From NCBI GenBank assembly GCA_018402425.1, contig JAGYIZ010000010.1, forward strand, positions 1-59,304: a DNA stretch of 59,304 nucleotides, read 5' to 3'. The notes beneath the pieces are model-generated. The model had not been told where the DNA came from. It did no database searches and saw only the letters and a list, made by a program, of their open reading frames with translations. Each line of letters begins with the position of its first letter. The stretch's first letter is position 1. The stretch is from Candidatus Atribacteria bacterium (lineage in GTDB: Bacteria > Atribacterota > Phoenicimicrobiia > Phoenicimicrobiales > Stramentimicrobiaceae). This document shows positions 1 to 59,304 of this stretch, piece by piece. The position numbers and the translations under genes are program-made.

Positions 1-750
1 AGAAATTATTTTATCTATTTTTTCTCCTACTACCTTGTTGGCTTTTTGTTGAAAAATATTTTCAGCCTGTGGATTAAAATTATCAATAATGCCATTTTGA
101 TCTATGGTAATAATTCCTTCATAAGCAAAATCTACAATAGTTTTAAATCTCTTGGTTTTTTCTAATTCTGTTCTTTTAATTTTTGCAACCCTTTCGGCTT
201 CAAATATTGATTGGGCTAATGCTTCTTTCCCGGATTCAATCAATATACCATTCATGCCCAATTCTCTTGCAACTTCTACTGATATATTATCCCCAATTAC
301 CCAATCGATATTTTCTTCTTTTATTGTCCTAATTTTTTCTTTTACATATAAAGGATTTTCATACCAATTTTCCATTAAAGTAAGCGTTTTTACCTTAATA
401 TCTAAAATCCTTCCCAATCCTTCTATTCCATAAGTGAAAGGATGAAAACCAATTATTGCCGCTTTGTTTGTTCTTTTTTTTAGCTTATGTATTGCTCTAA
501 TAATATCAAAAGCATTAATCTGAATCTTAACAATGGGAACCTCATTAATTTCTTTTTCAATTGCAATTGCAGTTCCTCCTCTGCTTATAATTACATCTAC
601 TCCTTGCTCTTCTAATTCTTTGGCTTTTTTTACACCTTGTATTAGGTCTCCAACTTCTATAATAATTTCTTTGTTAAATTCCTGACAAACTTCTGAGAAT
701 AATTTCGCCATTTCCATATAAGGAGCAATAAATGCAATTTTATACTTCAT
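1..750 (-). CDS. PrpR-type sigma-54 regulator, N-terminal part (cut by window edge)
   Basis: The minus strand is open from an ATG at 748-750 to the window edge, about 250 codons, with GGAGAG placed upstream as ribosome binding site. The first ~200 residues look like the PrpR N-terminal sensor domain (starts MKYKIAFIAPYMEM, with a GVDVIISRGGTA stretch typical of the family). A PAS domain follows (IVDFAYEGIITIDQNGII). In known relatives a sigma-54 AAA domain and a Fis-type HTH come next, so I infer an enhancer-binding activator; that part lies outside the window. It is divergent from nothing nearby, running away from polX behind it on the same strand, so its target cannot be read from context. 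Confidence 0.8.
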   Translation of the reverse strand, partial: MKYKIAFIAPYMEMAKLFSEVCQEFNKEIIIEVGDLIQGVKKAKELEEQGVDVIISRGGTAIAIEKEINEVPIVKIQINAFDIIRAIHKLKKRTNKAAIIGFHPFTYGIEGLGRILDIKVKTLTLMENWYENPLYVKEKIRTIKEENIDWVIGDNISVEVARELGMNGILIESGKEALAQSIFEAERVAKIKRTELEKTKRFKTIVDFAYEGIITIDQNGIIDNFNPQAENIFQQKANKVVGEKIDKIIS

Positions 751-781
751 TATTATCTCTCCATAAAATAAATGTTTTTTA

Positions 782-2521
782 CTAATTTTTTAATCTTTTC
801 CTAAGTTCTGCTAGAGAAAAAGTATTTAAAAGATGATTTTTTTCTAACCAGCCGCGACGGGCAATCGAGATACCATAAGCCATATTATCCAGTGATGATA
901 GCTGATGCGCATCTGTACCAATTGATAATAGTACGCCTTTTTCCTTTGCACTTTTCACATAGATATCATTCAAGTCCATTCTCTCCGGTGATGCATTAAT
1001 CTCCAATGCAGTATTGGTTTTAGCTGCTACTCTAATGATTTCCTGCATGTCAACAGCATAAGGTTCTCGATAACCAATAATCCTACCGGTAGGGTGGGCA
1101 ATAATGTTTACATGGGGATTTTGCATTGCCCTGGTCAAACGATCCATTAATTGTTCTCTTTCCTGCTTAAAACCAGTATGAATAGCTGCAATAACAATAT
1201 CCAATTTTTGTAGGATACTATCAGGAAAATCCAGGGTTCCGTCAGATTTAATATCTACTTCAATTCCCTTTAAAACAATTAAATCATTAAAACTATTATT
1301 GATTTTTTCAATCATTTCTATTTGCTCTTGTAATCTTTTCTCATTCAATCCGCCTGCTATAGAAAGAGATTGAGAATGATCGGTAATTGCAATATAGCTA
1401 TAGCCTCTCTTTCTTGCCTCCTTGACAATCTCCTCTAGGGTGTTCAATCCATCGCTGTCACTGGTATGAATATGCAAATCTCCTTTGATGTCCTCCATAG
1501 TAGCCAGTTCAGGTAATTGATTTTTTCGTGCTGCCTCAAACTCCCCACGATCTTCTCTTAATTCCGGCATAATAAAAGGTAGTCCCAGTTTCTGATAAAT
1601 CTCCCGTTCTTCTCTCCCGGCTACTTTTTTATCATCTTTAGTTTGAAATACTCCATATTCATTGATTTTTAAGCCCTGTTTAACTGCCATTTCTCTTAAG
1701 CGAACATTGTGTGCTTTTGACCCGGTAAAATATTGTAGGGCAGCCCCAAAGCTATCAGGTTCTACCACTCTTAAATCTACATGAATGTTTTGCCGGGTTA
1801 AGATAGCTGACTTGGTTAAACCCTCTGCCAGGATTTCTTTTACCTCTGGTAAATGAGTAAATTTATCCATTATTTTTTCAGGTTTTTTTGAAGTAACCAG
1901 TATGTCAATATCTCCAATTGTATCTTTTCTGCGTCTCAAACTACCGGCAATATCAATTTGGTTAACTTCCTTAAGGGATTTTAAGCGGTCAATTATTTCC
2001 TCGGCAATAGGCAAGGCAACTCCAAGCAAGGCTCTCTTCTCTCGCCTCTTGTATAGCTCAATCCCTCTTAATATATTTTCTTCTGCCTTTTTCCCCATTC
2101 CGGGAAGATTCTCCAATTTATGTTCACGGGCAGCTTCTTCTAATTTATCAACATTATCAATTCCCAACTCTTCATAAAAAAGCTTTGCCTTTCGGGGACC
2201 AACGTCGGAAACCTTCAATAATTCCAATACACCGGAAGGGATACTTTTTTTCAGATTCTCGTAATATTCCAGCTTTCCGGTTTCGATAAGTTCCTCTATT
2301 TTCTTAGCAATTGCTTCACCTACTCCCTGAATTTCATCCAGTTGGCCTGCCCTGTAAATTGTCTCAACCTCCATGGGAAAATTTTCTATGGTAACAGCAA
2401 CGCGTTCATAAGCCCTAATTTTGAATCTATTTTCATTTTTTATTTGTAAGATCTTAGCGATATCATCAAAGACTTTGGCAATTTCAATATTTTTTATCAA
2501 TATGCCATCACTTCTTTCCAT
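782..2521 (-). CDS. polX: DNA polymerase X with PHP domain
   Basis: A 579-residue protein of the usual length for bacterial PolX, a gap-filling DNA repair polymerase carrying a PHP phosphoesterase/exonuclease domain. Helix-hairpin-helix segments occupy about residues 15-150 ([25 protein letters not shown]). The nucleotidyltransferase palm has the metal-binding pair in GDIDILVTS near residue 205. The PHP domain starts at about residue 345 with [11 protein letters not shown] and carries further metal-ligand motifs ITDHS, AAIHTG, IIAHPTG and IGTDAH. The start used is the ATG at 2521; a TTG seven codons downstream is also possible. The gene stands 31 bases behind the PrpR-type gene on the same strand and may be read with it, but I see no functional link. 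Confidence 0.95.
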
Positions 2522-2596
2522 AATATTTTTACGTTTTCTATTATCATATCACAAAACAGAATAGTCATAGAAAATTTCCCATAAATTCCGATTCAC

Positions 2597-3973
2597 AGTC
2601 TTCTCCAACGCAAGATGAGCCTGAAATGAGTTCCTAAAAGTCAACACATTTGACCGAATAGGGATAAGAGTCATAATAGCTATATGATGATGGTAATTAT
2701 GATGAATGACTCTAAATTAAATAGACTGGCTCAAATAAAAAACTTTTTAGCTGAAACTAAAGAAATAGAATTTAACAAGAAATCTAAAAAGGAGGCCTAT
2801 TGTTGGATCGAGCAGACTCTAAACAGGTTTCAATATGTTATTCTCTCTAAAAAAGAAAAAGGATTAATCAGGAGATATCTCATGAAGATAACCGGCTATT
2901 CCCGGTCCCAGCTTACCAGACAGATCAACTAATATCATAATACCGGGCAGGTAAGAATAAAAGGATATGATCGACCCAGATTCCAGAAGAAATACACTCA
3001 TCAAGATATTCAACTATTGGCACATACCGCACAGTTACATGATTCTCCCAACGGGGCTGCCTTAAAGAAGAATCTAGAACGTATGGTCAGGGAATACGGT
3101 AAAGAAGAATATCTCAATATTGCTAATATCTCGGTATCTCATATCTATAATTTGAAGAAGAAGGTCTCCTACCTGCGCAGTATCACCAGTTATCAGAAAA
3201 CCAATAAAGGCAAGGGCAAAGCCATAGGTCAAAGGTGTAAACCCCAACCTGAAGGAAGACCAGGCTATCTAAGAGTAGATACCGCACACCAGGGGGACCA
3301 GGAAAGACGAAAAGGAGTCTATCATATCAATACGGTAGATGAAATAACTCAATGGGAAGTGATAGGGGCAACAGAGAAGATTTCCGAAGAATATCTTCTT
3401 CCCTTGCTGGAGAAAATCATAGTCAGTTATCCTTTCCGGATAGTTAATTTCCATAGTGACAATGGTTCAGAATACATCAACCAGCAGGTGGTAGAGATGC
3501 TAAACAAACTCTTAATCAAGCTGACTAAAGGAAGACCCAGACACACCAATGATAATGCCCTAATAGAGAGCAAAAACGGCTGGGTAGTCAGGAAATGGTT
3601 AGGCTATAGCCATATCTCTCAAGAACATGCTCCCAGGGTTAATGAGTTTTACTTCGGCTGTTTTCAGGAATATTTGAATTTTCATCGTCCCTGTGCCTTT
3701 CCTAGTGAAGTAATAGATCACAAGGGAAAAATTAAAAAGAAATACCGGTACCAGGACTATCAGACTCCCTATGAGAAATTAAAAAGTATTGCTGATGTGG
3801 GTAAATATCTAAAAGATGGTATTACCCTGGAAATGTTGGATAAAATAGCAAAAAGATACACCGATAATGAGATGGCAGAGAAAGTTCAGCTTGCAAGAGA
3901 TAAATTATTTGATAAAATAGTAGCAGCATGACTCTTGATTTCAGGCTCATATTTGGATTAGAAAAGACTCAAT
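2597..3973 (+). mobile_element. Insertion sequence with imperfect terminal inverted repeats
   Basis: A single-transposase element bounded by inverted repeats. A perfect 13-base core, ATGAGCCTGAAAT, lies at 2615-2627 and its complement at 3938-3950. The similarity continues outward imperfectly for about 30 bases (AGTCTT... at the left, the complement ending near 3970 at the right). I could not define a target-site duplication. The outer limits are therefore approximate. The transposase inside carries an in-frame stop, so this copy is probably not autonomous. Confidence 0.75.
2684..3931 (+). pseudogene. DDE integrase-core transposase, interrupted by an in-frame stop
   Basis: Two open segments in the same reading frame, 2684-2932 and 2933-3931, are separated only by a TAA at 2930-2932 (context QIN-stop-YHNTGQ; a CAA to TAA change would explain it). 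The first segment ends in a helix-turn-helix-like stretch (MKITGYSRSQLTRQI). The second has the rve integrase core: the catalytic triad is visible as D in YLRVDTAH, D in FHSDNGSE and E in ALIESKNG. C-terminal FHRPCAFPSEV is typical of such transposases. The length without the stop would be about 415 residues. An internal start might still give a truncated product lacking the DNA-binding part, but I regard the gene as inactive. Confidence 0.85.
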
Positions 3974-4053
3974 ATTGAAAGGTATGGCAGTTAGTGGTAC
4001 AATCACATGTTGTTTGTATTGGTTAAGTTAATTATTAAAAAAAGGAATAGAAA

Positions 4054-5796
4054 ATGTTTAAGAAGTTTGTGTCCTACTACAAACCTTATAAAGGTTTGTT
4101 TTTTTTAGATTTGATTTGTGCCTTTCTGATTGCTTCGATTGATTTGGTATTTCCAGCAATGACCAGGCTATTTATTAATAATATTATACCGGAAGGAAAA
4201 CTCAGACTTTTTGGTCTCTTTATCATTGTGCTGGTTATATTAGCTGTAATTCGGGCGGTATTAAATTATATTGTTGACTACTGGGGCCATGCATTGGGGG
4301 CTCGGATGGAAAGGGATATGAGGACCGATCTCTTCAAACATTTGCAGACTCTCTCTGTTGATTATTTTGATAATGTTAAAACCGGACATATCATGTCCCG
4401 TGTAGTGAATGATCTGAACCGTATAGCTGAACTTGCCCATCATGGTCCTGAAGACGTATTTGTTTCCGTAGTAATGATTTTAGGTTCGTTTGCGATTCTC
4501 TTCTCGATTGAATGGCGTCTTACTCTAATTCTTTACAGTTTTCTGGCTATTTTGATATGGTATGCGGTTATCAAAAGACAGAAAATGGGAGAAGCTTTTA
4601 GATTGGTCAGAAAGAAAATTGCCAATATTAATGCCCGAGTGGAGAATAGCATTTCCGGTATCCGGGTTGCCAAGGCTTTTACTAATGAAGAATACGAAAT
4701 GGAGAAATTTAATCTGGGTAACCAGGAGTTTAATGAATCAAGAGAAATGGCCTACAAAGCAATGGCAGAATTTTTCTCCGGTATTCTTTTCCTGTCAAAT
4801 TTTTTAAATATTATTGCCCTAGGAGTAGGTGGTTACTTCATTTTCCAAAACATTATTAATATCGGAGATCTGGTAGCATATCTTTTATATATAAACTTTT
4901 TCCTGCAGCCTATTCGTAAATTAACGAATTTTACCCAGCAACTGCAGGAAGGAATTAGCGGGTTTGAAAGGTTTACGGAATTAATGAAAATTGAACCATC
5001 TATTGCAGATAAAGACAATGCTGTGGAATTAAAAAATATACGAGGAAAAGTTGAATTTAAAAATGTATCCTTTAGTTACAAGGAAGAAGAAGTTGTTTTA
5101 TCCAATATCGATTTATTTATTGAGCCTGGGAAAATGCTGGCCTTGGTAGGACCTTCCGGAGCAGGTAAGACTACCTTATGTCACTTGATTCCTAGATTTT
5201 ATGAAGTAGATTCAGGAGAAATTTTGATTGATGGAATTAACATAAAAGATATCAAATTAAATTCACTGAGGAAAAATGTTGGCCTGGTCCAACAGGATGT
5301 TTTTTTATTCACCGGTACTATTGGTGAGAATATACTGTACGGAAAGCCTGATGCCGGACAGGAAGAAATTATTCAGGCAGCCAGAGATGCTAATATCCAT
5401 GATTTTATTGACACTTTACCGGATGGTTACGATACTTATATTGGAGAAAAGGGACTCAAGCTTTCCGGAGGTCAGAAACAGAGGGTTTCATTAGCAAGGG
5501 CTTTTCTTAAAAATCCTCCGATTCTTATTCTGGATGAAGCAACATCTTCCCTGGATACCGAATCAGAATCTATTATCCAAAAAGCCCTGGAACGATTGAC
5601 AGTTGGCAGAACAGTACTGGTAATAGCCCATCGGCTTTCCACCATCAGGAATGCTGATATGATTATTGTATTAACCAATCAGGGAATTGTAGAGAAAGGA
5701 ACTCACGATCAACTAATTGACAAAAAACAACTTTATGCTAAGCTATATCAAGCTCAATTTAAAGGTTTTATTCCTGATGAGATTGAAGAAAATTAA
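4054..5796 (+). CDS. ABC exporter, fused permease-ATPase (MsbA/lipid A or multidrug type)
   Basis: A 580-residue half-transporter that should dimerise in the inner membrane. Residues 1-320 form the six-helix ABC transmembrane domain, with DYFDNVKTGHIMSRVVNDLNR being the usual coupling-helix region. The nucleotide-binding domain follows: Walker A GPSGAGKTT (~residue 368), Q-loop VQQDVFLF, signature LSGGQKQR (~472), Walker B ILILDEATSSLD and the H-loop IAHRLST. AAGGAA precedes the ATG. The family exports lipids, peptides or drugs; the sequence does not show which. It lies just downstream of the insertion sequence and ends before the T-box promoter, so it is a single-gene unit. Confidence 0.93.
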   Translation: MFKKFVSYYKPYKGLFFLDLICAFLIASIDLVFPAMTRLFINNIIPEGKLRLFGLFIIVLVILAVIRAVLNYIVDYWGHALGARMERDMRTDLFKHLQTLSVDYFDNVKTGHIMSRVVNDLNRIAELAHHGPEDVFVSVVMILGSFAILFSIEWRLTLILYSFLAILIWYAVIKRQKMGEAFRLVRKKIANINARVENSISGIRVAKAFTNEEYEMEKFNLGNQEFNESREMAYKAMAEFFSGILFLSNFLNIIALGVGGYFIFQNIINIGDLVAYLLYINFFLQPIRKLTNFTQQLQEGISGFERFTELMKIEPSIADKDNAVELKNIRGKVEFKNVSFSYKEEEVVLSNIDLFIEPGKMLALVGPSGAGKTTLCHLIPRFYEVDSGEILIDGINIKDIKLNSLRKNVGLVQQDVFLFTGTIGENILYGKPDAGQEEIIQAARDANIHDFIDTLPDGYDTYIGEKGLKLSGGQKQRVSLARAFLKNPPILILDEATSSLDTESESIIQKALERLTVGRTVLVIAHRLSTIRNADMIIVLTNQGIVEKGTHDQLIDKKQLYAKLYQAQFKGFIPDEIEEN

Positions 5797-5811
5797 ATAA
5801 AATAAAATTAT

Positions 5812-5840
5812 TTGACTAAAAAGAACCTTACGATTATAAT
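5812..5840 (+). promoter_or_regulatory. Sigma-70 promoter of the T-box leader
   Basis: TTGACT (5812-5817), a 17-base spacer, then TATAAT (5835-5840). It lies about 20 bases before the T-box stem I and faces the TRAP genes. Transcription should begin near 5847. Confidence 0.8.
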
Positions 5841-5861
5841 CATATAAATTAATATTGAAAA

Positions 5862-6133
5862 ATGATGAATGGGTTAAGTAGCAGTATGGCAATATTTTTC
5901 AGAGAGCCGCAGTTGGTGAGATGTGGCATAATGTTATATTGCAAAATGGTCCCAGGAGTTTCAGCCTGAAAGGAACTACTGAGTAAGTACTGACGGGTTT
6001 CCTCCGTGAAAAAGGAAAGAGTATCGGTATATAGATAATTAATGCCCGTACTTTACAGAGTGGAACTGATTGGTTCCAACCAGAGTGGCAACACGGAATG
6101 ACCTTTCGTCTCTAAGAGATGAAAGGTTTTTTG
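5862..6133 (+). promoter_or_regulatory. T-box leader 1, probable tRNA-Trp specificity
   Basis: A full T-box riboswitch. Stem I has the conserved CAGAGAG (about 5900-5906) and the GGTGAGA distal element. TGGG (5870-5873) can pair with CCCA (5951-5954), and GCAATAT with ATATTGC encloses the specifier loop. The loop strand reads AAAATGGT; by position relative to the closing helix the specifier is TGG (5947-5949, Trp), although ATG one base upstream cannot be excluded. The T-box element is GAGTGGCAACACGG near 6083-6096. Its TGGC bulge would pair with a tRNA ending GCCA, which fits bacterial tRNA-Trp (discriminator G) and not tRNA-Met. The terminator is a hairpin at 6101-6128 followed by a T run. 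Confidence 0.85.
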
Positions 6134-6159
6134 TTTATATAGAATTAATATACCGGTAT

Positions 6160-6282
6160 TCTAATAAGAGGGGTCAAATTTATAACAGCAGAAAATAGAA
6201 AATAATTTGATCCAATAAGGGTGGCACCGCGAAGTAAGCTCTTCGTCCCTGAATTAAAAGTAAGGGAATGAAGAGCTTTTTC
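6160..6282 (+). promoter_or_regulatory. T-box module 2 without its own stem I
   Basis: A second antiterminator/terminator unit directly after the first. It has the textbook T-box sequence AAGGGTGGCACCGCG at 6217-6231 and a terminator hairpin at 6236-6277 ending in a T run. Before it stands only one 10-bp hairpin (GGGTCAAATT 6171-6180 with AATTTGATCC 6204-6213), resembling a stem III; I find no stem I or specifier loop. The TGGC bulge is the same as in module 1, so both could read the same tRNA acceptor end. The gene it controls starts 125 bases further on. Confidence 0.8.
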
Positions 6283-6406
6283 TTTTTTATAAGACTGAAA
6301 AAATATAAAAATAATGGGAAGGAGGAGTGCATAAAAATAGATTGCGATATGAATCTAAAAAAGTAAGTAAAATTCATTTAAAATAAATAACAATGGAGGG
6401 TTTATA

Positions 6407-7375
6407 ATGGATAAAAAAATGATTATTATCATAATTTTATTACTGATCAGTAGTGTTCTTACTGTCTTACCAGTTTCGGCAAATCAGGTACAATTATCGA
6501 TTACTACCGGACCAATGGGTGGAGGGTTTTATCCTATGGGGGGTGGAATTGCAGAATACCTTTCTAAGACTATTCCGGATCTTTTTATTACAGCCACATC
6601 ATCAGGCGGTGTTGATGAAAATCTGAATCGGCTGGATAAGGGAGAAGCAGATATAGGGTTGGTAAGTACCGGTGATGCCTATGTAGCATTTCAGGGAGAA
6701 GATCCTTATGATCATCCATATGATAATATGAGAGGAATGGGTATTCTCTTTGGTAATTGGGTAGAACCTTATGCTTTACAGAAAAACCAGATTGAAACCT
6801 ATCTCGACGTAAAGGGAAAAACGGTATGTGCAGGCTCTCCGGGTGGTTCCATGCATAAAATATTCTTTGAAATTTGTGAAATTCATGGGATAAATCCAGA
6901 AGAAGACTTTAACAAGACTATATATCTACCGGCTGATGCAGCTCTTCAGGCAATTAAAATGGGACAGGCTGATGTAGTAATGGAGATTGCCGCTATTCCA
7001 ACAGCAGGATTAACAGAGCTCTCACTTACTCATGATTTTCAAATATTAAAGTTTGCTCCCGGCCTTCGTGATAAATTAGTTGAAGAAAATCCCAAATATC
7101 TGGCTATGACTATTCCTGCAGGCACTTATAAAGGTATCGATGAAGACATTGAAACAGTAGGAATGGGGGCTATGTGGGCATGTCAAAAAGATCTTTCTGA
7201 GGAATTGGTATATGAGATGATAAAAACACTTTATAGTGAAGCAGGTCTGAAACATATGGCTTCGGTTCATCCGGCTGCTAAAAGTATTTCACTGGAAAAT
7301 GCTGCCAAATGGACACCGATTCCTCTACATCCTGGTGCAATCAGATTCTTTCAGGAACAAGGACTGATAGAGTAA
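6407..7375 (+). CDS. TAXI-type TRAP transporter, periplasmic solute-binding protein
   Basis: 322 residues with a signal peptide (basic start, hydrophobic core, cleavage near PVSANQ). The mature part has the TAXI signature region TTGPMGGGFYPMGGGIAEYL and the conserved block KGKTVCAGSPGGSMHKIFFEI. The family delivers substrates, often glutamate-like or other organic acids, to a fused TRAP permease in the inner membrane; the permease is the next gene. GGAGGG precedes the ATG. The gene is the first of the T-box regulated transcript, so I infer that its ligand is tied to tryptophan or aromatic amino-acid supply. The fold alone does not reveal the ligand. Confidence 0.92.
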   Translation: MDKKMIIIIILLLISSVLTVLPVSANQVQLSITTGPMGGGFYPMGGGIAEYLSKTIPDLFITATSSGGVDENLNRLDKGEADIGLVSTGDAYVAFQGEDPYDHPYDNMRGMGILFGNWVEPYALQKNQIETYLDVKGKTVCAGSPGGSMHKIFFEICEIHGINPEEDFNKTIYLPADAALQAIKMGQADVVMEIAAIPTAGLTELSLTHDFQILKFAPGLRDKLVEENPKYLAMTIPAGTYKGIDEDIETVGMGAMWACQKDLSEELVYEMIKTLYSEAGLKHMASVHPAAKSISLENAAKWTPIPLHPGAIRFFQEQGLIE

Positions 7376-7406
7376 TTAAAATTTATAGTATTTTAGAGAT
7401 AGTTAT

Positions 7407-7438
7407 GACCGGCTGACATTAATATTGGCCAGCCGGTC
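7407..7438 (+). other. Intercistronic hairpin between binding protein and permease
   Basis: GACCGGCTG (7407-7415) pairs with CAGCCGGTC (7430-7438), 9 bp, with no T run after it. Such a hairpin between a binding-protein gene and its permease usually stabilises the upstream message or lowers downstream expression. That role is inference. Confidence 0.7.
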
Positions 7439-7461
7439 TGAATTAAACAGGAAGGGAAAGA

Positions 7462-9441
7462 ATGAAAAAAGGAGTAAGCCCATATATTTCAAATACAGAT
7501 GATAATAGACAAGAAGAAATAGTAGTACCTGAATTATCTAAAAAAGAACGGACTTTTAATCAATTTGAGAAGATAATTATTCAACTGGGAATGGCTTTAT
7601 TGTCTTTTCTAATCCTTTATTGGGCATTCGATGTTACTTTTGATATGATGACCAAACGTGCACTTTATTTGATGCTTGTTTTAGTTTTGTGTACGATAAG
7701 CTATCCTTTTTCCCGAGGGATAAATAAACATACTTCGCTATTAATAGATTATATAATTATTTTATTGATTTTATTAAGTTCATTCTATATTATGTATCAG
7801 CCATATACTCGTTTTGCCCGTTTAAGTTCCCTCAATTCGCTGGATATCTTTCTAGGTATAGTAATGATAATTATAGGATTGGATATCGGTAGACGGGTTA
7901 TCGGTTGGTCGCTGACTTTGACAGCAGGTTTCATGCTGTTATATGCTCTTTTTGGTAATATGATCCCAGGGATGTTCGGGCATGCTGGATTTTCGATGCA
8001 AACAATTGTCAGCCAGGTATTTTGTGGGATGGAAGGTTTTTATGGTATGGTAAGCAGGATTATGATTCAATATGTGATTCCTTTCATTCTGTTCGGTGCT
8101 TTTTTGGAGGAAACAGGAGCTGGCGAGTTTTTTATCAAACTGGCTTTTTCCTTAACCGGAAAGACAGTAGGTGGACCGGCAAAAGCAGCTATTATAGGTA
8201 GTGCTTTATTGGGTTCTGTATCCGGTAGTGCAATTGCCAATGTATCCTCAACCGGAGTCTTTACCATTCCTATGATGAAACGCATAGGCTACCCGCCTCA
8301 TATTGCCGGAGCCATAGAAGCTTCGGCTTCCACAGGGGGACAAATTATGCCGCCTGTTATGGGGGCGGTCGCCTTTATTATGGTGGAATTAACGCAAATA
8401 CCTTATTTGACAATAATATCTGTAGCCGCTTTACCAATTATATTACATTACATTACATTGTATGTATTTGTTCATATTGAAGCCAGGAAACAGCAGGTTG
8501 GAATAATTAATTCAGATAACATCGAAAAATGGACTGAGTTGCTAAAAAGAGGATGGTATTATTTCTTTTCTTTGCTTTTTATTATTATTGTAATGGTGAT
8601 GGGTTTTTCTCCCAATCTTGCGGCTCTAAGCGGAATTTTTGTTCTTGTTATAATTCACATGATTCAAAAACGCCATTTGGATTTATCCTTTGTTTATCGA
8701 GCTCTGGTATTGGGTGGTAAACACTCACTTTATATTGGAAGTATTGTTCCCTGTATTGGTATTATTTTAGCAATGGTCGGTTTAAGCGGACTTGGTTTAA
8801 AAATATCCTGGTTTCTATCAGGTCTCAGCAATGAAAGCACCTTTTTAGCAATTTTACTTGTAGGTCTTATTTCTACTATACTTGGTATGGGATTACCAAG
8901 CAGTGCTGCCTATATTATTGTTGCCATTACAGCCGGACCCAGCTTAATTGAGCTAGGATTCCCTGTACTTATTGCTCATATGATTATGATTTGGTTTAGC
9001 ATTAATTCCGAGATAACTCCTCCGGTTGGTTTAGCCTCTATAGTTGGAGCAGGCATTGCCGGAGCCGATCCTATGAAGACCATGTTTACTGCTTTTAAAT
9101 TTTCTAAAGGACTTTACATTTTACCTTTTTTGTTTTATTATCGCCCGGCCATTCTATTACAGGGAAACATCTTGCTAATTATTGAAACTACCATTATGGT
9201 ATTATGTGGATTAATTGCTTTTGCTGTTTTTTGGGAAAGGTACGTATTTGGACGTTTGTCTTTATTTAATAATATCTTAATATTATTTTCTGCCATTGTC
9301 CTTTTTTTACCCTACCGATTGTTTAATTATATGGGATTAGTTATTTTCATTATCATATTAATTAAACAGAATAGAGTCCAAATTGATGATCAAAAAATTG
9401 ATTTAAAACAATTTCAGATAGCTGAAAATACAGAAAAATAA
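7462..9441 (+). CDS. TRAP transporter permease, fused 4TM-12TM (DctQ-DctM type)
   Basis: 659 residues, almost entirely hydrophobic, the length expected when the small DctQ-like and large DctM-like subunits are one polypeptide as in TAXI systems. The first four helices (about residues 35-160) match the small subunit. The rest carries the DctM pattern with conserved GSVSGSAIANVSSTGVFTIP, STGGQIMPPVMGAVAF and LGMGLPSSAAYII segments lining the transport path. It sits in the inner membrane and uses an ion gradient together with the binding protein encoded upstream. GGAAGGGAAAG precedes the ATG. It is followed after 14 bases by the molybdopterin gene, so the three form one operon. Confidence 0.92.
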   Translation: MKKGVSPYISNTDDNRQEEIVVPELSKKERTFNQFEKIIIQLGMALLSFLILYWAFDVTFDMMTKRALYLMLVLVLCTISYPFSRGINKHTSLLIDYIIILLILLSSFYIMYQPYTRFARLSSLNSLDIFLGIVMIIIGLDIGRRVIGWSLTLTAGFMLLYALFGNMIPGMFGHAGFSMQTIVSQVFCGMEGFYGMVSRIMIQYVIPFILFGAFLEETGAGEFFIKLAFSLTGKTVGGPAKAAIIGSALLGSVSGSAIANVSSTGVFTIPMMKRIGYPPHIAGAIEASASTGGQIMPPVMGAVAFIMVELTQIPYLTIISVAALPIILHYITLYVFVHIEARKQQVGIINSDNIEKWTELLKRGWYYFFSLLFIIIVMVMGFSPNLAALSGIFVLVIIHMIQKRHLDLSFVYRALVLGGKHSLYIGSIVPCIGIILAMVGLSGLGLKISWFLSGLSNESTFLAILLVGLISTILGMGLPSSAAYIIVAITAGPSLIELGFPVLIAHMIMIWFSINSEITPPVGLASIVGAGIAGADPMKTMFTAFKFSKGLYILPFLFYYRPAILLQGNILLIIETTIMVLCGLIAFAVFWERYVFGRLSLFNNILILFSAIVLFLPYRLFNYMGLVIFIIILIKQNRVQIDDQKIDLKQFQIAENTEK

Positions 9442-9455
9442 CTGCGGGAGTCTTT

Positions 9456-11507
9456 ATGAAAATAAATACGATATGTCGTTTATGTTCTGCCTGCTGTCCG
9501 GTTGAAGTGAGTATTGAAAATGGAAGACTTGTTTCTGTCCAGAGGGTAAAGAGATATCCTGATAGCATCCATCAGGTTTGCCCTAAAGCCCAGGCTGCTG
9601 CCGAAATTATCTACTCATCAAAAAGATTGAACAAGCCTAAAATGAGAACAAAAGAGGGGACATTGCAGGATATATCTTGGGAAACAGCATTTGATTTTAT
9701 CTGTTTTAAAATGAAGGAAATAAAAGAAAATTATGGTGCAGAAGCATTGGGCTGGTTAAGAGGCCAGGCTTCAGATTGGGGCGGACCATGGCAATATGTT
9801 ATGCGCTTGATGCATGCATTTGGTTCACCCAATGCGATTGGCAATGGTTCGGTTTGTCATGCAGGAAGGGAAGCATTACAAACATTTACCTATGGAGATA
9901 TGAGCAGCCCTGATTATAAAAATTCAAAATGTATCATTTGCTGGGGGAGAAATGATCAGGATACCAATCCTACTGCATATGAAGATTTATTGTATGCCAG
10001 AAGCAAGGGGGCAAAATTAGTGGTTATTGATCCGGTTAAAACACCGCTGGCAACAAAAGCCGATATCTGGCTACAGATTAAACCCGGTACTGATGGATTT
10101 TTAGCTATGGCCATGATGAACTGGATTATCAAAAATGATTTATTTGACCATGAATTTGTAAAAAATTACACAGTCGGATTTAATTTTCTAAAAAAGGAAG
10201 TTGAAGATTATTCACCCGAGAAAATATCAAAAGTGGTGCAAATACCAACAGATAAAATGATTAAGGCTGTTAAATTGTATACGAATAATCGGCCTGCATG
10301 TATTGGTGAAGGAAATGGTCTGGATATGCATTGTCAGGTTTCCCAGGTGACCAGAGCGCTTGCGATATTAAGAGCTATTAGTGGTAACCTAGACCGCAGA
10401 GGCGGGGATTTAATTCCTCAGCCTGTTAAAATTAAGAATTATCAATTAAGGACATCATTTTGGAAAGAACCTACCCCAATCAGTATCGAATACCCATTAT
10501 TCAGTCAGTATAGTGAAAAAAGAGGGATTCATGCCATGGGTGTTTTGACTGATGCAATACTCGAAGAAAAACCCTATCCTATTAAAGGTCTTATTATCCA
10601 GGGAGCGAATCCGATAGTGACTATGGCTAATGTTAATCGAGTTAAGAAGGCATTTAGGAAATTGAATTTTTTGGCAGTTATAGACCCTATGATGACACAA
10701 ACTGCTGAATTTGCTGATATTATATTGCCAGCGAGTTTTTCTTTTGAACAAACCATGATTAGCAACAATGCATTGTCGGGCAATAATCTAAGATTACAGA
10801 AAAAGGTTATTGAACCATGGGAAAAGAGCCTGCCTGACTGGGAGATTATTTTTCGAATTGCCCAAAGATTAGGGTTCGAAAAAGAGTTCCCCTGGAAAAG
10901 TGTGGAAGAGGCTATTGATGACCAGCTTCAGCCATCTGGCATAACAGTAAAAGAATTGAACAAAAGTCCGGAAGGTATTTCGTTAGAGAAAGTCCGATAT
11001 CAAAAATACCTGCAGGAGGGATTTAAGACACCTTCTAAAAAAGTAGAAATTGAGTCTTCTTTGCTTAAGAAATACGGTTATCCGGCTATTCCTGAATTTT
11101 GGGATAGTTTTTCCTACCAGGGACCTTCTTTTTACGAGAAAAGAGATCATTATCCATTAATAGGGTTAAGCGGCAGAAGATCTAATAATTTTGTCCATTC
11201 CCAATTCAGACATATAAAGTCTTTAAGAGAGAAAGGAAGCAATCCTATTGTTGATATTCATCCTCAAGATGCAAAAGAAAGAAACATTAATCAAGATGAT
11301 TCAATAATAATTAGCACCCCCAATGGCAGTATTAAAATAAGAGCAGGAATAAGTTCTATTGTTGTACCGGGTACAGTACGAATTGCCTGGGGCTGGGGTG
11401 AATATAGCGAAAAATATAATCTTAATCTATTAACTGATGACAGTTTGAAAGATCCTATAACCAGCACTACCTCCAATCGGGTATTTATGCCAGATAAAAA
11501 AGATTAA
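9456..11507 (+). CDS. Molybdopterin (bis-MGD) oxidoreductase with N-terminal 4Fe-4S site
   Basis: 683 residues, DMSO-reductase superfamily. The N terminus has a Cys pattern C7-x2-C10-x3-C14-x27-C42 for one 4Fe-4S cluster. The pterin-binding regions follow, with a candidate molybdenum ligand in GSVCHAGREA (~residue 135), and the C-terminal molydopterin dinucleotide domain starts near HYPLIGLSGRR. No Tat signal is visible, which suggests a cytoplasmic enzyme, and no partner iron-sulfur or membrane subunit is encoded beside it. It is the third gene of the T-box/TRAP operon, 14 bases after the permease, so I infer that it acts on the imported compound or a product of it. The substrate cannot be read from the sequence; formate dehydrogenase is less likely given the lack of partners. 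Confidence 0.85.
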   Translation: MKINTICRLCSACCPVEVSIENGRLVSVQRVKRYPDSIHQVCPKAQAAAEIIYSSKRLNKPKMRTKEGTLQDISWETAFDFICFKMKEIKENYGAEALGWLRGQASDWGGPWQYVMRLMHAFGSPNAIGNGSVCHAGREALQTFTYGDMSSPDYKNSKCIICWGRNDQDTNPTAYEDLLYARSKGAKLVVIDPVKTPLATKADIWLQIKPGTDGFLAMAMMNWIIKNDLFDHEFVKNYTVGFNFLKKEVEDYSPEKISKVVQIPTDKMIKAVKLYTNNRPACIGEGNGLDMHCQVSQVTRALAILRAISGNLDRRGGDLIPQPVKIKNYQLRTSFWKEPTPISIEYPLFSQYSEKRGIHAMGVLTDAILEEKPYPIKGLIIQGANPIVTMANVNRVKKAFRKLNFLAVIDPMMTQTAEFADIILPASFSFEQTMISNNALSGNNLRLQKKVIEPWEKSLPDWEIIFRIAQRLGFEKEFPWKSVEEAIDDQLQPSGITVKELNKSPEGISLEKVRYQKYLQEGFKTPSKKVEIESSLLKKYGYPAIPEFWDSFSYQGPSFYEKRDHYPLIGLSGRRSNNFVHSQFRHIKSLREKGSNPIVDIHPQDAKERNINQDDSIIISTPNGSIKIRAGISSIVVPGTVRIAWGWGEYSEKYNLNLLTDDSLKDPITSTTSNRVFMPDKKD

Positions 11508-11542
11508 TAACAATGAACTTTAAAATTAATATTATAAAATAT

Positions 11543-12151
11543 TTAGAATAGGAAGTCTGTTAATTTGACAGCAGTGTAAGCTAAAAGAAGAGCCAACAGC
11601 AAATTCACTGTCTTTTTTACCTTATCCCGATATAAAAAGCGGCTTATTAATGTTCCAAACGAAGCCCAGAGCAGAAGTGATAGGAATCCGATTGAAGCCA
11701 GAATAAAGGCAAATAGAACGATAAATCGAGGGATATCAATTATCGAATATAGAAAAGCCGAATAAAGTGTTAAAGCATAAATAATACCTTTTGGGTTTAG
11801 AAATTGTAATAAAAAGCCATGACTGAAACTAAAGGGCTGTACCTGTTGATTGTTTTGTTGAAAAGAATAATCTGCCTTGAGAATGCTATAGGCTAAAAAC
11901 AGGATATAAGCGGCTCCAATCCAGCGCATGATTGGTTCCAGGTCAGGTATAGTTTTCAGTAATATATTTGAAAAGAAACCAGCGAGCAGTAAAACTGAAA
12001 CGAATCCAAAGAAAATGCCATACAGGAAACCCATTGACTTTTTCAAACCAAAATTGATTGCCATAGAGGTGCAGGCGATATTGTTTGGTCCGGGTGTGAA
12101 AGTAGTAATAAAAACAAAGGGAATCAGAGAGACAAAATCAATGCTTTCCAT
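11543..12151 (-). CDS. LysE/RhtB family exporter
   Basis: 202 residues with six hydrophobic segments and the family hallmark TTFTPGPNNIACTSMA near residue 15-30. The family exports amino acids and related metabolites across the inner membrane. It is convergent with the T-box operon, whose last gene ends 36 bases away. Its product could relieve an amino-acid excess, which would fit next to a tRNA-controlled importer, but that is inference; relatives have many substrates. Confidence 0.88.
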   Translation of the reverse strand: MESIDFVSLIPFVFITTFTPGPNNIACTSMAINFGLKKSMGFLYGIFFGFVSVLLLAGFFSNILLKTIPDLEPIMRWIGAAYILFLAYSILKADYSFQQNNQQVQPFSFSHGFLLQFLNPKGIIYALTLYSAFLYSIIDIPRFIVLFAFILASIGFLSLLLWASFGTLISRFLYRDKVKKTVNLLLALLLAYTAVKLTDFLF

Positions 12152-12220
12152 ATCTGCTCACAATTCTTTGGAATTGTTATGCATATTACAGGAAAGAAGT
12201 CGCTATGTCAATAGTGAATA

Positions 12221-12412
12221 ACTGCCATCCACCATGCCGGACTTGCTTGTTTGACCTATACTCCGCCTAAAATTGGTTTTTTAAATCAAATATTAAATAG
12301 GCCTACCAATGAACGCCCGTTTATGATTTTAGTAGTTGGTTACCCTTCAAAAAATATCATGATACCAATGATATCAAAGAAAAAATTTGACAAAATTGCT
12401 CAATTTATTTGA
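12221..12412 (+). pseudogene. C-terminal remnant of a nitroreductase-family gene
   Basis: An open frame without start codon, closed upstream by TAG and TGA at 12212-12217 and ending with TGA at 12410-12412. It translates as TAIHHAGLACLTYTPPKIGF followed by NERPFMILVVGYP and ISKKKFDKIAQFI. This matches the last ~63 residues of nitroreductase-like flavoproteins, whose full length is about 200-280. No other part of the gene is visible upstream, where lysE begins. The rest of the space before the next gene holds the dispersed repeat and a promoter. Confidence 0.65.
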
Positions 12413-12448
12413 TTTTATTAGTGAAAATATTTCATGATATTAATTTTA

Positions 12449-12602
12449 TTTAAACATAAAAACCACCTTCTAAGAAGGCGGTAATGGTTAAATAAATGGT
12501 TTTACCATAAAAAGATTAAGATAAGATAGATGACAATTTTTCACCTGAAGTCCTAAGTTGGAAGTTCTTCAAGACACCCACTATGCGGGTGTGATATTTA
12601 CT
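12449..12602 (+). repeat. Dispersed intergenic repeat, copy 1 (short form)
   Basis: Shares with copies at 18195, 25094 and 31979 an ordered set of blocks: a long hairpin with AACCACCTTC/GAAGGCGGT arms, a small palindrome ATGGTTTTACCAT, the block CACCTGAA-TCCTAA, and an end hairpin ACCC-ACTAT-GCGGGT followed by GATATTTACT. The short form lacks about 110 bases found in the long form between the third and fourth blocks. A promoter for the next gene lies downstream of this copy, so here it need not be transcribed with that gene. Confidence 0.8.
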
Positions 12603-12646
12603 TCTGTGAAAGCAAAATAAAATTAAAGTTCATAAGTATAGATGAC

Positions 12647-12674
12647 TTGCTTTATTTTGAATGAGTGTTACAAT
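12647..12674 (+). promoter_or_regulatory. Putative sigma-70 promoter of the ABC importer
   Basis: TTGCTT (12647-12652), 16-base spacer, TACAAT (12669-12674), 70 bases before the start codon at 12745. Confidence 0.5.
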
Positions 12675-12744
12675 TATAAAAATAATAACACTGATTTATA
12701 AATCTATATTAGAATATTAGAATAATTTTATTGGAGGCTTTGCC

Positions 12745-13830
12745 ATGTTGCATAAAAAAAAGATTTTTATTATTACTATTAGCTTATTGTTAATGAGCAT
12801 TTTTAGCATTTTTTGTTCAGCAGATGAAAGGAAGATAATTGATACATTAGACAGAGAAGTAACAATACCAAAAGAAATAAGCAGAATTCTTGCTGTCGGT
12901 AGTTCTCTTAGAGAGGTTGTTTCTTTTGATGTAGTAGACAAGGTGGTAGGAATTGAATTTAGAGAAAAATCCGAAACCGATGAAAAAGGTGCTCCCCAGG
13001 GATCAGATTTGCCCTACATGTTAGCTTTTCCGGAGCTTTATGATTTACCGGTAGTTAATGTGGGGGTAGGAGGGAGTGGTTTTAACCATGAAATAATAAT
13101 AAAGCTAAATCCTGATATTATATTTATTGGGGCAAGCAGTGCACAACAGGTGAATGATTTAGAGAGTAAAACAAAAATTCCGGTTATTGCTTTGTATACA
13201 GATCCTATAGGAACCCCGGAACAGGATAAATTATTCTACAAATCTTTACAGGTTATTGGTAAAACCCTTGGAAAAGAACAACGAGCCAAAGAGCTGATTA
13301 ATATCATAGAAGAGTACTCCCAGGACCTTCATGAGCGAACAAAGAATATTCCTGATGAGCAAAAATTATCCGCCTATATAGGTGGTAGGGCTTTTTTTGG
13401 TTCACACGGGCTTAGCGGAACCGACCCGCAATGGCCTCCATTCAGCTGGGCAAATGTAATCAATGTTGCCCATGAATTGTCAGATATGAGTTCCGGCTTG
13501 AATATTGATAAGGAAGCACTGGTAGGTTGGAATCCAGGTGTAATCTTTATATCACCTGTTTCATTGACTATTATAGAAAATGAATTGAAGTCCAGTCCGT
13601 TTAAAGAATTAAAAGCTGTTCAGGAGAATAAGGTACATAATATTTTACCCTATTGCTGGTATGCATATAATAAGGAAAATGCGATTGCAGATGCCTATTA
13701 TGTAGGGAAGGTAATGTATCCGGATAAATTTCAAGACATTGATATTGATCTGGTACTCAGGTGCATTGAAATTTATAAGAAATTTTATGGTGATAGTAGT
13801 AAGCAGGCTTATTATGAACTAAAAAGATAA
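12745..13830 (+). CDS. ABC importer substrate-binding protein (cobalamin/iron-chelate type)
   Basis: 361 residues with an N-terminal signal peptide (MLHKKKIFIITISLLLMSIF, then CSADE; the Cys could be a lipobox-like site but the preceding residues fit poorly). The mature protein is a periplasmic-binding-fold protein of the FecB/BtuF group (RILAVGSSLREVVSFDVVDKV; IIIKLNPDIIFIG). It should capture a metal chelate and pass it to the FecCD permease encoded next. A cobalamin riboswitch, TonB-dependent receptor and tonB genes follow in the same region, which favours corrinoid uptake, but siderophore or other metal-chelate uptake remains possible. GGAGG precedes the ATG by 14 bases. Confidence 0.88.
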   Translation: MLHKKKIFIITISLLLMSIFSIFCSADERKIIDTLDREVTIPKEISRILAVGSSLREVVSFDVVDKVVGIEFREKSETDEKGAPQGSDLPYMLAFPELYDLPVVNVGVGGSGFNHEIIIKLNPDIIFIGASSAQQVNDLESKTKIPVIALYTDPIGTPEQDKLFYKSLQVIGKTLGKEQRAKELINIIEEYSQDLHERTKNIPDEQKLSAYIGGRAFFGSHGLSGTDPQWPPFSWANVINVAHELSDMSSGLNIDKEALVGWNPGVIFISPVSLTIIENELKSSPFKELKAVQENKVHNILPYCWYAYNKENAIADAYYVGKVMYPDKFQDIDIDLVLRCIEIYKKFYGDSSKQAYYELKR

Positions 13831-13890
13831 ATATAGTGCCTTCAAAAAATTTGAATAAAGAAAGAGAATAGTAAGGATAATTGATAGATA

Positions 13891-14940
13891 TTGACTAAAA
13901 ATATTACTGAAAAATACGCAGAATTGAATAGAAAAAAAATATTGATTGGACTTGCTTTACTTGCTTCCTTATTTTTGTTTAGCCTGTATTCATTATCAAT
14001 AGGAGGATACAAGCTAGCATTAAGTCAAATCTATATGGCTTTAATTGGACAAGGTGAGGCTTCGGCTAATTTAATTATTTGGAATATACGTTTACCGAGA
14101 ATCATAGCGGCGATTATTGCAGGAATATCTTTAGCGGTTTCAGGAGCTGTTATGCAATGTACTTTAAGAAATCCGCTTGCCTCTCCTTATACCATCGGGA
14201 TATCCCATGGGGCAATGTTCGGAGCTGCTTTTGCTATCATATTATTCGGAATTGGTGGGGCAGAAAGCACAGGAGAAATATTTATCAATAGTCCCTACTT
14301 GGTAACCATTTTTGCATTTCTCGGGTCTTTTATGGCAGCTTTAGTAATACTTCTATTGGCAAAGCTAAGGAAATTTACCCCCGAAGCAATGATTTTAGCT
14401 GGAATTGCCATGGGTTCTCTGTTTTCAGCAGGGACGATGGTTATACAATATTTTGCCAATGACTTGCAGTTAGCCTCTATGGTTTACTGGACTTTTGGAG
14501 ATTTGGGCAGACCACTTTGGGCTGAAGTTGGCATTATGGCTATTGTTATGTTTATTTCTTTAATATATTTTATCTATAAACGCTGGGATTATAATGCATT
14601 GGAAAGTGGTGAAGAAAGCGCAAAATCATTGGGAGTGAATACAGAGAAAACAAGATTAGTGAGTATGCTTATAGCATCACTTTTGGTTTCAGTCAATGTG
14701 GCATTTTTGGGTATAATCGGATTTGTGGGATTAATATGTCCTCATTTAATAAGGATATTAATAGGAGGAGATTATAGGTTCCTAATTCCCATATCTGCCT
14801 TATTTGGTGCAATTCTATTGCTAGTTTCGGACACCATTGCCAGAACAATTATATCCCCGATTGTATTGCCTGTCGGTATATTAACATCCTTTATGGGAGC
14901 CCCTTTGTTTCTGTATTTGCTGATAAAAATGTATAAATAA
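13891..14940 (+). CDS. FecCD/BtuC-type ABC importer permease
   Basis: 349 residues with about nine or ten hydrophobic helices and the FecCD-family segments RLPRIIAAIIAGISLAVSGA, NPLASPYTIGISHGAMFGAA and FIGFVGLICPHLIRILIGGDY. The family forms homodimeric inner-membrane channels for vitamin B12, heme or siderophores. The start is a TTG at 13891 (MTKNITEKYAEL); a weak AAGGA lies upstream, and no in-frame ATG is nearer the membrane part, so the start is uncertain. It lies 60 bases after the binding-protein gene and about 100 before the ATPase gene. Confidence 0.92.
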   Translation: MTKNITEKYAELNRKKILIGLALLASLFLFSLYSLSIGGYKLALSQIYMALIGQGEASANLIIWNIRLPRIIAAIIAGISLAVSGAVMQCTLRNPLASPYTIGISHGAMFGAAFAIILFGIGGAESTGEIFINSPYLVTIFAFLGSFMAALVILLLAKLRKFTPEAMILAGIAMGSLFSAGTMVIQYFANDLQLASMVYWTFGDLGRPLWAEVGIMAIVMFISLIYFIYKRWDYNALESGEESAKSLGVNTEKTRLVSMLIASLLVSVNVAFLGIIGFVGLICPHLIRILIGGDYRFLIPISALFGAILLLVSDTIARTIISPIVLPVGILTSFMGAPLFLYLLIKMYK

Positions 14941-15038
14941 TAGATTATTCGGAAGCATAATTAAAATAAAATAAAAAAAATTAATTATGAGTGATATAAT
15001 AAGGGAAGAATAAAGTAAAAAATAGGGAGATTTCTATC

Positions 15039-15791
15039 ATGATTCTTTCGGTTGACGATGTTGAATTCTCATATCAAAGTAAAAGTGTTTTAAAGAATGT
15101 AAAATTTAAAGTAAATAAAGGTGAGGTTGTCTCTATACTTGGTGTCAATGGTGCCGGGAAGTCTACCCTTTTAAAGTGTGTTAATAGAATGCTGAAACCC
15201 AAAAAAGGGGCAATATTAATTGACAATTTTAATCTTAATACACTTAATAGTGAAGAAATTGCCAGAAAAATGGCCTATGTTTCACAGAGTGTTAATGGTA
15301 ATTATATAAATGTCTTCGATGCTGTATTGTTGGGTAGAAAGCCACATATAAAATGGGAAGTTTCGAAAAAAGACCTTGAGATAACCGGTAATGTTTTACG
15401 GCTTATGAATCTTGAAGAGCACGCCTTGAGATATACCAAAGAGCTGAGCGGTGGAGAGCTGCAGAAAGTAGTTATTGCCAGAGCATTAGTTCAGGAACCC
15501 CAGATACTCCTGTTAGATGAACCAACCAATAACCTTGATTTGAAAAATCAAATGGCAGTAATGAAAATTATAAGGGATATTTCCAAATCTCAAAATATTT
15601 CTTCTATTGTTGTCATGCATGATTTAAATCTTACTTTGAGATTTTCTGATAAGTTTATTATGTTAAAAGATGGGATGATTTATTCCAAAGGTAATAGTGA
15701 TGTCATTAACTCTAAAAATATACTGGCAGTATATGATGTCAATGCTTATGTCGATAATTATAACGGAATACCCATTGTGGTTCTGGCATAG
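15039..15791 (+). CDS. ABC importer ATPase (FecE/BtuD type)
   Basis: 250 residues, a single ABC domain. Walker [10 protein letters not shown] (~residue 35), Q-loop YVSQSV, signature LSGGELQKV (~136), Walker [13 protein letters not shown] and H-loop VVMHDLN are all present. It should energise the preceding permease for corrinoid or chelate uptake. GGGAGA precedes the ATG. The 98-base space before it shows no terminator, so the three ABC genes are likely one operon, ending before the riboswitch promoter. Confidence 0.93.
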
Positions 15792-15857
15792 CAAACTAAA
15801 AAAATATTAAAAAATAAGTCAAGAATACAAAACGGTTTAAATATAATCAAAAATATA

Positions 15858-15886
15858 TTGTGATTCATTTTACCGTATGTTAAAAT
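15858..15886 (+). promoter_or_regulatory. Putative promoter of the cobalamin-riboswitch transcript
   Basis: TTGTGA (15858-15863), 17-base spacer, TAAAAT (15881-15886). Placed 30 bases before the aptamer. Confidence 0.55.
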
Positions 15887-15914
15887 AACTTAAATAAAAA
15901 TTGAATAAAGTTGT

Positions 15915-16171
15915 CTTGCAATGATGGTTCTTGTTTGATTAAAAAGGAAAACGGTGCAAAGCCGTTGCTGTTGTCGCATCTGTAACCAGCGTAACCCTGT
16001 ATCATTCACTGCCCAGCAGGTGGGAAGGATGATTCAAATAAAGGGCTGGGAGCCAGAAGACTTGCCATGATTGTCTGCTTGGGGTACCTCCGACATAGAG
16101 GGGAAGCAGGGATAAACCATTTTTGGTAAGTTCTACGAGCTGCCTTCTTGAAAGAGGAGGCAGCTTTTTTG
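15915..16171 (+). promoter_or_regulatory. Cobalamin riboswitch with intrinsic terminator
   Basis: The aptamer shows the class hallmarks: GATGGTTC at 15923-15930, the core GAAAACGGTGCAAAGCCGTTGC with its B12-box (about 15957-15968), and AGCCAGAAGACTTGCC near 16051-16066. An outer helix can form between CAATGATGG and CCATGATTG. A terminator hairpin AGCTGCCT/AGGCAGCT at 16138-16164 with a T run closes the leader. The arrangement indicates that bound corrinoid stops transcription of the receptor gene that starts at 16256. I see no equivalent aptamer before the ABC genes or the cob genes at 39 kb. Confidence 0.92.
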
Positions 16172-16255
16172 TTTTATAAAAATAAAAGGAGGATGATGTC
16201 TAAAAGGGACAATTTCGTGAAAATTATTAATTTTTAAAGGAGAGAAAAATAAAAA

Positions 16256-18148
16256 ATGCCAAGAAAATTCAAATTTGTTTTTATGTGTCTGCTAATTTGT
16301 ATTAGTATTTTTTCCATTTGTATGCAAGTCTTTGCTACCAAGCAACAGGAGCCATTATTTATTATGGAAGAGATTGTGGTTATTGCCTCAAAATATCCAG
16401 AAGATTTGCTGGATTCAATTGCTAGTGTAGAAGTAATTTCAAGAGAAGAAATTGCTATTTCCCAATCAGAAAACCTGGCCGGAATTATTAGAAACATAGC
16501 TGGTCTTGAGATAATGGACTATGGTTCTCAGGGAGATGTTAAGGCAATCAGTATTCGCGGTTCTTCACCGGAACAAGTCCTGATTATGATAGACGGTCAA
16601 GTGGTCAATGATCCGCAAACTGGCAAAATTGACCTGGGTTTGATTCCGTCAGATATGATTAAAAAGATTGAAGTATATCGGGGACCGGCTCCTGCCCTCT
16701 ATGGAGCCAATGCCTTAGGTGGCGTAATTAATATTATTACTAAAAGTGGGGAAGAGGAGAAAAAAGGAACAGCAGGGGTTAATTACGGGAGCTATTCCAC
16801 TCAAAAATACCAGGCTTCTTACCAGAATAAAAGCGATGATATGGGTTATTTTTTTACCGGTGGATATTATAAAACAGAAGGGGATCGAGAGAACAGCCAA
16901 TTAGATAAAGTTTCTTTAATGGGGAAAATTTCCAAAGAGGTTGACCAACAGACAGATTTGTATTTAGCCATTCGTTACCATGATTATCAAAGGGGATTAC
17001 CTGGTTCTCTTGATTACCCCACTCCCAATGCCCAGCAAGATGACCGGAATTTTAATTTGAATTTTAAATGGCAGAAAAGAGAAGAGGATAAAGACATCAA
17101 CATAATGGCCTGGTATGATTTTCACCGTCTTTATTATGACAATCCGGATGAATGGGGACACGCCGGGGCCAGTATTCATAAAACCCATACCATCGGGTTA
17201 TCTTTTGACAACACCCATTATAACTTCAGTTTTAATAATGAAAATATAGAAAGTGATCATACTTTTACCTGGGGTGGAGAGATTAAACAGCATTCGCTAG
17301 ATAGTACAGATATTGGAACTCAACAGGATTTAAATGGCGCAGTCTTTATTCAAGATGTCTGGCTACCGGCAGAGGAAAGGGATTTATCAATTACTGCAGG
17401 CTTGCGTTATGATTATCACCAAATCTTTGGGGGACAATTTAATCCCCGTATAGGAATTTCTTATCGTTTACAGGATGAGCTGAGCATTCATGCCTCTGTA
17501 GGCCGAGCTTATCGGGCACCTACTTATGATGATCTTTATTGGCCCGAAGATGGTTATGTAGGCGGTAACCCCAATTTATTACCGGAAACTGCCTGGGCTT
17601 ATGAGGTTGGATTGCATTTTATCAATGAAGAAGGAGACACTCAGGCTGAGCTAAATATCTTCCGAAAAAATGTCAATGATTTAATTAATTGGGCTACTGA
17701 TTCTGAAGGGGTCTGGCGTCCTTCTAATATCGGGTCAGCACGTGTTGGTGGAGCAGAGGTAATCCTAAAGAAAGAAATTGATGAACATTTTTTGGGGAAT
17801 ATTAATTATACCTATCTGAATGCCAGAGATCTTAATACAGACACACAATTAAAAGCAAAACATAAATATGGTTTAGGTTTGACCTATTTTAATCAGGTTG
17901 GCGATCATGAAGATGATTTTTCTATAGGTTTAGATGGTTATATTGTAACAGGTCGACCGGATAAACTGGAAAATTATTATTTATTTGATGGAAATATTAC
18001 CAGAGATGTGACTGTGGATGTGGAAACGAATAAAAAAGTTCAACTGAATTTTAGCATCAAAAATATACTAAATCAAAAGACTGAATTAGTCAGTGGTTAT
18101 CCTATTCAGGGAAGGACATTTATGGTGGGGATTCGCACCGATTTTTGA
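16256..18148 (+). CDS. btuB: TonB-dependent outer-membrane receptor, probable corrinoid receptor
   Basis: 630 residues: signal peptide (to about VFATK), a TonB-box-like MEEIVVIASK, a plug domain with DYGSQGDVKAISIRG and IEVYRGPAPALYGANALGG, then a 22-strand-type barrel (many alternating aromatic strands; GLRYDYHQIFGGQFNPRIGIS, SIHASVGRAYRAPTYDDLYW) ending in the terminal Phe of outer-membrane proteins. The length matches BtuB-like receptors. Control by the cobalamin riboswitch directly upstream is the strongest evidence that the ligand is a corrinoid; the protein fold alone would also fit siderophores. A strong terminator follows. tonB-exbB-exbD come next and should supply the energy. Confidence 0.9.
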   Translation: MPRKFKFVFMCLLICISIFSICMQVFATKQQEPLFIMEEIVVIASKYPEDLLDSIASVEVISREEIAISQSENLAGIIRNIAGLEIMDYGSQGDVKAISIRGSSPEQVLIMIDGQVVNDPQTGKIDLGLIPSDMIKKIEVYRGPAPALYGANALGGVINIITKSGEEEKKGTAGVNYGSYSTQKYQASYQNKSDDMGYFFTGGYYKTEGDRENSQLDKVSLMGKISKEVDQQTDLYLAIRYHDYQRGLPGSLDYPTPNAQQDDRNFNLNFKWQKREEDKDINIMAWYDFHRLYYDNPDEWGHAGASIHKTHTIGLSFDNTHYNFSFNNENIESDHTFTWGGEIKQHSLDSTDIGTQQDLNGAVFIQDVWLPAEERDLSITAGLRYDYHQIFGGQFNPRIGISYRLQDELSIHASVGRAYRAPTYDDLYWPEDGYVGGNPNLLPETAWAYEVGLHFINEEGDTQAELNIFRKNVNDLINWATDSEGVWRPSNIGSARVGGAEVILKKEIDEHFLGNINYTYLNARDLNTDTQLKAKHKYGLGLTYFNQVGDHEDDFSIGLDGYIVTGRPDKLENYYLFDGNITRDVTVDVETNKKVQLNFSIKNILNQKTELVSGYPIQGRTFMVGIRTDF

Positions 18149-18157
18149 TTAAATAAT

Positions 18158-18194
18158 AAAAGACAGAGACCAATCATATTGTCTCTGTCTTTTA
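18158..18194 (+). terminator. Intrinsic terminator after the TonB-dependent receptor
   Basis: AAAGACAGAGAC pairs with GTCTCTGTCTTT across a 10-base loop and ends in TTTTATTT. The dispersed repeat copy 2 begins in its T run. Confidence 0.88.
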
Positions 18195-18461
18195 TTTAAC
18201 CATAAAAAACCACCTTCTTTGAAAGTGGTAATGGTTAAATAAATTGGTTTTACCATAAAGATAAGGATGGGCTAACTGAAATATTTTTTACCTGAACTCC
18301 TAAATAAGGCAATATTAAATTTTGCTTGGATGGACTTGGTAAAAATAGTATAAAAGATTGCTAAGAGATCAAGAGAAAAGACTATAGAAAAACTGGATAA
18401 TAAAAGTTAAGCCCCTTTTAGAGGCTTAAAGCCACTCAGCTACGCGGGTGCGATATTTACT
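18195..18461 (+). repeat. Dispersed intergenic repeat, copy 2 (long form)
   Basis: Contains the blocks of the short form plus an insert of about 110 bases (18310-18425) that resembles the insert in copy 3 (AGATCAAGAGAAAAGA against AGACAAGAGAAAAGA). It ends with GCGGGTGCGATATTTACT only 22 bases before the tonB start, so the tonB promoter must lie within the repeat or transcription enters from upstream. TTGGAT-17-TATAAA at about 18329-18357 is a possible promoter inside the insert. Confidence 0.8.
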
Positions 18462-18483
18462 GGAATATTGAGAAGTGAAACAA

Positions 18484-19353
18484 ATGAAAAATAAATTCAT
18501 TTATATTACTCTGTTAGTTTCAATAGTTTTTCATCTTTGGGCGATTCATTTTCTGGCTGCAAGAATTGACATTAGGAATAATCAGTCCGAAGAAGATCAT
18601 ATTATCTGTTCTAGTAAGATGACATTTTTTTCTTCTTCAAACAGTAGTGTAGCGGAAGCGGAAAATGACTTGCAAGAAAATTTTCTTAAACCCCAAAAGG
18701 AAATATTGGATACAATTTCCGATATTTCAAATAATAAGGAAATTCTGGAAATGCAAGATGAGCCAGAATCTATTTCTCAAGACAATAATCATTTGGAAGA
18801 GGTAGGAAAAAAGATGATTAGCCAGATTGAAAAGGAAAATCCAGCGATAAAGGAGGAAATAAAAGAAAAGAATTTAATTAAAGAGAAAGAGACTAAGCAG
18901 AGCAAAAAAGAAGATAAGTTAATCCAGGAGAAAAAAGAAGGGTTATTAGAAGATAAAAAAGGTTTAAACGCAATTGAACATGATTTAGATAATAAGAATA
19001 TTGATAAAAAGTGCAATGAGAGTAAATCATTGCCGGAAAAACAGCCTCTTGATTTAACCCAGGCTAACTTTTCAGATAATAATATTCTTCCACCCAAAAT
19101 TATTTCTATTTTTAAGCCAAGATATCCGGAAAATCTAAGAAAGAGGGAAATTGAGGGAAAAGTTCAGTTGAAGGTATTAATCAATAAAGAAGGCAAAACT
19201 ATTCAAGTAGAAATGCACACTTCTTCTGGTTATAAGGATTTTGATCAAGAAGCGGTGCGATCTATATATAAATGGCAATTTGAGCCTGCAAAATTAGGAA
19301 ATATCGATAGGGACAGTTGGGTATTGATTCCGGTAGTATTTCGATTGAAATGA
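18484..19353 (+). CDS. tonB: TonB-like energy transducer
   Basis: About 289 residues. An N-terminal membrane anchor (FIYITLLVSIVFHLWAIHFL) is followed by a long Glu/Lys-rich linker (residues ~50-200) that would span the periplasm. The C-terminal TonB domain starts at PPKIISIFKPRYPENLRKR and includes GKVQLKVLINKEGK and DQEAVRSIYKWQFEPA. The linker is unusually rich in Glu and Lys, not the Pro-rich type of E. coli. I prefer the ATG at 18484 over the GTG at 18475, because GAGAAGTGA then lies at ribosome-binding distance. exbB and exbD follow directly. Confidence 0.88.
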   Translation: MKNKFIYITLLVSIVFHLWAIHFLAARIDIRNNQSEEDHIICSSKMTFFSSSNSSVAEAENDLQENFLKPQKEILDTISDISNNKEILEMQDEPESISQDNNHLEEVGKKMISQIEKENPAIKEEIKEKNLIKEKETKQSKKEDKLIQEKKEGLLEDKKGLNAIEHDLDNKNIDKKCNESKSLPEKQPLDLTQANFSDNNILPPKIISIFKPRYPENLRKREIEGKVQLKVLINKEGKTIQVEMHTSSGYKDFDQEAVRSIYKWQFEPAKLGNIDRDSWVLIPVVFRLK

Positions 19354-19374
19354 GAATAGAAAGAGGTGTTCTAT

Positions 19375-20001
19375 ATGAATGAACTTATTCAGCAAGGAGG
19401 AGTTATTATGTATCCTCTGTTAATTTTTTCAATTATTGCTCTTGCTATTATGCTGGAACGTTTTTTGTATTTTAGCAGGATAAGGCGGGAGATCCCGGAA
19501 AGAATGATGCAACAACTCAGGGAAGATTTAAGAACAGGCAATACAGAAAATGCCCTGACTTTGTTTGAATATTCACGAAACCCTATTGATCGGGTTTTAA
19601 CGAAAGGCATTAAAAGTTGGGCAAAGGGATGCCAGGAAATGGAGAGAGAGATGGAAGAGATGAAGATGCTCGAGTTCCCTCGAATGGAAAGGCGTTTAGC
19701 CATGCTCCATTTTATTGGCAAGATGAGTCCATCTTTGGGTTTATTGGGAACAGTAATCGGCATGATTAAGATATTTCATTTTTTATCTATTAATGTTGAA
19801 TCCCAACAGTTAGCCCAGGGTATTTCCGAAGCTTTGACAACAACAGCTTTTGGATTAATAATCTCGATTCCCACTTTGGCAGCTTACTATTATTTTAGGA
19901 ATAAATTGGAATATATAATTAATCATAGTGAAAAAAGAGAAATAGAATTAATTAACTATGCTCAAAAGCTAGGTGATGGATATGCGCAAATACAAGATTA
20001 A
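19375..20001 (+). CDS. exbB: ExbB/TolQ/MotA-family proton channel subunit
   Basis: About 208 residues with three membrane segments: one near the N terminus (VIMYPLLIFSIIALAIMLERF) and two near 130-185 (HFIGKMSPSLGLLGTVIGMI; ALTTTAFGLIISIPTLAAYY), the ExbB pattern. Together with ExbD it forms the proton-driven motor that energises TonB. The ATG at 19375 is preceded by AGAGGTG at proper spacing; the GTG at 19366 overlaps that site. The gene starts 21 bases after tonB and overlaps exbD. Confidence 0.92.
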   Translation: MNELIQQGGVIMYPLLIFSIIALAIMLERFLYFSRIRREIPERMMQQLREDLRTGNTENALTLFEYSRNPIDRVLTKGIKSWAKGCQEMEREMEEMKMLEFPRMERRLAMLHFIGKMSPSLGLLGTVIGMIKIFHFLSINVESQQLAQGISEALTTTAFGLIISIPTLAAYYYFRNKLEYIINHSEKREIELINYAQKLGDGYAQIQD

Positions 20002-20392
20002 AAAAGCAGATTTGGAAATAAATCTGGCTCCCTTAATTGATGTTATTTTTCTATTATTGATATTTTTTATGGTTGCTTCTACATTGGACGATAGTCAGAC
20101 CAGGGCAACTATTAGGCTACCTGAGGTTAGTTTAGAATCAGAAACGGAAAAATTTCCGGTTATTTTGTATATGGATAAAACCGGACAGATTTTTTTGGAT
20201 AATAAATTGATATCCTGGGATGAAATTTATAATTATTTTTATGAACAGGACAAAGCTATATTTGACAAAGGAATTGAGGTTTATGCTGATAAGGAAGTTT
20301 GTTTTGAATATATTGCCGCAGTTATGGAACTAGCCGGTGATTTAAATATTGATAAAGTTAATTTTATTCTTAAATCCAAAAATATTTTTTAA
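19982..20392 (+). CDS. exbD: ExbD/TolR-family motor subunit
   Basis: About 136 residues. One N-terminal membrane helix (LAPLIDVIFLLLIFFMVAST) contains the conserved Asp of ExbD (LID), the proton-carrying residue of the family. A periplasmic domain follows. The ATG at 19982 has AGGTGATGG upstream; in-frame GTG 19973 and ATG 19976 are alternatives. It overlaps the end of exbB by 20 bases, which indicates translational coupling. Confidence 0.9.
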   Translation: MRKYKIKKADLEINLAPLIDVIFLLLIFFMVASTLDDSQTRATIRLPEVSLESETEKFPVILYMDKTGQIFLDNKLISWDEIYNYFYEQDKAIFDKGIEVYADKEVCFEYIAAVMELAGDLNIDKVNFILKSKNIF

Positions 20393-20492
20393 ACTAGTTT
20401 CCATTTATTCTTTCTTTTTACTTGTATATGCATATAAGAAGTTCATAAATAGCTAATGATAGCTGTAAAAAATAGGAAGAAGGAGAGAAGAA

Positions 20493-20579
20493 ATGGAAAA
20501 CACAAATAAATTTAAAGAAGAAATAGTCACTATTATCGATGACCATATTATAGAAAGAGATTTAAAAGAAGAATATTAG
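20493..20579 (+). CDS. Small ORF, 28 residues, unknown
   Basis: ATG at 20493 with a good site AAGGAGAG nine bases upstream, ending with TAG at 20577-20579. The peptide is acidic with no membrane segment or known motif (starts MENTNKFKEEIVTIID). It lies between exbD and plsX, in a 300-base stretch that otherwise shows only a 7-bp hairpin (TTACCTG/CAGGTAA, 20668-20691) just before the plsX ribosome site. It might be a leader peptide, a real small protein or chance. Confidence 0.3.
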   Translation: MENTNKFKEEIVTIIDDHIIERDLKEEY

Positions 20580-20707
20580 GTTACATAGATGATTAAAAAA
20601 TATCTTCTTCATTATTGTTTTTTTGATATTCAGTGTTACAATCATTATAATAAAATTATTAATCATTTTACCTGTTCTTAGAAGCAGGTAATAAGGGGGG
20701 ATTGTAT

Positions 20708-21703
20708 TTGAATATTGCACTGGATATTATGGGTGGAGATTATAGCCCTGAGGAAACCTTAAAAGGAGCTTCATTTTTTTTACAGGAACACGATTGTGAT
20801 ATCACCCTGTTAGGGGAAAAAAGATTAATTGAGAATGGATTAGAAAAATACCCGTTTAAAAGAGAGAAAGTCCAGATAGTAGACTGTCCTGATATAATTA
20901 ATGGCGATACCTTACCAACCGAAGTTATTAGGGGTAAAAGAAATTCCCCGATTATGACTGGTATGGATTTACTTAAAAATGGAGAAACAGAGGCCTTTAT
21001 CTCAGCCGGTAACAGCGGGGCAGTGATGGCGGCAGCCCTTTTTAAACTGGGATGTATTAATAATATTAAACGTCCAGCCATTGCGGCTGTTATTCCTACA
21101 TTGAAAGGCAAAAAAATTATTCTGGATATGGGTGCCAATGTTGATTGTAAGCCTGTACACCTGCTTCATTTTGCTTTGATGGGCTCTGCTTATGCCCGAG
21201 CTGAACTCCAAATCGAGAATCCTGAAGTAGCCCTGTTGAATATTGGAGAAGAAAAGACCAAAGGGAATCGGGTCAGTAGAGAAACTTACGAATTGCTTTC
21301 CAAGAGAGATGACCTTAATTTTGTAGGGAACATTGAAGGTAGAGGAATTTTCTTAGGATTAGCAGATGTAATTGTATGTGATGGGTTTATAGGCAATATT
21401 TTTCTGAAAACAGTTGAAGGCCTTGCGAAGATGTTTATGACTGATTTTAGCGTAAGTATTCTGGAAAAACTGCCGAAGGATCAGACGACCGGCTTATTGA
21501 AAGAAAAATTATCTGAATATGCCATAAAAAGAGATTATAAAACCTATGGCGGTGCACCATTGTTGGGAGTAAATGGGTTGTGCTTTATATGCCATGGAAG
21601 ATCTAATGCTATAGCAATTAAAAATGCTTTACACAATGCCTGTATATTTATCGAGAATAATGGCCTGGAACATCTTAAGGCACTTAATTTTAAATCAGAA
21701 TAA
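20708..21703 (+). CDS. plsX: Phosphate acyltransferase PlsX
   Basis: About 331 residues, the normal length. It converts acyl-ACP to acyl-phosphate, the first step of the PlsX-PlsY route to phosphatidic acid. The family start IALDIMGGD, the SAGNSGAVMAAALFKLG block, LDMGANVDCKP and the C-terminal YGGAPLLGVNG are all visible. I choose TTG 20708 because the GGGGGG at 20695-20700 lies seven bases before it; TTG 20702 is too close. No fapR, rpmF or fab genes adjoin it, which is unlike many genomes. Its end overlaps the convergent gene by nine bases. Confidence 0.95.
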   Translation: MNIALDIMGGDYSPEETLKGASFFLQEHDCDITLLGEKRLIENGLEKYPFKREKVQIVDCPDIINGDTLPTEVIRGKRNSPIMTGMDLLKNGETEAFISAGNSGAVMAAALFKLGCINNIKRPAIAAVIPTLKGKKIILDMGANVDCKPVHLLHFALMGSAYARAELQIENPEVALLNIGEEKTKGNRVSRETYELLSKRDDLNFVGNIEGRGIFLGLADVIVCDGFIGNIFLKTVEGLAKMFMTDFSVSILEKLPKDQTTGLLKEKLSEYAIKRDYKTYGGAPLLGVNGLCFICHGRSNAIAIKNALHNACIFIENNGLEHLKALNFKSE

Positions 21704-22132
21704 ACGTCCCAGGATAAAGCCGAGCAGCAGGCCGATCAGGAAAATAGTGGTTAAAATACGGGCATCTTTAACCATTGCTATTCCTTTAAAACGAATAACA
21801 ATTAAGGAAACAAAATAAGCCATGACATTCAATGTTACAAAAATTGGCCAGGTTATTACTTTGGCGATCATAGGCCCGATATAAGGGATGGACTGGATTA
21901 GGGTTAGCACATAAGTAAATATATGACTAAACATTTCAATGCCTATTCCTACCAGGGCAACTATTGCTGCAATAAGTATTTTATCTATATCACTATATTG
22001 AAAAAGATAGAATACCAGTACAATTAAAAAGATAACTAAGAAAAAGTCAAATGTTGAAACATGACTTCTTTTTGGAATTCTAGGCTTAAAATTTTGATTA
22101 AATTGATACTTTTGTTTTGATTTATTATTCAT
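21695..22132 (-). CDS. Membrane protein of unknown function (four TM segments)
   Basis: 145 residues. A basic, Asn/Lys/Gln-rich N terminus of ~27 residues precedes four hydrophobic segments (FDFFLVIFLIVLVFYLF; ILIAAIVALVGIGIEMF; VITWPIFVTLNVMAYFVSL; TTIFLIGLLLGFILGRLF). I do not recognise a family. It overlaps the plsX end on the opposite strand by nine bases. The 250 bases behind its start hold no gene. Confidence 0.6.
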   Translation of the reverse strand: MNNKSKQKYQFNQNFKPRIPKRSHVSTFDFFLVIFLIVLVFYLFQYSDIDKILIAAIVALVGIGIEMFSHIFTYVLTLIQSIPYIGPMIAKVITWPIFVTLNVMAYFVSLIVIRFKGIAMVKDARILTTIFLIGLLLGFILGRLF

Positions 22133-22351
22133 TTGTTCTTATTATTTCCTGAAATTATTTAATTTTAATAAACAAATAAGCTAGGTTGATTTAACATCAA
22201 AGAAAAATAGTGAAACAAAAAAATTAGATATTTAGTATTATTTGTTATCATATAGAAATTAAATATTTATTGTCAAATGTTTTAACAATTCGTATTGCGT
22301 CGTGAGTATTGTGTATTGAGTCAAAGTACTGTGGGTGTAATTGCCAGTAAA

Positions 22352-22370
22352 ACGGTTTTCAGTAAAACCT
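22352..22370 (-). terminator. Weak terminator after the ArsP-like gene
   Basis: On the minus strand GGTTTT-ACTG-AAAACC is followed by GTTTTACT, about 15 bases after the stop of the 22382-22891 gene. The stem is short and AT-rich. Confidence 0.35.
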
Positions 22371-22381
22371 TGTTTTTTAAT

Positions 22382-22891
22382 CTACAGAATAAAGTACAAA
22401 ATAATTCCTGATATAATTGTTAACGGAATAGCAAATAGGAGCCTTAATCCAATAATCTGAGGTTCAAAAAAAATAAAATCATAGGCGATACGGCTCAACC
22501 CAATCGCTCCATATCCAATAAGCATAGTTACAACAATACTTATATGTGCCCCTTTTTGAAATAGTGATTGGATAATGGGATAAACTGCATATGGACCACC
22601 CTGTAACAGTCCGGCCAAAATTCCTCCAGTCAGAATCCCCTTTATCCCGCTTTCTTTGCCAAACCATCTTATAATTAGCTCATCAGGCAGCAAGATATTG
22701 ATTGCCTGTGCTATAAGAAGAGCTGCAAATATTAGGGGAACGAGACCAAAAAAAGAAGATAGTGCCCCTCTAAATCCCTTTCTGGCAATTTCCGGTTTAC
22801 TAATTAATAAATAAAGATATAATGCAATAGCCCCCAGGACAATGATTCTTTGAGCCCAGTTTCTACCTATTATAAACAATATCCAGTTCAT
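22382..22891 (-). CDS. Small permease, ArsP/DUF318-like half
   Basis: 169 residues, four to five membrane segments. The middle part (SSFFGLVPLIFAALLIAQAI, GILTGGILAGLLQGGPYAVYPII) resembles one repeat of the ArsP/DUF318 permease family, whose members are about twice this length. It may work as a dimer or with another half encoded elsewhere; none lies beside it. Substrate unknown. It is divergent from mntP, with 170 bases between. Confidence 0.55.
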   Translation of the reverse strand: MNWILFIIGRNWAQRIIVLGAIALYLYLLISKPEIARKGFRGALSSFFGLVPLIFAALLIAQAINILLPDELIIRWFGKESGIKGILTGGILAGLLQGGPYAVYPIIQSLFQKGAHISIVVTMLIGYGAIGLSRIAYDFIFFEPQIIGLRLLFAIPLTIISGIILYFIL

Positions 22892-23010
22892 ATTAATACC
22901 TCTCTTTCTAATGTCTTATACTAAAGTATATCATAGGGAAATACGATTCATTTATTTTAAAAGTAGACCTATTGTGCATTATTTGCTAAAATTGTTTAGG
23001 TATTTAAATT

Positions 23011-23038
23011 GGGGACAGGCCCCAAGGGACCTGTCCCC
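23011..23038. repeat. REP-like palindrome before mntP
   Basis: GGGGACAGG (23011-23019) and CCTGTCCCC (23030-23038), 9-bp arms. A similar element lies at 23628-23655; both are followed by an ATATCCG tag. It sits 22 bases before the mntP start and could fold in the mRNA. Confidence 0.75.
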
Positions 23039-23060
23039 ATATCCGGGGAGAATAATAAAG

Positions 23061-23624
23061 ATGTCTTTTTTATCAGCAGCGTTTTTAGGGATTGGCTTGG
23101 CTATGGATGCTTTTGCTGTTTCGATTACCGGTGGTATCGTTTCACGCTCAGTTAGTTTTGTCTATGCTTTTAAAATTGCTCTATTTTTTGCAGTTTTTCA
23201 GATGGTGATGCCCTGGCTTGGCTGGTGGTTGGGTAAAAGTATAGAACAATATATAGCACGCTATGATCATTGGGTTGCTTTTGTGCTTTTACTGGCTATT
23301 GGAGGAAAAATGATTTATGAATCTTTTCAGAATAAGGAAAGATGTAAGCCTATTAATTTTAACAAGACATCAGTACTATTATTTCTGGCAACCGCAGTTA
23401 GTATTGATGCCTTTATTGCTGGTGTGAGCCTATCGATATTAGAAGTGGATATCCTGCCAATTATTATTATTATTGGTTTGATAACTTTCCTTTTATCTTT
23501 AATAGGTGTTAAGATAGGAAAAATATTAGGCTGTTTGGTGGAAAAATATGCAGAGCTGGTTGGTGGTATTATCCTAATACTGATTGGTATTCAGGTATTA
23601 GTACAGCATATTTATTCATTTTAA
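23061..23624 (+). CDS. mntP: Manganese efflux pump MntP
   Basis: 187 residues with six membrane helices. The two family motifs with conserved Asp are visible: GLAMDAFAVSITGG near residue 12-25 and ATAVSIDAFIAGVSL near 110-125. The family exports Mn(II) across the inner membrane. The ATG at 23061 with GGGGAG upstream gives the family length; the reading frame is open further upstream but that part reads through the palindrome and is not coding. No manganese riboswitch is visible. Confidence 0.92.
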   Translation: MSFLSAAFLGIGLAMDAFAVSITGGIVSRSVSFVYAFKIALFFAVFQMVMPWLGWWLGKSIEQYIARYDHWVAFVLLLAIGGKMIYESFQNKERCKPINFNKTSVLLFLATAVSIDAFIAGVSLSILEVDILPIIIIIGLITFLLSLIGVKIGKILGCLVEKYAELVGGIILILIGIQVLVQHIYSF

Positions 23625-23627
23625 TAT

Positions 23628-23655
23628 GGGGACAGGTATCTTGGGATCTGTTCCC
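23628..23655. repeat. REP-like palindrome after mntP
   Basis: GGGGACAGG (23628-23636) and ATCTGTTCCC (to 23655), a slightly diverged copy of the element at 23011-23038 including the downstream ATATCCG tag. It begins four bases after the mntP stop. Confidence 0.7.
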
Positions 23656-23737
23656 AATATCCGATTTTAAGATTATTAGTTTTTCTTTGGTTTATCAGTT
23701 TTTATTTTATTAAATATTACAAGGCAAGGTGAGAAAA

Positions 23738-24859
23738 ATGTTCAGCAAAAAAAAGATTTTTCTTTTTTGGTTTATTATTTTTTTATTTATATTTTTTCTG
23801 CTAACCGGGTGTTCACTATTTTCCAATGGTTCACTCTATGTAACCAGTAACCCCAATGGAGCACAAGTCTATCTCGATGGTTCTTATTCGGGTAAAGTAA
23901 CTCCTTCTCTACTTTTAAATCTTTCTCCCGGTTCTTATTTGCTTAAAGTGATTTTGGAAGACCGATCTATGAGCTCGGAAGAGTCGATTACTATATTTCA
24001 AAACCAGCTAACATCAGTGCACATTGAATTATTTCCTCAAAAAGATTATCGTGCTTTATGCATAGGGGTTGATGAATACCTTGAACCGGGGATTACCGAT
24101 CTAAGAGCACCTTCTTATGATGTGGATCGAATAAGACAAGTCTTTGAAAAATCTTATTTTGATAATAATCAATATTCTTTTACAAGTATAGATACCCTTA
24201 TCGGCGCACAGGCTACACGCAAAAATATACTGCAGTCAATTAATTCATCTTTTTTAGAGGCTGAGAGCAGTGATATATCTTATTTTTATTTTTCGGGACA
24301 CGGCTATAATGACGGAGAGACCATTACCATATTGCCTTATGATGCCCTGGCCGAGAATGCCTCAAAAGATATAACAGTTGATGAATTAGCTCTGGCTCTT
24401 GGGAATATTCCCGGGACAAAAGTAGTAATACTTGATTCTTGTCATTCTGGTGGATTTATTGGTAAGGAGCTATATTCTCGGGAAATATTAAGCACTGATA
24501 ATCTAAGACAATTTAATGAAAGCGTACTTGAATCTTTCGCCATGCATGATTCTATTTCAACAAAAGGCAATCTAGCTTCAGGGGAATTTAAGGTAATTGT
24601 TTCTGCCTCTGGAGATCAAAAATGCTGGGAAACACTTTACCATCCTATTGACGGTAATCCTTACGGGTATTTTTCTGCTTCTCTTTGTGAAGGCTGTGGT
24701 TATAATAATTTTATTGCTCCTTATCCGGCTGATTATAATATAGATGATAAAATTACTGTTAGCGAAATATACCAATATATTAAGGCTTCATTGATCAATT
24801 TAAACCAGGATGCTCAAGTCTATCCTGATAATTCTTCTTTTACATTCATAGAATACTAA
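23738..24859 (+). CDS. Lipoprotein metacaspase (PEGA domain plus C14 caspase-like protease)
   Basis: About 373 residues. The signal ends in a lipobox (FLLTGC), so the protein should be lipid-anchored outside the inner membrane. Residues ~30-95 form a PEGA domain (LYVTSNPNGAQVYLDGSYSG, TPSLLLNLSPGSYLLKV). A caspase/peptidase C14 domain follows (RALCIGVDEYLEPGITDLRA), with the catalytic His in FYFSGHGYND and the catalytic Cys in VILDSCHSGGF. The family cleaves after basic residues in most studied cases; the target here is unknown. ATG 23738 is favoured because AAGGTGAG lies just before it; GTG 23729 is within that site. It is monocistronic between mntP and the promoter at 24.9 kb. Confidence 0.85.
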   Translation: MFSKKKIFLFWFIIFLFIFFLLTGCSLFSNGSLYVTSNPNGAQVYLDGSYSGKVTPSLLLNLSPGSYLLKVILEDRSMSSEESITIFQNQLTSVHIELFPQKDYRALCIGVDEYLEPGITDLRAPSYDVDRIRQVFEKSYFDNNQYSFTSIDTLIGAQATRKNILQSINSSFLEAESSDISYFYFSGHGYNDGETITILPYDALAENASKDITVDELALALGNIPGTKVVILDSCHSGGFIGKELYSREILSTDNLRQFNESVLESFAMHDSISTKGNLASGEFKVIVSASGDQKCWETLYHPIDGNPYGYFSASLCEGCGYNNFIAPYPADYNIDDKITVSEIYQYIKASLINLNQDAQVYPDNSSFTFIEY

Positions 24860-24883
24860 AACAAATATAAAGGCTCATAAAAG

Positions 24884-24911
24884 TTGACAATTATTGAATA
24901 TTCGATATAAT
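24884..24911 (+). promoter_or_regulatory. Near-consensus sigma-70 promoter with a ~490-base leader
   Basis: TTGACA (24884-24889), 16-base spacer, TATAAT (24906-24911), the best-matching promoter in the window. The next gene on this strand starts at 25409. The transcript would carry repeat copy 3 in its leader or be a short RNA; the 24920-25090 stretch holds nothing else I can name. Confidence 0.65.
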
Positions 24912-25093
24912 AAGTACACTAGTGATTTATTATATCTATAAAATAGAATAATAAGTTAGCTAATTTCTTGGGTTTTCATATATAATCTTTGTATAACTAA
25001 CAAAAGGCTTCTTTACTTGCTTCAGTATTTTGGGAAATCCCTAATTATTATGTTCCATAAATGCTTATAAGTCTAAAGATTTGTAATCAAATG

Positions 25094-25335
25094 AAAACCA
25101 TTTTTTAATAATTTTAATAATATTGTTTTACCATAAAGATATTATAGATATACCACCCGAAGTATTTTACCCGAGGTCCTAAAAAGAGACAATATTACTT
25201 GGAAAGACTTGAGAAGAATCGTTTAGAAGATTGATAAGAGACAAGAGAAAAGAGCAGAGGGGAATGGCTAACAAAAAATTAAGCCTCTTTTGGAGGCCTC
25301 TTAAAGCCACCCGCTTTGCGGGTGAGGTATTTACT
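25094..25335 (+). repeat. Dispersed intergenic repeat, copy 3 (long form)
   Basis: Left end degenerate (AAAACCATTTT), then TTTTACCATAAAGAT, ACCCGAGGTCCTAAA, the long-form insert, and the end hairpin CACCCGCTTTGCGGGTG followed by GGTATTTACT. Bases 25214-25277 recur at 57202-57265 with a single mismatch. Confidence 0.8.
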
Positions 25336-25408
25336 GTTCTGTTTATAAATATAGTCAAAAAATAAATCCAAAATAGACTATAAAATAAAAAAAGGTAAGG
25401 TGATTTTT

Positions 25409-26404
25409 TTGAAAAAAAATAATTTAAATTTCTTAGTAACCATTTTGGTTGTCATAGTAGTTGTGTTAAGTTTAAGTGTAAATGCTGTGGCTCAAGAAAC
25501 AGTTGTTTTTGCTGATGCCGGATGGGAAAGTATTCGTTTCCATAGTTACGTAGCCGGCATTATTATGGAGGAAGGCTACGGATATGAAATGGATATGGTT
25601 TCCGGTTCAACACCTGTAACGTTAATGGGATTGAGACAGGGTGACATTGATGTGGAAATGGAGATGTGGACCAGTAATATTGCCAAAATCTATAACGAAG
25701 CACTTGAATCCGGTGATATTGTAGAAGTGGGTATTAATTTTGATGGTAATACCCAGGGATTTTATGTGCCAACCTATGTTATAGAAGGAGATGCGAAAAG
25801 AAATATAGAACCTATAGCTCCCGAATTGCAAACGGTCAAAGATTTAAAAAATTACTGGCAGGTTTTCGAAGATGAAGAAGATCCAACCAAGGGTAGAATT
25901 TATGGTTCACCTCCAGGTTGGGCAGTAGATGAGATATTACGTACTAAGGTTGAAACTTATGGCCTGGATGAGTACTATAATTACTTCAGCCCTGGTTCAG
26001 ACACTGCATTAGCTGCAGCAATTGTGTCAGCTTATGATAGAGGGGAGTCTATCGTTGCTTATTATTGGGAACCAACCTGGATTATGGGTATGTTAGATAT
26101 GACTTTACTGGAAGATGAACCTTATAGTGAAGAATTATGGAATAATGGTTATGCCTGTGAATTTGAAGCTATGGAAATTGCTATCGCTGCAAACGCAGAT
26201 TTTGTAGAAGGAGCTCCCGAATTAGCAGAATTTTTGAGCAGATACCATACTACTGAACAGTTAACCAATGAGGCTCTTGCTTATATGATGGAAAATGAAA
26301 CTGACGAAAAAGATGCAGCAATATGGTTCTTAAAGAATAGGGAAGATGTCTGGACCCAATGGGTTTCCGAAGATGTAGCCCAGAAAGTGAAGAATTCTCT
26401 CTAA
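25409..26404 (+). CDS. Glycine betaine/proline-type ABC importer binding protein (OpuAC-like)
   Basis: About 331 residues with a signal peptide (FLVTILVVIVVVLSLSVNAVAQ). The mature part has the OpuAC pattern (TVVFADAGWESIRFHSYVAG; EMEMWTSNI; AYYWEPTWIMG), in which aromatic residues usually cage a quaternary ammonium group. It should capture glycine betaine or a similar solute for the permease and ATPase encoded next. The TTG at 25409 has AAGGTGAT upstream; GTG 25400 falls inside that site. A 17-bp hairpin separates it from the permease gene. Confidence 0.88.
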   Translation: MKKNNLNFLVTILVVIVVVLSLSVNAVAQETVVFADAGWESIRFHSYVAGIIMEEGYGYEMDMVSGSTPVTLMGLRQGDIDVEMEMWTSNIAKIYNEALESGDIVEVGINFDGNTQGFYVPTYVIEGDAKRNIEPIAPELQTVKDLKNYWQVFEDEEDPTKGRIYGSPPGWAVDEILRTKVETYGLDEYYNYFSPGSDTALAAAIVSAYDRGESIVAYYWEPTWIMGMLDMTLLEDEPYSEELWNNGYACEFEAMEIAIAANADFVEGAPELAEFLSRYHTTEQLTNEALAYMMENETDEKDAAIWFLKNREDVWTQWVSEDVAQKVKNSL

Positions 26405-26444
26405 TTTTGCAGGGAATTGTTATAAATAGTATAATTTAAGTATA

Positions 26445-26490
26445 AGTATAGGTTGTTTAATTTAAATTTATGATTTAAACAACCTATACT
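26445..26490 (+). other. Perfect 17-bp intercistronic hairpin
   Basis: AGTATAGGTTGTTTAAA (26445-26461) pairs fully with TTTAAACAACCTATACT (26474-26490). The base run after it is not T-rich enough for a clear terminator. It lies between the binding-protein and permease genes and probably protects the upstream message or attenuates the downstream one. Confidence 0.75.
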
Positions 26491-26587
26491 AGATTATTGT
26501 TTTATATGAGGTTGATCCCTAGTATAAAAAAATACAGAAAGGAATTTGCCTGCTTTAATTAATCTGTGCAGGTAATATCGTTTTAAT

Positions 26588-27451
26588 ATGATAAAAATGT
26601 TTTTTGATTTTCCCGAAACATGGCAACTCAATTTAGGCCAACATGTTGGTAATTTTGTCAGATGGCTAGTTCAAAATTATGCCCCTTTCTTTGACGCAAT
26701 CAAGGGTGGAATTTTATGGTTCTTATTGCAAACCAGAGATTTGTTTCTCTGGATACCCTGGCCAATTGTTCTTATATTTATATTTATATTAGGCTGGAAA
26801 ATTAAAAACTGGAAATCGGGGGTAACATTTACCGTTCTAATTTTTACAATTGGGATTATGGGCTTGTGGGATGAAATGATGTTAACATTATCCATTGTGT
26901 TAGTTTCAGTAATTATTGCTTGTATTATTGGTGTACCTTTGGGAATTATGGTTGCATACAATGAAAGAATGGAGAGCATAGTCAGGCCTATTCTTGATGG
27001 TATGCAGACCATGCCCAGCTTTGTTTATTTGATACCGGCGATAATGCTTTTTGGCCTCGGAAGCGTGCCTGCTGTTTTTGCTACAGTTATCTATTCTACA
27101 CCCCCGGCAATTCGATTGACTACCCTGGCTATAAACGGTGTTTCTAAAGAGATGGTGGAGGCGGGGCATGCCTTTGGTTCCACAACCTGGCAAATATTGA
27201 CCAAAATAGAATTACCTCAGGCTTTTCCTACCATTATGATGGGAATTAACCAGACTACTATGATGGCTATGGCCATGGTGGTTATTTCATCAATGATAGG
27301 TGCAAGAGGGCTGGGGTTAAATGTTTTACAGGCAATTAACCGGATAGATATTGGATTGGGTTTTGAAGCCGGAATTAGTATTGTTATTTTGGCTATAACT
27401 ATTGACAGAATAACCCAAAGTATAGCTAATAAATATAAATTTCCTAAATAA
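26588..27451 (+). CDS. Glycine betaine-type ABC importer permease (OpuAB/ProW-like)
   Basis: 287 residues. N-terminal ~90 residues with one or two hydrophobic stretches, then the BPD-transporter permease domain with five helices. The ATPase-coupling loop is visible as EAGHAFGSTTWQILTKIELPQA, cut here to its first part EAGHAFGSTTWQILTK. It carries the solute delivered by the upstream binding protein across the inner membrane. ATG at 26588; no strong ribosome site is visible, so translation may be weak or start may differ. Confidence 0.9.
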   Translation: MIKMFFDFPETWQLNLGQHVGNFVRWLVQNYAPFFDAIKGGILWFLLQTRDLFLWIPWPIVLIFIFILGWKIKNWKSGVTFTVLIFTIGIMGLWDEMMLTLSIVLVSVIIACIIGVPLGIMVAYNERMESIVRPILDGMQTMPSFVYLIPAIMLFGLGSVPAVFATVIYSTPPAIRLTTLAINGVSKEMVEAGHAFGSTTWQILTKIELPQAFPTIMMGINQTTMMAMAMVVISSMIGARGLGLNVLQAINRIDIGLGFEAGISIVILAITIDRITQSIANKYKFPK

Positions 27452-27512
27452 TCGAAAATATAATTATAATTCTTATTTTCTGAATCAATATAAAGATTTA
27501 AAGGAGCTGTGA

Positions 27513-28697
27513 ATGAGCGTAAAGATTAAGGTAGAAAATCGACCAAAATATTTGGAAAGAGACCCAGAGATCTTAAAAAAACTGCAGAAAAAACAATCAA
27601 AAGATAAGATATTTAAGGAGACTGGTCACACTGTCGGTGTCAAAAATGCCTCTTTTTCAGTAAATGAAGGGGAATTGTTTGTCATTATGGGTCTTTCGGG
27701 TAGTGGAAAATCAACCCTTATACGCTGTTTAAATATTTTAAATGAACCAACCTCAGGAGCAATATATATAGATGGTGATGACATTGTCAAATATGACCAT
27801 CATCAATTGAGGGAATTCAGGCAAAAAAAAGCAACTATGGTTTTTCAGAATTTTGGATTAATGAATCATCGTACTGTTCTCGGTAACGTGGAATATGGTT
27901 TAGAAGTCAAAGGCATGGCACTGGAAGAAAGAAGAAAAATTGCCAGGGAAACAATTGAAGGTGTAGGTTTATCCGGATGGGAAGATAAATACATTGCCGA
28001 GTTAAGTGGTGGAATGCAACAACGTGTAGGTTTAGCCAGAGCTCTGGCCACTAACCCCGATATTCTACTAATGGATGAGCCCTTCAGTGCCTTGGATCCC
28101 TTAATTCGAAGAGATATGCAGCTGGAACTGCTGGATATACAATCTAAATTAAAGAAGACTATTGTATTTATAACTCATGATGTTAATGAAGCTTTTAAGC
28201 TTGGAGACCGGGTAGCGGTGATGAAGGATGCCGAGATTGTACAGATAGGTGTTCCTGAAGATATCTTAAATAATCCTTCCAATGCCTATATTGAAGATTT
28301 TGTTCGCGATATCGACCGTTCCAGAGTGCTACAAGCAAAGCATATAATGTTTAAACCGGGGGCTTTGGTTACGTTAAATCATGGTCTAAAAGTAGCAATT
28401 AAGGAAATGGAGTCAAACGGAATATCCAGTGTTTTTGTGGTGGGTGACAAACGAAAACTGGAAGGTATTGTAACTATTGACGATGCTGTTGAAGCAGTTA
28501 AAACTAAGAAAAAGTTAGCTGATATTATAAAACAGGATTATTTTACCGCAGATGAAGAAGCTTATGTTCAGGATTTAATTCCTAAGGCAATTGAAAGCAA
28601 ATATCCTATTGCAGTGGTTGATGAGAATAAAAAATTATTGGGTATCATTGTAAGGGTGTCGGTATTATCTGGACTGACAAATACTGCCGTAGAATAA
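27513..28697 (+). CDS. Glycine betaine-type ABC importer ATPase with CBS domains (OpuAA/ProV-like)
   Basis: 394 residues. Walker [10 protein letters not shown] (~residue 64), Q-loop [13 protein letters not shown], signature [15 protein letters not shown], Walker [15 protein letters not shown] and H-loop [10 protein letters not shown]. Residues ~275-390 form a CBS pair ([36 protein letters not shown]), which in OpuA senses ionic strength and gates transport. This indicates osmotic control of uptake. AAAGGAG precedes the ATG. It completes the binding-protein/permease/ATPase operon. Confidence 0.94.
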
Positions 28698-28723
28698 AAA
28701 GATGAACCTAACCCCTTATTTTT

Positions 28724-29110
28724 TTACACAATTTCGATCTCGATATGTTCGTTTTTTTCCTCGTCATGTACATCACATATCTTACCGGAAAATTCAGGAT
28801 CATTCATGGCTCTGTTGAGTTCTTCCATATCAAAAGGAATATCTTCTCCACCAATTTTAACGGTATCTTTACCCATTTTATTGGCGATATTGATTCCCCA
28901 CTTAACCAGGCTAAAAGGAATTTTTACATTAACCTTTGGCTGATTATTTCTGGTTACATTTACTTTTATAAATCTTTTTTGCTTGCCGACAGGAAGCTGT
29001 TCCTGCTCTTTTTCTGACGATTTAAGAGCATCAATCAAATTAATAGCCTCATCATTACTAATTTTCCCCTCTTTTAACATATCCATTACCTGTTTAATTT
29101 CTTCTTTCAT
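28724..29110 (-). CDS. SHOCT-like/YvlB N-terminal-type small protein
   Basis: 128 residues. Residues 1-32 (EIKQVMDMLKEGKISNDEAINLIDALK) form the short helical SHOCT-like domain seen at the N terminus of YvlB/LiaX-type proteins, which usually recruits partners. The rest is a beta-rich acidic domain without recognised motif (KVNVKIPFSLVKWGINIANK). A matching helical motif (NNGEISTEEAINLLKE) ends the DUF2089 protein encoded upstream, so the two genes, 27 bases apart, probably form a regulatory pair. Confidence 0.65.
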   Translation of the reverse strand: MKEEIKQVMDMLKEGKISNDEAINLIDALKSSEKEQEQLPVGKQKRFIKVNVTRNNQPKVNVKIPFSLVKWGINIANKMGKDTVKIGGEDIPFDMEELNRAMNDPEFSGKICDVHDEEKNEHIEIEIV

Positions 29111-29137
29111 TTAATTTTTTCTCCTCATATTTTTTAA

Positions 29138-29494
29138 TTAAGATTGATTTTCCTTAAGTAGGTTGATAGCTTCTTCTGTTGAGATTTCTCCATTGTTAAG
29201 GGCATTCAATATTTCATTCCTATTGGGACATTTAATTTCATCATATAACCCCAGTGCTGATAGCAGTTTATCTAGCTTATTCTTTACTGTTGGATAAGAA
29301 ATTCCCATCCTTTCCTGTACTTCTTTGATATTTCCACGTGAACGAAGAAAAGTCATTAAAAAATCACGATCTTCTTCAGGGAGTGATATCAATTTATTGA
29401 TGGGAAATTGTCCCTGAACAATTGTATTGCACTTATTACATTTTAATTCAGTAATATTTAATCTTGCGCCACAAGATGGGCATTTGTTGAAATG
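29138..29494 (-). CDS. DUF2089-family protein; N-terminal zinc ribbon lacks a normal start codon
   Basis: From the TTG at 29392 down, 84 residues match DUF2089: FLRSRGNIKEVQERMGISYPT is a helix-turn-helix of sigma-like type. The same frame continues upstream to 29494 and encodes a zinc ribbon (CPSCGARLN ... LKCNKCNT), which belongs to the family. That extension is closed by TAA at 29495-29497 and contains no ATG, GTG or TTG before the first CPSC. Either translation starts at 29392 without the ribbon, at a non-standard codon, or a small deletion has shifted an ATG (29485-29487 in the other frame) out of register. Likely an autoregulated DNA-binding protein paired with the next gene. Confidence 0.6.
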   Translation of the reverse strand, partial: HFNKCPSCGARLNITELKCNKCNTIVQGQFPINKLISLPEEDRDFLMTFLRSRGNIKEVQERMGISYPTVKNKLDKLLSALGLYDEIKCPNRNEILNALNNGEISTEEAINLLKENQS

Positions 29495-29956
29495 TTAACC
29501 AAAAAAACCTCAATTTATTTGTGTCATTAAATAGCCATAATATTATTGATAATATTATTAAATATTATAATATAATAATTTAATATTATTGAATAAAGAT
29601 TTTAAATAATATTATAATATTTGTATTGATATTGAAATTATCTTATTTTTCAAGGTACACTATCATTATTCCTAAAAGAACAATAAAACATATTATCTCA
29701 AATGGTTTCCTTCTTAAGATTTGAGTAAATCACTGAAAAAAAATACTATAGATATTAAAATAAAATATAAGGAGTTTGTACCTATTTAAACAAATATTTC
29801 ATTGTCTCTGTAATAGTGTATACTAGTAGTCACTTAGAATAGGCAACCACGATGAATTGATTTACAGTAATATATAAAAATGAGTCCTTATATATCTTGC
29901 TATACTTACCCAAATTAAATGTTACTGAATATAATAAAAAAGGCGAAAGGAAAGAT

Positions 29957-30223
29957 ATGTAGGAAGTTTATGTCGGAAATTTAAACTATTCCGTAAATAA
30001 TCAACTTGAAGAGCAGCTAATCAGATGCAACTGTAAAAAGTGCTAATATTTATCAAGGCAAAGGTTTGGCTTTAGAATAAGTGTCTTTCAGAAGAAGCTG
30101 AAGGCAAAGATGAAGTTTGAATGATGTTTGAGTTTCCAGTCGGTCGTCCATGTCAAAATTGATGAAGCCAGACCACAAAAAACCTGTAAAGAGATTTTAA
30201 ATGATAATAGAAGACGCCATTAG
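29957..30223 (+). pseudogene. Decayed RRM-type RNA-binding protein gene
   Basis: The ATG at 29957 is followed at once by TAG, yet the same frame reads EVYVGNLNYSV, the RNP-2 motif of bacterial RRM proteins. It later gives QRFGFR (RNP-1 region), VKIDEARPQK, typical of the fourth strand, and a basic tail NDNRRRH before TAG at 30221-30223. Two more in-frame stops lie inside and compensating indels scramble the middle. Intact relatives are 80-110 residues; this frame spans 88 codons. AGGAAAG precedes the ATG and a terminator follows. Confidence 0.75.
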
Positions 30224-30252
30224 GTTTTTCAGTTGAATTGTTTAATAATAAT

Positions 30253-30286
30253 AAACCTCTAGTATAAAAATTAGAGGGGTTTTGTT
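30253..30286 (+). terminator. Terminator behind the RRM pseudogene
   Basis: AAACCTCTA and TAGAGGGGTTT form a hairpin followed by TTTTGTTT. It closes the former transcription unit. Confidence 0.75.
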
Positions 30287-30289
30287 TAT

Positions 30290-30996
30290 TTATAATATAG
30301 AAAACTAATCAGGCTGGAAAAATGAAAAACAAGATAATAAAAAATACCTGGCAAGTAAATCAGATAAAGCTTAAACATTTTATCCCTCCCTGAACATTTT
30401 AAAAATCTGTTTAAAACTTTTCTTTCCAACCAAGCCTTTTTACTCTCCAATATATTTTGGAAAAGATTTTCATCATATGTTCATTTATTATTAATTTTAT
30501 ATATTGGCAAGAAAGAAGAATTATTACTCTTTCTACCTGATTATTTTTATAACTAATCCAGTCAGCCAAATCCTCCTACATAAAGTTTGGGAGAATAAAC
30601 CTGTATTCATCCTCCAAGGCAAGGAACAATACTTATAACTGAACCGGCAATAGAGGACATTTTGGGGTCTGTTTCCAAGCTAGCTCCATAGCTCAGATAG
30701 AGATCAAACGGCAACTGATAATGACAATATTTTCATCATCAATAGGTTCCTAGAGCCAGTGTTAAGTGAAAACCTATGATTCTCTCATGATAATTTATCC
30801 AATAATTATATATTTTAGACTACATTTATTAGTTTGAATACCAAATATCATTATAAAGTAAATCAATAAGATAATTTTTAAAACTCTGGAAATTATGTAA
30901 ATGGACTTTTAAGATAACAATAAGACACAGGGATCAAGAAATGCCTGAAAAATTTATTTCGAAAGAGTAAATTGCTTGAACAATATCAGTAATATA
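30290..30996. other. Gene-poor stretch with a possible degraded minus-strand frame
   Basis: No intact gene. On the minus strand, about 30560-30710, broken frames read FDLYLSYGASLETDPK and later KLYVGGFG, which looks like a decayed outer-membrane-type protein; this is weak. The 29520-29640 stretch further left is nearly pure A/T with nested ATAATATTAT palindromes. Confidence 0.25.
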
Positions 30997-31040
30997 GACT
31001 CTGCTTTTAGGCTAATTTTTGGATTAGAAAAGACCCTGAA
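30997..31040 (+). repeat. Solitary right end of the insertion sequence
   Basis: GACTCT...TAGGCTAATTTTTGGATTAG and AAAAGAC match the right end of the element at 3930-3970 (GACTCT...CAGGCTCATATTTGGATTAG) over about 40 bases with few differences. No transposase or left end lies beside it, so it is a relic of an older copy. Confidence 0.65.
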
Positions 31041-31111
31041 TTCACTTTAAGCCGTAAATTTGTTATAATGAACAACCGGACAATGTAAATCAAGGCAGGA
31101 GTATAGGATTT

Positions 31112-31570
31112 ATGACTTTTTTAAATAATATTACTAAAAATAATACTAATATGGAAATATTGCAAAAAGTAAGGGCAGAGCAGAAATCTATTTATGCTCT
31201 TGAACATATGCTTGGTTATCATATTAAGGAAATCGAAGAGTTGAGGCCTCACAAAGGGAATATTGAATTTATTGCTAAATCAGATTATGCTGAAAATCCT
31301 GATTTGGTTGATTTATCTTATTGGGCAGAGCGTATTGACAATATTGAAACGAGTATCAAAAAAAATGAAAAGATGATTACCAGGCTGTATGATAGGTTGT
31401 ATTCACAAATTATATTCAAGATGATTGAAGGTGAAAAATTAAGCCCTCTGGACATATTCTTTTATCATAGCAAAAAATACATCGAGAAAATAAGGACTGG
31501 AGAATTGAGCTTTTGTGAATTGGTAAAACATTATGATTGGGAAACTCAAAGTTTTGCAGAGTTGGATTAA
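31112..31570 (+). CDS. Hypothetical protein, helical, 152 residues
   Basis: Starts ATG 31112 with GGCAGGAG upstream. Charged, mostly helical sequence (EQKSIYALEHMLGYHIKEIEEL; RIDNIETSIKKNEKMITRLYDRLYSQ) without membrane segments, Cys motifs or recognised domain. It might be a phage or mobile-element-like small protein, but nothing else supports that. It is convergent with the tRNA gene 24 bases away. Confidence 0.6.
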   Translation: MTFLNNITKNNTNMEILQKVRAEQKSIYALEHMLGYHIKEIEELRPHKGNIEFIAKSDYAENPDLVDLSYWAERIDNIETSIKKNEKMITRLYDRLYSQIIFKMIEGEKLSPLDIFFYHSKKYIEKIRTGELSFCELVKHYDWETQSFAELD

Positions 31571-31593
31571 ATCAAAAGTTAAAAATTGATTGG

Positions 31594-31681
31594 TGGTGCC
31601 GAAGGGGGGATTTGAACCCCCACAGGTGCAAGACCTACTACGCCCTGAACGTAGCGCGTCTACCGATTCCGCCACTTCGGC
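31594..31681 (-). tRNA. tRNA-Leu (anticodon CAG), CCA encoded
   Basis: Minus strand: acceptor GCCGAAG pairs with CTTCGGC, discriminator A, then CCA in the genome. The anticodon stem CTACG/CGTAG encloses loop TTCAGGG with anticodon CAG. A long variable arm and GGTTCAAATCC T-arm are present, as for a class II tRNA. The length of 88 with CCA fits tRNA-Leu. Confidence 0.96.
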
Positions 31682-31723
31682 TAGTTAATTCAACAGGAAA
31701 CCAGAATGAATGATTACCTTATT

Positions 31724-31752
31724 AGGATAGATAAAATTGGATAGCTTGTCAA
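31724..31752 (-). promoter_or_regulatory. Promoter of tRNA-Leu
   Basis: On the minus strand TTGACA (31752-31747), exactly 17 bases, then TATCCT (31729-31724), about 43 bases ahead of the mature tRNA 5' end. The 220 bases beyond it up to repeat copy 4 hold nothing I can name. Confidence 0.8.
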
Positions 31753-31978
31753 GAAAATCTCTTTTTTACTTTTGGTTTATATTTTTTTGTAGCAAGATAT
31801 ATTCCTATCAAAAAAAATCTTTTAATATAAATAAATTATCTTTCTATAAATCAACTGTAATGTTGTAAATTTATAATTAAATTATTGATAATATCAGAAG
31901 AGCTTACATCTCTGGCTGCTTTGTTTTCAAAAAAGTAGTTTTTGGTAGAATAATTTTAATTGTTTGGTTATCTCTTTA

Positions 31979-32132
31979 TTTAACCATAAAAACCATTTTC
32001 TAAGAAGGTAGTAATGGGTAAATAAATGGTTTTACCGTAAAAAGGTGAAGAGAAGTATCTGACAATTTTTCACCTGAACTCTAAAGTAGGCAGTTATCTT
32101 TAAGCCACCCGCTATGCGGGTGCGATATTTAT
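31979..32132 (+). repeat. Dispersed intergenic repeat, copy 4 (short form)
   Basis: TTAACCAT hairpin, AAATGGTTTTACCGT, CACCTGAACTCTAAA, then CCACCCGCTATGCGGGTGCG and ATATTTAT. It ends 25 bases before the start of the YhaM-like gene, on the same strand. Nearly the same length and layout as copy 1. Confidence 0.8.
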
Positions 32133-32157
32133 TTGTAATGAGCGAGAGGTTATTAAA

Positions 32158-33159
32158 TTGAATAACAAAAAAAGAATTATTGATTTAGAATTAGGGGATC
32201 GGATTAAAGAAGTATTCTATATCAAAGAAGCTGAATTCAGGTTAAGAAGAAATGGTGAAACGGTGGATGGTTTTTTAAAAATCGCTGATAAGAGTGGTGA
32301 AATAGAGGCAATTTATTGGGATATATCTACTGGGGAACTCAAAAGGATAGAAAAAATAAAACTTGCCCTGATTGAAGGACAAGTTATAAAAAAGAGAAGC
32401 AATGGCCAATTGCAAATGAGCATCAAATCATTAAAAGAAGCACCTGAATCTCGTGCGGAAGATTTTATTCCTTCTACAGAGAGAAATATTGAACAATTAA
32501 TGCAGGCAATTGATGGGAAAATTGCTTCAATTAACAATCAATATCTAAAAAATTTATTGGTTTCTTTTTTTGATGATATGATATTCAGGGGAAAATTTAA
32601 AAAAGCACCGGCAGCTAAAAAATTACATCAGGCTTATATCGGAGGATTGGCTGAACATACCCTTAATGTTGCTAATATTTGTGAGGCTATTTGTCATATT
32701 CATCCCCAGGTTAATCGGGATTTTTTAATCACCGCAGCTCTTCTTCATGATATTGGAAAGATTGAGGAATACCAGCTTAACGGAACAATTGAACATACTG
32801 ATAAGGGGAGATTGATTGGCCATATCATTATAGGAACGGAAATGATTCAGGAAAAGATTAAACAGATTTCTGATTTTCCGGAAGATTTGGCAATCATGAT
32901 AAAACATACTATCTTAAGCCATCATGGCAAGTTTGAATTCGGGTCTCCCAAATTACCCAGCATCCTTCCGGCTATTGCCCTTTTTTATGCGGATGACACT
33001 GATGCCAAAATCAATGGCCTGATTACCCTAAAAGATCAGAATAAAAATATAGACAACAAATGGAGTGGATGGGTCTGGTGGTTAGAACGCTCTATATACC
33101 TGGCCGAACAGAATATTATGGAAGATAGTACTGTAAGAGATAAAGAAGAAATAGAATAG
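32158..33159 (+). CDS. YhaM-like 3'-5' exonuclease (OB fold plus HD domain)
   Basis: 333 residues, close to YhaM of Gram-positive bacteria (~314). Residues 1-100 form an OB-fold nucleic-acid-binding domain (IEAIYWDISTGELKRIEKIK; LIEGQVIKKRSNGQLQMSIK). Residues ~165-290 are an HD domain with metal-ligand motifs EHTLNVANI, LLHDIGKIEEY and LSHHGKFEF. The family degrades RNA or single-stranded DNA from the 3' end in the cytoplasm. The TTG start at 32158 has GAGAGG about 8 bases upstream; no better codon is near. The dispersed repeat lies immediately before it. Confidence 0.88.
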   Translation: MNNKKRIIDLELGDRIKEVFYIKEAEFRLRRNGETVDGFLKIADKSGEIEAIYWDISTGELKRIEKIKLALIEGQVIKKRSNGQLQMSIKSLKEAPESRAEDFIPSTERNIEQLMQAIDGKIASINNQYLKNLLVSFFDDMIFRGKFKKAPAAKKLHQAYIGGLAEHTLNVANICEAICHIHPQVNRDFLITAALLHDIGKIEEYQLNGTIEHTDKGRLIGHIIIGTEMIQEKIKQISDFPEDLAIMIKHTILSHHGKFEFGSPKLPSILPAIALFYADDTDAKINGLITLKDQNKNIDNKWSGWVWWLERSIYLAEQNIMEDSTVRDKEEIE

Positions 33160-33236
33160 CAAATTAAATAAATATGATATATTAAATAAAATTAAAATTT
33201 AGTGATATGCAATTAAAGTGAGACAGGAGGAAGCAT

Positions 33237-34613
33237 ATGCGTAATAGATTAACCGAAGCACTTAACAGTCAGAAGAGCCAGAAGGCAGATTATATTGAAA
33301 TTCGTTTGGAGAACTATGAATCTACCCATATTCGTTTTCAGGGCAAGGATATGGAGAAAATAAGCAGTTCCCAGGAGATGGGAGGCAATGTCAGAGCCCT
33401 GGTGAAAGGAAAATGGGGTTTTGTTACCTTTAATGGTTGGGATGATTTAAAAAATAAAACAAAACAAGCTATAGAAATTGCTACATTGATCGGTAATCAG
33501 ACAAGCCATCTTACTGAGACAGAACCGGCAGTTGAATATCTGCAAGCAGAATGTGGTCGCGATTTTAGAAAAATAAGCTTAAAAGAAAAAGCAGCCATGA
33601 TGAAACAATATAGCAATATTATGATAAACTATAATTCCAAAATACAGTCTTCTACTGTGAATTATGCTGATCGGTATACAACTGTTTATTTTGCCAATTC
33701 CGAAGGTACTTATATTCAACACGAAAGACCTTATTTGAGTGTTCATTTTACTGCAATTGCCCGCAATGGTGATGATGTGCAAATAGCTCAGGAGAGCACA
33801 GGCAGTATAAAGGGGTATGATTCTGCTGAACAACTTTCTCCCATAGCACAAAAGACAGCTCAAAGAGCTGTAAATTTGCTAAAAGCTTCTTCGGTTCAGG
33901 GTGGGGAGTATACAGTAATTCTTGATCCGATTCTTGCTGGTGTGTTTATTCATGAAGCCTTTGGTCATCTGAGTGAAGCAGATTTTTTATATGAAGACCC
34001 CAGGATGCAAAGTTTAATGAAATTGGGGAAAAGGGTCGGGACCTCAGAGCTTAATGTTGTTGATGATGGTTCTTTGCCCGGTTTATTAGGTTCTTCGAAA
34101 TATGATGACGAAGGTGTACTCACCAGAAAAAATTATTTAATCAAAGAAGGTATCCTTTCCGGTCGCCTTCATTCCCGAGAAACTTCCGCCAGGATGGAAG
34201 AAGAACTTACCGGAAATGCCAGGGCAATAAGCTATCATTTTAAACCAATTGTTAGAATGACTAATACTTATATAGAGCAAGGAAAAACTCCTTACAGGGA
34301 TTTATTCAATGATATAAAAAAAGGAATTTACGCCCGTCAGTTTTATGGAGGAAATACTACTTTTGAGATGTATACTTTTAGTGCCGGAGAGGGCTATATG
34401 ATTGAAAATGGAAGGATTACCGAGCCGATTAGAGATATTACGCTAACCGGAAATCTTTTTGATACATTGCATAACATTGATGGCATTGGTAATGATTTGA
34501 AGATTATTGAATCAGGCGGTGGCTGTGGAAAAGGTGGACAACAGCCTTTGCCGGTAACTTTCGGAAGTCCTCATATCCGCATTCAAAAAGTTATAGTAGG
34601 GGGTAGTCGCTAA
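33237..34613 (+). CDS. tldD: Metalloprotease subunit TldD
   Basis: 458 residues, the usual length. The zinc-binding motif HEAFGH stands at about residue 239 (VFIHEAFGHLSE), and the C-terminal GGCGKGGQ region is typical of TldD. TldD and TldE form a heterodimer that degrades unfolded peptides and, in E. coli, matures microcin B17 and degrades CcdA. AGGAGGAAG precedes the ATG. tldE starts one base after the stop, so the pair is translationally coupled. Confidence 0.96.
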   Translation: MRNRLTEALNSQKSQKADYIEIRLENYESTHIRFQGKDMEKISSSQEMGGNVRALVKGKWGFVTFNGWDDLKNKTKQAIEIATLIGNQTSHLTETEPAVEYLQAECGRDFRKISLKEKAAMMKQYSNIMINYNSKIQSSTVNYADRYTTVYFANSEGTYIQHERPYLSVHFTAIARNGDDVQIAQESTGSIKGYDSAEQLSPIAQKTAQRAVNLLKASSVQGGEYTVILDPILAGVFIHEAFGHLSEADFLYEDPRMQSLMKLGKRVGTSELNVVDDGSLPGLLGSSKYDDEGVLTRKNYLIKEGILSGRLHSRETSARMEEELTGNARAISYHFKPIVRMTNTYIEQGKTPYRDLFNDIKKGIYARQFYGGNTTFEMYTFSAGEGYMIENGRITEPIRDITLTGNLFDTLHNIDGIGNDLKIIESGGGCGKGGQQPLPVTFGSPHIRIQKVIVGGSR

Positions 34614-34614
34614 T

Positions 34615-35928
34615 ATGGAGCAGATGATAGAAAAAATTAAACAAAAAGTTAATTCCGGTGAATTGTTTAGAGTTAATTTTAAAACAACCCCGGTTGATTA
34701 TGAAATGAACCAATTAAAATCAATTAATATGGAAGAAACTGAAGGATGGGCATTAAGGGTTATCCATGATGGCAAGATAGGATTTTCCTCCTCTACTTCA
34801 CAGAATCAAATTGATGGTATGATTGAGAAGACACTGGAGGTAGCGCAATTTGGACAAGTAGCTCAATTTGATTTCCCCGGGCAAGTCACAACAGCTAATG
34901 AGGAAAAAATAAAGTTGTATGATGAAGCAGTGAAAGAGAAAAGCATTGAAAATATGATAGAAACAGGAAACGAGATTGTTAAGCGAGTTCTTTCAATCAA
35001 TTCGGATTTGCGCTGTGATGCCGGGATTTCCAAACAAGATGGTTTTATTCAATACGGAAATACCAAAGGTGCATCATTTCATTATAAAAAGACCATGCTT
35101 TCTAATTCGGTTATGGTTCAGGATACAAAAGAAAATGATATGATGATGTTGATGGAATCTCTGCATTGGGGTAATGCAGATTCATCTCTTGAGCCTCTCT
35201 GGGAAAGATTGGAAAGAAAAATAAAGTGGAGTGAGCAAATTATTGGTATGGGAAGTGGTAGTATGCCGGTCATCTTTACTCCCAAGGCATTGTTGGTATT
35301 GATCCTTCCATTTATCAGTGGATTAAACGGAAGGATAGTTAATAAAAAAATATCTCCTTTACAGGACAAAAAAGGACAGCTATTATGTAGTCCATTATTT
35401 TCAATGTATAGTGACGGGACTATCGATTATGCCGGAGCAAGTGCTCCTTATGATGATGAAGGCATTGCTATGCAGCGTTTACCCTTAATAGAAAAGGGTA
35501 TCTTAAAAAACTATTATTATGATTTACAGAATGCTGCCGAAGCAGGTGTAAAACCAACTGGAAACGGTATTAGAAGCGGTTTTCATTCTTCTCCTTCCCC
35601 GGGTGTAAGCAATTTAATTGTTTCGAAAGGCAAAACATCTTTAAATGAGATGATTAAGGATATTAAAGAAGGAATAATAGTAGACCAGGTCTTAGGATTA
35701 GGGCAGGGAAATGTTTTAAGCGGTGCTTTTTCCAATAACGTTCAGCTTGGATTTAAAATTGAAAATGGAAAAGTAGCCGGTAGAATTAAAAATGTCATGA
35801 TTGCCGGCAATGCTTTTGAGGTTTTAAAGAATATTGTGGCTGTTGGAGATAAAGCAAGATGGGTATCCGGACAGTACTGTTTCCCGCATATCTATCTGAA
35901 ATCTTTATCGGTTTCCACAAAACAATAA
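34615..35928 (+). CDS. tldE: Metalloprotease partner subunit TldE/PmbA
   Basis: 437 residues, paralogous to TldD but without the HExxxH motif, as expected for the non-catalytic partner. Family segments such as LYDEAVKEKSIENMIETG, YYYDLQNAAEAGVKPTGNGI and GFKIENGKVAGRIKNVMI are visible. It acts together with the TldD encoded just upstream. etfB follows after 14 bases; its higher G+C suggests it is a separate acquisition although co-transcription is possible. Confidence 0.95.
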   Translation: MEQMIEKIKQKVNSGELFRVNFKTTPVDYEMNQLKSINMEETEGWALRVIHDGKIGFSSSTSQNQIDGMIEKTLEVAQFGQVAQFDFPGQVTTANEEKIKLYDEAVKEKSIENMIETGNEIVKRVLSINSDLRCDAGISKQDGFIQYGNTKGASFHYKKTMLSNSVMVQDTKENDMMMLMESLHWGNADSSLEPLWERLERKIKWSEQIIGMGSGSMPVIFTPKALLVLILPFISGLNGRIVNKKISPLQDKKGQLLCSPLFSMYSDGTIDYAGASAPYDDEGIAMQRLPLIEKGILKNYYYDLQNAAEAGVKPTGNGIRSGFHSSPSPGVSNLIVSKGKTSLNEMIKDIKEGIIVDQVLGLGQGNVLSGAFSNNVQLGFKIENGKVAGRIKNVMIAGNAFEVLKNIVAVGDKARWVSGQYCFPHIYLKSLSVSTKQ

Positions 35929-35942
35929 ATTAAGGATATATA

Positions 35943-36746
35943 ATGAAAATTATTGTACCAATAAAACAGGTCCCGGAAACCAGCCGGGTCAAGATAAACG
36001 AAGAAACCGGCACCATCATCCGTGATGGTGTTGAAAATATCATTAATCCGCTGGATTTGTATGCTATCGAGTCAGCGATTCAATTAAGAGAAAATAATGG
36101 CGGCAGCATTACCGTGATTAGCATGGGACCTCCAAAGGCTGAGACAGCCTTAAGGGAGGCCATAGCCATGGGAGCTGATCAGGCAATATTGATAACAGGC
36201 CGGGAATTTGCCGGTTCGGATACCTGGAGTACTGCCTATGCTCTTTCCGCCCTGATTGAGAATATCAAGCCCTATGATCTTGTCATAACAGGGGAAAGGG
36301 CGACTGACGGTGATACCGGACAGGTAGGTCCGGGAATAGCCTCTTTTTTGAATTTGCCTTTATCCACTTATACCGGAAAAATTGAAACTGTCAACAAAGA
36401 CCATATCATCGTACAGCGTCTTATTGAGGAAGGGTATGAAAGATTGCAATTGCCTTTACCGGCATTATTAACCGTAGTAAAGGAGATCGCCTATCCCCGC
36501 CTGCCCACCTTACGTGGCAAGCAGAAGGCACGTACCATTGATATACCCATCAATTCCGGAAAAGACATTAAAGTAAAAGAAGAAGAGCTGGGATTAAAGG
36601 GTTCTCCTACCCGGGTTGTCAGGATCTATCGTCCTCAGGTCACCCGCAAAGGCACAATCTTACAGGTAAAAGACGAAAAGACCCTGGCAGAATCAGTTGA
36701 TAAATTAATCTCTTTCCTAAAAGAGAAGAAAATAGTATCTTTTTAA
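35943..36746 (+). CDS. etfB: Electron transfer flavoprotein beta subunit
   Basis: 267 residues. The N-terminal MKIIVPIKQVPETSRVKI is the standard EtfB start, and GERATDGDTGQVGP is the nucleotide-binding segment. The family passes electrons from flavin dehydrogenases; members beside GlcD-type dehydrogenases, as here, include the confurcating lactate dehydrogenase complex (LctBCD) of acetogens, with the same order etfB-etfA-dehydrogenase. This block is visibly richer in G and C than its neighbours. AAGGATA precedes the ATG. Confidence 0.93.
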   Translation: MKIIVPIKQVPETSRVKINEETGTIIRDGVENIINPLDLYAIESAIQLRENNGGSITVISMGPPKAETALREAIAMGADQAILITGREFAGSDTWSTAYALSALIENIKPYDLVITGERATDGDTGQVGPGIASFLNLPLSTYTGKIETVNKDHIIVQRLIEEGYERLQLPLPALLTVVKEIAYPRLPTLRGKQKARTIDIPINSGKDIKVKEEELGLKGSPTRVVRIYRPQVTRKGTILQVKDEKTLAESVDKLISFLKEKKIVSF

Positions 36747-36761
36747 GATAGGTCAGGTAAA

Positions 36762-37769
36762 ATGAAGAAAAAGGAAGTTTGGACAGTTTCAGAAATTAAT
36801 CAGCAACAAGAGATCAAGCCGGTCTCCTTTGAGCTGTTAGCCAGGGGTAGAAAATTAGCCCAAGAGCTTGAGGTACCTTTATCAGCAATTGTTTTGGGGG
36901 ACAGTCTGGCAGAGAGAGAACTCAAAGAGCTTATCTATCGGGGGGCAGATAAAGTATACTGGGTTAATCATAAAGCACTTGCCCGTTTTGTTGTGGAAAA
37001 TCACAGTAACATCATGCAGCATCTAATCAAGAACTACCAGCCGCAAATCATCATAGCTGCTGCAACCACCCAGGGCAGAACCCTGATGCCCCATTTGTCA
37101 ATAAGGCTTGATACCGGCCTGACCGCTGATTGCACAGATCTACAGATTGAAAAAGAGACTGGTCTCTTATTACAGATCCGTCCTGCCATTGGCGGGAATA
37201 TCATGGCCATGATTAAAACACCCGAGAGGAAGCCCCAGATGTCCACCGTCCGTCCTAAATCGATACAGGTTCTCCCCCGGGATGAGACTAGAGAAGGAAA
37301 GATAATCCCAGTTGATCTTGATGACTCCCTCCTTGACCGCCGGGTAACACATCTGGGCTATTATAAAAGTGAGGAAGAAGAGGTTAATCTCTCTTCCGCC
37401 GATATTATCGTGGCAGGTGGCAGAGGATTAAAGAAAAAGGAGAATCTGAGCCTTATCCGTGATTTAGCCAGAGGGTTAGATGCAGGTATAGGTGCTTCCC
37501 GGGAGGTTGTTGACCGTGGTTGGATTTCCTATCCCCATCAGGTTGGCTTAAGTGGTAAAACTGTAAATCCCAAGACCTATCTGGCAATAGGGATTTCCGG
37601 AGCTATTCAACATCTGGCCGGCATGAAGACAGCCAAAAACATTATTGCTATAAACAGTGACCCGCAGGCAGATATTTTCAAGATTTCTGATTTTGGCATC
37701 ATCGGCGATTTATTCGAAATCATACCCTTATTAAAAAAGAAATTAGAGGAAAAAAAGTTAAGCTCATGA
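36762..37769 (+). CDS. etfA: Electron transfer flavoprotein alpha subunit
   Basis: 335 residues. The C-terminal FAD-binding domain is clear: IIVAGGRGLKKKENLSL, GASREVVDRGW, QVGLSGKTVNPKTYLAIGIS, and INSDPQADIF. There is no N-terminal ferredoxin-like 4Fe-4S extension, which the LctC subunit of Acetobacterium has, so confurcation with ferredoxin is not demonstrated. It forms a heterodimer with EtfB (16 bases upstream) and its end overlaps the dehydrogenase start by four bases. Confidence 0.93.
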   Translation: MKKKEVWTVSEINQQQEIKPVSFELLARGRKLAQELEVPLSAIVLGDSLAERELKELIYRGADKVYWVNHKALARFVVENHSNIMQHLIKNYQPQIIIAAATTQGRTLMPHLSIRLDTGLTADCTDLQIEKETGLLLQIRPAIGGNIMAMIKTPERKPQMSTVRPKSIQVLPRDETREGKIIPVDLDDSLLDRRVTHLGYYKSEEEEVNLSSADIIVAGGRGLKKKENLSLIRDLARGLDAGIGASREVVDRGWISYPHQVGLSGKTVNPKTYLAIGISGAIQHLAGMKTAKNIIAINSDPQADIFKISDFGIIGDLFEIIPLLKKKLEEKKLSS

Positions 37770-39178
37770 AATACAATCCCGTTACTCATGCTATAGTAGA
37801 AAAGTTAAAAGAGATATGTGGAGAGAATTATGTTTTTACCGACCCGGAAAAACTGGAACCTTATTCCCATGATGAAACACCGGCCGAGCAATTCTCTCAT
37901 CTTCCTGAAGTAGTAGTAATGCCAATAAAGACCGAACAGATTTCTCAAATCATGAAATTGGCCAACAAGAACAAAATACCGGTTACCCCCCGTGGAGCAG
38001 GCAGTGGCCTCTCCGGCGGTGCTATTCCGGTCTGTGGTGGCATTATAGTCTCCTTAGAGAAGATGAACAAGATCTTAGAAATCGATACCCAAAACATGAT
38101 GGTCACCTTAGAGCCGGGAGTCATTACCAATGAAGTAAATGAAAAGATTGAAGAGCTGGGCTTGTTTTTTGCCGGTTATCCCATGAGCGTAGAGACCTGT
38201 TTTATCGGAGGCAATCTTGCCGAGAATGCCGGTGGTGGCCGGGCAGTAAAATATGGTGTTACCGATCGCTATATCATGGGCATTGAGGTGGTCTTGCCTG
38301 ATGGTGAGATTATTACCTTAGGCGGAAAAAGAGTCAAGGATGTCACCGGATACAATCTAAAACAGCTTTTTATAGGATCCGAAGGCACCCTGGGCATTAT
38401 TACCAGGGTAATTATCAAATTGTTACCATTACCTTCAGCAAAGGTAGACCTGTTGGTCTTGTTTAAAGATATCAAGCAGGCAATAAGTCTTGTACCGAAA
38501 ATCATGACCGAAACCAGAATCATACCCACCTCTATCGAGTTTATGGACCAGCTTTCTGTCCAGAGCTCCTGTGAGTACCTGAATGAACATCTGCCTTACC
38601 AGGATGCCGGGGCTATGCTTTTGATCGAAGTTGATGGCAATAGTCAAAAGGAAGTTGAGCGGGAAGCAGAAATTATCGGTGAATTGTGCCTGAAACACAA
38701 TGCCTTAGAGGTCTATGTGGCTGACAACTATACCACCCAGGAGCGAGTCTGGGCAGTCAGGAGAAATATTGCCGAGGCATTTAAGGTAGTAAGTCCCCAG
38801 CAGAGCTTAGAGGATATCGTTGTACCGATTTCCGTGATAGCCGAGGTTGTAGAAGAGATTCAGGCCATTGCCAAAAAATACGATATCCTGATTCCCTGTT
38901 ATGGCCATGCCGGTGATGGCAATCTGCATGCTACACTGGTTAAGAATCCCGATCATTCTTATCAGAAGTGGCTGGAAATAGAACATGGTGTTTTAATGGA
39001 TTTGTATCGCCTGGTCAAGGCGAAGGGAGGCACCATCAGCGGTGAGCATGGCATTGGCTCAAAGAGAAAAGATTATCTGAGTATGGTCTGCAGTGAAACA
39101 GAAATAAAGGTCATGAAAAAGATCAAGGAAGCCATCGACCCCAATAACATCATGAATCCGGGGAAGATATTTAAATAA
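37766..39178 (+). CDS. FAD-linked 2-hydroxyacid dehydrogenase (GlcD/LctD family)
   Basis: 470 residues. A PCMH-type FAD-binding domain (PVTPRGAGSGLSGGAIPVCG; NAGGGRAVKYGVTDRYIMG) is followed by the FAD-oxidase C-terminal domain with CYGHAGDGNLH and GGTISGEHGIGSKRK, where the His residues bind metal or substrate. Members oxidise D- or L-lactate or glycolate. The tight etfB-etfA-dehydrogenase order strongly suggests that electrons go to the Etf, as in anaerobic lactate oxidation. No lactate permease is in the window. GC content is high like that of the two etf genes. Confidence 0.92.
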   Translation: MKYNPVTHAIVEKLKEICGENYVFTDPEKLEPYSHDETPAEQFSHLPEVVVMPIKTEQISQIMKLANKNKIPVTPRGAGSGLSGGAIPVCGGIIVSLEKMNKILEIDTQNMMVTLEPGVITNEVNEKIEELGLFFAGYPMSVETCFIGGNLAENAGGGRAVKYGVTDRYIMGIEVVLPDGEIITLGGKRVKDVTGYNLKQLFIGSEGTLGIITRVIIKLLPLPSAKVDLLVLFKDIKQAISLVPKIMTETRIIPTSIEFMDQLSVQSSCEYLNEHLPYQDAGAMLLIEVDGNSQKEVEREAEIIGELCLKHNALEVYVADNYTTQERVWAVRRNIAEAFKVVSPQQSLEDIVVPISVIAEVVEEIQAIAKKYDILIPCYGHAGDGNLHATLVKNPDHSYQKWLEIEHGVLMDLYRLVKAKGGTISGEHGIGSKRKDYLSMVCSETEIKVMKKIKEAIDPNNIMNPGKIFK

Positions 39179-39267
39179 TTATGGCTAATAAAAATATTAC
39201 AATAATCAAAATATAATTAACAATTAAATTTAAACAGTAGGAGTAGAACGAAAGAAAGGTAGATATT

Positions 39268-39921
39268 ATGTTAAAGTTTTTAGTTATCAGACATGGAGAA
39301 ACACAAAGTAATGTTGAAAGGCGTTTTTCAGGTCATCAGGATGTAGTCTTAACGGAAAAAGGAATCTGGCAGGCTCAGCAATTATCTTATAGATTAAAAG
39401 ATGAGCAAATAGATATTGCTTATAGCAGTGATTTGAAAAGGGCGATTCATACAGCAAAGATTATTCTTCGAGAACGTGATATTTCCTTATCCATCGAACC
39501 TCGATTCAGGGAAATCAGTTTTGGAGATTGGGAAGGATTCAGGCTTGAGGAATATGCTTCTGAAAATGGAGAAGGGAATCGCCCGGGCTGGTGGAATCAG
39601 CCTGATTCACCGTTATCCGGTGGAGAAAGTGTTTTAGATTTAAGGAAGCGTGTTAAGACTGCTTTGGATAAAGTAATTACAGAACATGATGAAGAAGATA
39701 AGTGCAAGACAATTGTTATTGTTTGTCATGGTGGGGTAACCAGGATGATTATCGGGCTTGCTTTGGATATTCCAATTAGAAAGATATGGCATATCAGACA
39801 GCAATCAACTGCCTTGAACGTTATAAGATATGATAAAAATAGTGGTTTTTTTGTTAATTCTGTCAATGATATTGCTCATATAACATTGCTGGAAAAGAAA
39901 GAAGAACCAATTGAAAAATAG
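39268..39921 (+). CDS. cobC: Histidine phosphatase, probable alpha-ribazole phosphatase
   Basis: 217 residues of the phosphoglycerate-mutase-like superfamily. The catalytic RHGE motif is at residues 8-11 (VIRHGETQSN), and the second His lies in VIVCHGGVTRM. It is followed by cobT, cobU and cobS, overlapping cobT by 11 bases, which points to alpha-ribazole-5-phosphate dephosphorylation in the last steps of cobalamin assembly. On sequence alone it could also be another broad phosphatase. GAAAGG precedes the ATG. Confidence 0.85.
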   Translation: MLKFLVIRHGETQSNVERRFSGHQDVVLTEKGIWQAQQLSYRLKDEQIDIAYSSDLKRAIHTAKIILRERDISLSIEPRFREISFGDWEGFRLEEYASENGEGNRPGWWNQPDSPLSGGESVLDLRKRVKTALDKVITEHDEEDKCKTIVIVCHGGVTRMIIGLALDIPIRKIWHIRQQSTALNVIRYDKNSGFFVNSVNDIAHITLLEKKEEPIEK

Positions 39922-40960
39922 GAAAATTGATGAATTAATCGAAAATATTCAGCCTATAAATCAAGATATTGAAATAGAAGCCTTAAAAAGGTTTGATAAT
40001 TTAACCAAACCCCGAAAAAGTTTGGGAAGATTAGAAAATATAATTGCAAGAGCGGCAGGTGTGTATGGTTCTGTAAATCCGAATCTAAGGAGAAAAGTTA
40101 TTTTCTTAATGGCAGCTGATCACGGTGTAACTGCTGAGAGAGTAAGCGCATATCCGGCTGAAATTACCCGTCAAATGGTTTTGAATTTTCTTGATGGGGG
40201 TGCGGCTATTAATATCTTAACCCGCCATTTTGGAATTGATGTGGTTGTTACAGATATTGGTGTGAGAGGTAAGCTCGGGGAAAAGAAAGGATTAATCAGA
40301 AAGAAGATTGCCCAGGGAACCGAAAATATGGCAACTGGTCCGGCCATGACTCGGGAAATGGCAGAAGAATCTCTGTTAATTGGATATGAAGTTTTCGAAA
40401 AAGCCTTTGCTCAGGAAAAGATTGACTTGATTGGCTTGGGTGAGATGGGCATCGGCAATACTACAGCCAGCAGTGCCATTATCAGCATATTAACCGGAGC
40501 AAAAATAGAAGATGTAGTAGACATGGGCACCGGTCTTAAGCCCGAACAGATTGAGCACAAAGCCTCCATAATCAAAAAAGCCATTGAAATAAACCAACCC
40601 AATTCCAAAGACTCCATGGATGTGTTAGCAAAAGTAGGTGGTTTTGAAATTGGTGGACTGGTAGGATGTATCCTGGCAGCAGCCTCAAGAAGAGTGCCGA
40701 TTGTGATGGATGGTTTGATATCAGGAGCATGTGCTTTATTAGCAATAAATCTAGCACCACTTGTTCAAGATTATTTGTTTGCCAGTCATTGCTCTAAAGA
40801 GAAAGGACATCGCGTTGCCCTGTCTTATCTTAATGAGCAGCCTATATTCGATTTAGGTATGCACTTAGGTGAGGGCACCGGGGCTGCTTATGGTATAAGT
40901 TTCATTGAAACAGGGTTTAAACTGTTAAACCAAATGGCTACATTTGATGATCTGAAATAA
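39911..40960 (+). CDS. cobT: Nicotinate-nucleotide-dimethylbenzimidazole phosphoribosyltransferase
   Basis: 349 residues, standard length. It activates the lower-ligand base as alpha-ribazole phosphate. Family segments visible are MAADHGVTAERVSAYPAEIT, IGLGEMGIGNTTASSAI, DMGTGLKPEQ and the C-terminal HLGEGTGAAYGISFIE, which contains the catalytic Glu region. The TTG start at 39911 lies within the end of cobC; no ATG is closer to the conserved start. No enzymes for making dimethylbenzimidazole are near, so the base is likely scavenged or another base is used. Confidence 0.95.
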   Translation: MKNRKIDELIENIQPINQDIEIEALKRFDNLTKPRKSLGRLENIIARAAGVYGSVNPNLRRKVIFLMAADHGVTAERVSAYPAEITRQMVLNFLDGGAAINILTRHFGIDVVVTDIGVRGKLGEKKGLIRKKIAQGTENMATGPAMTREMAEESLLIGYEVFEKAFAQEKIDLIGLGEMGIGNTTASSAIISILTGAKIEDVVDMGTGLKPEQIEHKASIIKKAIEINQPNSKDSMDVLAKVGGFEIGGLVGCILAAASRRVPIVMDGLISGACALLAINLAPLVQDYLFASHCSKEKGHRVALSYLNEQPIFDLGMHLGEGTGAAYGISFIETGFKLLNQMATFDDLK

Positions 40961-40997
40961 TCAGAAAATATACAATAACAAAATCAAAAAGGAAATT

Positions 40998-41573
40998 ATG
41001 AAACAAAAAAGGCCAAAGATAGTCCTTATTACCGGTGGAGTACGCAGCGGAAAAAGCTTTTTTGCTGAGAAATTAGCAGGAAATATTGGCACAAAAGTTA
41101 CTTTCATTGCCACTGCTCAGGGATTCGATGAGGAGATGACCGATAGGATAGCTAAACATCGTGCTAACAGACCGGTTCACTGGGAAACCTACGAAGAACC
41201 CTATCAAGTTGCACAGGTTATACAGAAAGTGGGAGAAAAAACAGAGGTGGTTTTGATTGATTGTCTAACACTTCTTGTTTCTAACCTTATGCAGAATTAC
41301 CGGGAAGATACATCAAACAATAATCTGGCAAAAAACATTATTAAGCAAATTAAAGAGATTGTCAGAGAATCCTTGCAATGTTCGGCAACGGTCATTATTG
41401 TTTCTAATGAAGTTGGATTAGGGCTGGTTCCTGCTAATCCAATGGGACGTTTTTTTCGTGATATTTTAGGTCAGGTAAATCAGATTATTGGAGCTGATGC
41501 TGACCGGGTTTATTTTATGACAGCAGGTATTCCGCTTTTAATTAAAGGGAAAAGTGATGAAGCATATTTTTAG
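40998..41573 (+). CDS. cobU: Adenosylcobinamide kinase/phosphate guanylyltransferase
   Basis: 191 residues, normal for CobU/CobP. The P-loop is TGGVRSGKSFFAE near residue 13, and the GTP/guanylylation region includes AKHRANRPVHWETYEEP with the conserved His. VSNEVGLGLVPANPMGRFFRD is the family signature. It converts adenosylcobinamide to GDP-cobinamide for CobS. AAGGAAA precedes the ATG; its end overlaps cobS. Confidence 0.95.
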   Translation: MKQKRPKIVLITGGVRSGKSFFAEKLAGNIGTKVTFIATAQGFDEEMTDRIAKHRANRPVHWETYEEPYQVAQVIQKVGEKTEVVLIDCLTLLVSNLMQNYREDTSNNNLAKNIIKQIKEIVRESLQCSATVIIVSNEVGLGLVPANPMGRFFRDILGQVNQIIGADADRVYFMTAGIPLLIKGKSDEAYF

Positions 41574-42339
41574 AAGACTTTTTTTATCTATTTCTTTTCT
41601 TACCATATTGCCCATTAACCTCTTATTTTTAAGGAAAGAGCAGGAGAATCGGAATTATATCAAAGAAGATCTATCAAAATCCAGCATATTTTTCCCACTG
41701 GTTGGTATCTTAATTGGACTCATACTGGTAGCAGTAGATGTTTTGTTGAAATGGGTATCTTTCGATTCCTTCTTATCTAGTGGTATTATTCTAACTGTCT
41801 GGATTTTCTTAAGCGGAGGACTGCACTTAGAAGGATTTGCCGATATGGTAGACGGATTTTCCGGTGGAAGTGACAAAGAAGCCATTATTCGTATCATGAA
41901 GGATGGGGCTGTCGGTGCCAAAGGGGCTATTGCCTTAGTTTTACTGATATTACTAAAATTTCTACTTATAAACAGTTTACCATATTCATTAAGAATTGAA
42001 GCTTTCTTGATAGCTCCTGTCATAGGAAGGTGGAGCATGGTATTATCCGGCTATCTAGGGAAGCCAGCGTCTTCAGATAATAATTTATCAAAAATGTTTT
42101 CCCTTTATCTGGGAAAAATGGAATTAATTTTAGCTACTCTTTTTACCCTGGTAATTGCTTTTTATTTTTTATCATACCAATCTCTTTATTTTATGGTTTT
42201 TTCAGCGTTTATTTCCTACCTGATGGTATATTATTCTTTTACTAAAATGCAGGGCATTTGTGGTGATGTTATTGGTGCGATAAATGAACTAACCGAAGTA
42301 GGTGTTTTATTGCTTTTTATTGTATTTATAATATTATAA
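41557..42339 (+). CDS. cobS: Adenosylcobinamide-GDP ribazoletransferase (cobalamin synthase)
   Basis: About 260 residues, a polytopic inner-membrane protein. LHLEGFADMVDGFSGG near residue 90 holds the Asp residues for metal binding, followed by GAVGAKGAIALVLLI and the C-terminal GICGDVIGAINELTEVG. It joins GDP-cobinamide and alpha-ribazole, finishing the nucleotide loop. GTG 41554 is an alternative start; the ATG has AAAGGGAA at better spacing. The order cobC-cobT-cobU-cobS without corrin-ring genes indicates salvage, consistent with the B12 uptake genes at 12-20 kb. Confidence 0.95.
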   Translation: MKHIFRRLFLSISFLTILPINLLFLRKEQENRNYIKEDLSKSSIFFPLVGILIGLILVAVDVLLKWVSFDSFLSSGIILTVWIFLSGGLHLEGFADMVDGFSGGSDKEAIIRIMKDGAVGAKGAIALVLLILLKFLLINSLPYSLRIEAFLIAPVIGRWSMVLSGYLGKPASSDNNLSKMFSLYLGKMELILATLFTLVIAFYFLSYQSLYFMVFSAFISYLMVYYSFTKMQGICGDVIGAINELTEVGVLLLFIVFIIL

Positions 42340-42369
42340 TATTATAATAATTATAATATAGCCAATTAT

Positions 42370-42538
42370 ATTCTATAATTGCTTTTGGTTACCGCAAGAG
42401 GAGGCCATTCTCACAGAAGCAGAAAATCGATTATCCGATTTCTGGAATCCCAGGCCGAACAAAGAAAAGTCTAAAGGTAAATTATCAAAGATATTAAGGG
42501 CTACTTTGGAAGAAAAGAAGGGGGAGATTATTAAGTAG
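42370..42538 (+). other. Start-less reading frame, possible gene remnant
   Basis: After cobS a palindromic A/T run (42330-42360) leads into a frame open to TAG at 42536-42538. It reads FYNCFWLPQEEAILTEAENR and ends KILRATLEEKKGEIIK. It has no start codon or ribosome site and I do not recognise it. It may be the tail of a lost gene. The remaining 200 bases before the PAS gene show nothing else. Confidence 0.25.
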
Positions 42539-42736
42539 TGGGCTAGTTCCGGAAGGATTTTATCAAGATGTAGGGAATGAACAAATATTTTAAATGTGAA
42601 AGAATATAATAAAGAAGAATTCGTTGAATATGCGTAAACCAACAATATAGTGGTATAATATTAAACAAATACAAAAACTAAATTAAAACTATACTCATAT
42701 TATAAGTATTATAATCTTAGAAAGAGTGTAGTAATA

Positions 42737-44631
42737 ATGAATGAGGAGAAAAATCAAAGTCTATAAAAATAGAAGAGATAAAATCCTTTGATTCCAAGAA
42801 ATTTTTCAAGACTCTATTTGATTATGCCCCGGATCCATATTACATTACTGATCTGGAAGGGAAATTTCTTGCTGGCAACAAAGCTGCCGAGAGAATTACC
42901 GGTTACCTCAAAAAAGAATTAATAGGTAAAAGCTTTTTCCAGCTGGATATTTTACCTGCAGGTGAGATTGTCAAAGCCCAGAAAGCCCTGGAAAGAAACA
43001 AAAAAGGTCTCTTAAGTGGTCCGGAAGAATTTATCCTGAAACGAAAAGACAATAAGAAAATAACAGTAGAGATTTTCACTTACCCGATAAAAATAGAAGA
43101 TAAACTGCATGTCCTGGCAATCGCCCGGGATATCACCCAGCGCAAACAATCCGAACAAAGAACAAACCATCTCATTCAGATCATTCGCGCCATCCGCAAT
43201 ATAAATCATCTTATTATCAGGGAAAAAGACCGGGATATCCTGATCCAAAAAGTATGTAATCTTTTAGTGGAACCCAATGGTTACCACAATGCCTGGATTG
43301 TCCTGCTGGATGAAGATAAAAAATATCTAACCTCCGCTGAAGCAGGTTATGGTCCGGCCTTTGATCCCATGAGAACACAGCTGAAAAATGGTGATTGGCC
43401 AAGATGTGTCCGGGAAGTCTTACAGCGAAAAGAAATCCTGATTACAGATAATCCCAAAAGTACCTGTTATAACTGTCCTCTTTCACATTATCTCCAAAAC
43501 CGCAGTGCCTATACCATCAGCCTCAGACAGAACAATATCCTCTATGGAATATTTTCGGCCTGTATCCCGGAATCCTTTGCAGAAGACAAAGAGGAACAAG
43601 CTCTCTTTAAAGAGACAGCTGAAGATATTGCCCTTTCCCTTTACAGTGTTAAGACAGAAAAAGCCCGCAGACAGGCAGTAGAGTCATTACGAAAAAGTGA
43701 TGAAAGATTCCGAGTGGCACTAAAAAATTCCCCTATTATAGTCTGGAGTCAGGATAAAGAGCTACGCTATAATTGGATATACAATCCCAATCCCGCATTC
43801 AATCCTGAAGAGGTCCTGGGCAAGAAAGATGAGGAAATACTGCCTGCTGATGATGCCAGGGCTTTGACGGAGATAAAACAAAAAGTATTAAAAAGCGGCA
43901 AAGGCAGCAGGGAAGAGGTCAGGATGACAGTTAAGGGAACCCCCTTTTTCTATCAGCTGGTTACCGAACCCTTAAGAGACGCACAGGGTAATCTAACAGG
44001 TATAACCTGTGCCTCTGTTGATATTACCGAATTCAGGGGAATCCAGCAAAAACTGGAAAAATCTTTTGATACCACCATTGAAACCATGTCCAAAATTGTT
44101 GAGACCCGGGACCCTTACACTTCCGGACATCAGTCCCGTGTTAGTCAGCTGGCTACACGAATTGCTTTAGAGTTAAACTTGTCCCGGGAAAAGATAAAAG
44201 GAATAAGGATTGCTGCTTTAATCCATGATATCGGTAAAATCGCTATTCCCTCGGAGATTTTGACTAATCCTGGCAAGCTCACTGATATTGAGTTTAGCCT
44301 AATAAAGAGTCATTCCCAAAAAGGTTATGATATTGTAAAGGGTATAAATTTTCCATACCAGATTGCTCCAATAATTTTACAGCATCATGAAAGAAACGAC
44401 GGTTCTGGCTATCCTAAAGGGCTGAAGGGTGATGAAATTTTATTGGAGGCCAAAATTATTGGTGTTGCAGATGTAGTTGAGGCCATGTCCTCACATCGGC
44501 CCTACCGGGAAGCCTTGGGAATTGATGTAGCCCTGGAGGAAATTTCCAAAAATAAAGGTATTCTCTATGAACCAGAAGTGGCAGATGCTTGTATAAAATT
44601 ATTTAAAGAGAAAGGATTTAAATTTGAATAA
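42737..44631 (+). pseudogene. PAS-GAF-PAS-HD-GYP sensor gene with N-terminal frameshift
   Basis: From 42745 to 44631 one frame is open and encodes a PAS domain (LFDYAPDPYYITDLEGKFLA), a GAF-like middle (GPAFDPMRTQLKNGDWPRCV), a second PAS (NSPIIVWSQDKELRYNW) and an HD-GYP domain with LIHDIGKIAIPSEIL, HHERNDGSGYPKGLKG and IIGVADVVEAMSSHRPYR. HD-GYP proteins hydrolyse cyclic di-GMP. The only standard start in this frame is GTG 43267, inside the GAF part. An ATG at 42737 reads MNEEKNQSL and stops; a one-base deletion near 42764 would explain the break. The protein may be lost, shortened, or the base miscalled. Confidence 0.8.
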
Positions 44632-44687
44632 GATAAAAGAAAAGATTAAAAGGGAATAAATGAAATATTTATGGGGTCAATATTTAT

Positions 44688-45603
44688 GGGGTCAGGTCTT
44701 GAATTATCAGTTTTAAAGTGCTATAGTATTCTTATGGCCAGACCATTACGTATCCAATTTCCCGGAGCACTCTACCATATCACTGCCCGGGGAAATGCCA
44801 AACAGAATATCTTTCTCAATAAAGATGATTTCAATGATTTTCTAACCATTCTCTGCAAAGTTAGCAAGCGCTATCATCTTCTCCTGCATTGCTATTGCCT
44901 GATGCACAATCATTATCACTTACTTTTAGAAACACCGGAAGGAAATCTCTCCCAGGGGATAAGACAACTTAATGGCACCTATACCCAGCATATCAACAAA
45001 AAATACCAGACAGTAGGACATCTCTTGCAGGGAAGATTTAAATCCATCTTGGTAGAAAAAGAAAACTACCTCTTAGCACTCTCCCGTTACATTGCCCTAA
45101 ACCCCCTAAGAGCCAACCTGGTAGAAGACCCCAAGAACTGGCCCTATAGCTCATATCCACAGGCTATTGGTGTTGCCAAAAAAATTCACTGTCTTTTCCC
45201 TGACTGGATACTCTCCCAATTTGGACCAGATAAAAAATCTGCCCAGATATCTTATCAAGATTTTGTCCTCTCCGGTATCCATACAGAATCACCATTAAAA
45301 CAGGTAAAAGGACAGATCTTTCTTGGTTCAGAGTATTTTCTGGCTAAGATGGAAAAATTCATGGAACAAAAAAGACAAACAGAAATACCGAGAAAACAGC
45401 TCTATGCTTTAAGACCATCTTTAGAAAAGATATTTCAGACAAACGATAAAAGAGAAATAATAATATATCAGGCTAGCCAGAAATATGGCTATACTCTAAA
45501 AGAGATTGGCCAATATCTTGGTTTGCATTATACCACCATAAGTAAAACAATTAAGAAGGTGGGAAGCGAAGAAGGAAACTGATATTTCAAGACCTGATTC
45601 TGT
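44688..45603 (+). mobile_element. RAYT transposase gene with flanking REP-like inverted ends
   Basis: TCAGGTCTTGAATTAT at about 44692-44707 is mirrored by ATATTTCAAGACCTGA at about 45584-45599. TATGGGGTCA occurs twice just before the left end. The enclosed gene is a REP-associated tyrosine transposase. Such single-copy domesticated-type elements move short palindromes around the genome. Confidence 0.6.
44734..45582 (+). CDS. REP-associated tyrosine (Y1/HUH) transposase
   Basis: 282 residues. The start MARPLRIQFPGALYHITARG is typical for RAYTs. The HUH motif is in CLMHNHYHLLLETP near residue 65, and the catalytic Tyr is likely in ALSRYIALNPLRANLV (~120). A C-terminal helix-turn-helix is visible (YTLKEIGQYLGLHYTTISKT). 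These proteins nick single-stranded REP hairpins. ATG 44734 is the family start; the frame is open 63 bases upstream, through the flanking repeat. The gene is richer in G+C than its surroundings. Confidence 0.9.
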   Translation: MARPLRIQFPGALYHITARGNAKQNIFLNKDDFNDFLTILCKVSKRYHLLLHCYCLMHNHYHLLLETPEGNLSQGIRQLNGTYTQHINKKYQTVGHLLQGRFKSILVEKENYLLALSRYIALNPLRANLVEDPKNWPYSSYPQAIGVAKKIHCLFPDWILSQFGPDKKSAQISYQDFVLSGIHTESPLKQVKGQIFLGSEYFLAKMEKFMEQKRQTEIPRKQLYALRPSLEKIFQTNDKREIIIYQASQKYGYTLKEIGQYLGLHYTTISKTIKKVGSEEGN

Positions 45604-45656
45604 GTATTGCACTTGAATAAAATTAAAAGAATTAAAGATATTTAAGGAGAATAGAA

Positions 45657-46118
45657 ATGGGAAAAATTGAAGAAAAAATTAAGTCTATTGGTATTAATCT
45701 TCCGGAAACACCCAAACCCATTGGTTCTTATGTGCCTTGTGTTCAAACAGGTAAATTAGTTTATACCTCTGGGCAAGGATGCAAAAGAGCTGGTCAGCTG
45801 ATTTATCAGGGAAAATTAGGAAAAGATATTACTATCGAGGAGGGTTATGGCGCTGCAAAAATTGCTATTATCAATGCTTTGGCTATACTGCAGGGACATT
45901 TAGGCAGTTTAGATAAGATCAAAAGAGTTGTTAAGCTATTGGGATTTGTGGCTTGTGTTCCGGAATTTGACCAGCAACCAAAGGTTATCAATGGTGCATC
46001 AGACCTCTTGCTGGAAATTTTTGGTGAAAAAGGTCAACATGCTCGTTCAGCAATTGGAACTAACGCGCTTCCATCCAATATGCCTGTAGAAATTGAAATG
46101 ATTGTCGAAGTGGAATAG
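45657..46118 (+). CDS. RidA/YjgF-family protein
   Basis: 153 residues of the YjgF/RidA-like fold (longer subgroup). Visible are LPETPKPIGSYVPCVQTGKL near the N terminus, VYTSGQGC, and the C-terminal ALPSNMPVEIEMIVEV. Classical RidA deaminates reactive enamines made by PLP enzymes; this subgroup keeps the fold but has ARSAIGTNALP with the Arg that binds substrate carboxylate. AAGGAGAA precedes the ATG. It is a single gene. Confidence 0.88.
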   Translation: MGKIEEKIKSIGINLPETPKPIGSYVPCVQTGKLVYTSGQGCKRAGQLIYQGKLGKDITIEEGYGAAKIAIINALAILQGHLGSLDKIKRVVKLLGFVACVPEFDQQPKVINGASDLLLEIFGEKGQHARSAIGTNALPSNMPVEIEMIVEVE

Positions 46119-46152
46119 AACACAATGATAAAGTTGATTTTGTGGAAATGAT

Positions 46153-46230
46153 ATGGATAGAACGAAGAAATTTTGGAATAAAGAAGCTAAGAACTATGAT
46201 AAGCAGGTTAATGAAAAATATAGAAAATAA
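46153..46230 (+). pseudogene. N-terminal fragment of a SAM methyltransferase gene
   Basis: Reads MDRTKKFWNKEAKNYDKQV and stops after 25 residues at TAA 46228-46230. This is the usual beginning of class I methyltransferases (FWNKEAKNYDK), but the AdoMet-binding domain is absent. It ends against the toxin gene on the opposite strand. A truncated remnant is the simplest reading. Confidence 0.5.
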
Positions 46231-46252
46231 AAGGGACAGTTTTTTCTGATAT

Positions 46253-46585
46253 TTAGTTCTTTATAATTTCAATTAATCTATCAAGAATTTCATCGAATTT
46301 TTTATCTTTTAGGCTGGCAGCCTTATAAAGAACAATATGCCTATCTGCGGTAAAAATACGGTTTGGTCTGATATTGCTTACTAGTTTTAATTCTCCTGTT
46401 TTAAAATCTTTATCGTCAATTTGGATAGCATAATTATCTTTAACATTCTGGCTGGTTATCTGACAGAGAATAATATCATCTCCATTTAATACAGAGATAA
46501 TTAGCGCAGGGCGCCTTTTGTTCTGGGTAAGGTCAGAGAACGGGAAGGGAATAATTACGATATCTCCTTTTACAAATTTTGCCAT
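46253..46585 (-). CDS. PemK/MazF-family endoribonuclease toxin
   Basis: 110 residues. The N-terminal FVKGDIVIIPFPFSDLTQNK and RRPALIISV match the PemK/MazF fold, and ILCQITSQ with the following acidic strand are further family segments. These toxins cleave mRNA at short sites. The coding start overlaps the antitoxin end by 16 bases, as in typical modules. It is intact while its antitoxin has a damaged start. Confidence 0.9.
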   Translation of the reverse strand: MAKFVKGDIVIIPFPFSDLTQNKRRPALIISVLNGDDIILCQITSQNVKDNYAIQIDDKDFKTGELKLVSNIRPNRIFTADRHIVLYKAASLKDKKFDEILDRLIEIIKN

Positions 46586-46824
46586 GCTTCATCTTCTTCC
46601 GGCTTTAGCCAATCCTTTCCAAGGGAGGTTTCACTTGCAATTGTTATATGCATTTTTTCTTTTATATTTTTTGTCTTTAAAAATCTAATAAAGTCCAAAA
46701 CCTCATCAAGGTATGGTTCAGGGACTTGTTCGATCTCTTTTAAAAGTATATTTAATCGAGAATTAGATTTAAATGTAAAAAAGAATATCCAGAAGAAGTA
46801 AAAGAAATGTTTAACCACTATCAT
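46570..46824 (-). CDS. Antitoxin of the PemK module (DUF2281-like), 5' end disturbed
   Basis: The last ~63 residues (LNILLKEIEQVPEPYLDEVL, DFIRFLKTKN, ... LKPEEDEAWQNL) resemble short DUF2281-type antitoxins. No start codon lies near the expected beginning at about 46760. The frame runs on upstream, antisense to a sigma-54 activator remnant, and the first in-frame ATGs are at 46824 and further up. The N-terminal Phe-rich stretch is therefore probably not original. Either the gene lost its start when joined to the remnant, or an unusual start is used. Confidence 0.6.
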   Translation of the reverse strand: MIVVKHFFYFFWIFFFTFKSNSRLNILLKEIEQVPEPYLDEVLDFIRFLKTKNIKEKMHITIASETSLGKDWLKPEEDEAWQNL

Positions 46825-47179
46825 TGGCCGGGAAATATTAGAGAACTGCAAAAATGTAATAAAATCAGCGATGATTTTTGCCAATAGTGACATTCTTTTA
46901 CCCGAACACCTTCCTCCGGATATCAAACATTCAAAAGATAAGACATATTTATTCGATCATTTTGATTTGGAGGAATTGCTTGGAATCGATATAAATTCAC
47001 AGCAAGCTTCCTTATCTTTAAAAGAGATTTTAAAAGAATATTTATGAAAAGATTGAAATGGATATTATAAAAGAAGTTCTTAGATAAAACTAACTGGAAT
47101 AAGAAAGAGACAAGCGAAACTCCTGGACATCGATTATAAAAGTCTGTTTACTAAAATTGAAAAGTATAACTTAAAATAG
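46771..47179 (+). pseudogene. C-terminal remnant of a sigma-54 activator
   Basis: Three frames in succession read KEMFNHYHWPGNIRELQ (the end of a sigma-54 AAA domain), then AMIFANSDILLPEHLPPDI, and a Fis-type helix-turn-helix GIRKRQAKLLDIDYKSLFTK ending IEKYNLK at TAG 47177-47179. At least two frameshifts and a stop separate them, and the AAA core and receiver are missing. The remnant lies directly upstream of the gas-vesicle cluster. Confidence 0.8.
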
Positions 47180-47283
47180 TTAAGAGTGTGGAAAAATCCA
47201 TAGTATATATGGAAAAATTCCTATATCGTCTTTAGTAAAATATAAAGTCATATCCCATTATAAAAAAAATAATAGTCTAAAAT

Positions 47284-47330
47284 CACCTTTAAAAGCCCCT
47301 TGTTTCTAAAAAAAACAGGTGGTTTTATTT
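47284..47330 (+). terminator. Terminator-like hairpin before the gas-vesicle cluster
   Basis: ATCACCT and AGGTGGT lie either side of an A-rich loop, followed by TTTTATTTTT. It would separate the old regulator gene from gvpA. Confidence 0.55.
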
Positions 47331-47350
47331 TTATGGAAAATATAATACAT

Positions 47351-47367
47351 TAGCATGAATATTGCTT
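47351..47367 (+). promoter_or_regulatory. Candidate sigma-54 promoter of gvpA
   Basis: TAGCATG-AATA-TTGCTT has the spacing of the -24/-12 consensus (TGGCACG-N4-TTGCW). The -24 GG is AG here, which weakens it. It lies 103 bases before gvpA. Confidence 0.35.
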
Positions 47368-47469
47368 ATTTAATATAAAGGTAGAACAATCTTTTATAAA
47401 TCTTTACAAAGTTATTTCTAAATCTTGCTTGAATTGTTCTGAATTCATACAAAAAGGGAGGTGAAAAAA

Positions 47470-47677
47470 ATGGCAGTAGAGAAACTGATAGGTTCTTCCA
47501 GTCTAGTTGAATTATTGACCGGAATTTTGGACAAAGGTGTTGTAGTAGATGCATGGGTAAGAGTGTCTTTGGTCGGAATAGAAATTCTTGCAATTGAAGC
47601 CAGGGTCATGATTGCTTCTGTAAGAAACTTACCTGAAATATGCTGAAGCAATCGGCTTAACCGCAACAGCAGCTTAA
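47470..47677 (+). pseudogene. gvpA: gvpA, gas-vesicle shell protein gene with a one-base frameshift
   Basis: Starts at ATG 47470 behind a strong GGGAGGTGA site. The frame reads [20 protein letters not shown] and [20 protein letters not shown], nearly the classic GvpA core, then [10 protein letters not shown]-stop at 47643. Removing one A at 47622-47623 (GTAAGAAAC to GTAGAAAC) restores [18 protein letters not shown], the normal tail, ending TAA 47675-47677 and giving 68 residues. GvpA is the main rib-forming shell protein, and loss of its C-terminal part would change the shell. Whether this is true decay or a base-calling error must be checked in reads. Confidence 0.88.
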
Positions 47678-47695
47678 TTTTGATTAGCAGCTGAT

Positions 47696-47721
47696 TCTGT
47701 TAGAAAGAGCATTCTAACAGA
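47696..47721 (+). other. Hairpin after gvpA
   Basis: A perfect 10-bp stem TCTGTTAGAA/TTCTAACAGA with a six-base loop and no T run, 19 bases after gvpA. It could protect an abundant gvpA message from 3' decay. Confidence 0.7.
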
Positions 47722-47818
47722 GCAGGAAGTATTCTTGCCGGTTATCCTTGTTCTGTTGAAACTCAGAAAAGCATGATCCGCCAAGAAAATACTTCTTTGG
47801 AAAGGAGAAAAAGTTAAG

Positions 47819-48367
47819 ATGAGCATGTCGGAAGAAATGAAAAAGCTAACTAAGGAAATTGCTTCTTCTTACGAGGCAAGGATTTCAACAGTAGCGACCA
47901 TTGTTAATACCACACAACAGATGTTAGAAGAATTCAGAACAGAAAGGAACAAAGTTAACCAACAACTAAGAGAGATGCTTCCAGAGAAAAATATCTTAGA
48001 AAAAAGATTTTGATCATATGATGGAAGATGTATTATCCCGTCAGGAGGTAAGAGAAAAACCAGATAAAAGTATTTTTAACCAATTTTTACAAGAACAACA
48101 GAAAATGGCAGAAACAATCCAAACAAATTTAGCTAATGACAAAATTAGATGCTGAGTATCTGAAAAAAATGATTGTGAAAATAAAGAAAGGCAGAAATCC
48201 AGTATTTCGGATTAAGGAAGAATTAAAAAGGTTTCAGGAAGAATATAAAGAGATATTGAAGTCTTTTCATTTTTTACTGGAAAAAGGGAAACCATTCAAA
48301 TCAAAGAGATAAAAAAAAGATGATTGAGAATATTCGTTCTAAGCAATTGGGAGTACAAAATGTTTAG
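47819..48367 (+). pseudogene. Decayed coiled-coil gas-vesicle gene with repeats (GvpC-like)
   Basis: Begins ATG 47819 (MSMSEEMKKLTKEIASSYEA) and breaks at TGA 48011. Other frames then carry on the same protein: DFDHMMEDVLSRQEVREK ... FLQEQQKMAETIQ, YLKKMIVKIKKGRN ... LKRFQEEYKEIL, and KKKMIENIRSKQ, ending TAG 48365-48367. The units repeat roughly every 40-50 residues as (D)F-x-x-MM-x-x-(I/V) ... F-x-x-(E/Q)-x-x-x-M/I, a heptad-rich pattern like proteins that coat gas vesicles. At least two or three frameshifts are needed, so it is a pseudogene as sequenced. Confidence 0.6.
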
Positions 48368-48443
48368 TATTTTATATATATTTTACTAAAAATGTTCTAA
48401 TGAATATTTTTTAAAAATAGTATCATAAGGAGGAGTAAATAAA

Positions 48444-49190
48444 ATGACCTTAGCAAGTGAAATGGAAAGATTAGTCAAGAAATATCCAGATTTAAAAAAA
48501 TCAAGGAGGAAGGAAGTGGAAGACTTGTTGAGAGATAATAAAAATATGTTAACCGATTTTAACCAAAAAGAAAAAAATGGCTAAAGACTTAAAAGAGGAA
48601 ATGGCCAGGGAAAAAACAGGGACGGAAAAGCGGTCGGGCAAATGTTAAAAGACTTTTCCACGAACACCGGAGGATGGCTGAGAGTTGGAAAGAAAATAAT
48701 AAAAAGTTACAAGAAAACTTTATCCCAAGGAGAGAAAGACAGACTGGAAGATTACTCAAAATGATGGATGGTATTCAAAGATTTGTAGATACTGGAATTA
48801 AAGAACATGAAGGAACAGCTGAGAAAAGATGAAGAGAAAAGAAAAGAAGAGGTCCATCATTTAGAGAACTCAAGATGATCGTAAAAAGATGGCCCAATAC
48901 TGGAAATCAATAGGAACTTTAAAGAAGGAAATAAAAAAAAAAACCTCCTCGGTTTGAAGCAAAAGATGAAACGGAAGCAGTGCCGGAATTTCAGAAAGAA
49001 GAAGGAGAATTTGAGCCAGAGAAGCCGTTGGCAGAAAGGGTATTAGATTATATTAATATCATCCGGAAGGAGTCAAAGTAAGCGATATGGAGAATCCTTT
49101 GGGGGTGATAAGAATACGGTTGGTAAAGTAGCCAAAGATATTAGAGGATGGAAAAGTTAAAAAAAGCTGGCCAATATTTCCCCTCTATAA
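48444..49190 (+). pseudogene. Decayed second coiled-coil gas-vesicle gene with C-terminal winged-helix-like domain
   Basis: ATG 48444 has an excellent site AAGGAGGAG. The frame MTLASEMERLVKKYPDLKKS stops at 48581; other frames continue NMLTDFNQKE, MAKDLKEEMAR, LFHEHRRMAESWKENNKKLQ and MMDGIQRFVDTGIKEH, again a repeated MA-x-x-x-(K/W)-x-x-x pattern. The end reads PLAERVLDYI, GVIRIRLGKVAKDI, EDGKVKKA and QYFP, a small winged-helix-like domain. Several frameshifts separate the pieces. Together with gvpA and the previous gene it makes three damaged genes in a row. Confidence 0.55.
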
Positions 49191-49341
49191 GTTACTGTCT
49201 TTCTCCTTATGGGTGAGCAAAATGATTTGCCTTACCTTACTGTGGCAGTTTTTTGAATCATCAATTCCTAAATTTGGTGGTTAATTTAGATTTAAAGATA
49301 AATGGAAAAAAGAATTAATTTTGGGAGGGAAACAGATAAGT

Positions 49342-50259
49342 ATGAATGATGAAAAGACCACTGTATTGGAACCTCGGCCCCTGCCGGATTTTGTCGAGAC
49401 GGAATATATTAAGGATATTACTTTTAGAGCATTATCATACATTAAAGCTGGTTTCCCGGTTCATTTCAGAGGACCATCAGGGACCGGAAAGACCACATTG
49501 GCATTGCATTTAGCCAACAAGATAGCTCAGCCTGTGGTGATCATCCATGGAGATGAAGAATTTACCAGTTCTGATTTAGTAGGGAAAGAACACGGGTATC
49601 AATACAAAAAAGTGCTTGACCGATTTGTATGGAGGGTTACTAAATATGAAGAGAATATGACTAAGCAATGGGTTGATAATCGCCTCACCCTTGCCTGTAA
49701 AAACGGGTTTATTTTAATTTATGATGAATTCACCCGTTCACGTCCGGAAGCCAACAATGTCCTACTTTCTGTTTTACAGGAAAGGATGATGAATTTACCG
49801 GTTAGCCAGGGGGATGGACCTTATTTGAAAGTTCATCCAAAATTCAAAGCAATTTTTACCAGTAATCCGGAAGAATATGCTGGTGTGCACAGAAGTCAGG
49901 ATGCTTTACGTGACAGAATGGTCACCATGGACTTGGATCATTTTGATTATGAAACTGAATTATCTATAACCAGGGCTAAATCCAAAGTGTCAGAAATAAA
50001 CAGTGCTATCATTGTCAAAATTGTCAGAGGATTGAGAGAATCAGGCAAATGTGAGTTTGCCCCCACCGTAAGGGGCTGTATCATGATAGCCAAGAGTATC
50101 AAAGTCAGGAAAATAAAACCCAGTAAATTTAATCAGGATTTCCTGATTATCTGTCAGGATATATTGGCTTCTGAGACAAGTCGGGTTGGTTCAAAGACCA
50201 ATCAGGACAGGATTAAAGAAGAAATAAAGAAATTAGTTAACCAGTATGGCTTGCCGTAA
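49342..50259 (+). CDS. gvpN: GvpN, MoxR-type AAA ATPase for gas-vesicle assembly
   Basis: About 305 residues. The family start VLEPRPLPDFVETEYIKDIT is followed by Walker A FRGPSGTGKTTLALHL (~residue 50), the GvpN-specific IHGDEEFTSSDLVG, Walker B GFILIYDEFTRSRPEANNVL and sensor FTSNPEEYAGVHRSQDAL with the Arg finger region. It is an essential-type assembly ATPase in most gas-vesicle clusters. ATG 49342 gives the normal start; the frame is open from TTG 49321 but the GGGAGG there is the ribosome site. It is intact, unlike the three genes before it. Confidence 0.95.
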   Translation: MNDEKTTVLEPRPLPDFVETEYIKDITFRALSYIKAGFPVHFRGPSGTGKTTLALHLANKIAQPVVIIHGDEEFTSSDLVGKEHGYQYKKVLDRFVWRVTKYEENMTKQWVDNRLTLACKNGFILIYDEFTRSRPEANNVLLSVLQERMMNLPVSQGDGPYLKVHPKFKAIFTSNPEEYAGVHRSQDALRDRMVTMDLDHFDYETELSITRAKSKVSEINSAIIVKIVRGLRESGKCEFAPTVRGCIMIAKSIKVRKIKPSKFNQDFLIICQDILASETSRVGSKTNQDRIKEEIKKLVNQYGLP

Positions 50260-50316
50260 ACTTGATATATCAAACATTATTTGCTAAAAACAATTTTCAA
50301 GAGGAAGTGTGAGAAA

Positions 50317-50649
50317 ATGGAAAAGACGCATGGATTAAAGGGCCTTAATTCAATCAAGACCATGAAAAATGTGAAAAAACGTTCAATAGATATGGCCAAA
50401 AGCTCTTCTTTTTTAGAATTATATCTTTTAGAAAAGGAAAGAGAAAGACTTGTAGCTGAAAGACGTATCATTGAGCAGAAATTAAATAGCTTAAATAAGC
50501 GCTTGAAAGAGATAGCGGAAGAAGTAAAGGAAATACAAACGGTTAAAGGTTATGCCAAGAAAACATTAGAGAACAAAAAAAGTTCTGCTCCTATTAATCC
50601 CAACAAAAAAGAACAAAAAGCCATAAACAAAGTTCAATATGATTATTAG
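50317..50649 (+). CDS. Small coiled-coil gas-vesicle protein, GvpV-like
   Basis: 110 residues from ATG 50317 (GAGGAAG nine bases upstream). The N terminus MEKTHGLKGLNSIKTMKNVK is basic. A long coiled coil follows (FLELYLLEKERERLVAERRI, IEQKLNSLNKRLKEIAEEVK), and the tail is Lys/Asn-rich. The layout of a basic head and an ELYLLEKERERL coil resembles cyanobacterial GvpV; similarity is by pattern only. It lies between gvpN and a gvpA/J paralog, so a gas-vesicle role is likely. Confidence 0.6.
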   Translation: MEKTHGLKGLNSIKTMKNVKKRSIDMAKSSSFLELYLLEKERERLVAERRIIEQKLNSLNKRLKEIAEEVKEIQTVKGYAKKTLENKKSSAPINPNKKEQKAINKVQYDY

Positions 50650-50731
50650 ATTAAATAGGCGGTTTCATTGTTTTCTTTATGGCATATTTCGATGTTAACA
50701 AATTATAAAAGAAAGGACTAAAATAAAAAAT

Positions 50732-51022
50732 ATGGCTGAACAGCTTACCCATTCAACCAGTAGCAGTAATTTAGTAGACATATTGGAAAGAGTCCTTGAT
50801 AAAGGGGTTGTTATTGCCGGGGATATTAAAATACAAATTGCTGATATTGACTTACTAACGATTAAGATAAGGCTTTTAATTGCCTCAGTTGATAAAGCCA
50901 GGGAAATGGGCATCGACTGGTGGGAACATGATAGTTATCTTTCTTCCCGGGCAGAAGATAGGGCAATAGATAGAGATAAAGAAACAGGAGAGAATAATAA
51001 GCCTGGAACTGTAGATAATTAA
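50732..51022 (+). CDS. GvpA-family paralog (GvpJ/M-type minor shell protein)
   Basis: 96 residues. Residues ~12-58 are the GvpA core (LVDILERVLDKGVVIAGDIK, IADIDLLTIKIRLLIASVDK), and a charged tail follows. Differences from GvpA (GDIKIQIADIDLL in place of [12 protein letters not shown]) are those of GvpJ/GvpM, minor proteins thought to nucleate the tips. This copy is intact while the main gvpA is frameshifted. AAAGGA lies further upstream than ideal. Confidence 0.85.
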   Translation: MAEQLTHSTSSSNLVDILERVLDKGVVIAGDIKIQIADIDLLTIKIRLLIASVDKAREMGIDWWEHDSYLSSRAEDRAIDRDKETGENNKPGTVDN

Positions 51023-51146
51023 TAATGTATCAACAAATAGATATTAACAATTTATTAAAAATCTTCTGCGACAATAATAAATAGATGGATAATTAAGAAA
51101 GAAGCTTTTCTGGAGATATATGCAGGTGTGAAAAGAGGTGAAAATA

Positions 51147-51677
51147 ATGGGAAAAGAGAAAAGAAAAAAAGAAGATGATCTGGAATTCGATTTGGGAATT
51201 GGTAAGTTATCGATGGGAGGATTGTTTAAAGGAATCGAAAAACTGATTGACCTTTCAAAGGAAATAGACAAAGCTGGTGGAAAGGTTGAAAAAGAGGGAG
51301 AAATTGATTTAAGCCATCTGAAAAAAGGGATGAAGGGTGTTTATGGCTTTTCGGTAAAAACCGCCACTGGTGGTAAGCCGGTTGTTGAAACATTCGGTAA
51401 TATTAAGAAGACGCCCAAAGGGCCCACTGTTGAGGAAGAAAGAGAGCCGATCACGGATGTCTTTGATGAGAAGGATGAAATAGAAATATATGCAGAAATG
51501 CCTGGAATTGATAAAAAGAATATCCAAATCGATTTAAAAGAAGACATCCTGGATATTTCCGTAAAATCAGGTCTTCGAAAGTATCGGAAGGAATTATTAT
51601 TACCGGTTAAGGTTAAATCTGAGAACCTGACCTGGGATTACAAGAATGGGATGTTGGAAATAAAAATCAAGAAATGA
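51147..51677 (+). CDS. gvpH: GvpH-like small heat-shock (Hsp20) protein
   Basis: 176 residues from ATG 51147 (AGAGGTG upstream; GTG 51138 is part of that site). The N-terminal half has FDLGIGKLSMGGLFKGIEKL, typical of GvpH. The C-terminal half is an alpha-crystallin domain (EPITDVFDEKDEIEIYAEMP, GIDKKNIQIDLKEDILDISV, NGMLEIKIKK). In haloarchaea GvpH is a chaperone that binds GvpL and GvpM-type proteins. It is followed after 35 bases by the Cdc48-type gene. Confidence 0.88.
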   Translation: MGKEKRKKEDDLEFDLGIGKLSMGGLFKGIEKLIDLSKEIDKAGGKVEKEGEIDLSHLKKGMKGVYGFSVKTATGGKPVVETFGNIKKTPKGPTVEEEREPITDVFDEKDEIEIYAEMPGIDKKNIQIDLKEDILDISVKSGLRKYRKELLLPVKVKSENLTWDYKNGMLEIKIKK

Positions 51678-51712
51678 ACAGGACTTGCAACCTGCATAGC
51701 AGGTGAGGAGTA

Positions 51713-53875
51713 ATGGGTGTGGAAGAGAACAAGAAACCAAAAATTCTAACTTTAAAGGTAAAAGAAGCCTTAACAAAAGATGTTGGCAGGGCTATTGTGC
51801 GGATTGACCCGGTTGATATGAAGTATTTGGGAATTGAGGTTGGTGAAATTGTTGAAGTTGAAGGAAAAAAGAAAACCCCGGCCAAAGTCATGCCATGTTA
51901 CAGGGAAGATAGAGGCCAAAAGATCATTCAAATGGATGGCGTTTTAAGGGAGAATAGTCAAATTGGTATCGATGAAAAAGTGAAAGTATCCCAGGTTGAA
52001 TATCAATTTGCTCAAAAAATAACACTTTCCCCGGTTAATATTTCCTATTTAATGAAAAAGGAAAAGGACAGAGAATATATTGGTTCTTTGATAGAGGGAC
52101 TGCCGGTATGTTCTGGTAATAAGGTAAGAGCTAAGTTATTTGCTAATAAAAATTTCGATTTTGTAGTAGAACATACCATACCAGATGGTATTGTTGTAAT
52201 CGATCCTACGACCATTATTCAGGTAAAATCAAAAAAAACACAGGACAAAAAATCATCCATCTCCTATGAGGACATTGGGGGTTTGAGAAACCAGATCCAA
52301 AGAATAAGGGAAATGATTGAACTCCCTTTAAAATATCCGGAAGTGTTTGAAAAACTGGGAATACAGGCACCCAAAGGTGTTTTCTTGTTCGGCCCACCCG
52401 GTACCGGAAAGACTTTGATTGCCAGAGCAGTTGCCCATGAAACTGATGCTTATTTTACCCATATTTCAGGCCCTGAAATCATGGGCAAGTTCTATGGGGA
52501 ATCAGAAGCCCGCCTGAGAAGTATCTTTACCGAAGCACAAAATCATACTCCGGCGATTATTTTTATTGACGAGATAGATGCCATTGCATCCAAAAGAGAG
52601 GATATGGGAAGTGAAAAACAGGTGGAAAAACGAGTTGTTGCCCAACTATTATCATTACTTGATGGATTAGAATCAAGAGGGCAGGTTATTGTCATTGCTG
52701 CGACCAATATTCCCAATAGTATAGATCCCGCTTTAAGAAGGCCTGGTCGATTCGATCGGGAAATATCAATTGATATTCCTGACCGGGATGGCAGGTTAGA
52801 AATATTTCAGATTCATACCGGAGGAATGCCTTTATCGAAAAATATAGATTTAAAAGAATTAGCCAATATAACTCATGGCTTTGTTGGTGCCGATATCGAG
52901 GCTCTAAGCCGAGAAGCAGCCATGGTCTCTTTGAGGAAGATTATGCCCGAGATTGATTTTGAGATGGCTAGTATCCCCTATAAGGATTTGATGAAGCTGG
53001 AAATAACCAGGGATCACTTCTTGGAAGCCATGAAAGAGGTTAACCCCTCGACTTTAAGAGAGGTTTTTATTGAAGTTCCGGAGGTAAGATGGAGCGATAT
53101 AGGGGGGTTAGATGATATCAAAGAAGAACTAATTGAAGCAGTTATCTGGCCTATGAAGTACCTCGATATATTTAAAAATGCTGATATTAGTTCCCCTAAA
53201 GGCATCTTACTCTACGGTCCCCCGGGAACCGGCAAAACTTTACTGGGAAAAGCAGTTGCCAATGAGAGTGGTGCTAATTTTATTTCTATTAAATGCTCTC
53301 AACTGGTCAGCCGCTTTGTCGGTGAGTCAGAGAAGGAAGTAAGCAAAATATTTAAAAAGGCCAAACAATCTTCTCCCTGTGTCTTATTCCTGGATGAAGT
53401 TGATAGTATATTGCCAAAAAGGGTTTCCGGAACAGCAGACTCTCATGTTACCGAAAGGATAATCAGTCAATTTTTAATGGAAATGGATGGGATTGAGGTG
53501 CTTAGGGGTGTTGTAGTTTTGGCGGCCACGAACCGAATTGACCTGATTGATCCGGCTATATTAAGAAGAGGAAGATTTGACCTCATTTTTAAGTTACCCT
53601 TGCCTGATGAAAAGGCTCGGGAAGAAATCATCAAGATTCATACCAGAAATAAAGCACTTGACAGTCATATTGATTTGTCGTCATTGGCAAAAGAGGCCAA
53701 GAATATGGTTGGTTCTGACCTGGAATTTATCTGCAAAAAAGCCACCATGTTTGCAGTAAAAGACTATATTCAAAGTGAAACAGGGAAAGTGGGGAAGGGC
53801 AGAAAAGAATTTATGGTCATGAAAAAACATTTTGACAGGGCAATTGAATATATTCATAACCAGAACAGGAGGTAA
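51713..53875 (+). CDS. Cdc48/p97-type double AAA+ ATPase in the gas-vesicle operon
   Basis: 720 residues with the full archaeal-VAT/Cdc48 layout. Residues ~5-180 are the Cdc48 N domain ([20 protein letters not shown]). D1 has Walker [16 protein letters not shown], Walker [17 protein letters not shown] and [14 protein letters not shown]2 has [29 protein letters not shown] and [12 protein letters not shown]; both rings appear active. The family pulls folded proteins from complexes. GAGGAG precedes the ATG, and the next gvpF/L starts one base after the stop, so it is embedded in the operon. Its role is probably remodelling or removing vesicle proteins. Confidence 0.95.
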
Positions 53876-53876
53876 G

Positions 53877-55055
53877 ATGATTAAAATATTTGATAATATT
53901 AATCGATTCTTCAGTAACCTGGGGAATAGCAATAAGAAAGAAAATTTAGAAAGAAGCGAAATAGATAACCATGGGCAAGCCATCGAAAAAAGGTCAACCC
54001 TAAATGGGCAAAAAGCAAAATATATTTACGGCTTTATTCATAAAGGTATGACCAATAATGTAGAAAAAACAGATTTAGACAAACTGTTAAGTGATAAAGA
54101 AATATATTTGGTTTCTTATGGTGACATTTCTGTGGTGGTCTGTGATTTGGAAAAGTTTACCTTGACTCATTTGTCCAGAGAGAAAATTGCCAGATATCTA
54201 TTGAAGCATCAACAGGTTATTGAGAAAGTAATGCAGCAATATTCAATTATACCCATGAAATTAGGGACTTTTGCGGAAAATAGTGAAGACCTCAAAAAAC
54301 TAATACATTCTGGCTACAAATTGTTTCAAGAGATTTTCAGTCAAATAGATCATAAACACGAGATAGAATTGGCTGTTACCTGGAATGACCTTACGGTTAT
54401 TTTACAGGAAATCGGCCAAGAAAAAGAGATCAATGAATTTAAAAAAGAGCTATTGGGAGATAGGAAAAATTTTTCTTTAAATGACAAAATAGCAATAGGT
54501 AAAAGAGTGAAGCTATTATTGGATAAAAAAAGAAAGACTGTTTTAAATGAAATAAAAGATTACCTGGGACAAGATTTCTCTCATTTAAAGGAAAACATGG
54601 TTATGGATGATAAGATGGTTGGTAATATGAGTTTTCTAATCGATCAAAATAGGTCGGATAAATTTTATGAAATGGTTAATCAACTGAATAACCGGTTTAA
54701 AGAAAGATTGGATTTTAAATGCATTGGACCATTGCCTCCCTATAGCTTTTATACCCTGGAGATCAATAAGCTTGAGTTACTGGAAGTTAATTGGGCGCGA
54801 GAAAAATTGGGTTTAGAGAATAATGTAACTAAAACACAAATTAAGGAAGCCTACCGGCAAGCCGCCTCTTTAGTTCATCCTGATTCCAATCCACAGATAG
54901 AAGGGCTGGAGGAAAAGTTTAAAGAAGTGAAACAGGCTTATAAAATTCTACAGGAATATTGTCAAGCTGTTGAGCAGAATAGTCAAAAAGAAGTTAGTAA
55001 TTTTGAGTTTAATGAAGAAAAGGAACCATTAAAGTTAGTCAAGATAAAGGAATAG
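53877..55055 (+). CDS. GvpF/GvpL-family protein fused to a C-terminal DnaJ J-domain
   Basis: 392 residues from ATG 53877 (AGGAGG just upstream). Residues ~35-310 are a GvpF/L domain (KYIYGFIHKG; IIPMKLGTFAENSEDL; MSFLIDQNRSDKFYEMVNQL; IGPLPPYSFYTLEI). Residues ~315-375 form a J-domain: WAREKLGLENNVTKTQIKEA, with the essential HPD in SLVHPDSNPQ and KFKEVKQAYKIL after it. J-domains activate Hsp70 ATPase, so this protein could bring DnaK to vesicle proteins. It lies directly behind the Cdc48-type gene. Confidence 0.88.
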   Translation: MIKIFDNINRFFSNLGNSNKKENLERSEIDNHGQAIEKRSTLNGQKAKYIYGFIHKGMTNNVEKTDLDKLLSDKEIYLVSYGDISVVVCDLEKFTLTHLSREKIARYLLKHQQVIEKVMQQYSIIPMKLGTFAENSEDLKKLIHSGYKLFQEIFSQIDHKHEIELAVTWNDLTVILQEIGQEKEINEFKKELLGDRKNFSLNDKIAIGKRVKLLLDKKRKTVLNEIKDYLGQDFSHLKENMVMDDKMVGNMSFLIDQNRSDKFYEMVNQLNNRFKERLDFKCIGPLPPYSFYTLEINKLELLEVNWAREKLGLENNVTKTQIKEAYRQAASLVHPDSNPQIEGLEEKFKEVKQAYKILQEYCQAVEQNSQKEVSNFEFNEEKEPLKLVKIKE

Positions 55056-55058
55056 AAG

Positions 55059-55829
55059 ATGGTAGAAGAAGGGAAATATATCTATTGCATCATTGAAACC
55101 AAGATGGATAGAAATTTTGGACCGATAGGGATAGGGGATAGACATGCTGAAGTGATGACCATCGGGTTTAAAGATTTGAGCATGGTGGTGAGTAACCATC
55201 CTTTGAGTAAACTTGTGGTCAATAGGGAAAATATGATTGCCCATGAGAGAAATATTGAAGTAGTTATGAAAGAATTTGAAAGTGTTCTTCCGGTCCGGTT
55301 TGGAACAATTGCTGCCAGTGCCGATGAAATTATAAATTTACTGGATAGACGATACTGGGAATTTAAAAACTGCCTAAGAGATATGGAGCATAAGGTTGAA
55401 CTTGGTGTTAAGGGTATCTGGAAGAAGATGCCGGATATATATCATGAGATTATTCAATCGAATGATGAAATTAGAGAAGCAAAATTATTGCTTCAAAAAA
55501 CGGAAAAAAAAGAGAATATTCAAAAGAAAATTGAAATTGGGAAAAAAGTGGAAGAGGCTTTAAATGAGAAGAAAAAAGAAGAAGCCCAAGACATAATTGA
55601 TGTCTTAAGAAGGAATGTAAAGGATTACAGGTTAAATAAAACTATAGGTGATGAGATGTTTATAAATGCCTCCTTTCTGATAGACCAGGGGAGGGAAAAG
55701 GAATTTGATAATATCATGGATGATTTGAGTATAACTTATCAGGGAAGGGTACGTTTTATATATTCCGGTCCATTACCTGTATATAACTTTGCTAATATTG
55801 TTATCTATCCCGAAGAATGGGAAAAATAG
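55059..55829 (+). CDS. GvpF/GvpL-family protein, second copy
   Basis: 256 residues. Family landmarks are GKYIYCIIETKMDRNFGPIG, VLPVRFGTIAASADEI and the C-terminal INASFLIDQGREKEF with RVRFIYSGPLPVYNF. GvpF binds GvpA in haloarchaea and is thought to keep it from aggregating before assembly. It starts three bases after the J-domain fusion gene with AAAGGAA before the ATG. It and the next gene share the FGPIGIG/FGPLGIG head and are closest to each other. Confidence 0.9.
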   Translation: MVEEGKYIYCIIETKMDRNFGPIGIGDRHAEVMTIGFKDLSMVVSNHPLSKLVVNRENMIAHERNIEVVMKEFESVLPVRFGTIAASADEIINLLDRRYWEFKNCLRDMEHKVELGVKGIWKKMPDIYHEIIQSNDEIREAKLLLQKTEKKENIQKKIEIGKKVEEALNEKKKEEAQDIIDVLRRNVKDYRLNKTIGDEMFINASFLIDQGREKEFDNIMDDLSITYQGRVRFIYSGPLPVYNFANIVIYPEEWEK

Positions 55830-55850
55830 AAATGTCCTAAAATTAAGGGT

Positions 55851-56642
55851 ATGTCGTGTAATTTGGAAGGGAAGAAAAACTATTTGGATACAAAAAAAGA
55901 AGATCATAAATATATTTATTGCCTGATAGAGTTGGGTAAAAAAGAAAATTTCGGTCCGCTGGGAATCGGAGGAAAAGGTGATGAATTATACACGGTTTTT
56001 TATAAAGACATTGCCGCCTTAATCAGTGATTCTCCCTTAACGGAATATTTACCATCAAGAGAACATTACCTTGCTCATGAAAAAGCAATCGAAAGAGTAA
56101 TTAACCAATTCACTGTTTTACCGGTAAGGTTTGGGACGGTCGCTAAAAGTGAACAAGAAATTACCGGCATGATTGAGCGGGAATATGATCGATTTTGTCC
56201 TCTATTCCGTAAGTTTGAAGGGAAAAATGAATTAGGCTTAAAGGCGTTTTTTAAAAAAGAAAACATTTATGAAATTATTCTGGAGCGAAATGATGAAATC
56301 AAAAACTTAAAAGATAGAATAGCAAAAATGCCCGCAAAAGAGTCTTATCATTACAAGATAAAGATAGGGGAGATGGTTGTTAATGCCCTGGAAGAGGAAA
56401 AGGAAAGATGTAAAGAAGAAATACTAAAGACTATTTCTCCTTGGGTTGTGGAAGTGAAAACCAATGATAACTATGGGGACAAAATGGTACTGAATAGTGC
56501 CTTTTTAGTGGATCAGGAAAATGAGGAGATGCTTGATCAAACGATTAAAAGCTTGGATGAGACCTGGGGAGAACAAATTATTTTTAAATACACCGGGCCC
56601 TTCCCCCCTTTTAATTTTATCAATTTAACTATCAAAATATAA
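55851..56642 (+). CDS. GvpF/GvpL-family protein, third copy
   Basis: 263 residues with HKYIYCLIELGKKENFGPLG, TVLPVRFGTVAKSEQEI, LNSAFLVDQENEEML and FKYTGPFPPFNFINL. The start is not certain: ATG 55851 has AAGGG only one base away, and a later TTG behind GGAAGGGAAG would also fit. It is likely a local duplicate of the preceding gene, with charged loops diverged. Confidence 0.88.
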   Translation: MSCNLEGKKNYLDTKKEDHKYIYCLIELGKKENFGPLGIGGKGDELYTVFYKDIAALISDSPLTEYLPSREHYLAHEKAIERVINQFTVLPVRFGTVAKSEQEITGMIEREYDRFCPLFRKFEGKNELGLKAFFKKENIYEIILERNDEIKNLKDRIAKMPAKESYHYKIKIGEMVVNALEEEKERCKEEILKTISPWVVEVKTNDNYGDKMVLNSAFLVDQENEEMLDQTIKSLDETWGEQIIFKYTGPFPPFNFINLTIKI

Positions 56643-56663
56643 AGAAGTTAGGAAATTAAATAA

Positions 56664-56909
56664 ATGTTTTTATTGGATGATATATTATTGGCCCCGATTA
56701 AAGGTTTGTTGTGGTTGGGCGAAAACATTAATAAGGCAGTGGAAAAAGAACTGGGTGATGAAGGTACCGTAAAGGAAAAACTAATGGAATTACAATTCAA
56801 ATATGAACTGGGAGATATCGAAGAAGAGCAATTTAAACAGCAGGAAGATTTTTTATTAAAACGTCTTGATGCTATCAGAAAAATGAAGGGGAATATGGAG
56901 GGGAGATAG
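56664..56909 (+). CDS. gvpG: GvpG
   Basis: 81 residues, the usual size. The start FLLDDILLAPIKGLLWLGEN is the GvpG signature, and a helical part with EKLMELQFKYELGDIEEEQF follows. It is a small accessory protein required in many gas-vesicle systems, interacting with GvpF/L. It lies between the third gvpF/L and gvpO. Confidence 0.92.
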   Translation: MFLLDDILLAPIKGLLWLGENINKAVEKELGDEGTVKEKLMELQFKYELGDIEEEQFKQQEDFLLKRLDAIRKMKGNMEGR

Positions 56910-56911
56910 AA

Positions 56912-57187
56912 ATGTCAGATATTATGGAAGTTAGAAAAAAAGTGAGTGATTTTTTGAAGAAAAATCTCGAGGTCAAAGAAGTCAAGGTTATTAAGATTGG
57001 CAAAGAAAATGATAATTGGGTTACAGAATCAGAGGTTTATGAAGAAAGTTCTTTTATTAAATCATTGGGGCTTCCTACCCGAATGCAAGACCGAAATATA
57101 TATATTGTTAAGTTAGACCAAAACTTGGAGATTGACTCTTATGAACGCAAAGAGGGCTTGGAAGGTCCTGAAAAACCAGCATTATAA
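56912..57187 (+). CDS. gvpO: GvpO
   Basis: 91 residues. The pattern WVTESEVYEESSFIKSLGLP followed by RNIYIVKLDQNLEIDSYERK matches GvpO, an accessory and possibly regulatory gas-vesicle protein. GGAGGGGAG precedes the ATG and the stop of gvpG lies two bases before it. A fragment of the dispersed repeat begins 14 bases after its end. Confidence 0.85.
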   Translation: MSDIMEVRKKVSDFLKKNLEVKEVKVIKIGKENDNWVTESEVYEESSFIKSLGLPTRMQDRNIYIVKLDQNLEIDSYERKEGLEGPEKPAL

Positions 57188-57201
57188 ATAAATTATTTAT
57201 A

Positions 57202-57265
57202 AGAATCGTTTAGAAGATGGATAAGAGACAAGAGAAAAGAGCAGAGGGGAATGGCTAACAAAAAA
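57202..57265 (+). repeat. Fragment of the long-form dispersed repeat inside the gvp operon
   Basis: 64 bases identical to 25214-25277 except one base (GATGGATAAG against GATTGATAAG). It fills the space between gvpO and the fourth gvpF/L and supplies an in-frame ATG at 57251 that is probably not the true start. Confidence 0.88.
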
Positions 57266-57280
57266 AGAAAGGAGGGTGAA

Positions 57281-58108
57281 ATGGACAACGGATTATATGT
57301 TTATGCTGTTAGAGAAAAAGAAAATGTTTCTTTACCCTTGTATTTAAAAGGTATTGACGAAAAGGGGCAAGTCTTTACCTATCATTATCGGGACATTGAA
57401 GCGGTGGTAAGCCAAGTATCAATTCAGGAATATACCTCGGAGGAAATCCAAAAAAAATCTAAAGAAGATATTAATTGGATTAAAGAAAAAGCCCTTCTTC
57501 ATGAAAAGGTTGTTGAAGAGGCAATGAAAGATAAAAACAAAAATATTAGCATCATACCCATGACCTTTGGAACAATATTTAAAAATGAAAAAAATCTGCA
57601 ATCAATACTGGAAAAGAATTATCGGTATTTTAAAAAAAATTTGGCAGAGCTGAAAGGGAAAAGGGAGTGGAGTATCAAAGTTTATCTGGAAAACAGAAAA
57701 AAAATCGAGCAGGTCGTTAAGGAAAAAGATGAACAAGTAAAGGCAAAAGAAGAGGAAGCAAAAACACTGCCGGAAGGAATAGCATTTTTTATGGAGCAAG
57801 AAATAAAAGAAACAATTGCCAAAGGAATTCAAAGAGAAATTGCCAATAATGCTGATACTTTATTTCAAGAATTAACAAAATATGCCTCTTCTATCAAAGA
57901 AGGCAAGGTATTAGACAAAGAATTAACCGGGAAAAAAGAACCTATGGTATCAAACATATTGCTATTAATCAAGGATAAAGATACTGATTTGTTTAGAAAA
58001 AAAGTAGCAGAAATTGCCAAAATATGGGAGAAAAATGGATTTTATTTGGAATGCAACGGCTCTTTCCCGGTATATAATTTTCTTTCTGAAGAGGAGGACG
58101 AAAGATGA
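57281..58108 (+). CDS. GvpF/GvpL-family protein, fourth copy
   Basis: 275 residues from ATG 57281, which has GGAGGG five bases upstream and begins MDNGLYVYAVREKENVSLPL; the upstream ATG at 57251 lies in repeat DNA. Landmarks are SIIPMTFGTIFKNEKNL, VSNILLLIKDKDTDLFRKKV and CNGSFPVYNFLSEEE. A long Lys/Glu-rich coil (about residues 130-195) sets it apart from the other three copies. Its end overlaps the gvpJ-gvpK fusion by four bases. Confidence 0.88.
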   Translation: MDNGLYVYAVREKENVSLPLYLKGIDEKGQVFTYHYRDIEAVVSQVSIQEYTSEEIQKKSKEDINWIKEKALLHEKVVEEAMKDKNKNISIIPMTFGTIFKNEKNLQSILEKNYRYFKKNLAELKGKREWSIKVYLENRKKIEQVVKEKDEQVKAKEEEAKTLPEGIAFFMEQEIKETIAKGIQREIANNADTLFQELTKYASSIKEGKVLDKELTGKKEPMVSNILLLIKDKDTDLFRKKVAEIAKIWEKNGFYLECNGSFPVYNFLSEEEDER

Positions 58109-58638
58109 ACAGGCAACAAGAGAATGTCACCTTGGTCGATGCCCTGGATAAAGTTTTAGAAAAAGGAGCCGTTATTAATGGAGAAATAGTCATACGTATG
58201 GCAGATGTTGACCTGGTTTTCTTGGGATTACGACTGATTTTGACCTCAATTTCCAAGGCTGAAGAGGTTTCCGGTAAGAATTTTTCATCCGGTAAAAAAG
58301 AGCTTACTGATGAAGATTTGCGTTATATAGAAAAATTACAAAAAGAAATAAGAAAAGCGGAAAGCAATATTCCCCGTCTGATTGATGCCAGCACACCCGA
58401 AGGGGCAGAACAGGGTTTAGCCAAATTAGTCTTAACATTGGTTGAACTGATAAGGAGATTGATGGAGAAGGAGGCGTATCGCCGGGTAAAGAAAGGTTCA
58501 CTTTCCCCGGCTGAAATACAAAAATTAGGATTAACGCTCAAGGCGGTAAAGAAAAAAATTAAGGAAATACAAGTAATTTTTGGTATAGAAGACGAAGAAT
58601 TAAATTTAGATTTAGGCCCGTTGGGGAATCTGATGTAG
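58105..58638 (+). CDS. GvpA/J-type domain fused to GvpK
   Basis: 177 residues in one uninterrupted frame. Residues ~8-55 are a GvpA-family core of J/M/S type (LVDALDKVLEKGAVINGEIV, RMADVDLVFLGLRLILTSIS). Residues ~75-177 are GvpK (QGLAKLVLTLVELIRRLMEK, GSLSPAEIQKLGLTLKAVKK, ELNLDLGPLGNLM). In the systems I know these are separate neighbouring genes, often gvpS/J then gvpK. GAGGAGGACG precedes the ATG. Confidence 0.88.
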   Translation: MNRQQENVTLVDALDKVLEKGAVINGEIVIRMADVDLVFLGLRLILTSISKAEEVSGKNFSSGKKELTDEDLRYIEKLQKEIRKAESNIPRLIDASTPEGAEQGLAKLVLTLVELIRRLMEKEAYRRVKKGSLSPAEIQKLGLTLKAVKKKIKEIQVIFGIEDEELNLDLGPLGNLM

Positions 58639-58650
58639 GAGATGAATATA

Positions 58651-58911
58651 ATGGGAATTGATTGTGCAAAATTTCAGCAGAAAGAAGTCATAATAAAAAG
58701 GTTAACCCGAAAAATAAATGAAGCCAGCAATGTTTCTGAAAAAGCAGTATTGGCTAATCAACTTTTACAAGAAGTAGAGGTGCTCCTTACCTGTGAGGAT
58801 TATGATTCGGAGGATGTTTACTGTGATAATTGCCATATTATCGCCAACTTAAGAAAGAAAACAGCGTCTTTAATTTTGAAGGCAAAAGAGATAAAAGATA
58901 AAGAGGATTAG
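58651..58911 (+). CDS. Small Cys-containing protein at the end of the gvp operon
   Basis: 86 residues from ATG 58651, which has AGGAG nine bases upstream; ATG 58642 touches that site. Helical, charged, with four Cys (CAKFQ, LLTCEDY, VYCDNCHIIANL); the CDNCH pair might bind a metal or form a disulfide. No family recognised. Position 12 bases after the gvpJ-K fusion suggests it belongs to the gas-vesicle operon. Confidence 0.6.
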   Translation: MGIDCAKFQQKEVIIKRLTRKINEASNVSEKAVLANQLLQEVEVLLTCEDYDSEDVYCDNCHIIANLRKKTASLILKAKEIKDKED

Positions 58912-58976
58912 ATTTTTATACCAGTACACAAAAGCGTTGGGATTATTAATTTCTTAGAGAGATGGAGATAAATAAG

Positions 58977-59304
58977 GTGAGAGACAAAGATAAATCAAAG
59001 GCAAATTTAATAGAAGAATTGAAGATTTTACGAATGAAACAAGAAAAAAGTGCAACTAACAATATAATAGGACACAAGCAAGCAGAAGAGAAAATAAAAA
59101 AATATGCCGAGGCAATAAACTCTTCTATTGACGGGATGGCTATTCTCAATGGGAAGGAAGAATATGTTTTCTTAAATGAAGCCCATGCGAAGATATACGG
59201 CTATGACAGCCCTGCTGAACTTATAGGAAAAACCTGGAGAGTTCTCTATCATCAGGAAGAAATCAAAAGATTTGAAAATGAAATCATGCTCAAACTCAGG
59301 AAAG
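58977..59304 (+). CDS. PAS-domain sensor protein, N-terminal part (cut by window edge)
   Basis: Open to the right edge. A short basic coil (KANLIEELKILRMKQEKSAT) leads into a PAS domain (AEAINSSIDGMAILNGKEEY, VFLNEAHAKIYGYDSPAELI). GTG 58977 has GGAG nine bases upstream; ATG 58962 is another possible start. The output domain, perhaps a histidine kinase or cyclic-di-GMP enzyme, is outside. It follows the gas-vesicle cluster on the same strand after 65 bases and could control it. Confidence 0.75.
   Translation, partial: MRDKDKSKANLIEELKILRMKQEKSATNNIIGHKQAEEKIKKYAEAINSSIDGMAILNGKEEYVFLNEAHAKIYGYDSPAELIGKTWRVLYHQEEIKRFENEIMLKLRK

Follow-up and report, generated by a model that had tools for sequence, protein, structure and literature searches.

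The operon and its leader

The window, a stretch of 59,304 nucleotides from a Candidatus Atribacteria genome, carries a T-box leader followed by genes for a TAXI-family TRAP transporter and a molybdopterin oxidoreductase (Table 1). The window also encodes TonB, ExbB, ExbD and a TonB-dependent receptor, and the phylum looks diderm. The consensus promoter recognized in the initial annotation was confirmed, and -35 and -10 hexamers lie at the equivalent place in the aligned leaders of relatives. A covariance-model search likewise upheld the full T-box leader, module 1 scoring 105.4 bits (E 2.8e-22) over model positions 1-219 of Rfam RF00230, above the gathering score of 93 bits. Terminator 1 has a minimum free energy (MFE) of -21.2 kcal/mol (z -5.0 vs shuffles).

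The RF00230 match of module 2 (6157-6250, 35.9 bits) is restricted to model positions 147-216. In a complete tandem each module has its own Stem I with a specifier, and module 2 has none. The leader is thus a partial tandem rather than two complete T-boxes; the "tandem T-box" described earlier stands as to the second module, but with a single Stem I. Both modules contain a mutually exclusive antiterminator and intrinsic terminator. In 16 leaders, 99.3% of the cells of antiterminator 2 are paired and 96% of the terminator 2 pairs are kept. Terminator 2 (MFE -25.8 kcal/mol, z -3.8 vs shuffles) shows 28 compensatory cells, compared with 11.2 in shuffles. The mode of action of partial tandem T-boxes is listed as unknown (PMC7583486).

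Table 1. Positions of the leader elements and genes in the window
Feature	Position	Strand	Evidence
Sigma-70-type promoter, TTGACT-17 nt-TATAAT	5812..5840	+	Consensus scan, 11/12 matches
Full T-box leader: Stem I, Stem II region, Stem III, antiterminator 1	5856..6116	+	RF00230
Specifier codon UGG (Trp) in AAAAUGGUCCC	5947..5949	+	Rfam alignment register
T-box bulge UGGC, module 1	6086..6089	+	Sequence; pairs with GCCA of tRNA-Trp
Intrinsic terminator 1	6100..6133	+	13-pair stem and T run
Stem III-like hairpin of module 2, GGGGUCAAAUU...AAUUUGAUCC	6170..6213	+	Sequence; comparable hairpin in aligned leaders
Antiterminator 2, bulge UGGC at 6222-6225, without own Stem I	6218..6250	+	Partial RF00230 match
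Intrinsic terminator 2	6237..6290	+	Folding vs shuffles; covariation
TAXI-family TRAP solute-binding protein, 322 aa	6407..7375	+	TIGR02122, PF16868
Fused TRAP permease (QM), 659 aa	7462..9441	+	TIGR02123
Molybdopterin (DMSO-reductase family) oxidoreductase, 683 aa	9456..11507	+	PF00384/PF04879/PF01568

Specificity for tRNA-Trp

The initial annotation had read the specifier as TGG and the bulges as pairing with a tRNA ending in GCCA, and had proposed tRNA-Trp on these grounds. The covariance alignment placed UGG, and no other codon, at the specifier. The register was calibrated on ten further T-box leaders in this genome, in all of which the specifier agrees with the downstream target: the synthetase leaders leuS (CUC), serS operon (UCC), valS (GUC) and ileS (AUC), and those of ilvB-leu (CUC), carAB-argC (AGA), an arginine-type ABC system (AGA), serC-serA (UCC), dctPQM-ilvD (AUC) and trpB2 (UGG). 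An AAAUGG block is unchanged in all 19 aligned leaders. The 3' end of tRNA-Trp is GCCA (G73) in the 20 relatives checked (20/20), complementary to the UGGC of both bulges. The organism's own tRNA-Trp gene was not found in the genome's assembly, which is 79% complete. Across the order the same tandem leader is found on trpB2 and trpE, and no other Trp T-box occurs among the family T-boxes that were read, which was counted toward the assignment. Because the calibrated UGG register, the UGGC/GCCA match and the identical leader type on trpB2/trpE agree, sensing of tRNA-Trp by the leader is strongly supported at the sequence level.

An AUG, one base upstream and overlapping UGG, exists in the specifier loop (AAAAUGGU), and if it were the specifier tRNA-Met would be sensed. 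This register is extremely improbable and was rejected: the other T-boxes of the genome give UGG, trpB2 and trpE carry the same AAAUGG block, and the three tRNA-Met genes end in ACCA, which mismatches the UGGC bulge.

The transporter and the oxidoreductase

Profile matches verified the TRAP genes and oxidoreductase that had been placed behind the leader, the oxidoreductase lying beyond positions 5812-9441. The binding protein scored 226.3 bits against TIGR02122 (cut-off 84.35) and the adjoining permease 563.6 bits against TIGR02123 (cut-off 320.65). The relatives of the binding protein in the PDB are 1us4 and 8s4j. It belongs to the same family as two TAXI proteins that bind glutamate, VcGluP and Thermus 1us4, to which it aligns over nearly its full length (E 1e-31 to 1e-37), but it differs from them in its control by a Trp T-box and in its pocket. 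Of the glutamate-pocket residues of VcGluP (PMC11574862), S75, Q93, Y200 and G203 are replaced by V, S, E and A, and Y45 by F. The glutamate-specific signature (Y45, S75, Q93), retained in 21 of 29 paralogues, thus reads F, V, S in the T-box-linked protein.

Most TAXI ligands known so far are glutamate, glutamine, 2-oxoglutarate or 2-hydroxyglutarate, and an Azoarcus TAXI system transports o-phthalate (PMC12344293). The latter is a precedent against the earlier suggestion that aromatic compounds would be a new substrate class for TAXI proteins. The suggestion holds for tryptophan and indole: no such TAXI substrate was found, and either would be new as far as could be found.

The oxidoreductase gene starts 14 nt past the permease stop codon, and its product reached no NCBIfam equivalog cut-off. 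The closest solved structure is acetylene hydratase (2e7z, E 5.8e-74), which together with thiosulfate reductase (2vpw) is the nearest characterised relative; the position of the Cys metal ligand is common to them, and Cys134 is the probable metal ligand here. Acetylene hydratase function was rejected, as the catalytic Asp13 of that enzyme, next to the Fe-S cysteines, aligns with Ser11. We infer that this orphan oxidoreductase plays a part in the operon.

Tryptophan metabolism and distribution of the operon

None of the ten family genomes, one of which is rated 100% complete, has trpA or trpC; trpB2 is present in seven. The alpha subunit of indolepyruvate:ferredoxin oxidoreductase (IOR) scores above cut-off in eight of the ten, including the source genome. 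With trpA and trpC missing and trpB2 kept by most members, the family looks auxotrophic for tryptophan, and its members could make use of indole by salvage. The absence of trpC and trpA also makes anthranilate an unlikely tryptophan precursor. The genome also encodes a transporter of the NSS family, some members of which carry tryptophan; this counts against the TAXI system as tryptophan importer.

A second TRAP system is under T-box control in the same genome: an Ile T-box (AUC) controls a DctP-type dctPQM system together with ilvD, and in genus g4 an Ile T-box also precedes a DctP gene. No orthologue of the TAXI operon was found among 50 genomes of the phylum, in which the closest matches share ~33% identity with the binding protein and 32% with the oxidoreductase. 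A single-protein scan for the whole operon elsewhere found nothing. A scan with the permease alignment gave at least 80 permeases of 31-45% identity with no related oxidoreductase or associated T-box nearby, and among the matches listed no further TAXI gene had a T-box.

No other leader compared shares more than 68% identity with the leader of the TAXI operon. In the leader tree the latter stands beside leaders of the sister family f2 and not beside the genome's own trpB2 leader, with support of 93/98, which is not decisive. A recent duplication of the trpB2 leader is unsupported by this tree. Because of this grouping, the leader may have come from the sister family by a recent fusion.

Proposed mechanism and alternatives

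Uncharged tRNA-Trp would contact the leader twice, its CCA anticodon pairing with the Stem I codon UGG and its GCCA end with the UGGC bulge, and antiterminator 1 would form. RNA polymerase would then reach the second antiterminator/terminator, which would likewise read GCCA. Full transcription would require two successive passes and leak-through with plentiful tryptophan should therefore be low. The partial-tandem T-box would thereby drive an importer, most likely of L-tryptophan or of an indole-ring acid convertible to tryptophan, such as indole-3-acetate or indolepyruvate. We give this reading, drawn from sequence comparison, a probability of about 0.6. Tryptophan or aromatic import gains support from the lack of trpA and trpC, the changed TAXI pocket and the parallel Ile T-box on a TRAP operon. 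A narrower and tentative version is that an indole-ring carboxylate (indole-3-acetate or indolepyruvate) is imported and converted to tryptophan by a reversed indolepyruvate:ferredoxin oxidoreductase and an aminotransferase.

The main rival, given the missing orthologous operon and the possible sister-family origin of the leader, is chance capture: a trp-operon leader of the sister family recombined onto an unrelated TRAP operon, whose substrate would then have no link to tryptophan. A weak integrase-core match upstream (3017-3931) also favors it. It is nevertheless rather unlikely. Both modules, the promoter, both terminators, the specifier and the bulges are intact at no more than 68% leader identity, so the leader appears to have been kept under constraint. 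The pocket without the glutamate signature also argues against chance capture, as does the T-box on another TRAP operon of the family, which makes functional recruitment plausible. The importer could instead serve tryptophan supply indirectly, with serine for TrpB2, for example, or a carboxylate for the oxidoreductase. The known TAXI ligands and the molybdopterin enzyme in the same operon favor such a role, but it is quite unlikely: the serine genes of the family are under their own UCC T-boxes, and Q93, the key glutamate ligand, is replaced by Ser.

If the narrower, indole-carboxylate version is correct, T-box-controlled TRAP systems (Trp, Ile) would be a general means of amino-acid-skeleton salvage in these auxotrophs. 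TAXI-TRAP systems are widespread with few known substrates (glutamate/glutamine, 2-oxoglutarate/2-hydroxyglutarate, o-phthalate). Since a T-box is a built-in label of amino-acid specificity, the operon yields a direct, testable ligand prediction.

Comparison with known T-box systems

No paper naming both "T-box" and "TRAP transporter" was found in the literature searched. Trp-specific tandem T-boxes are known on trp operons of Bacillota, and a survey reported tandems on trp biosynthesis genes in Bacillota only (PMC12452182). In Dehalococcoides, T-boxes precede trpE and a trpB-like gene (PMC2494555). The leader described here has in common with these the UGG specifier, the UGGN bulge, the competition of antiterminator and terminator and the repeated modules, and the leaders of relatives have the same trpE and trpB-like targets. 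Unlike them, it has a module 2 without Stem I and a TAXI-TRAP target, and it lies in a small non-Bacillota phylum (50 genomes compared). How partial tandems act could be worked out on this group of leaders, in which a partial-tandem Trp T-box is conserved outside Bacillota and the targets match.

Tryptophan transporters under T-box control are known from Streptococcus suis (the trpX ABC system; PMC9382623) and from the Bacillus cereus group (NSS transporters; PMC2494555). Both have a Trp T-box ahead of an uptake system, as here; the transporter class differs, being a TAXI-type TRAP system rather than ABC or NSS.

Architecture of the leader and operon

The window corresponds to contig 2 of G000, a genome of 2.13 Mb that is 79% complete. 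A near-consensus promoter, in agreement with the initial annotation, precedes the leader, whose first T-box module ends in a strong terminator. Module 2 starts a few tens of bases past this terminator. Its first element is a hairpin resembling Stem III; next come an antiterminator, which has a UGGC bulge too, and another terminator. The alignment of module 2 to the T-box covariance model spans positions 147-216 only; it thus lacks both a Stem I and a specifier. With a single Stem I, the leader qualifies as a partial tandem, which narrows the tandem T-box originally annotated.

Profile search identified three genes downstream, bearing out the annotated TRAP genes and molybdopterin enzyme. The first encodes a solute-binding protein of the TAXI family and the second a fused TRAP permease; the third, the oxidoreductase, begins 14 bases past the permease stop codon. 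The next gene, of the LysE family, is on the opposite strand. The oxidoreductase is a DMSO-reductase family enzyme whose Cys134 probably binds the metal, and it falls below every NCBIfam equivalog cut-off. Its nearest solved structure is acetylene hydratase, whose catalytic Asp is replaced by Ser.

Features of the window
Feature	Positions	Strand	Evidence
Near-consensus promoter	5812-5840	+	consensus scan
T-box leader, module 1	5856-6116	+	Rfam, 105 bits (gathering score 93)
Specifier UGG	5947-5949	+	Rfam alignment
Terminator 1, 13 base pairs, closes module 1	6100-6133	+	folding against shuffles, z -5.0
TAXI solute-binding protein	6407-7375	+	profile search
Fused TRAP permease	7462-9441	+	profile search
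Molybdopterin oxidoreductase	9456-11507	+	profile search
Cobalamin riboswitch before TonB-dependent receptor, TonB, ExbB, ExbD	15908-20392		riboswitch, 81 bits
Protein with PEGA and caspase-like (Peptidase_C14) domains	23729-24859
Gas vesicle gene gvpN near a CDC48-family AAA ATPase	49321-55055

The window also has a FecCD-type ABC system upstream of the cobalamin riboswitch genes; together they form a diderm B12 uptake cluster.

Specificity for tRNA-Trp

In the Rfam covariance-model alignment used for specifier assignment, UGG occupies bases 5-7 of the eight in the specifier strand. The register was calibrated on other T-boxes of G000, those of leuS and ilvB-leu (CUC), the serS operon and serC-serA (UCC), valS (GUC), ileS and dctPQM-ilvD (AUC), carAB-argC and an arginine-type ABC operon (AGA), and trpB2 (UGG); the names of leuS, ilvD, TrpB2 and the TRAP genes rest on NCBIfam, and the other targets were named by reading their protein sequences. 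The bulges of both modules, UGGC, are complementary to GCCA. A tRNA-Trp gene was found in 22 of 25 genomes, and G73, which matches these bulges, is present in all 20 copies folded; G000's own tRNA-Trp falls in the unassembled part of the genome. The adjacent register, AUG, would call for tRNA-Met and is excluded because every elongator or initiator tRNA-Met gene found ends in ACCA. Control by tRNA-Trp, as first annotated, is thus nearly certain (probability about 0.97).

At terminator 1, uncharged tRNA-Trp would most likely bring about read-through as in any ordinary T-box. The check would then recur at terminator 2, this time through the tRNA acceptor end alone, supplied either by the tRNA that Stem I already holds or by another one. 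Two such gates in series would give a tighter shut-off when tryptophan is plentiful. A review lists the mode of action of partial tandems as unknown (PMC7583486).

Conservation and origin

A 13-base signature of module 1, searched across 50 genomes of the phylum, locates the leader in 16. In family f1 and its sister family f2 it precedes trpB2 or trpE in every case with a visible downstream gene; in the more distant f5, two of three matches stand before a gene resembling trpE, and the second module was not recognised there. AAAUGG is invariant across 19 aligned leaders (one row a duplicate). Module 2 pairing is preserved in 99% of cells for the antiterminator and 96% for the terminator, against 42-63% for slid versions of the same helices, and the terminator has 28 compensatory cells, compared with 11 in shuffles. 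One trpE leader (G016:C18, L080) appears broken past antiterminator 1, with a run of N and without the second module, which probably reflects an assembly fault. The ten family genomes have 107 T-box matches; in those read by specifier or target, a Trp T-box occurs at trpB2 and the TAXI operon only.

In nine genomes a short ORF, usually with a Shine-Dalgarno-like sequence, lies between the tandem T-box and trpB2 (L053, G000's own trpB2 leader; L054, L056-L061, L065). It has one Trp codon directly followed by a G+C hairpin, e.g. TGG-CCCCC-GCCA-GGGGG, and encodes peptides such as ..KRWPPPGG.. and ..SKSWSPLGG... This element, missing upstream of the TAXI gene, is a possible third layer of tryptophan control.

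An orthologous TAXI operon was found neither in the phylum nor in two wider genome scans (in the second, among the matches listed). The TAXI leader groups in a tree with sister-family leaders, not with G000's own trpB2 leader, and the leader-operon unit may for this reason have been acquired or joined by recombination.

Substrate of the importer

trpA and trpC are missing in all ten family genomes, one of them rated 100% complete, trpB2 is present in seven, and the indolepyruvate:ferredoxin oxidoreductase alpha subunit is above cut-off in eight, G000 included. TrpB2 enzymes can join indole and serine. Judged from this gene set, the family must therefore depend on an external supply of tryptophan, indole or an indole acid. 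Anthranilate, also proposed initially, drops out as a tryptophan precursor, its conversion not being possible without trpC and trpA.

Characterised TAXI ligands are glutamate or glutamine, 2-oxoglutarate and 2-hydroxyglutarate, and one system carries o-phthalate (PMC12344293). Residues studied in the glutamate-binding VcGluP include Y45, S75, Q93, E125 and Y200 (PMC11574862). In the G000 protein, Y45, S75 and Q93 are replaced by F, V and S, and Y200 by E; the E125 equivalent is ambiguous, as two alignments differ. Since Y, S and Q are kept in 21 of 29 aligned related TAXI proteins, a changed substrate is likely, and regulation by tRNA-Trp suggests that it is tryptophan or an indole compound. 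Auxotrophy and pocket changes make this part of the annotated aromatic import plausible; an NSS-family transporter also encoded in the genome counts among the doubts, and the TAXI-TRAP system is modestly favoured as an importer of tryptophan or an indole compound.

Other T-box loci

TRAP uptake under T-box control is recurrent in the family, since besides the Trp-TAXI operon an isoleucine T-box (AUC, bulge UGGU) precedes dctP, dctQ, dctM and ilvD (L018 13757-18749, G000:C48) and is found with a DctP gene in another genus (L267, G003), kept at least as far as dctP.

Stem III of the leuS T-box (CUC; L002 1501-1796, G000:C74:13233-13528) harbours an entire tRNA-Ala(GGC) gene, CCA included, between the arms GGGUAGAU and AUCUACU. 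The arrangement occurs in seven genomes of three genera (also L095, L096, L098, L099, L106, L257). The embedded tRNA differs from the one sensed, so its processing would cut Stem I from the antiterminator. A literature search found no report of a tRNA gene within a T-box Stem III. At L007 1501-1872 (G000:C48:3568-), upstream of ilvB-leu, a T-box (CUC) is followed by a sub-threshold Guanidine-I match (51 bits; gathering 63), resembling T-box/Guanidine pairs of Bacillota (PMC12452182).

Comparison with known systems

Earlier work has described Trp-specific T-boxes, T-boxes in tandem and tryptophan transporters under T-box control (PMC12452182, PMC2494555, PMC9382623). No paper with both "T-box" and "TRAP transporter" was found, and a TAXI-TRAP system as a T-box target is new as far as the literature search shows. 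A recent survey reported tandem T-boxes on tryptophan biosynthesis genes in Bacillota only (PMC12452182); the phylum studied here (50 genomes) is not Bacillota.
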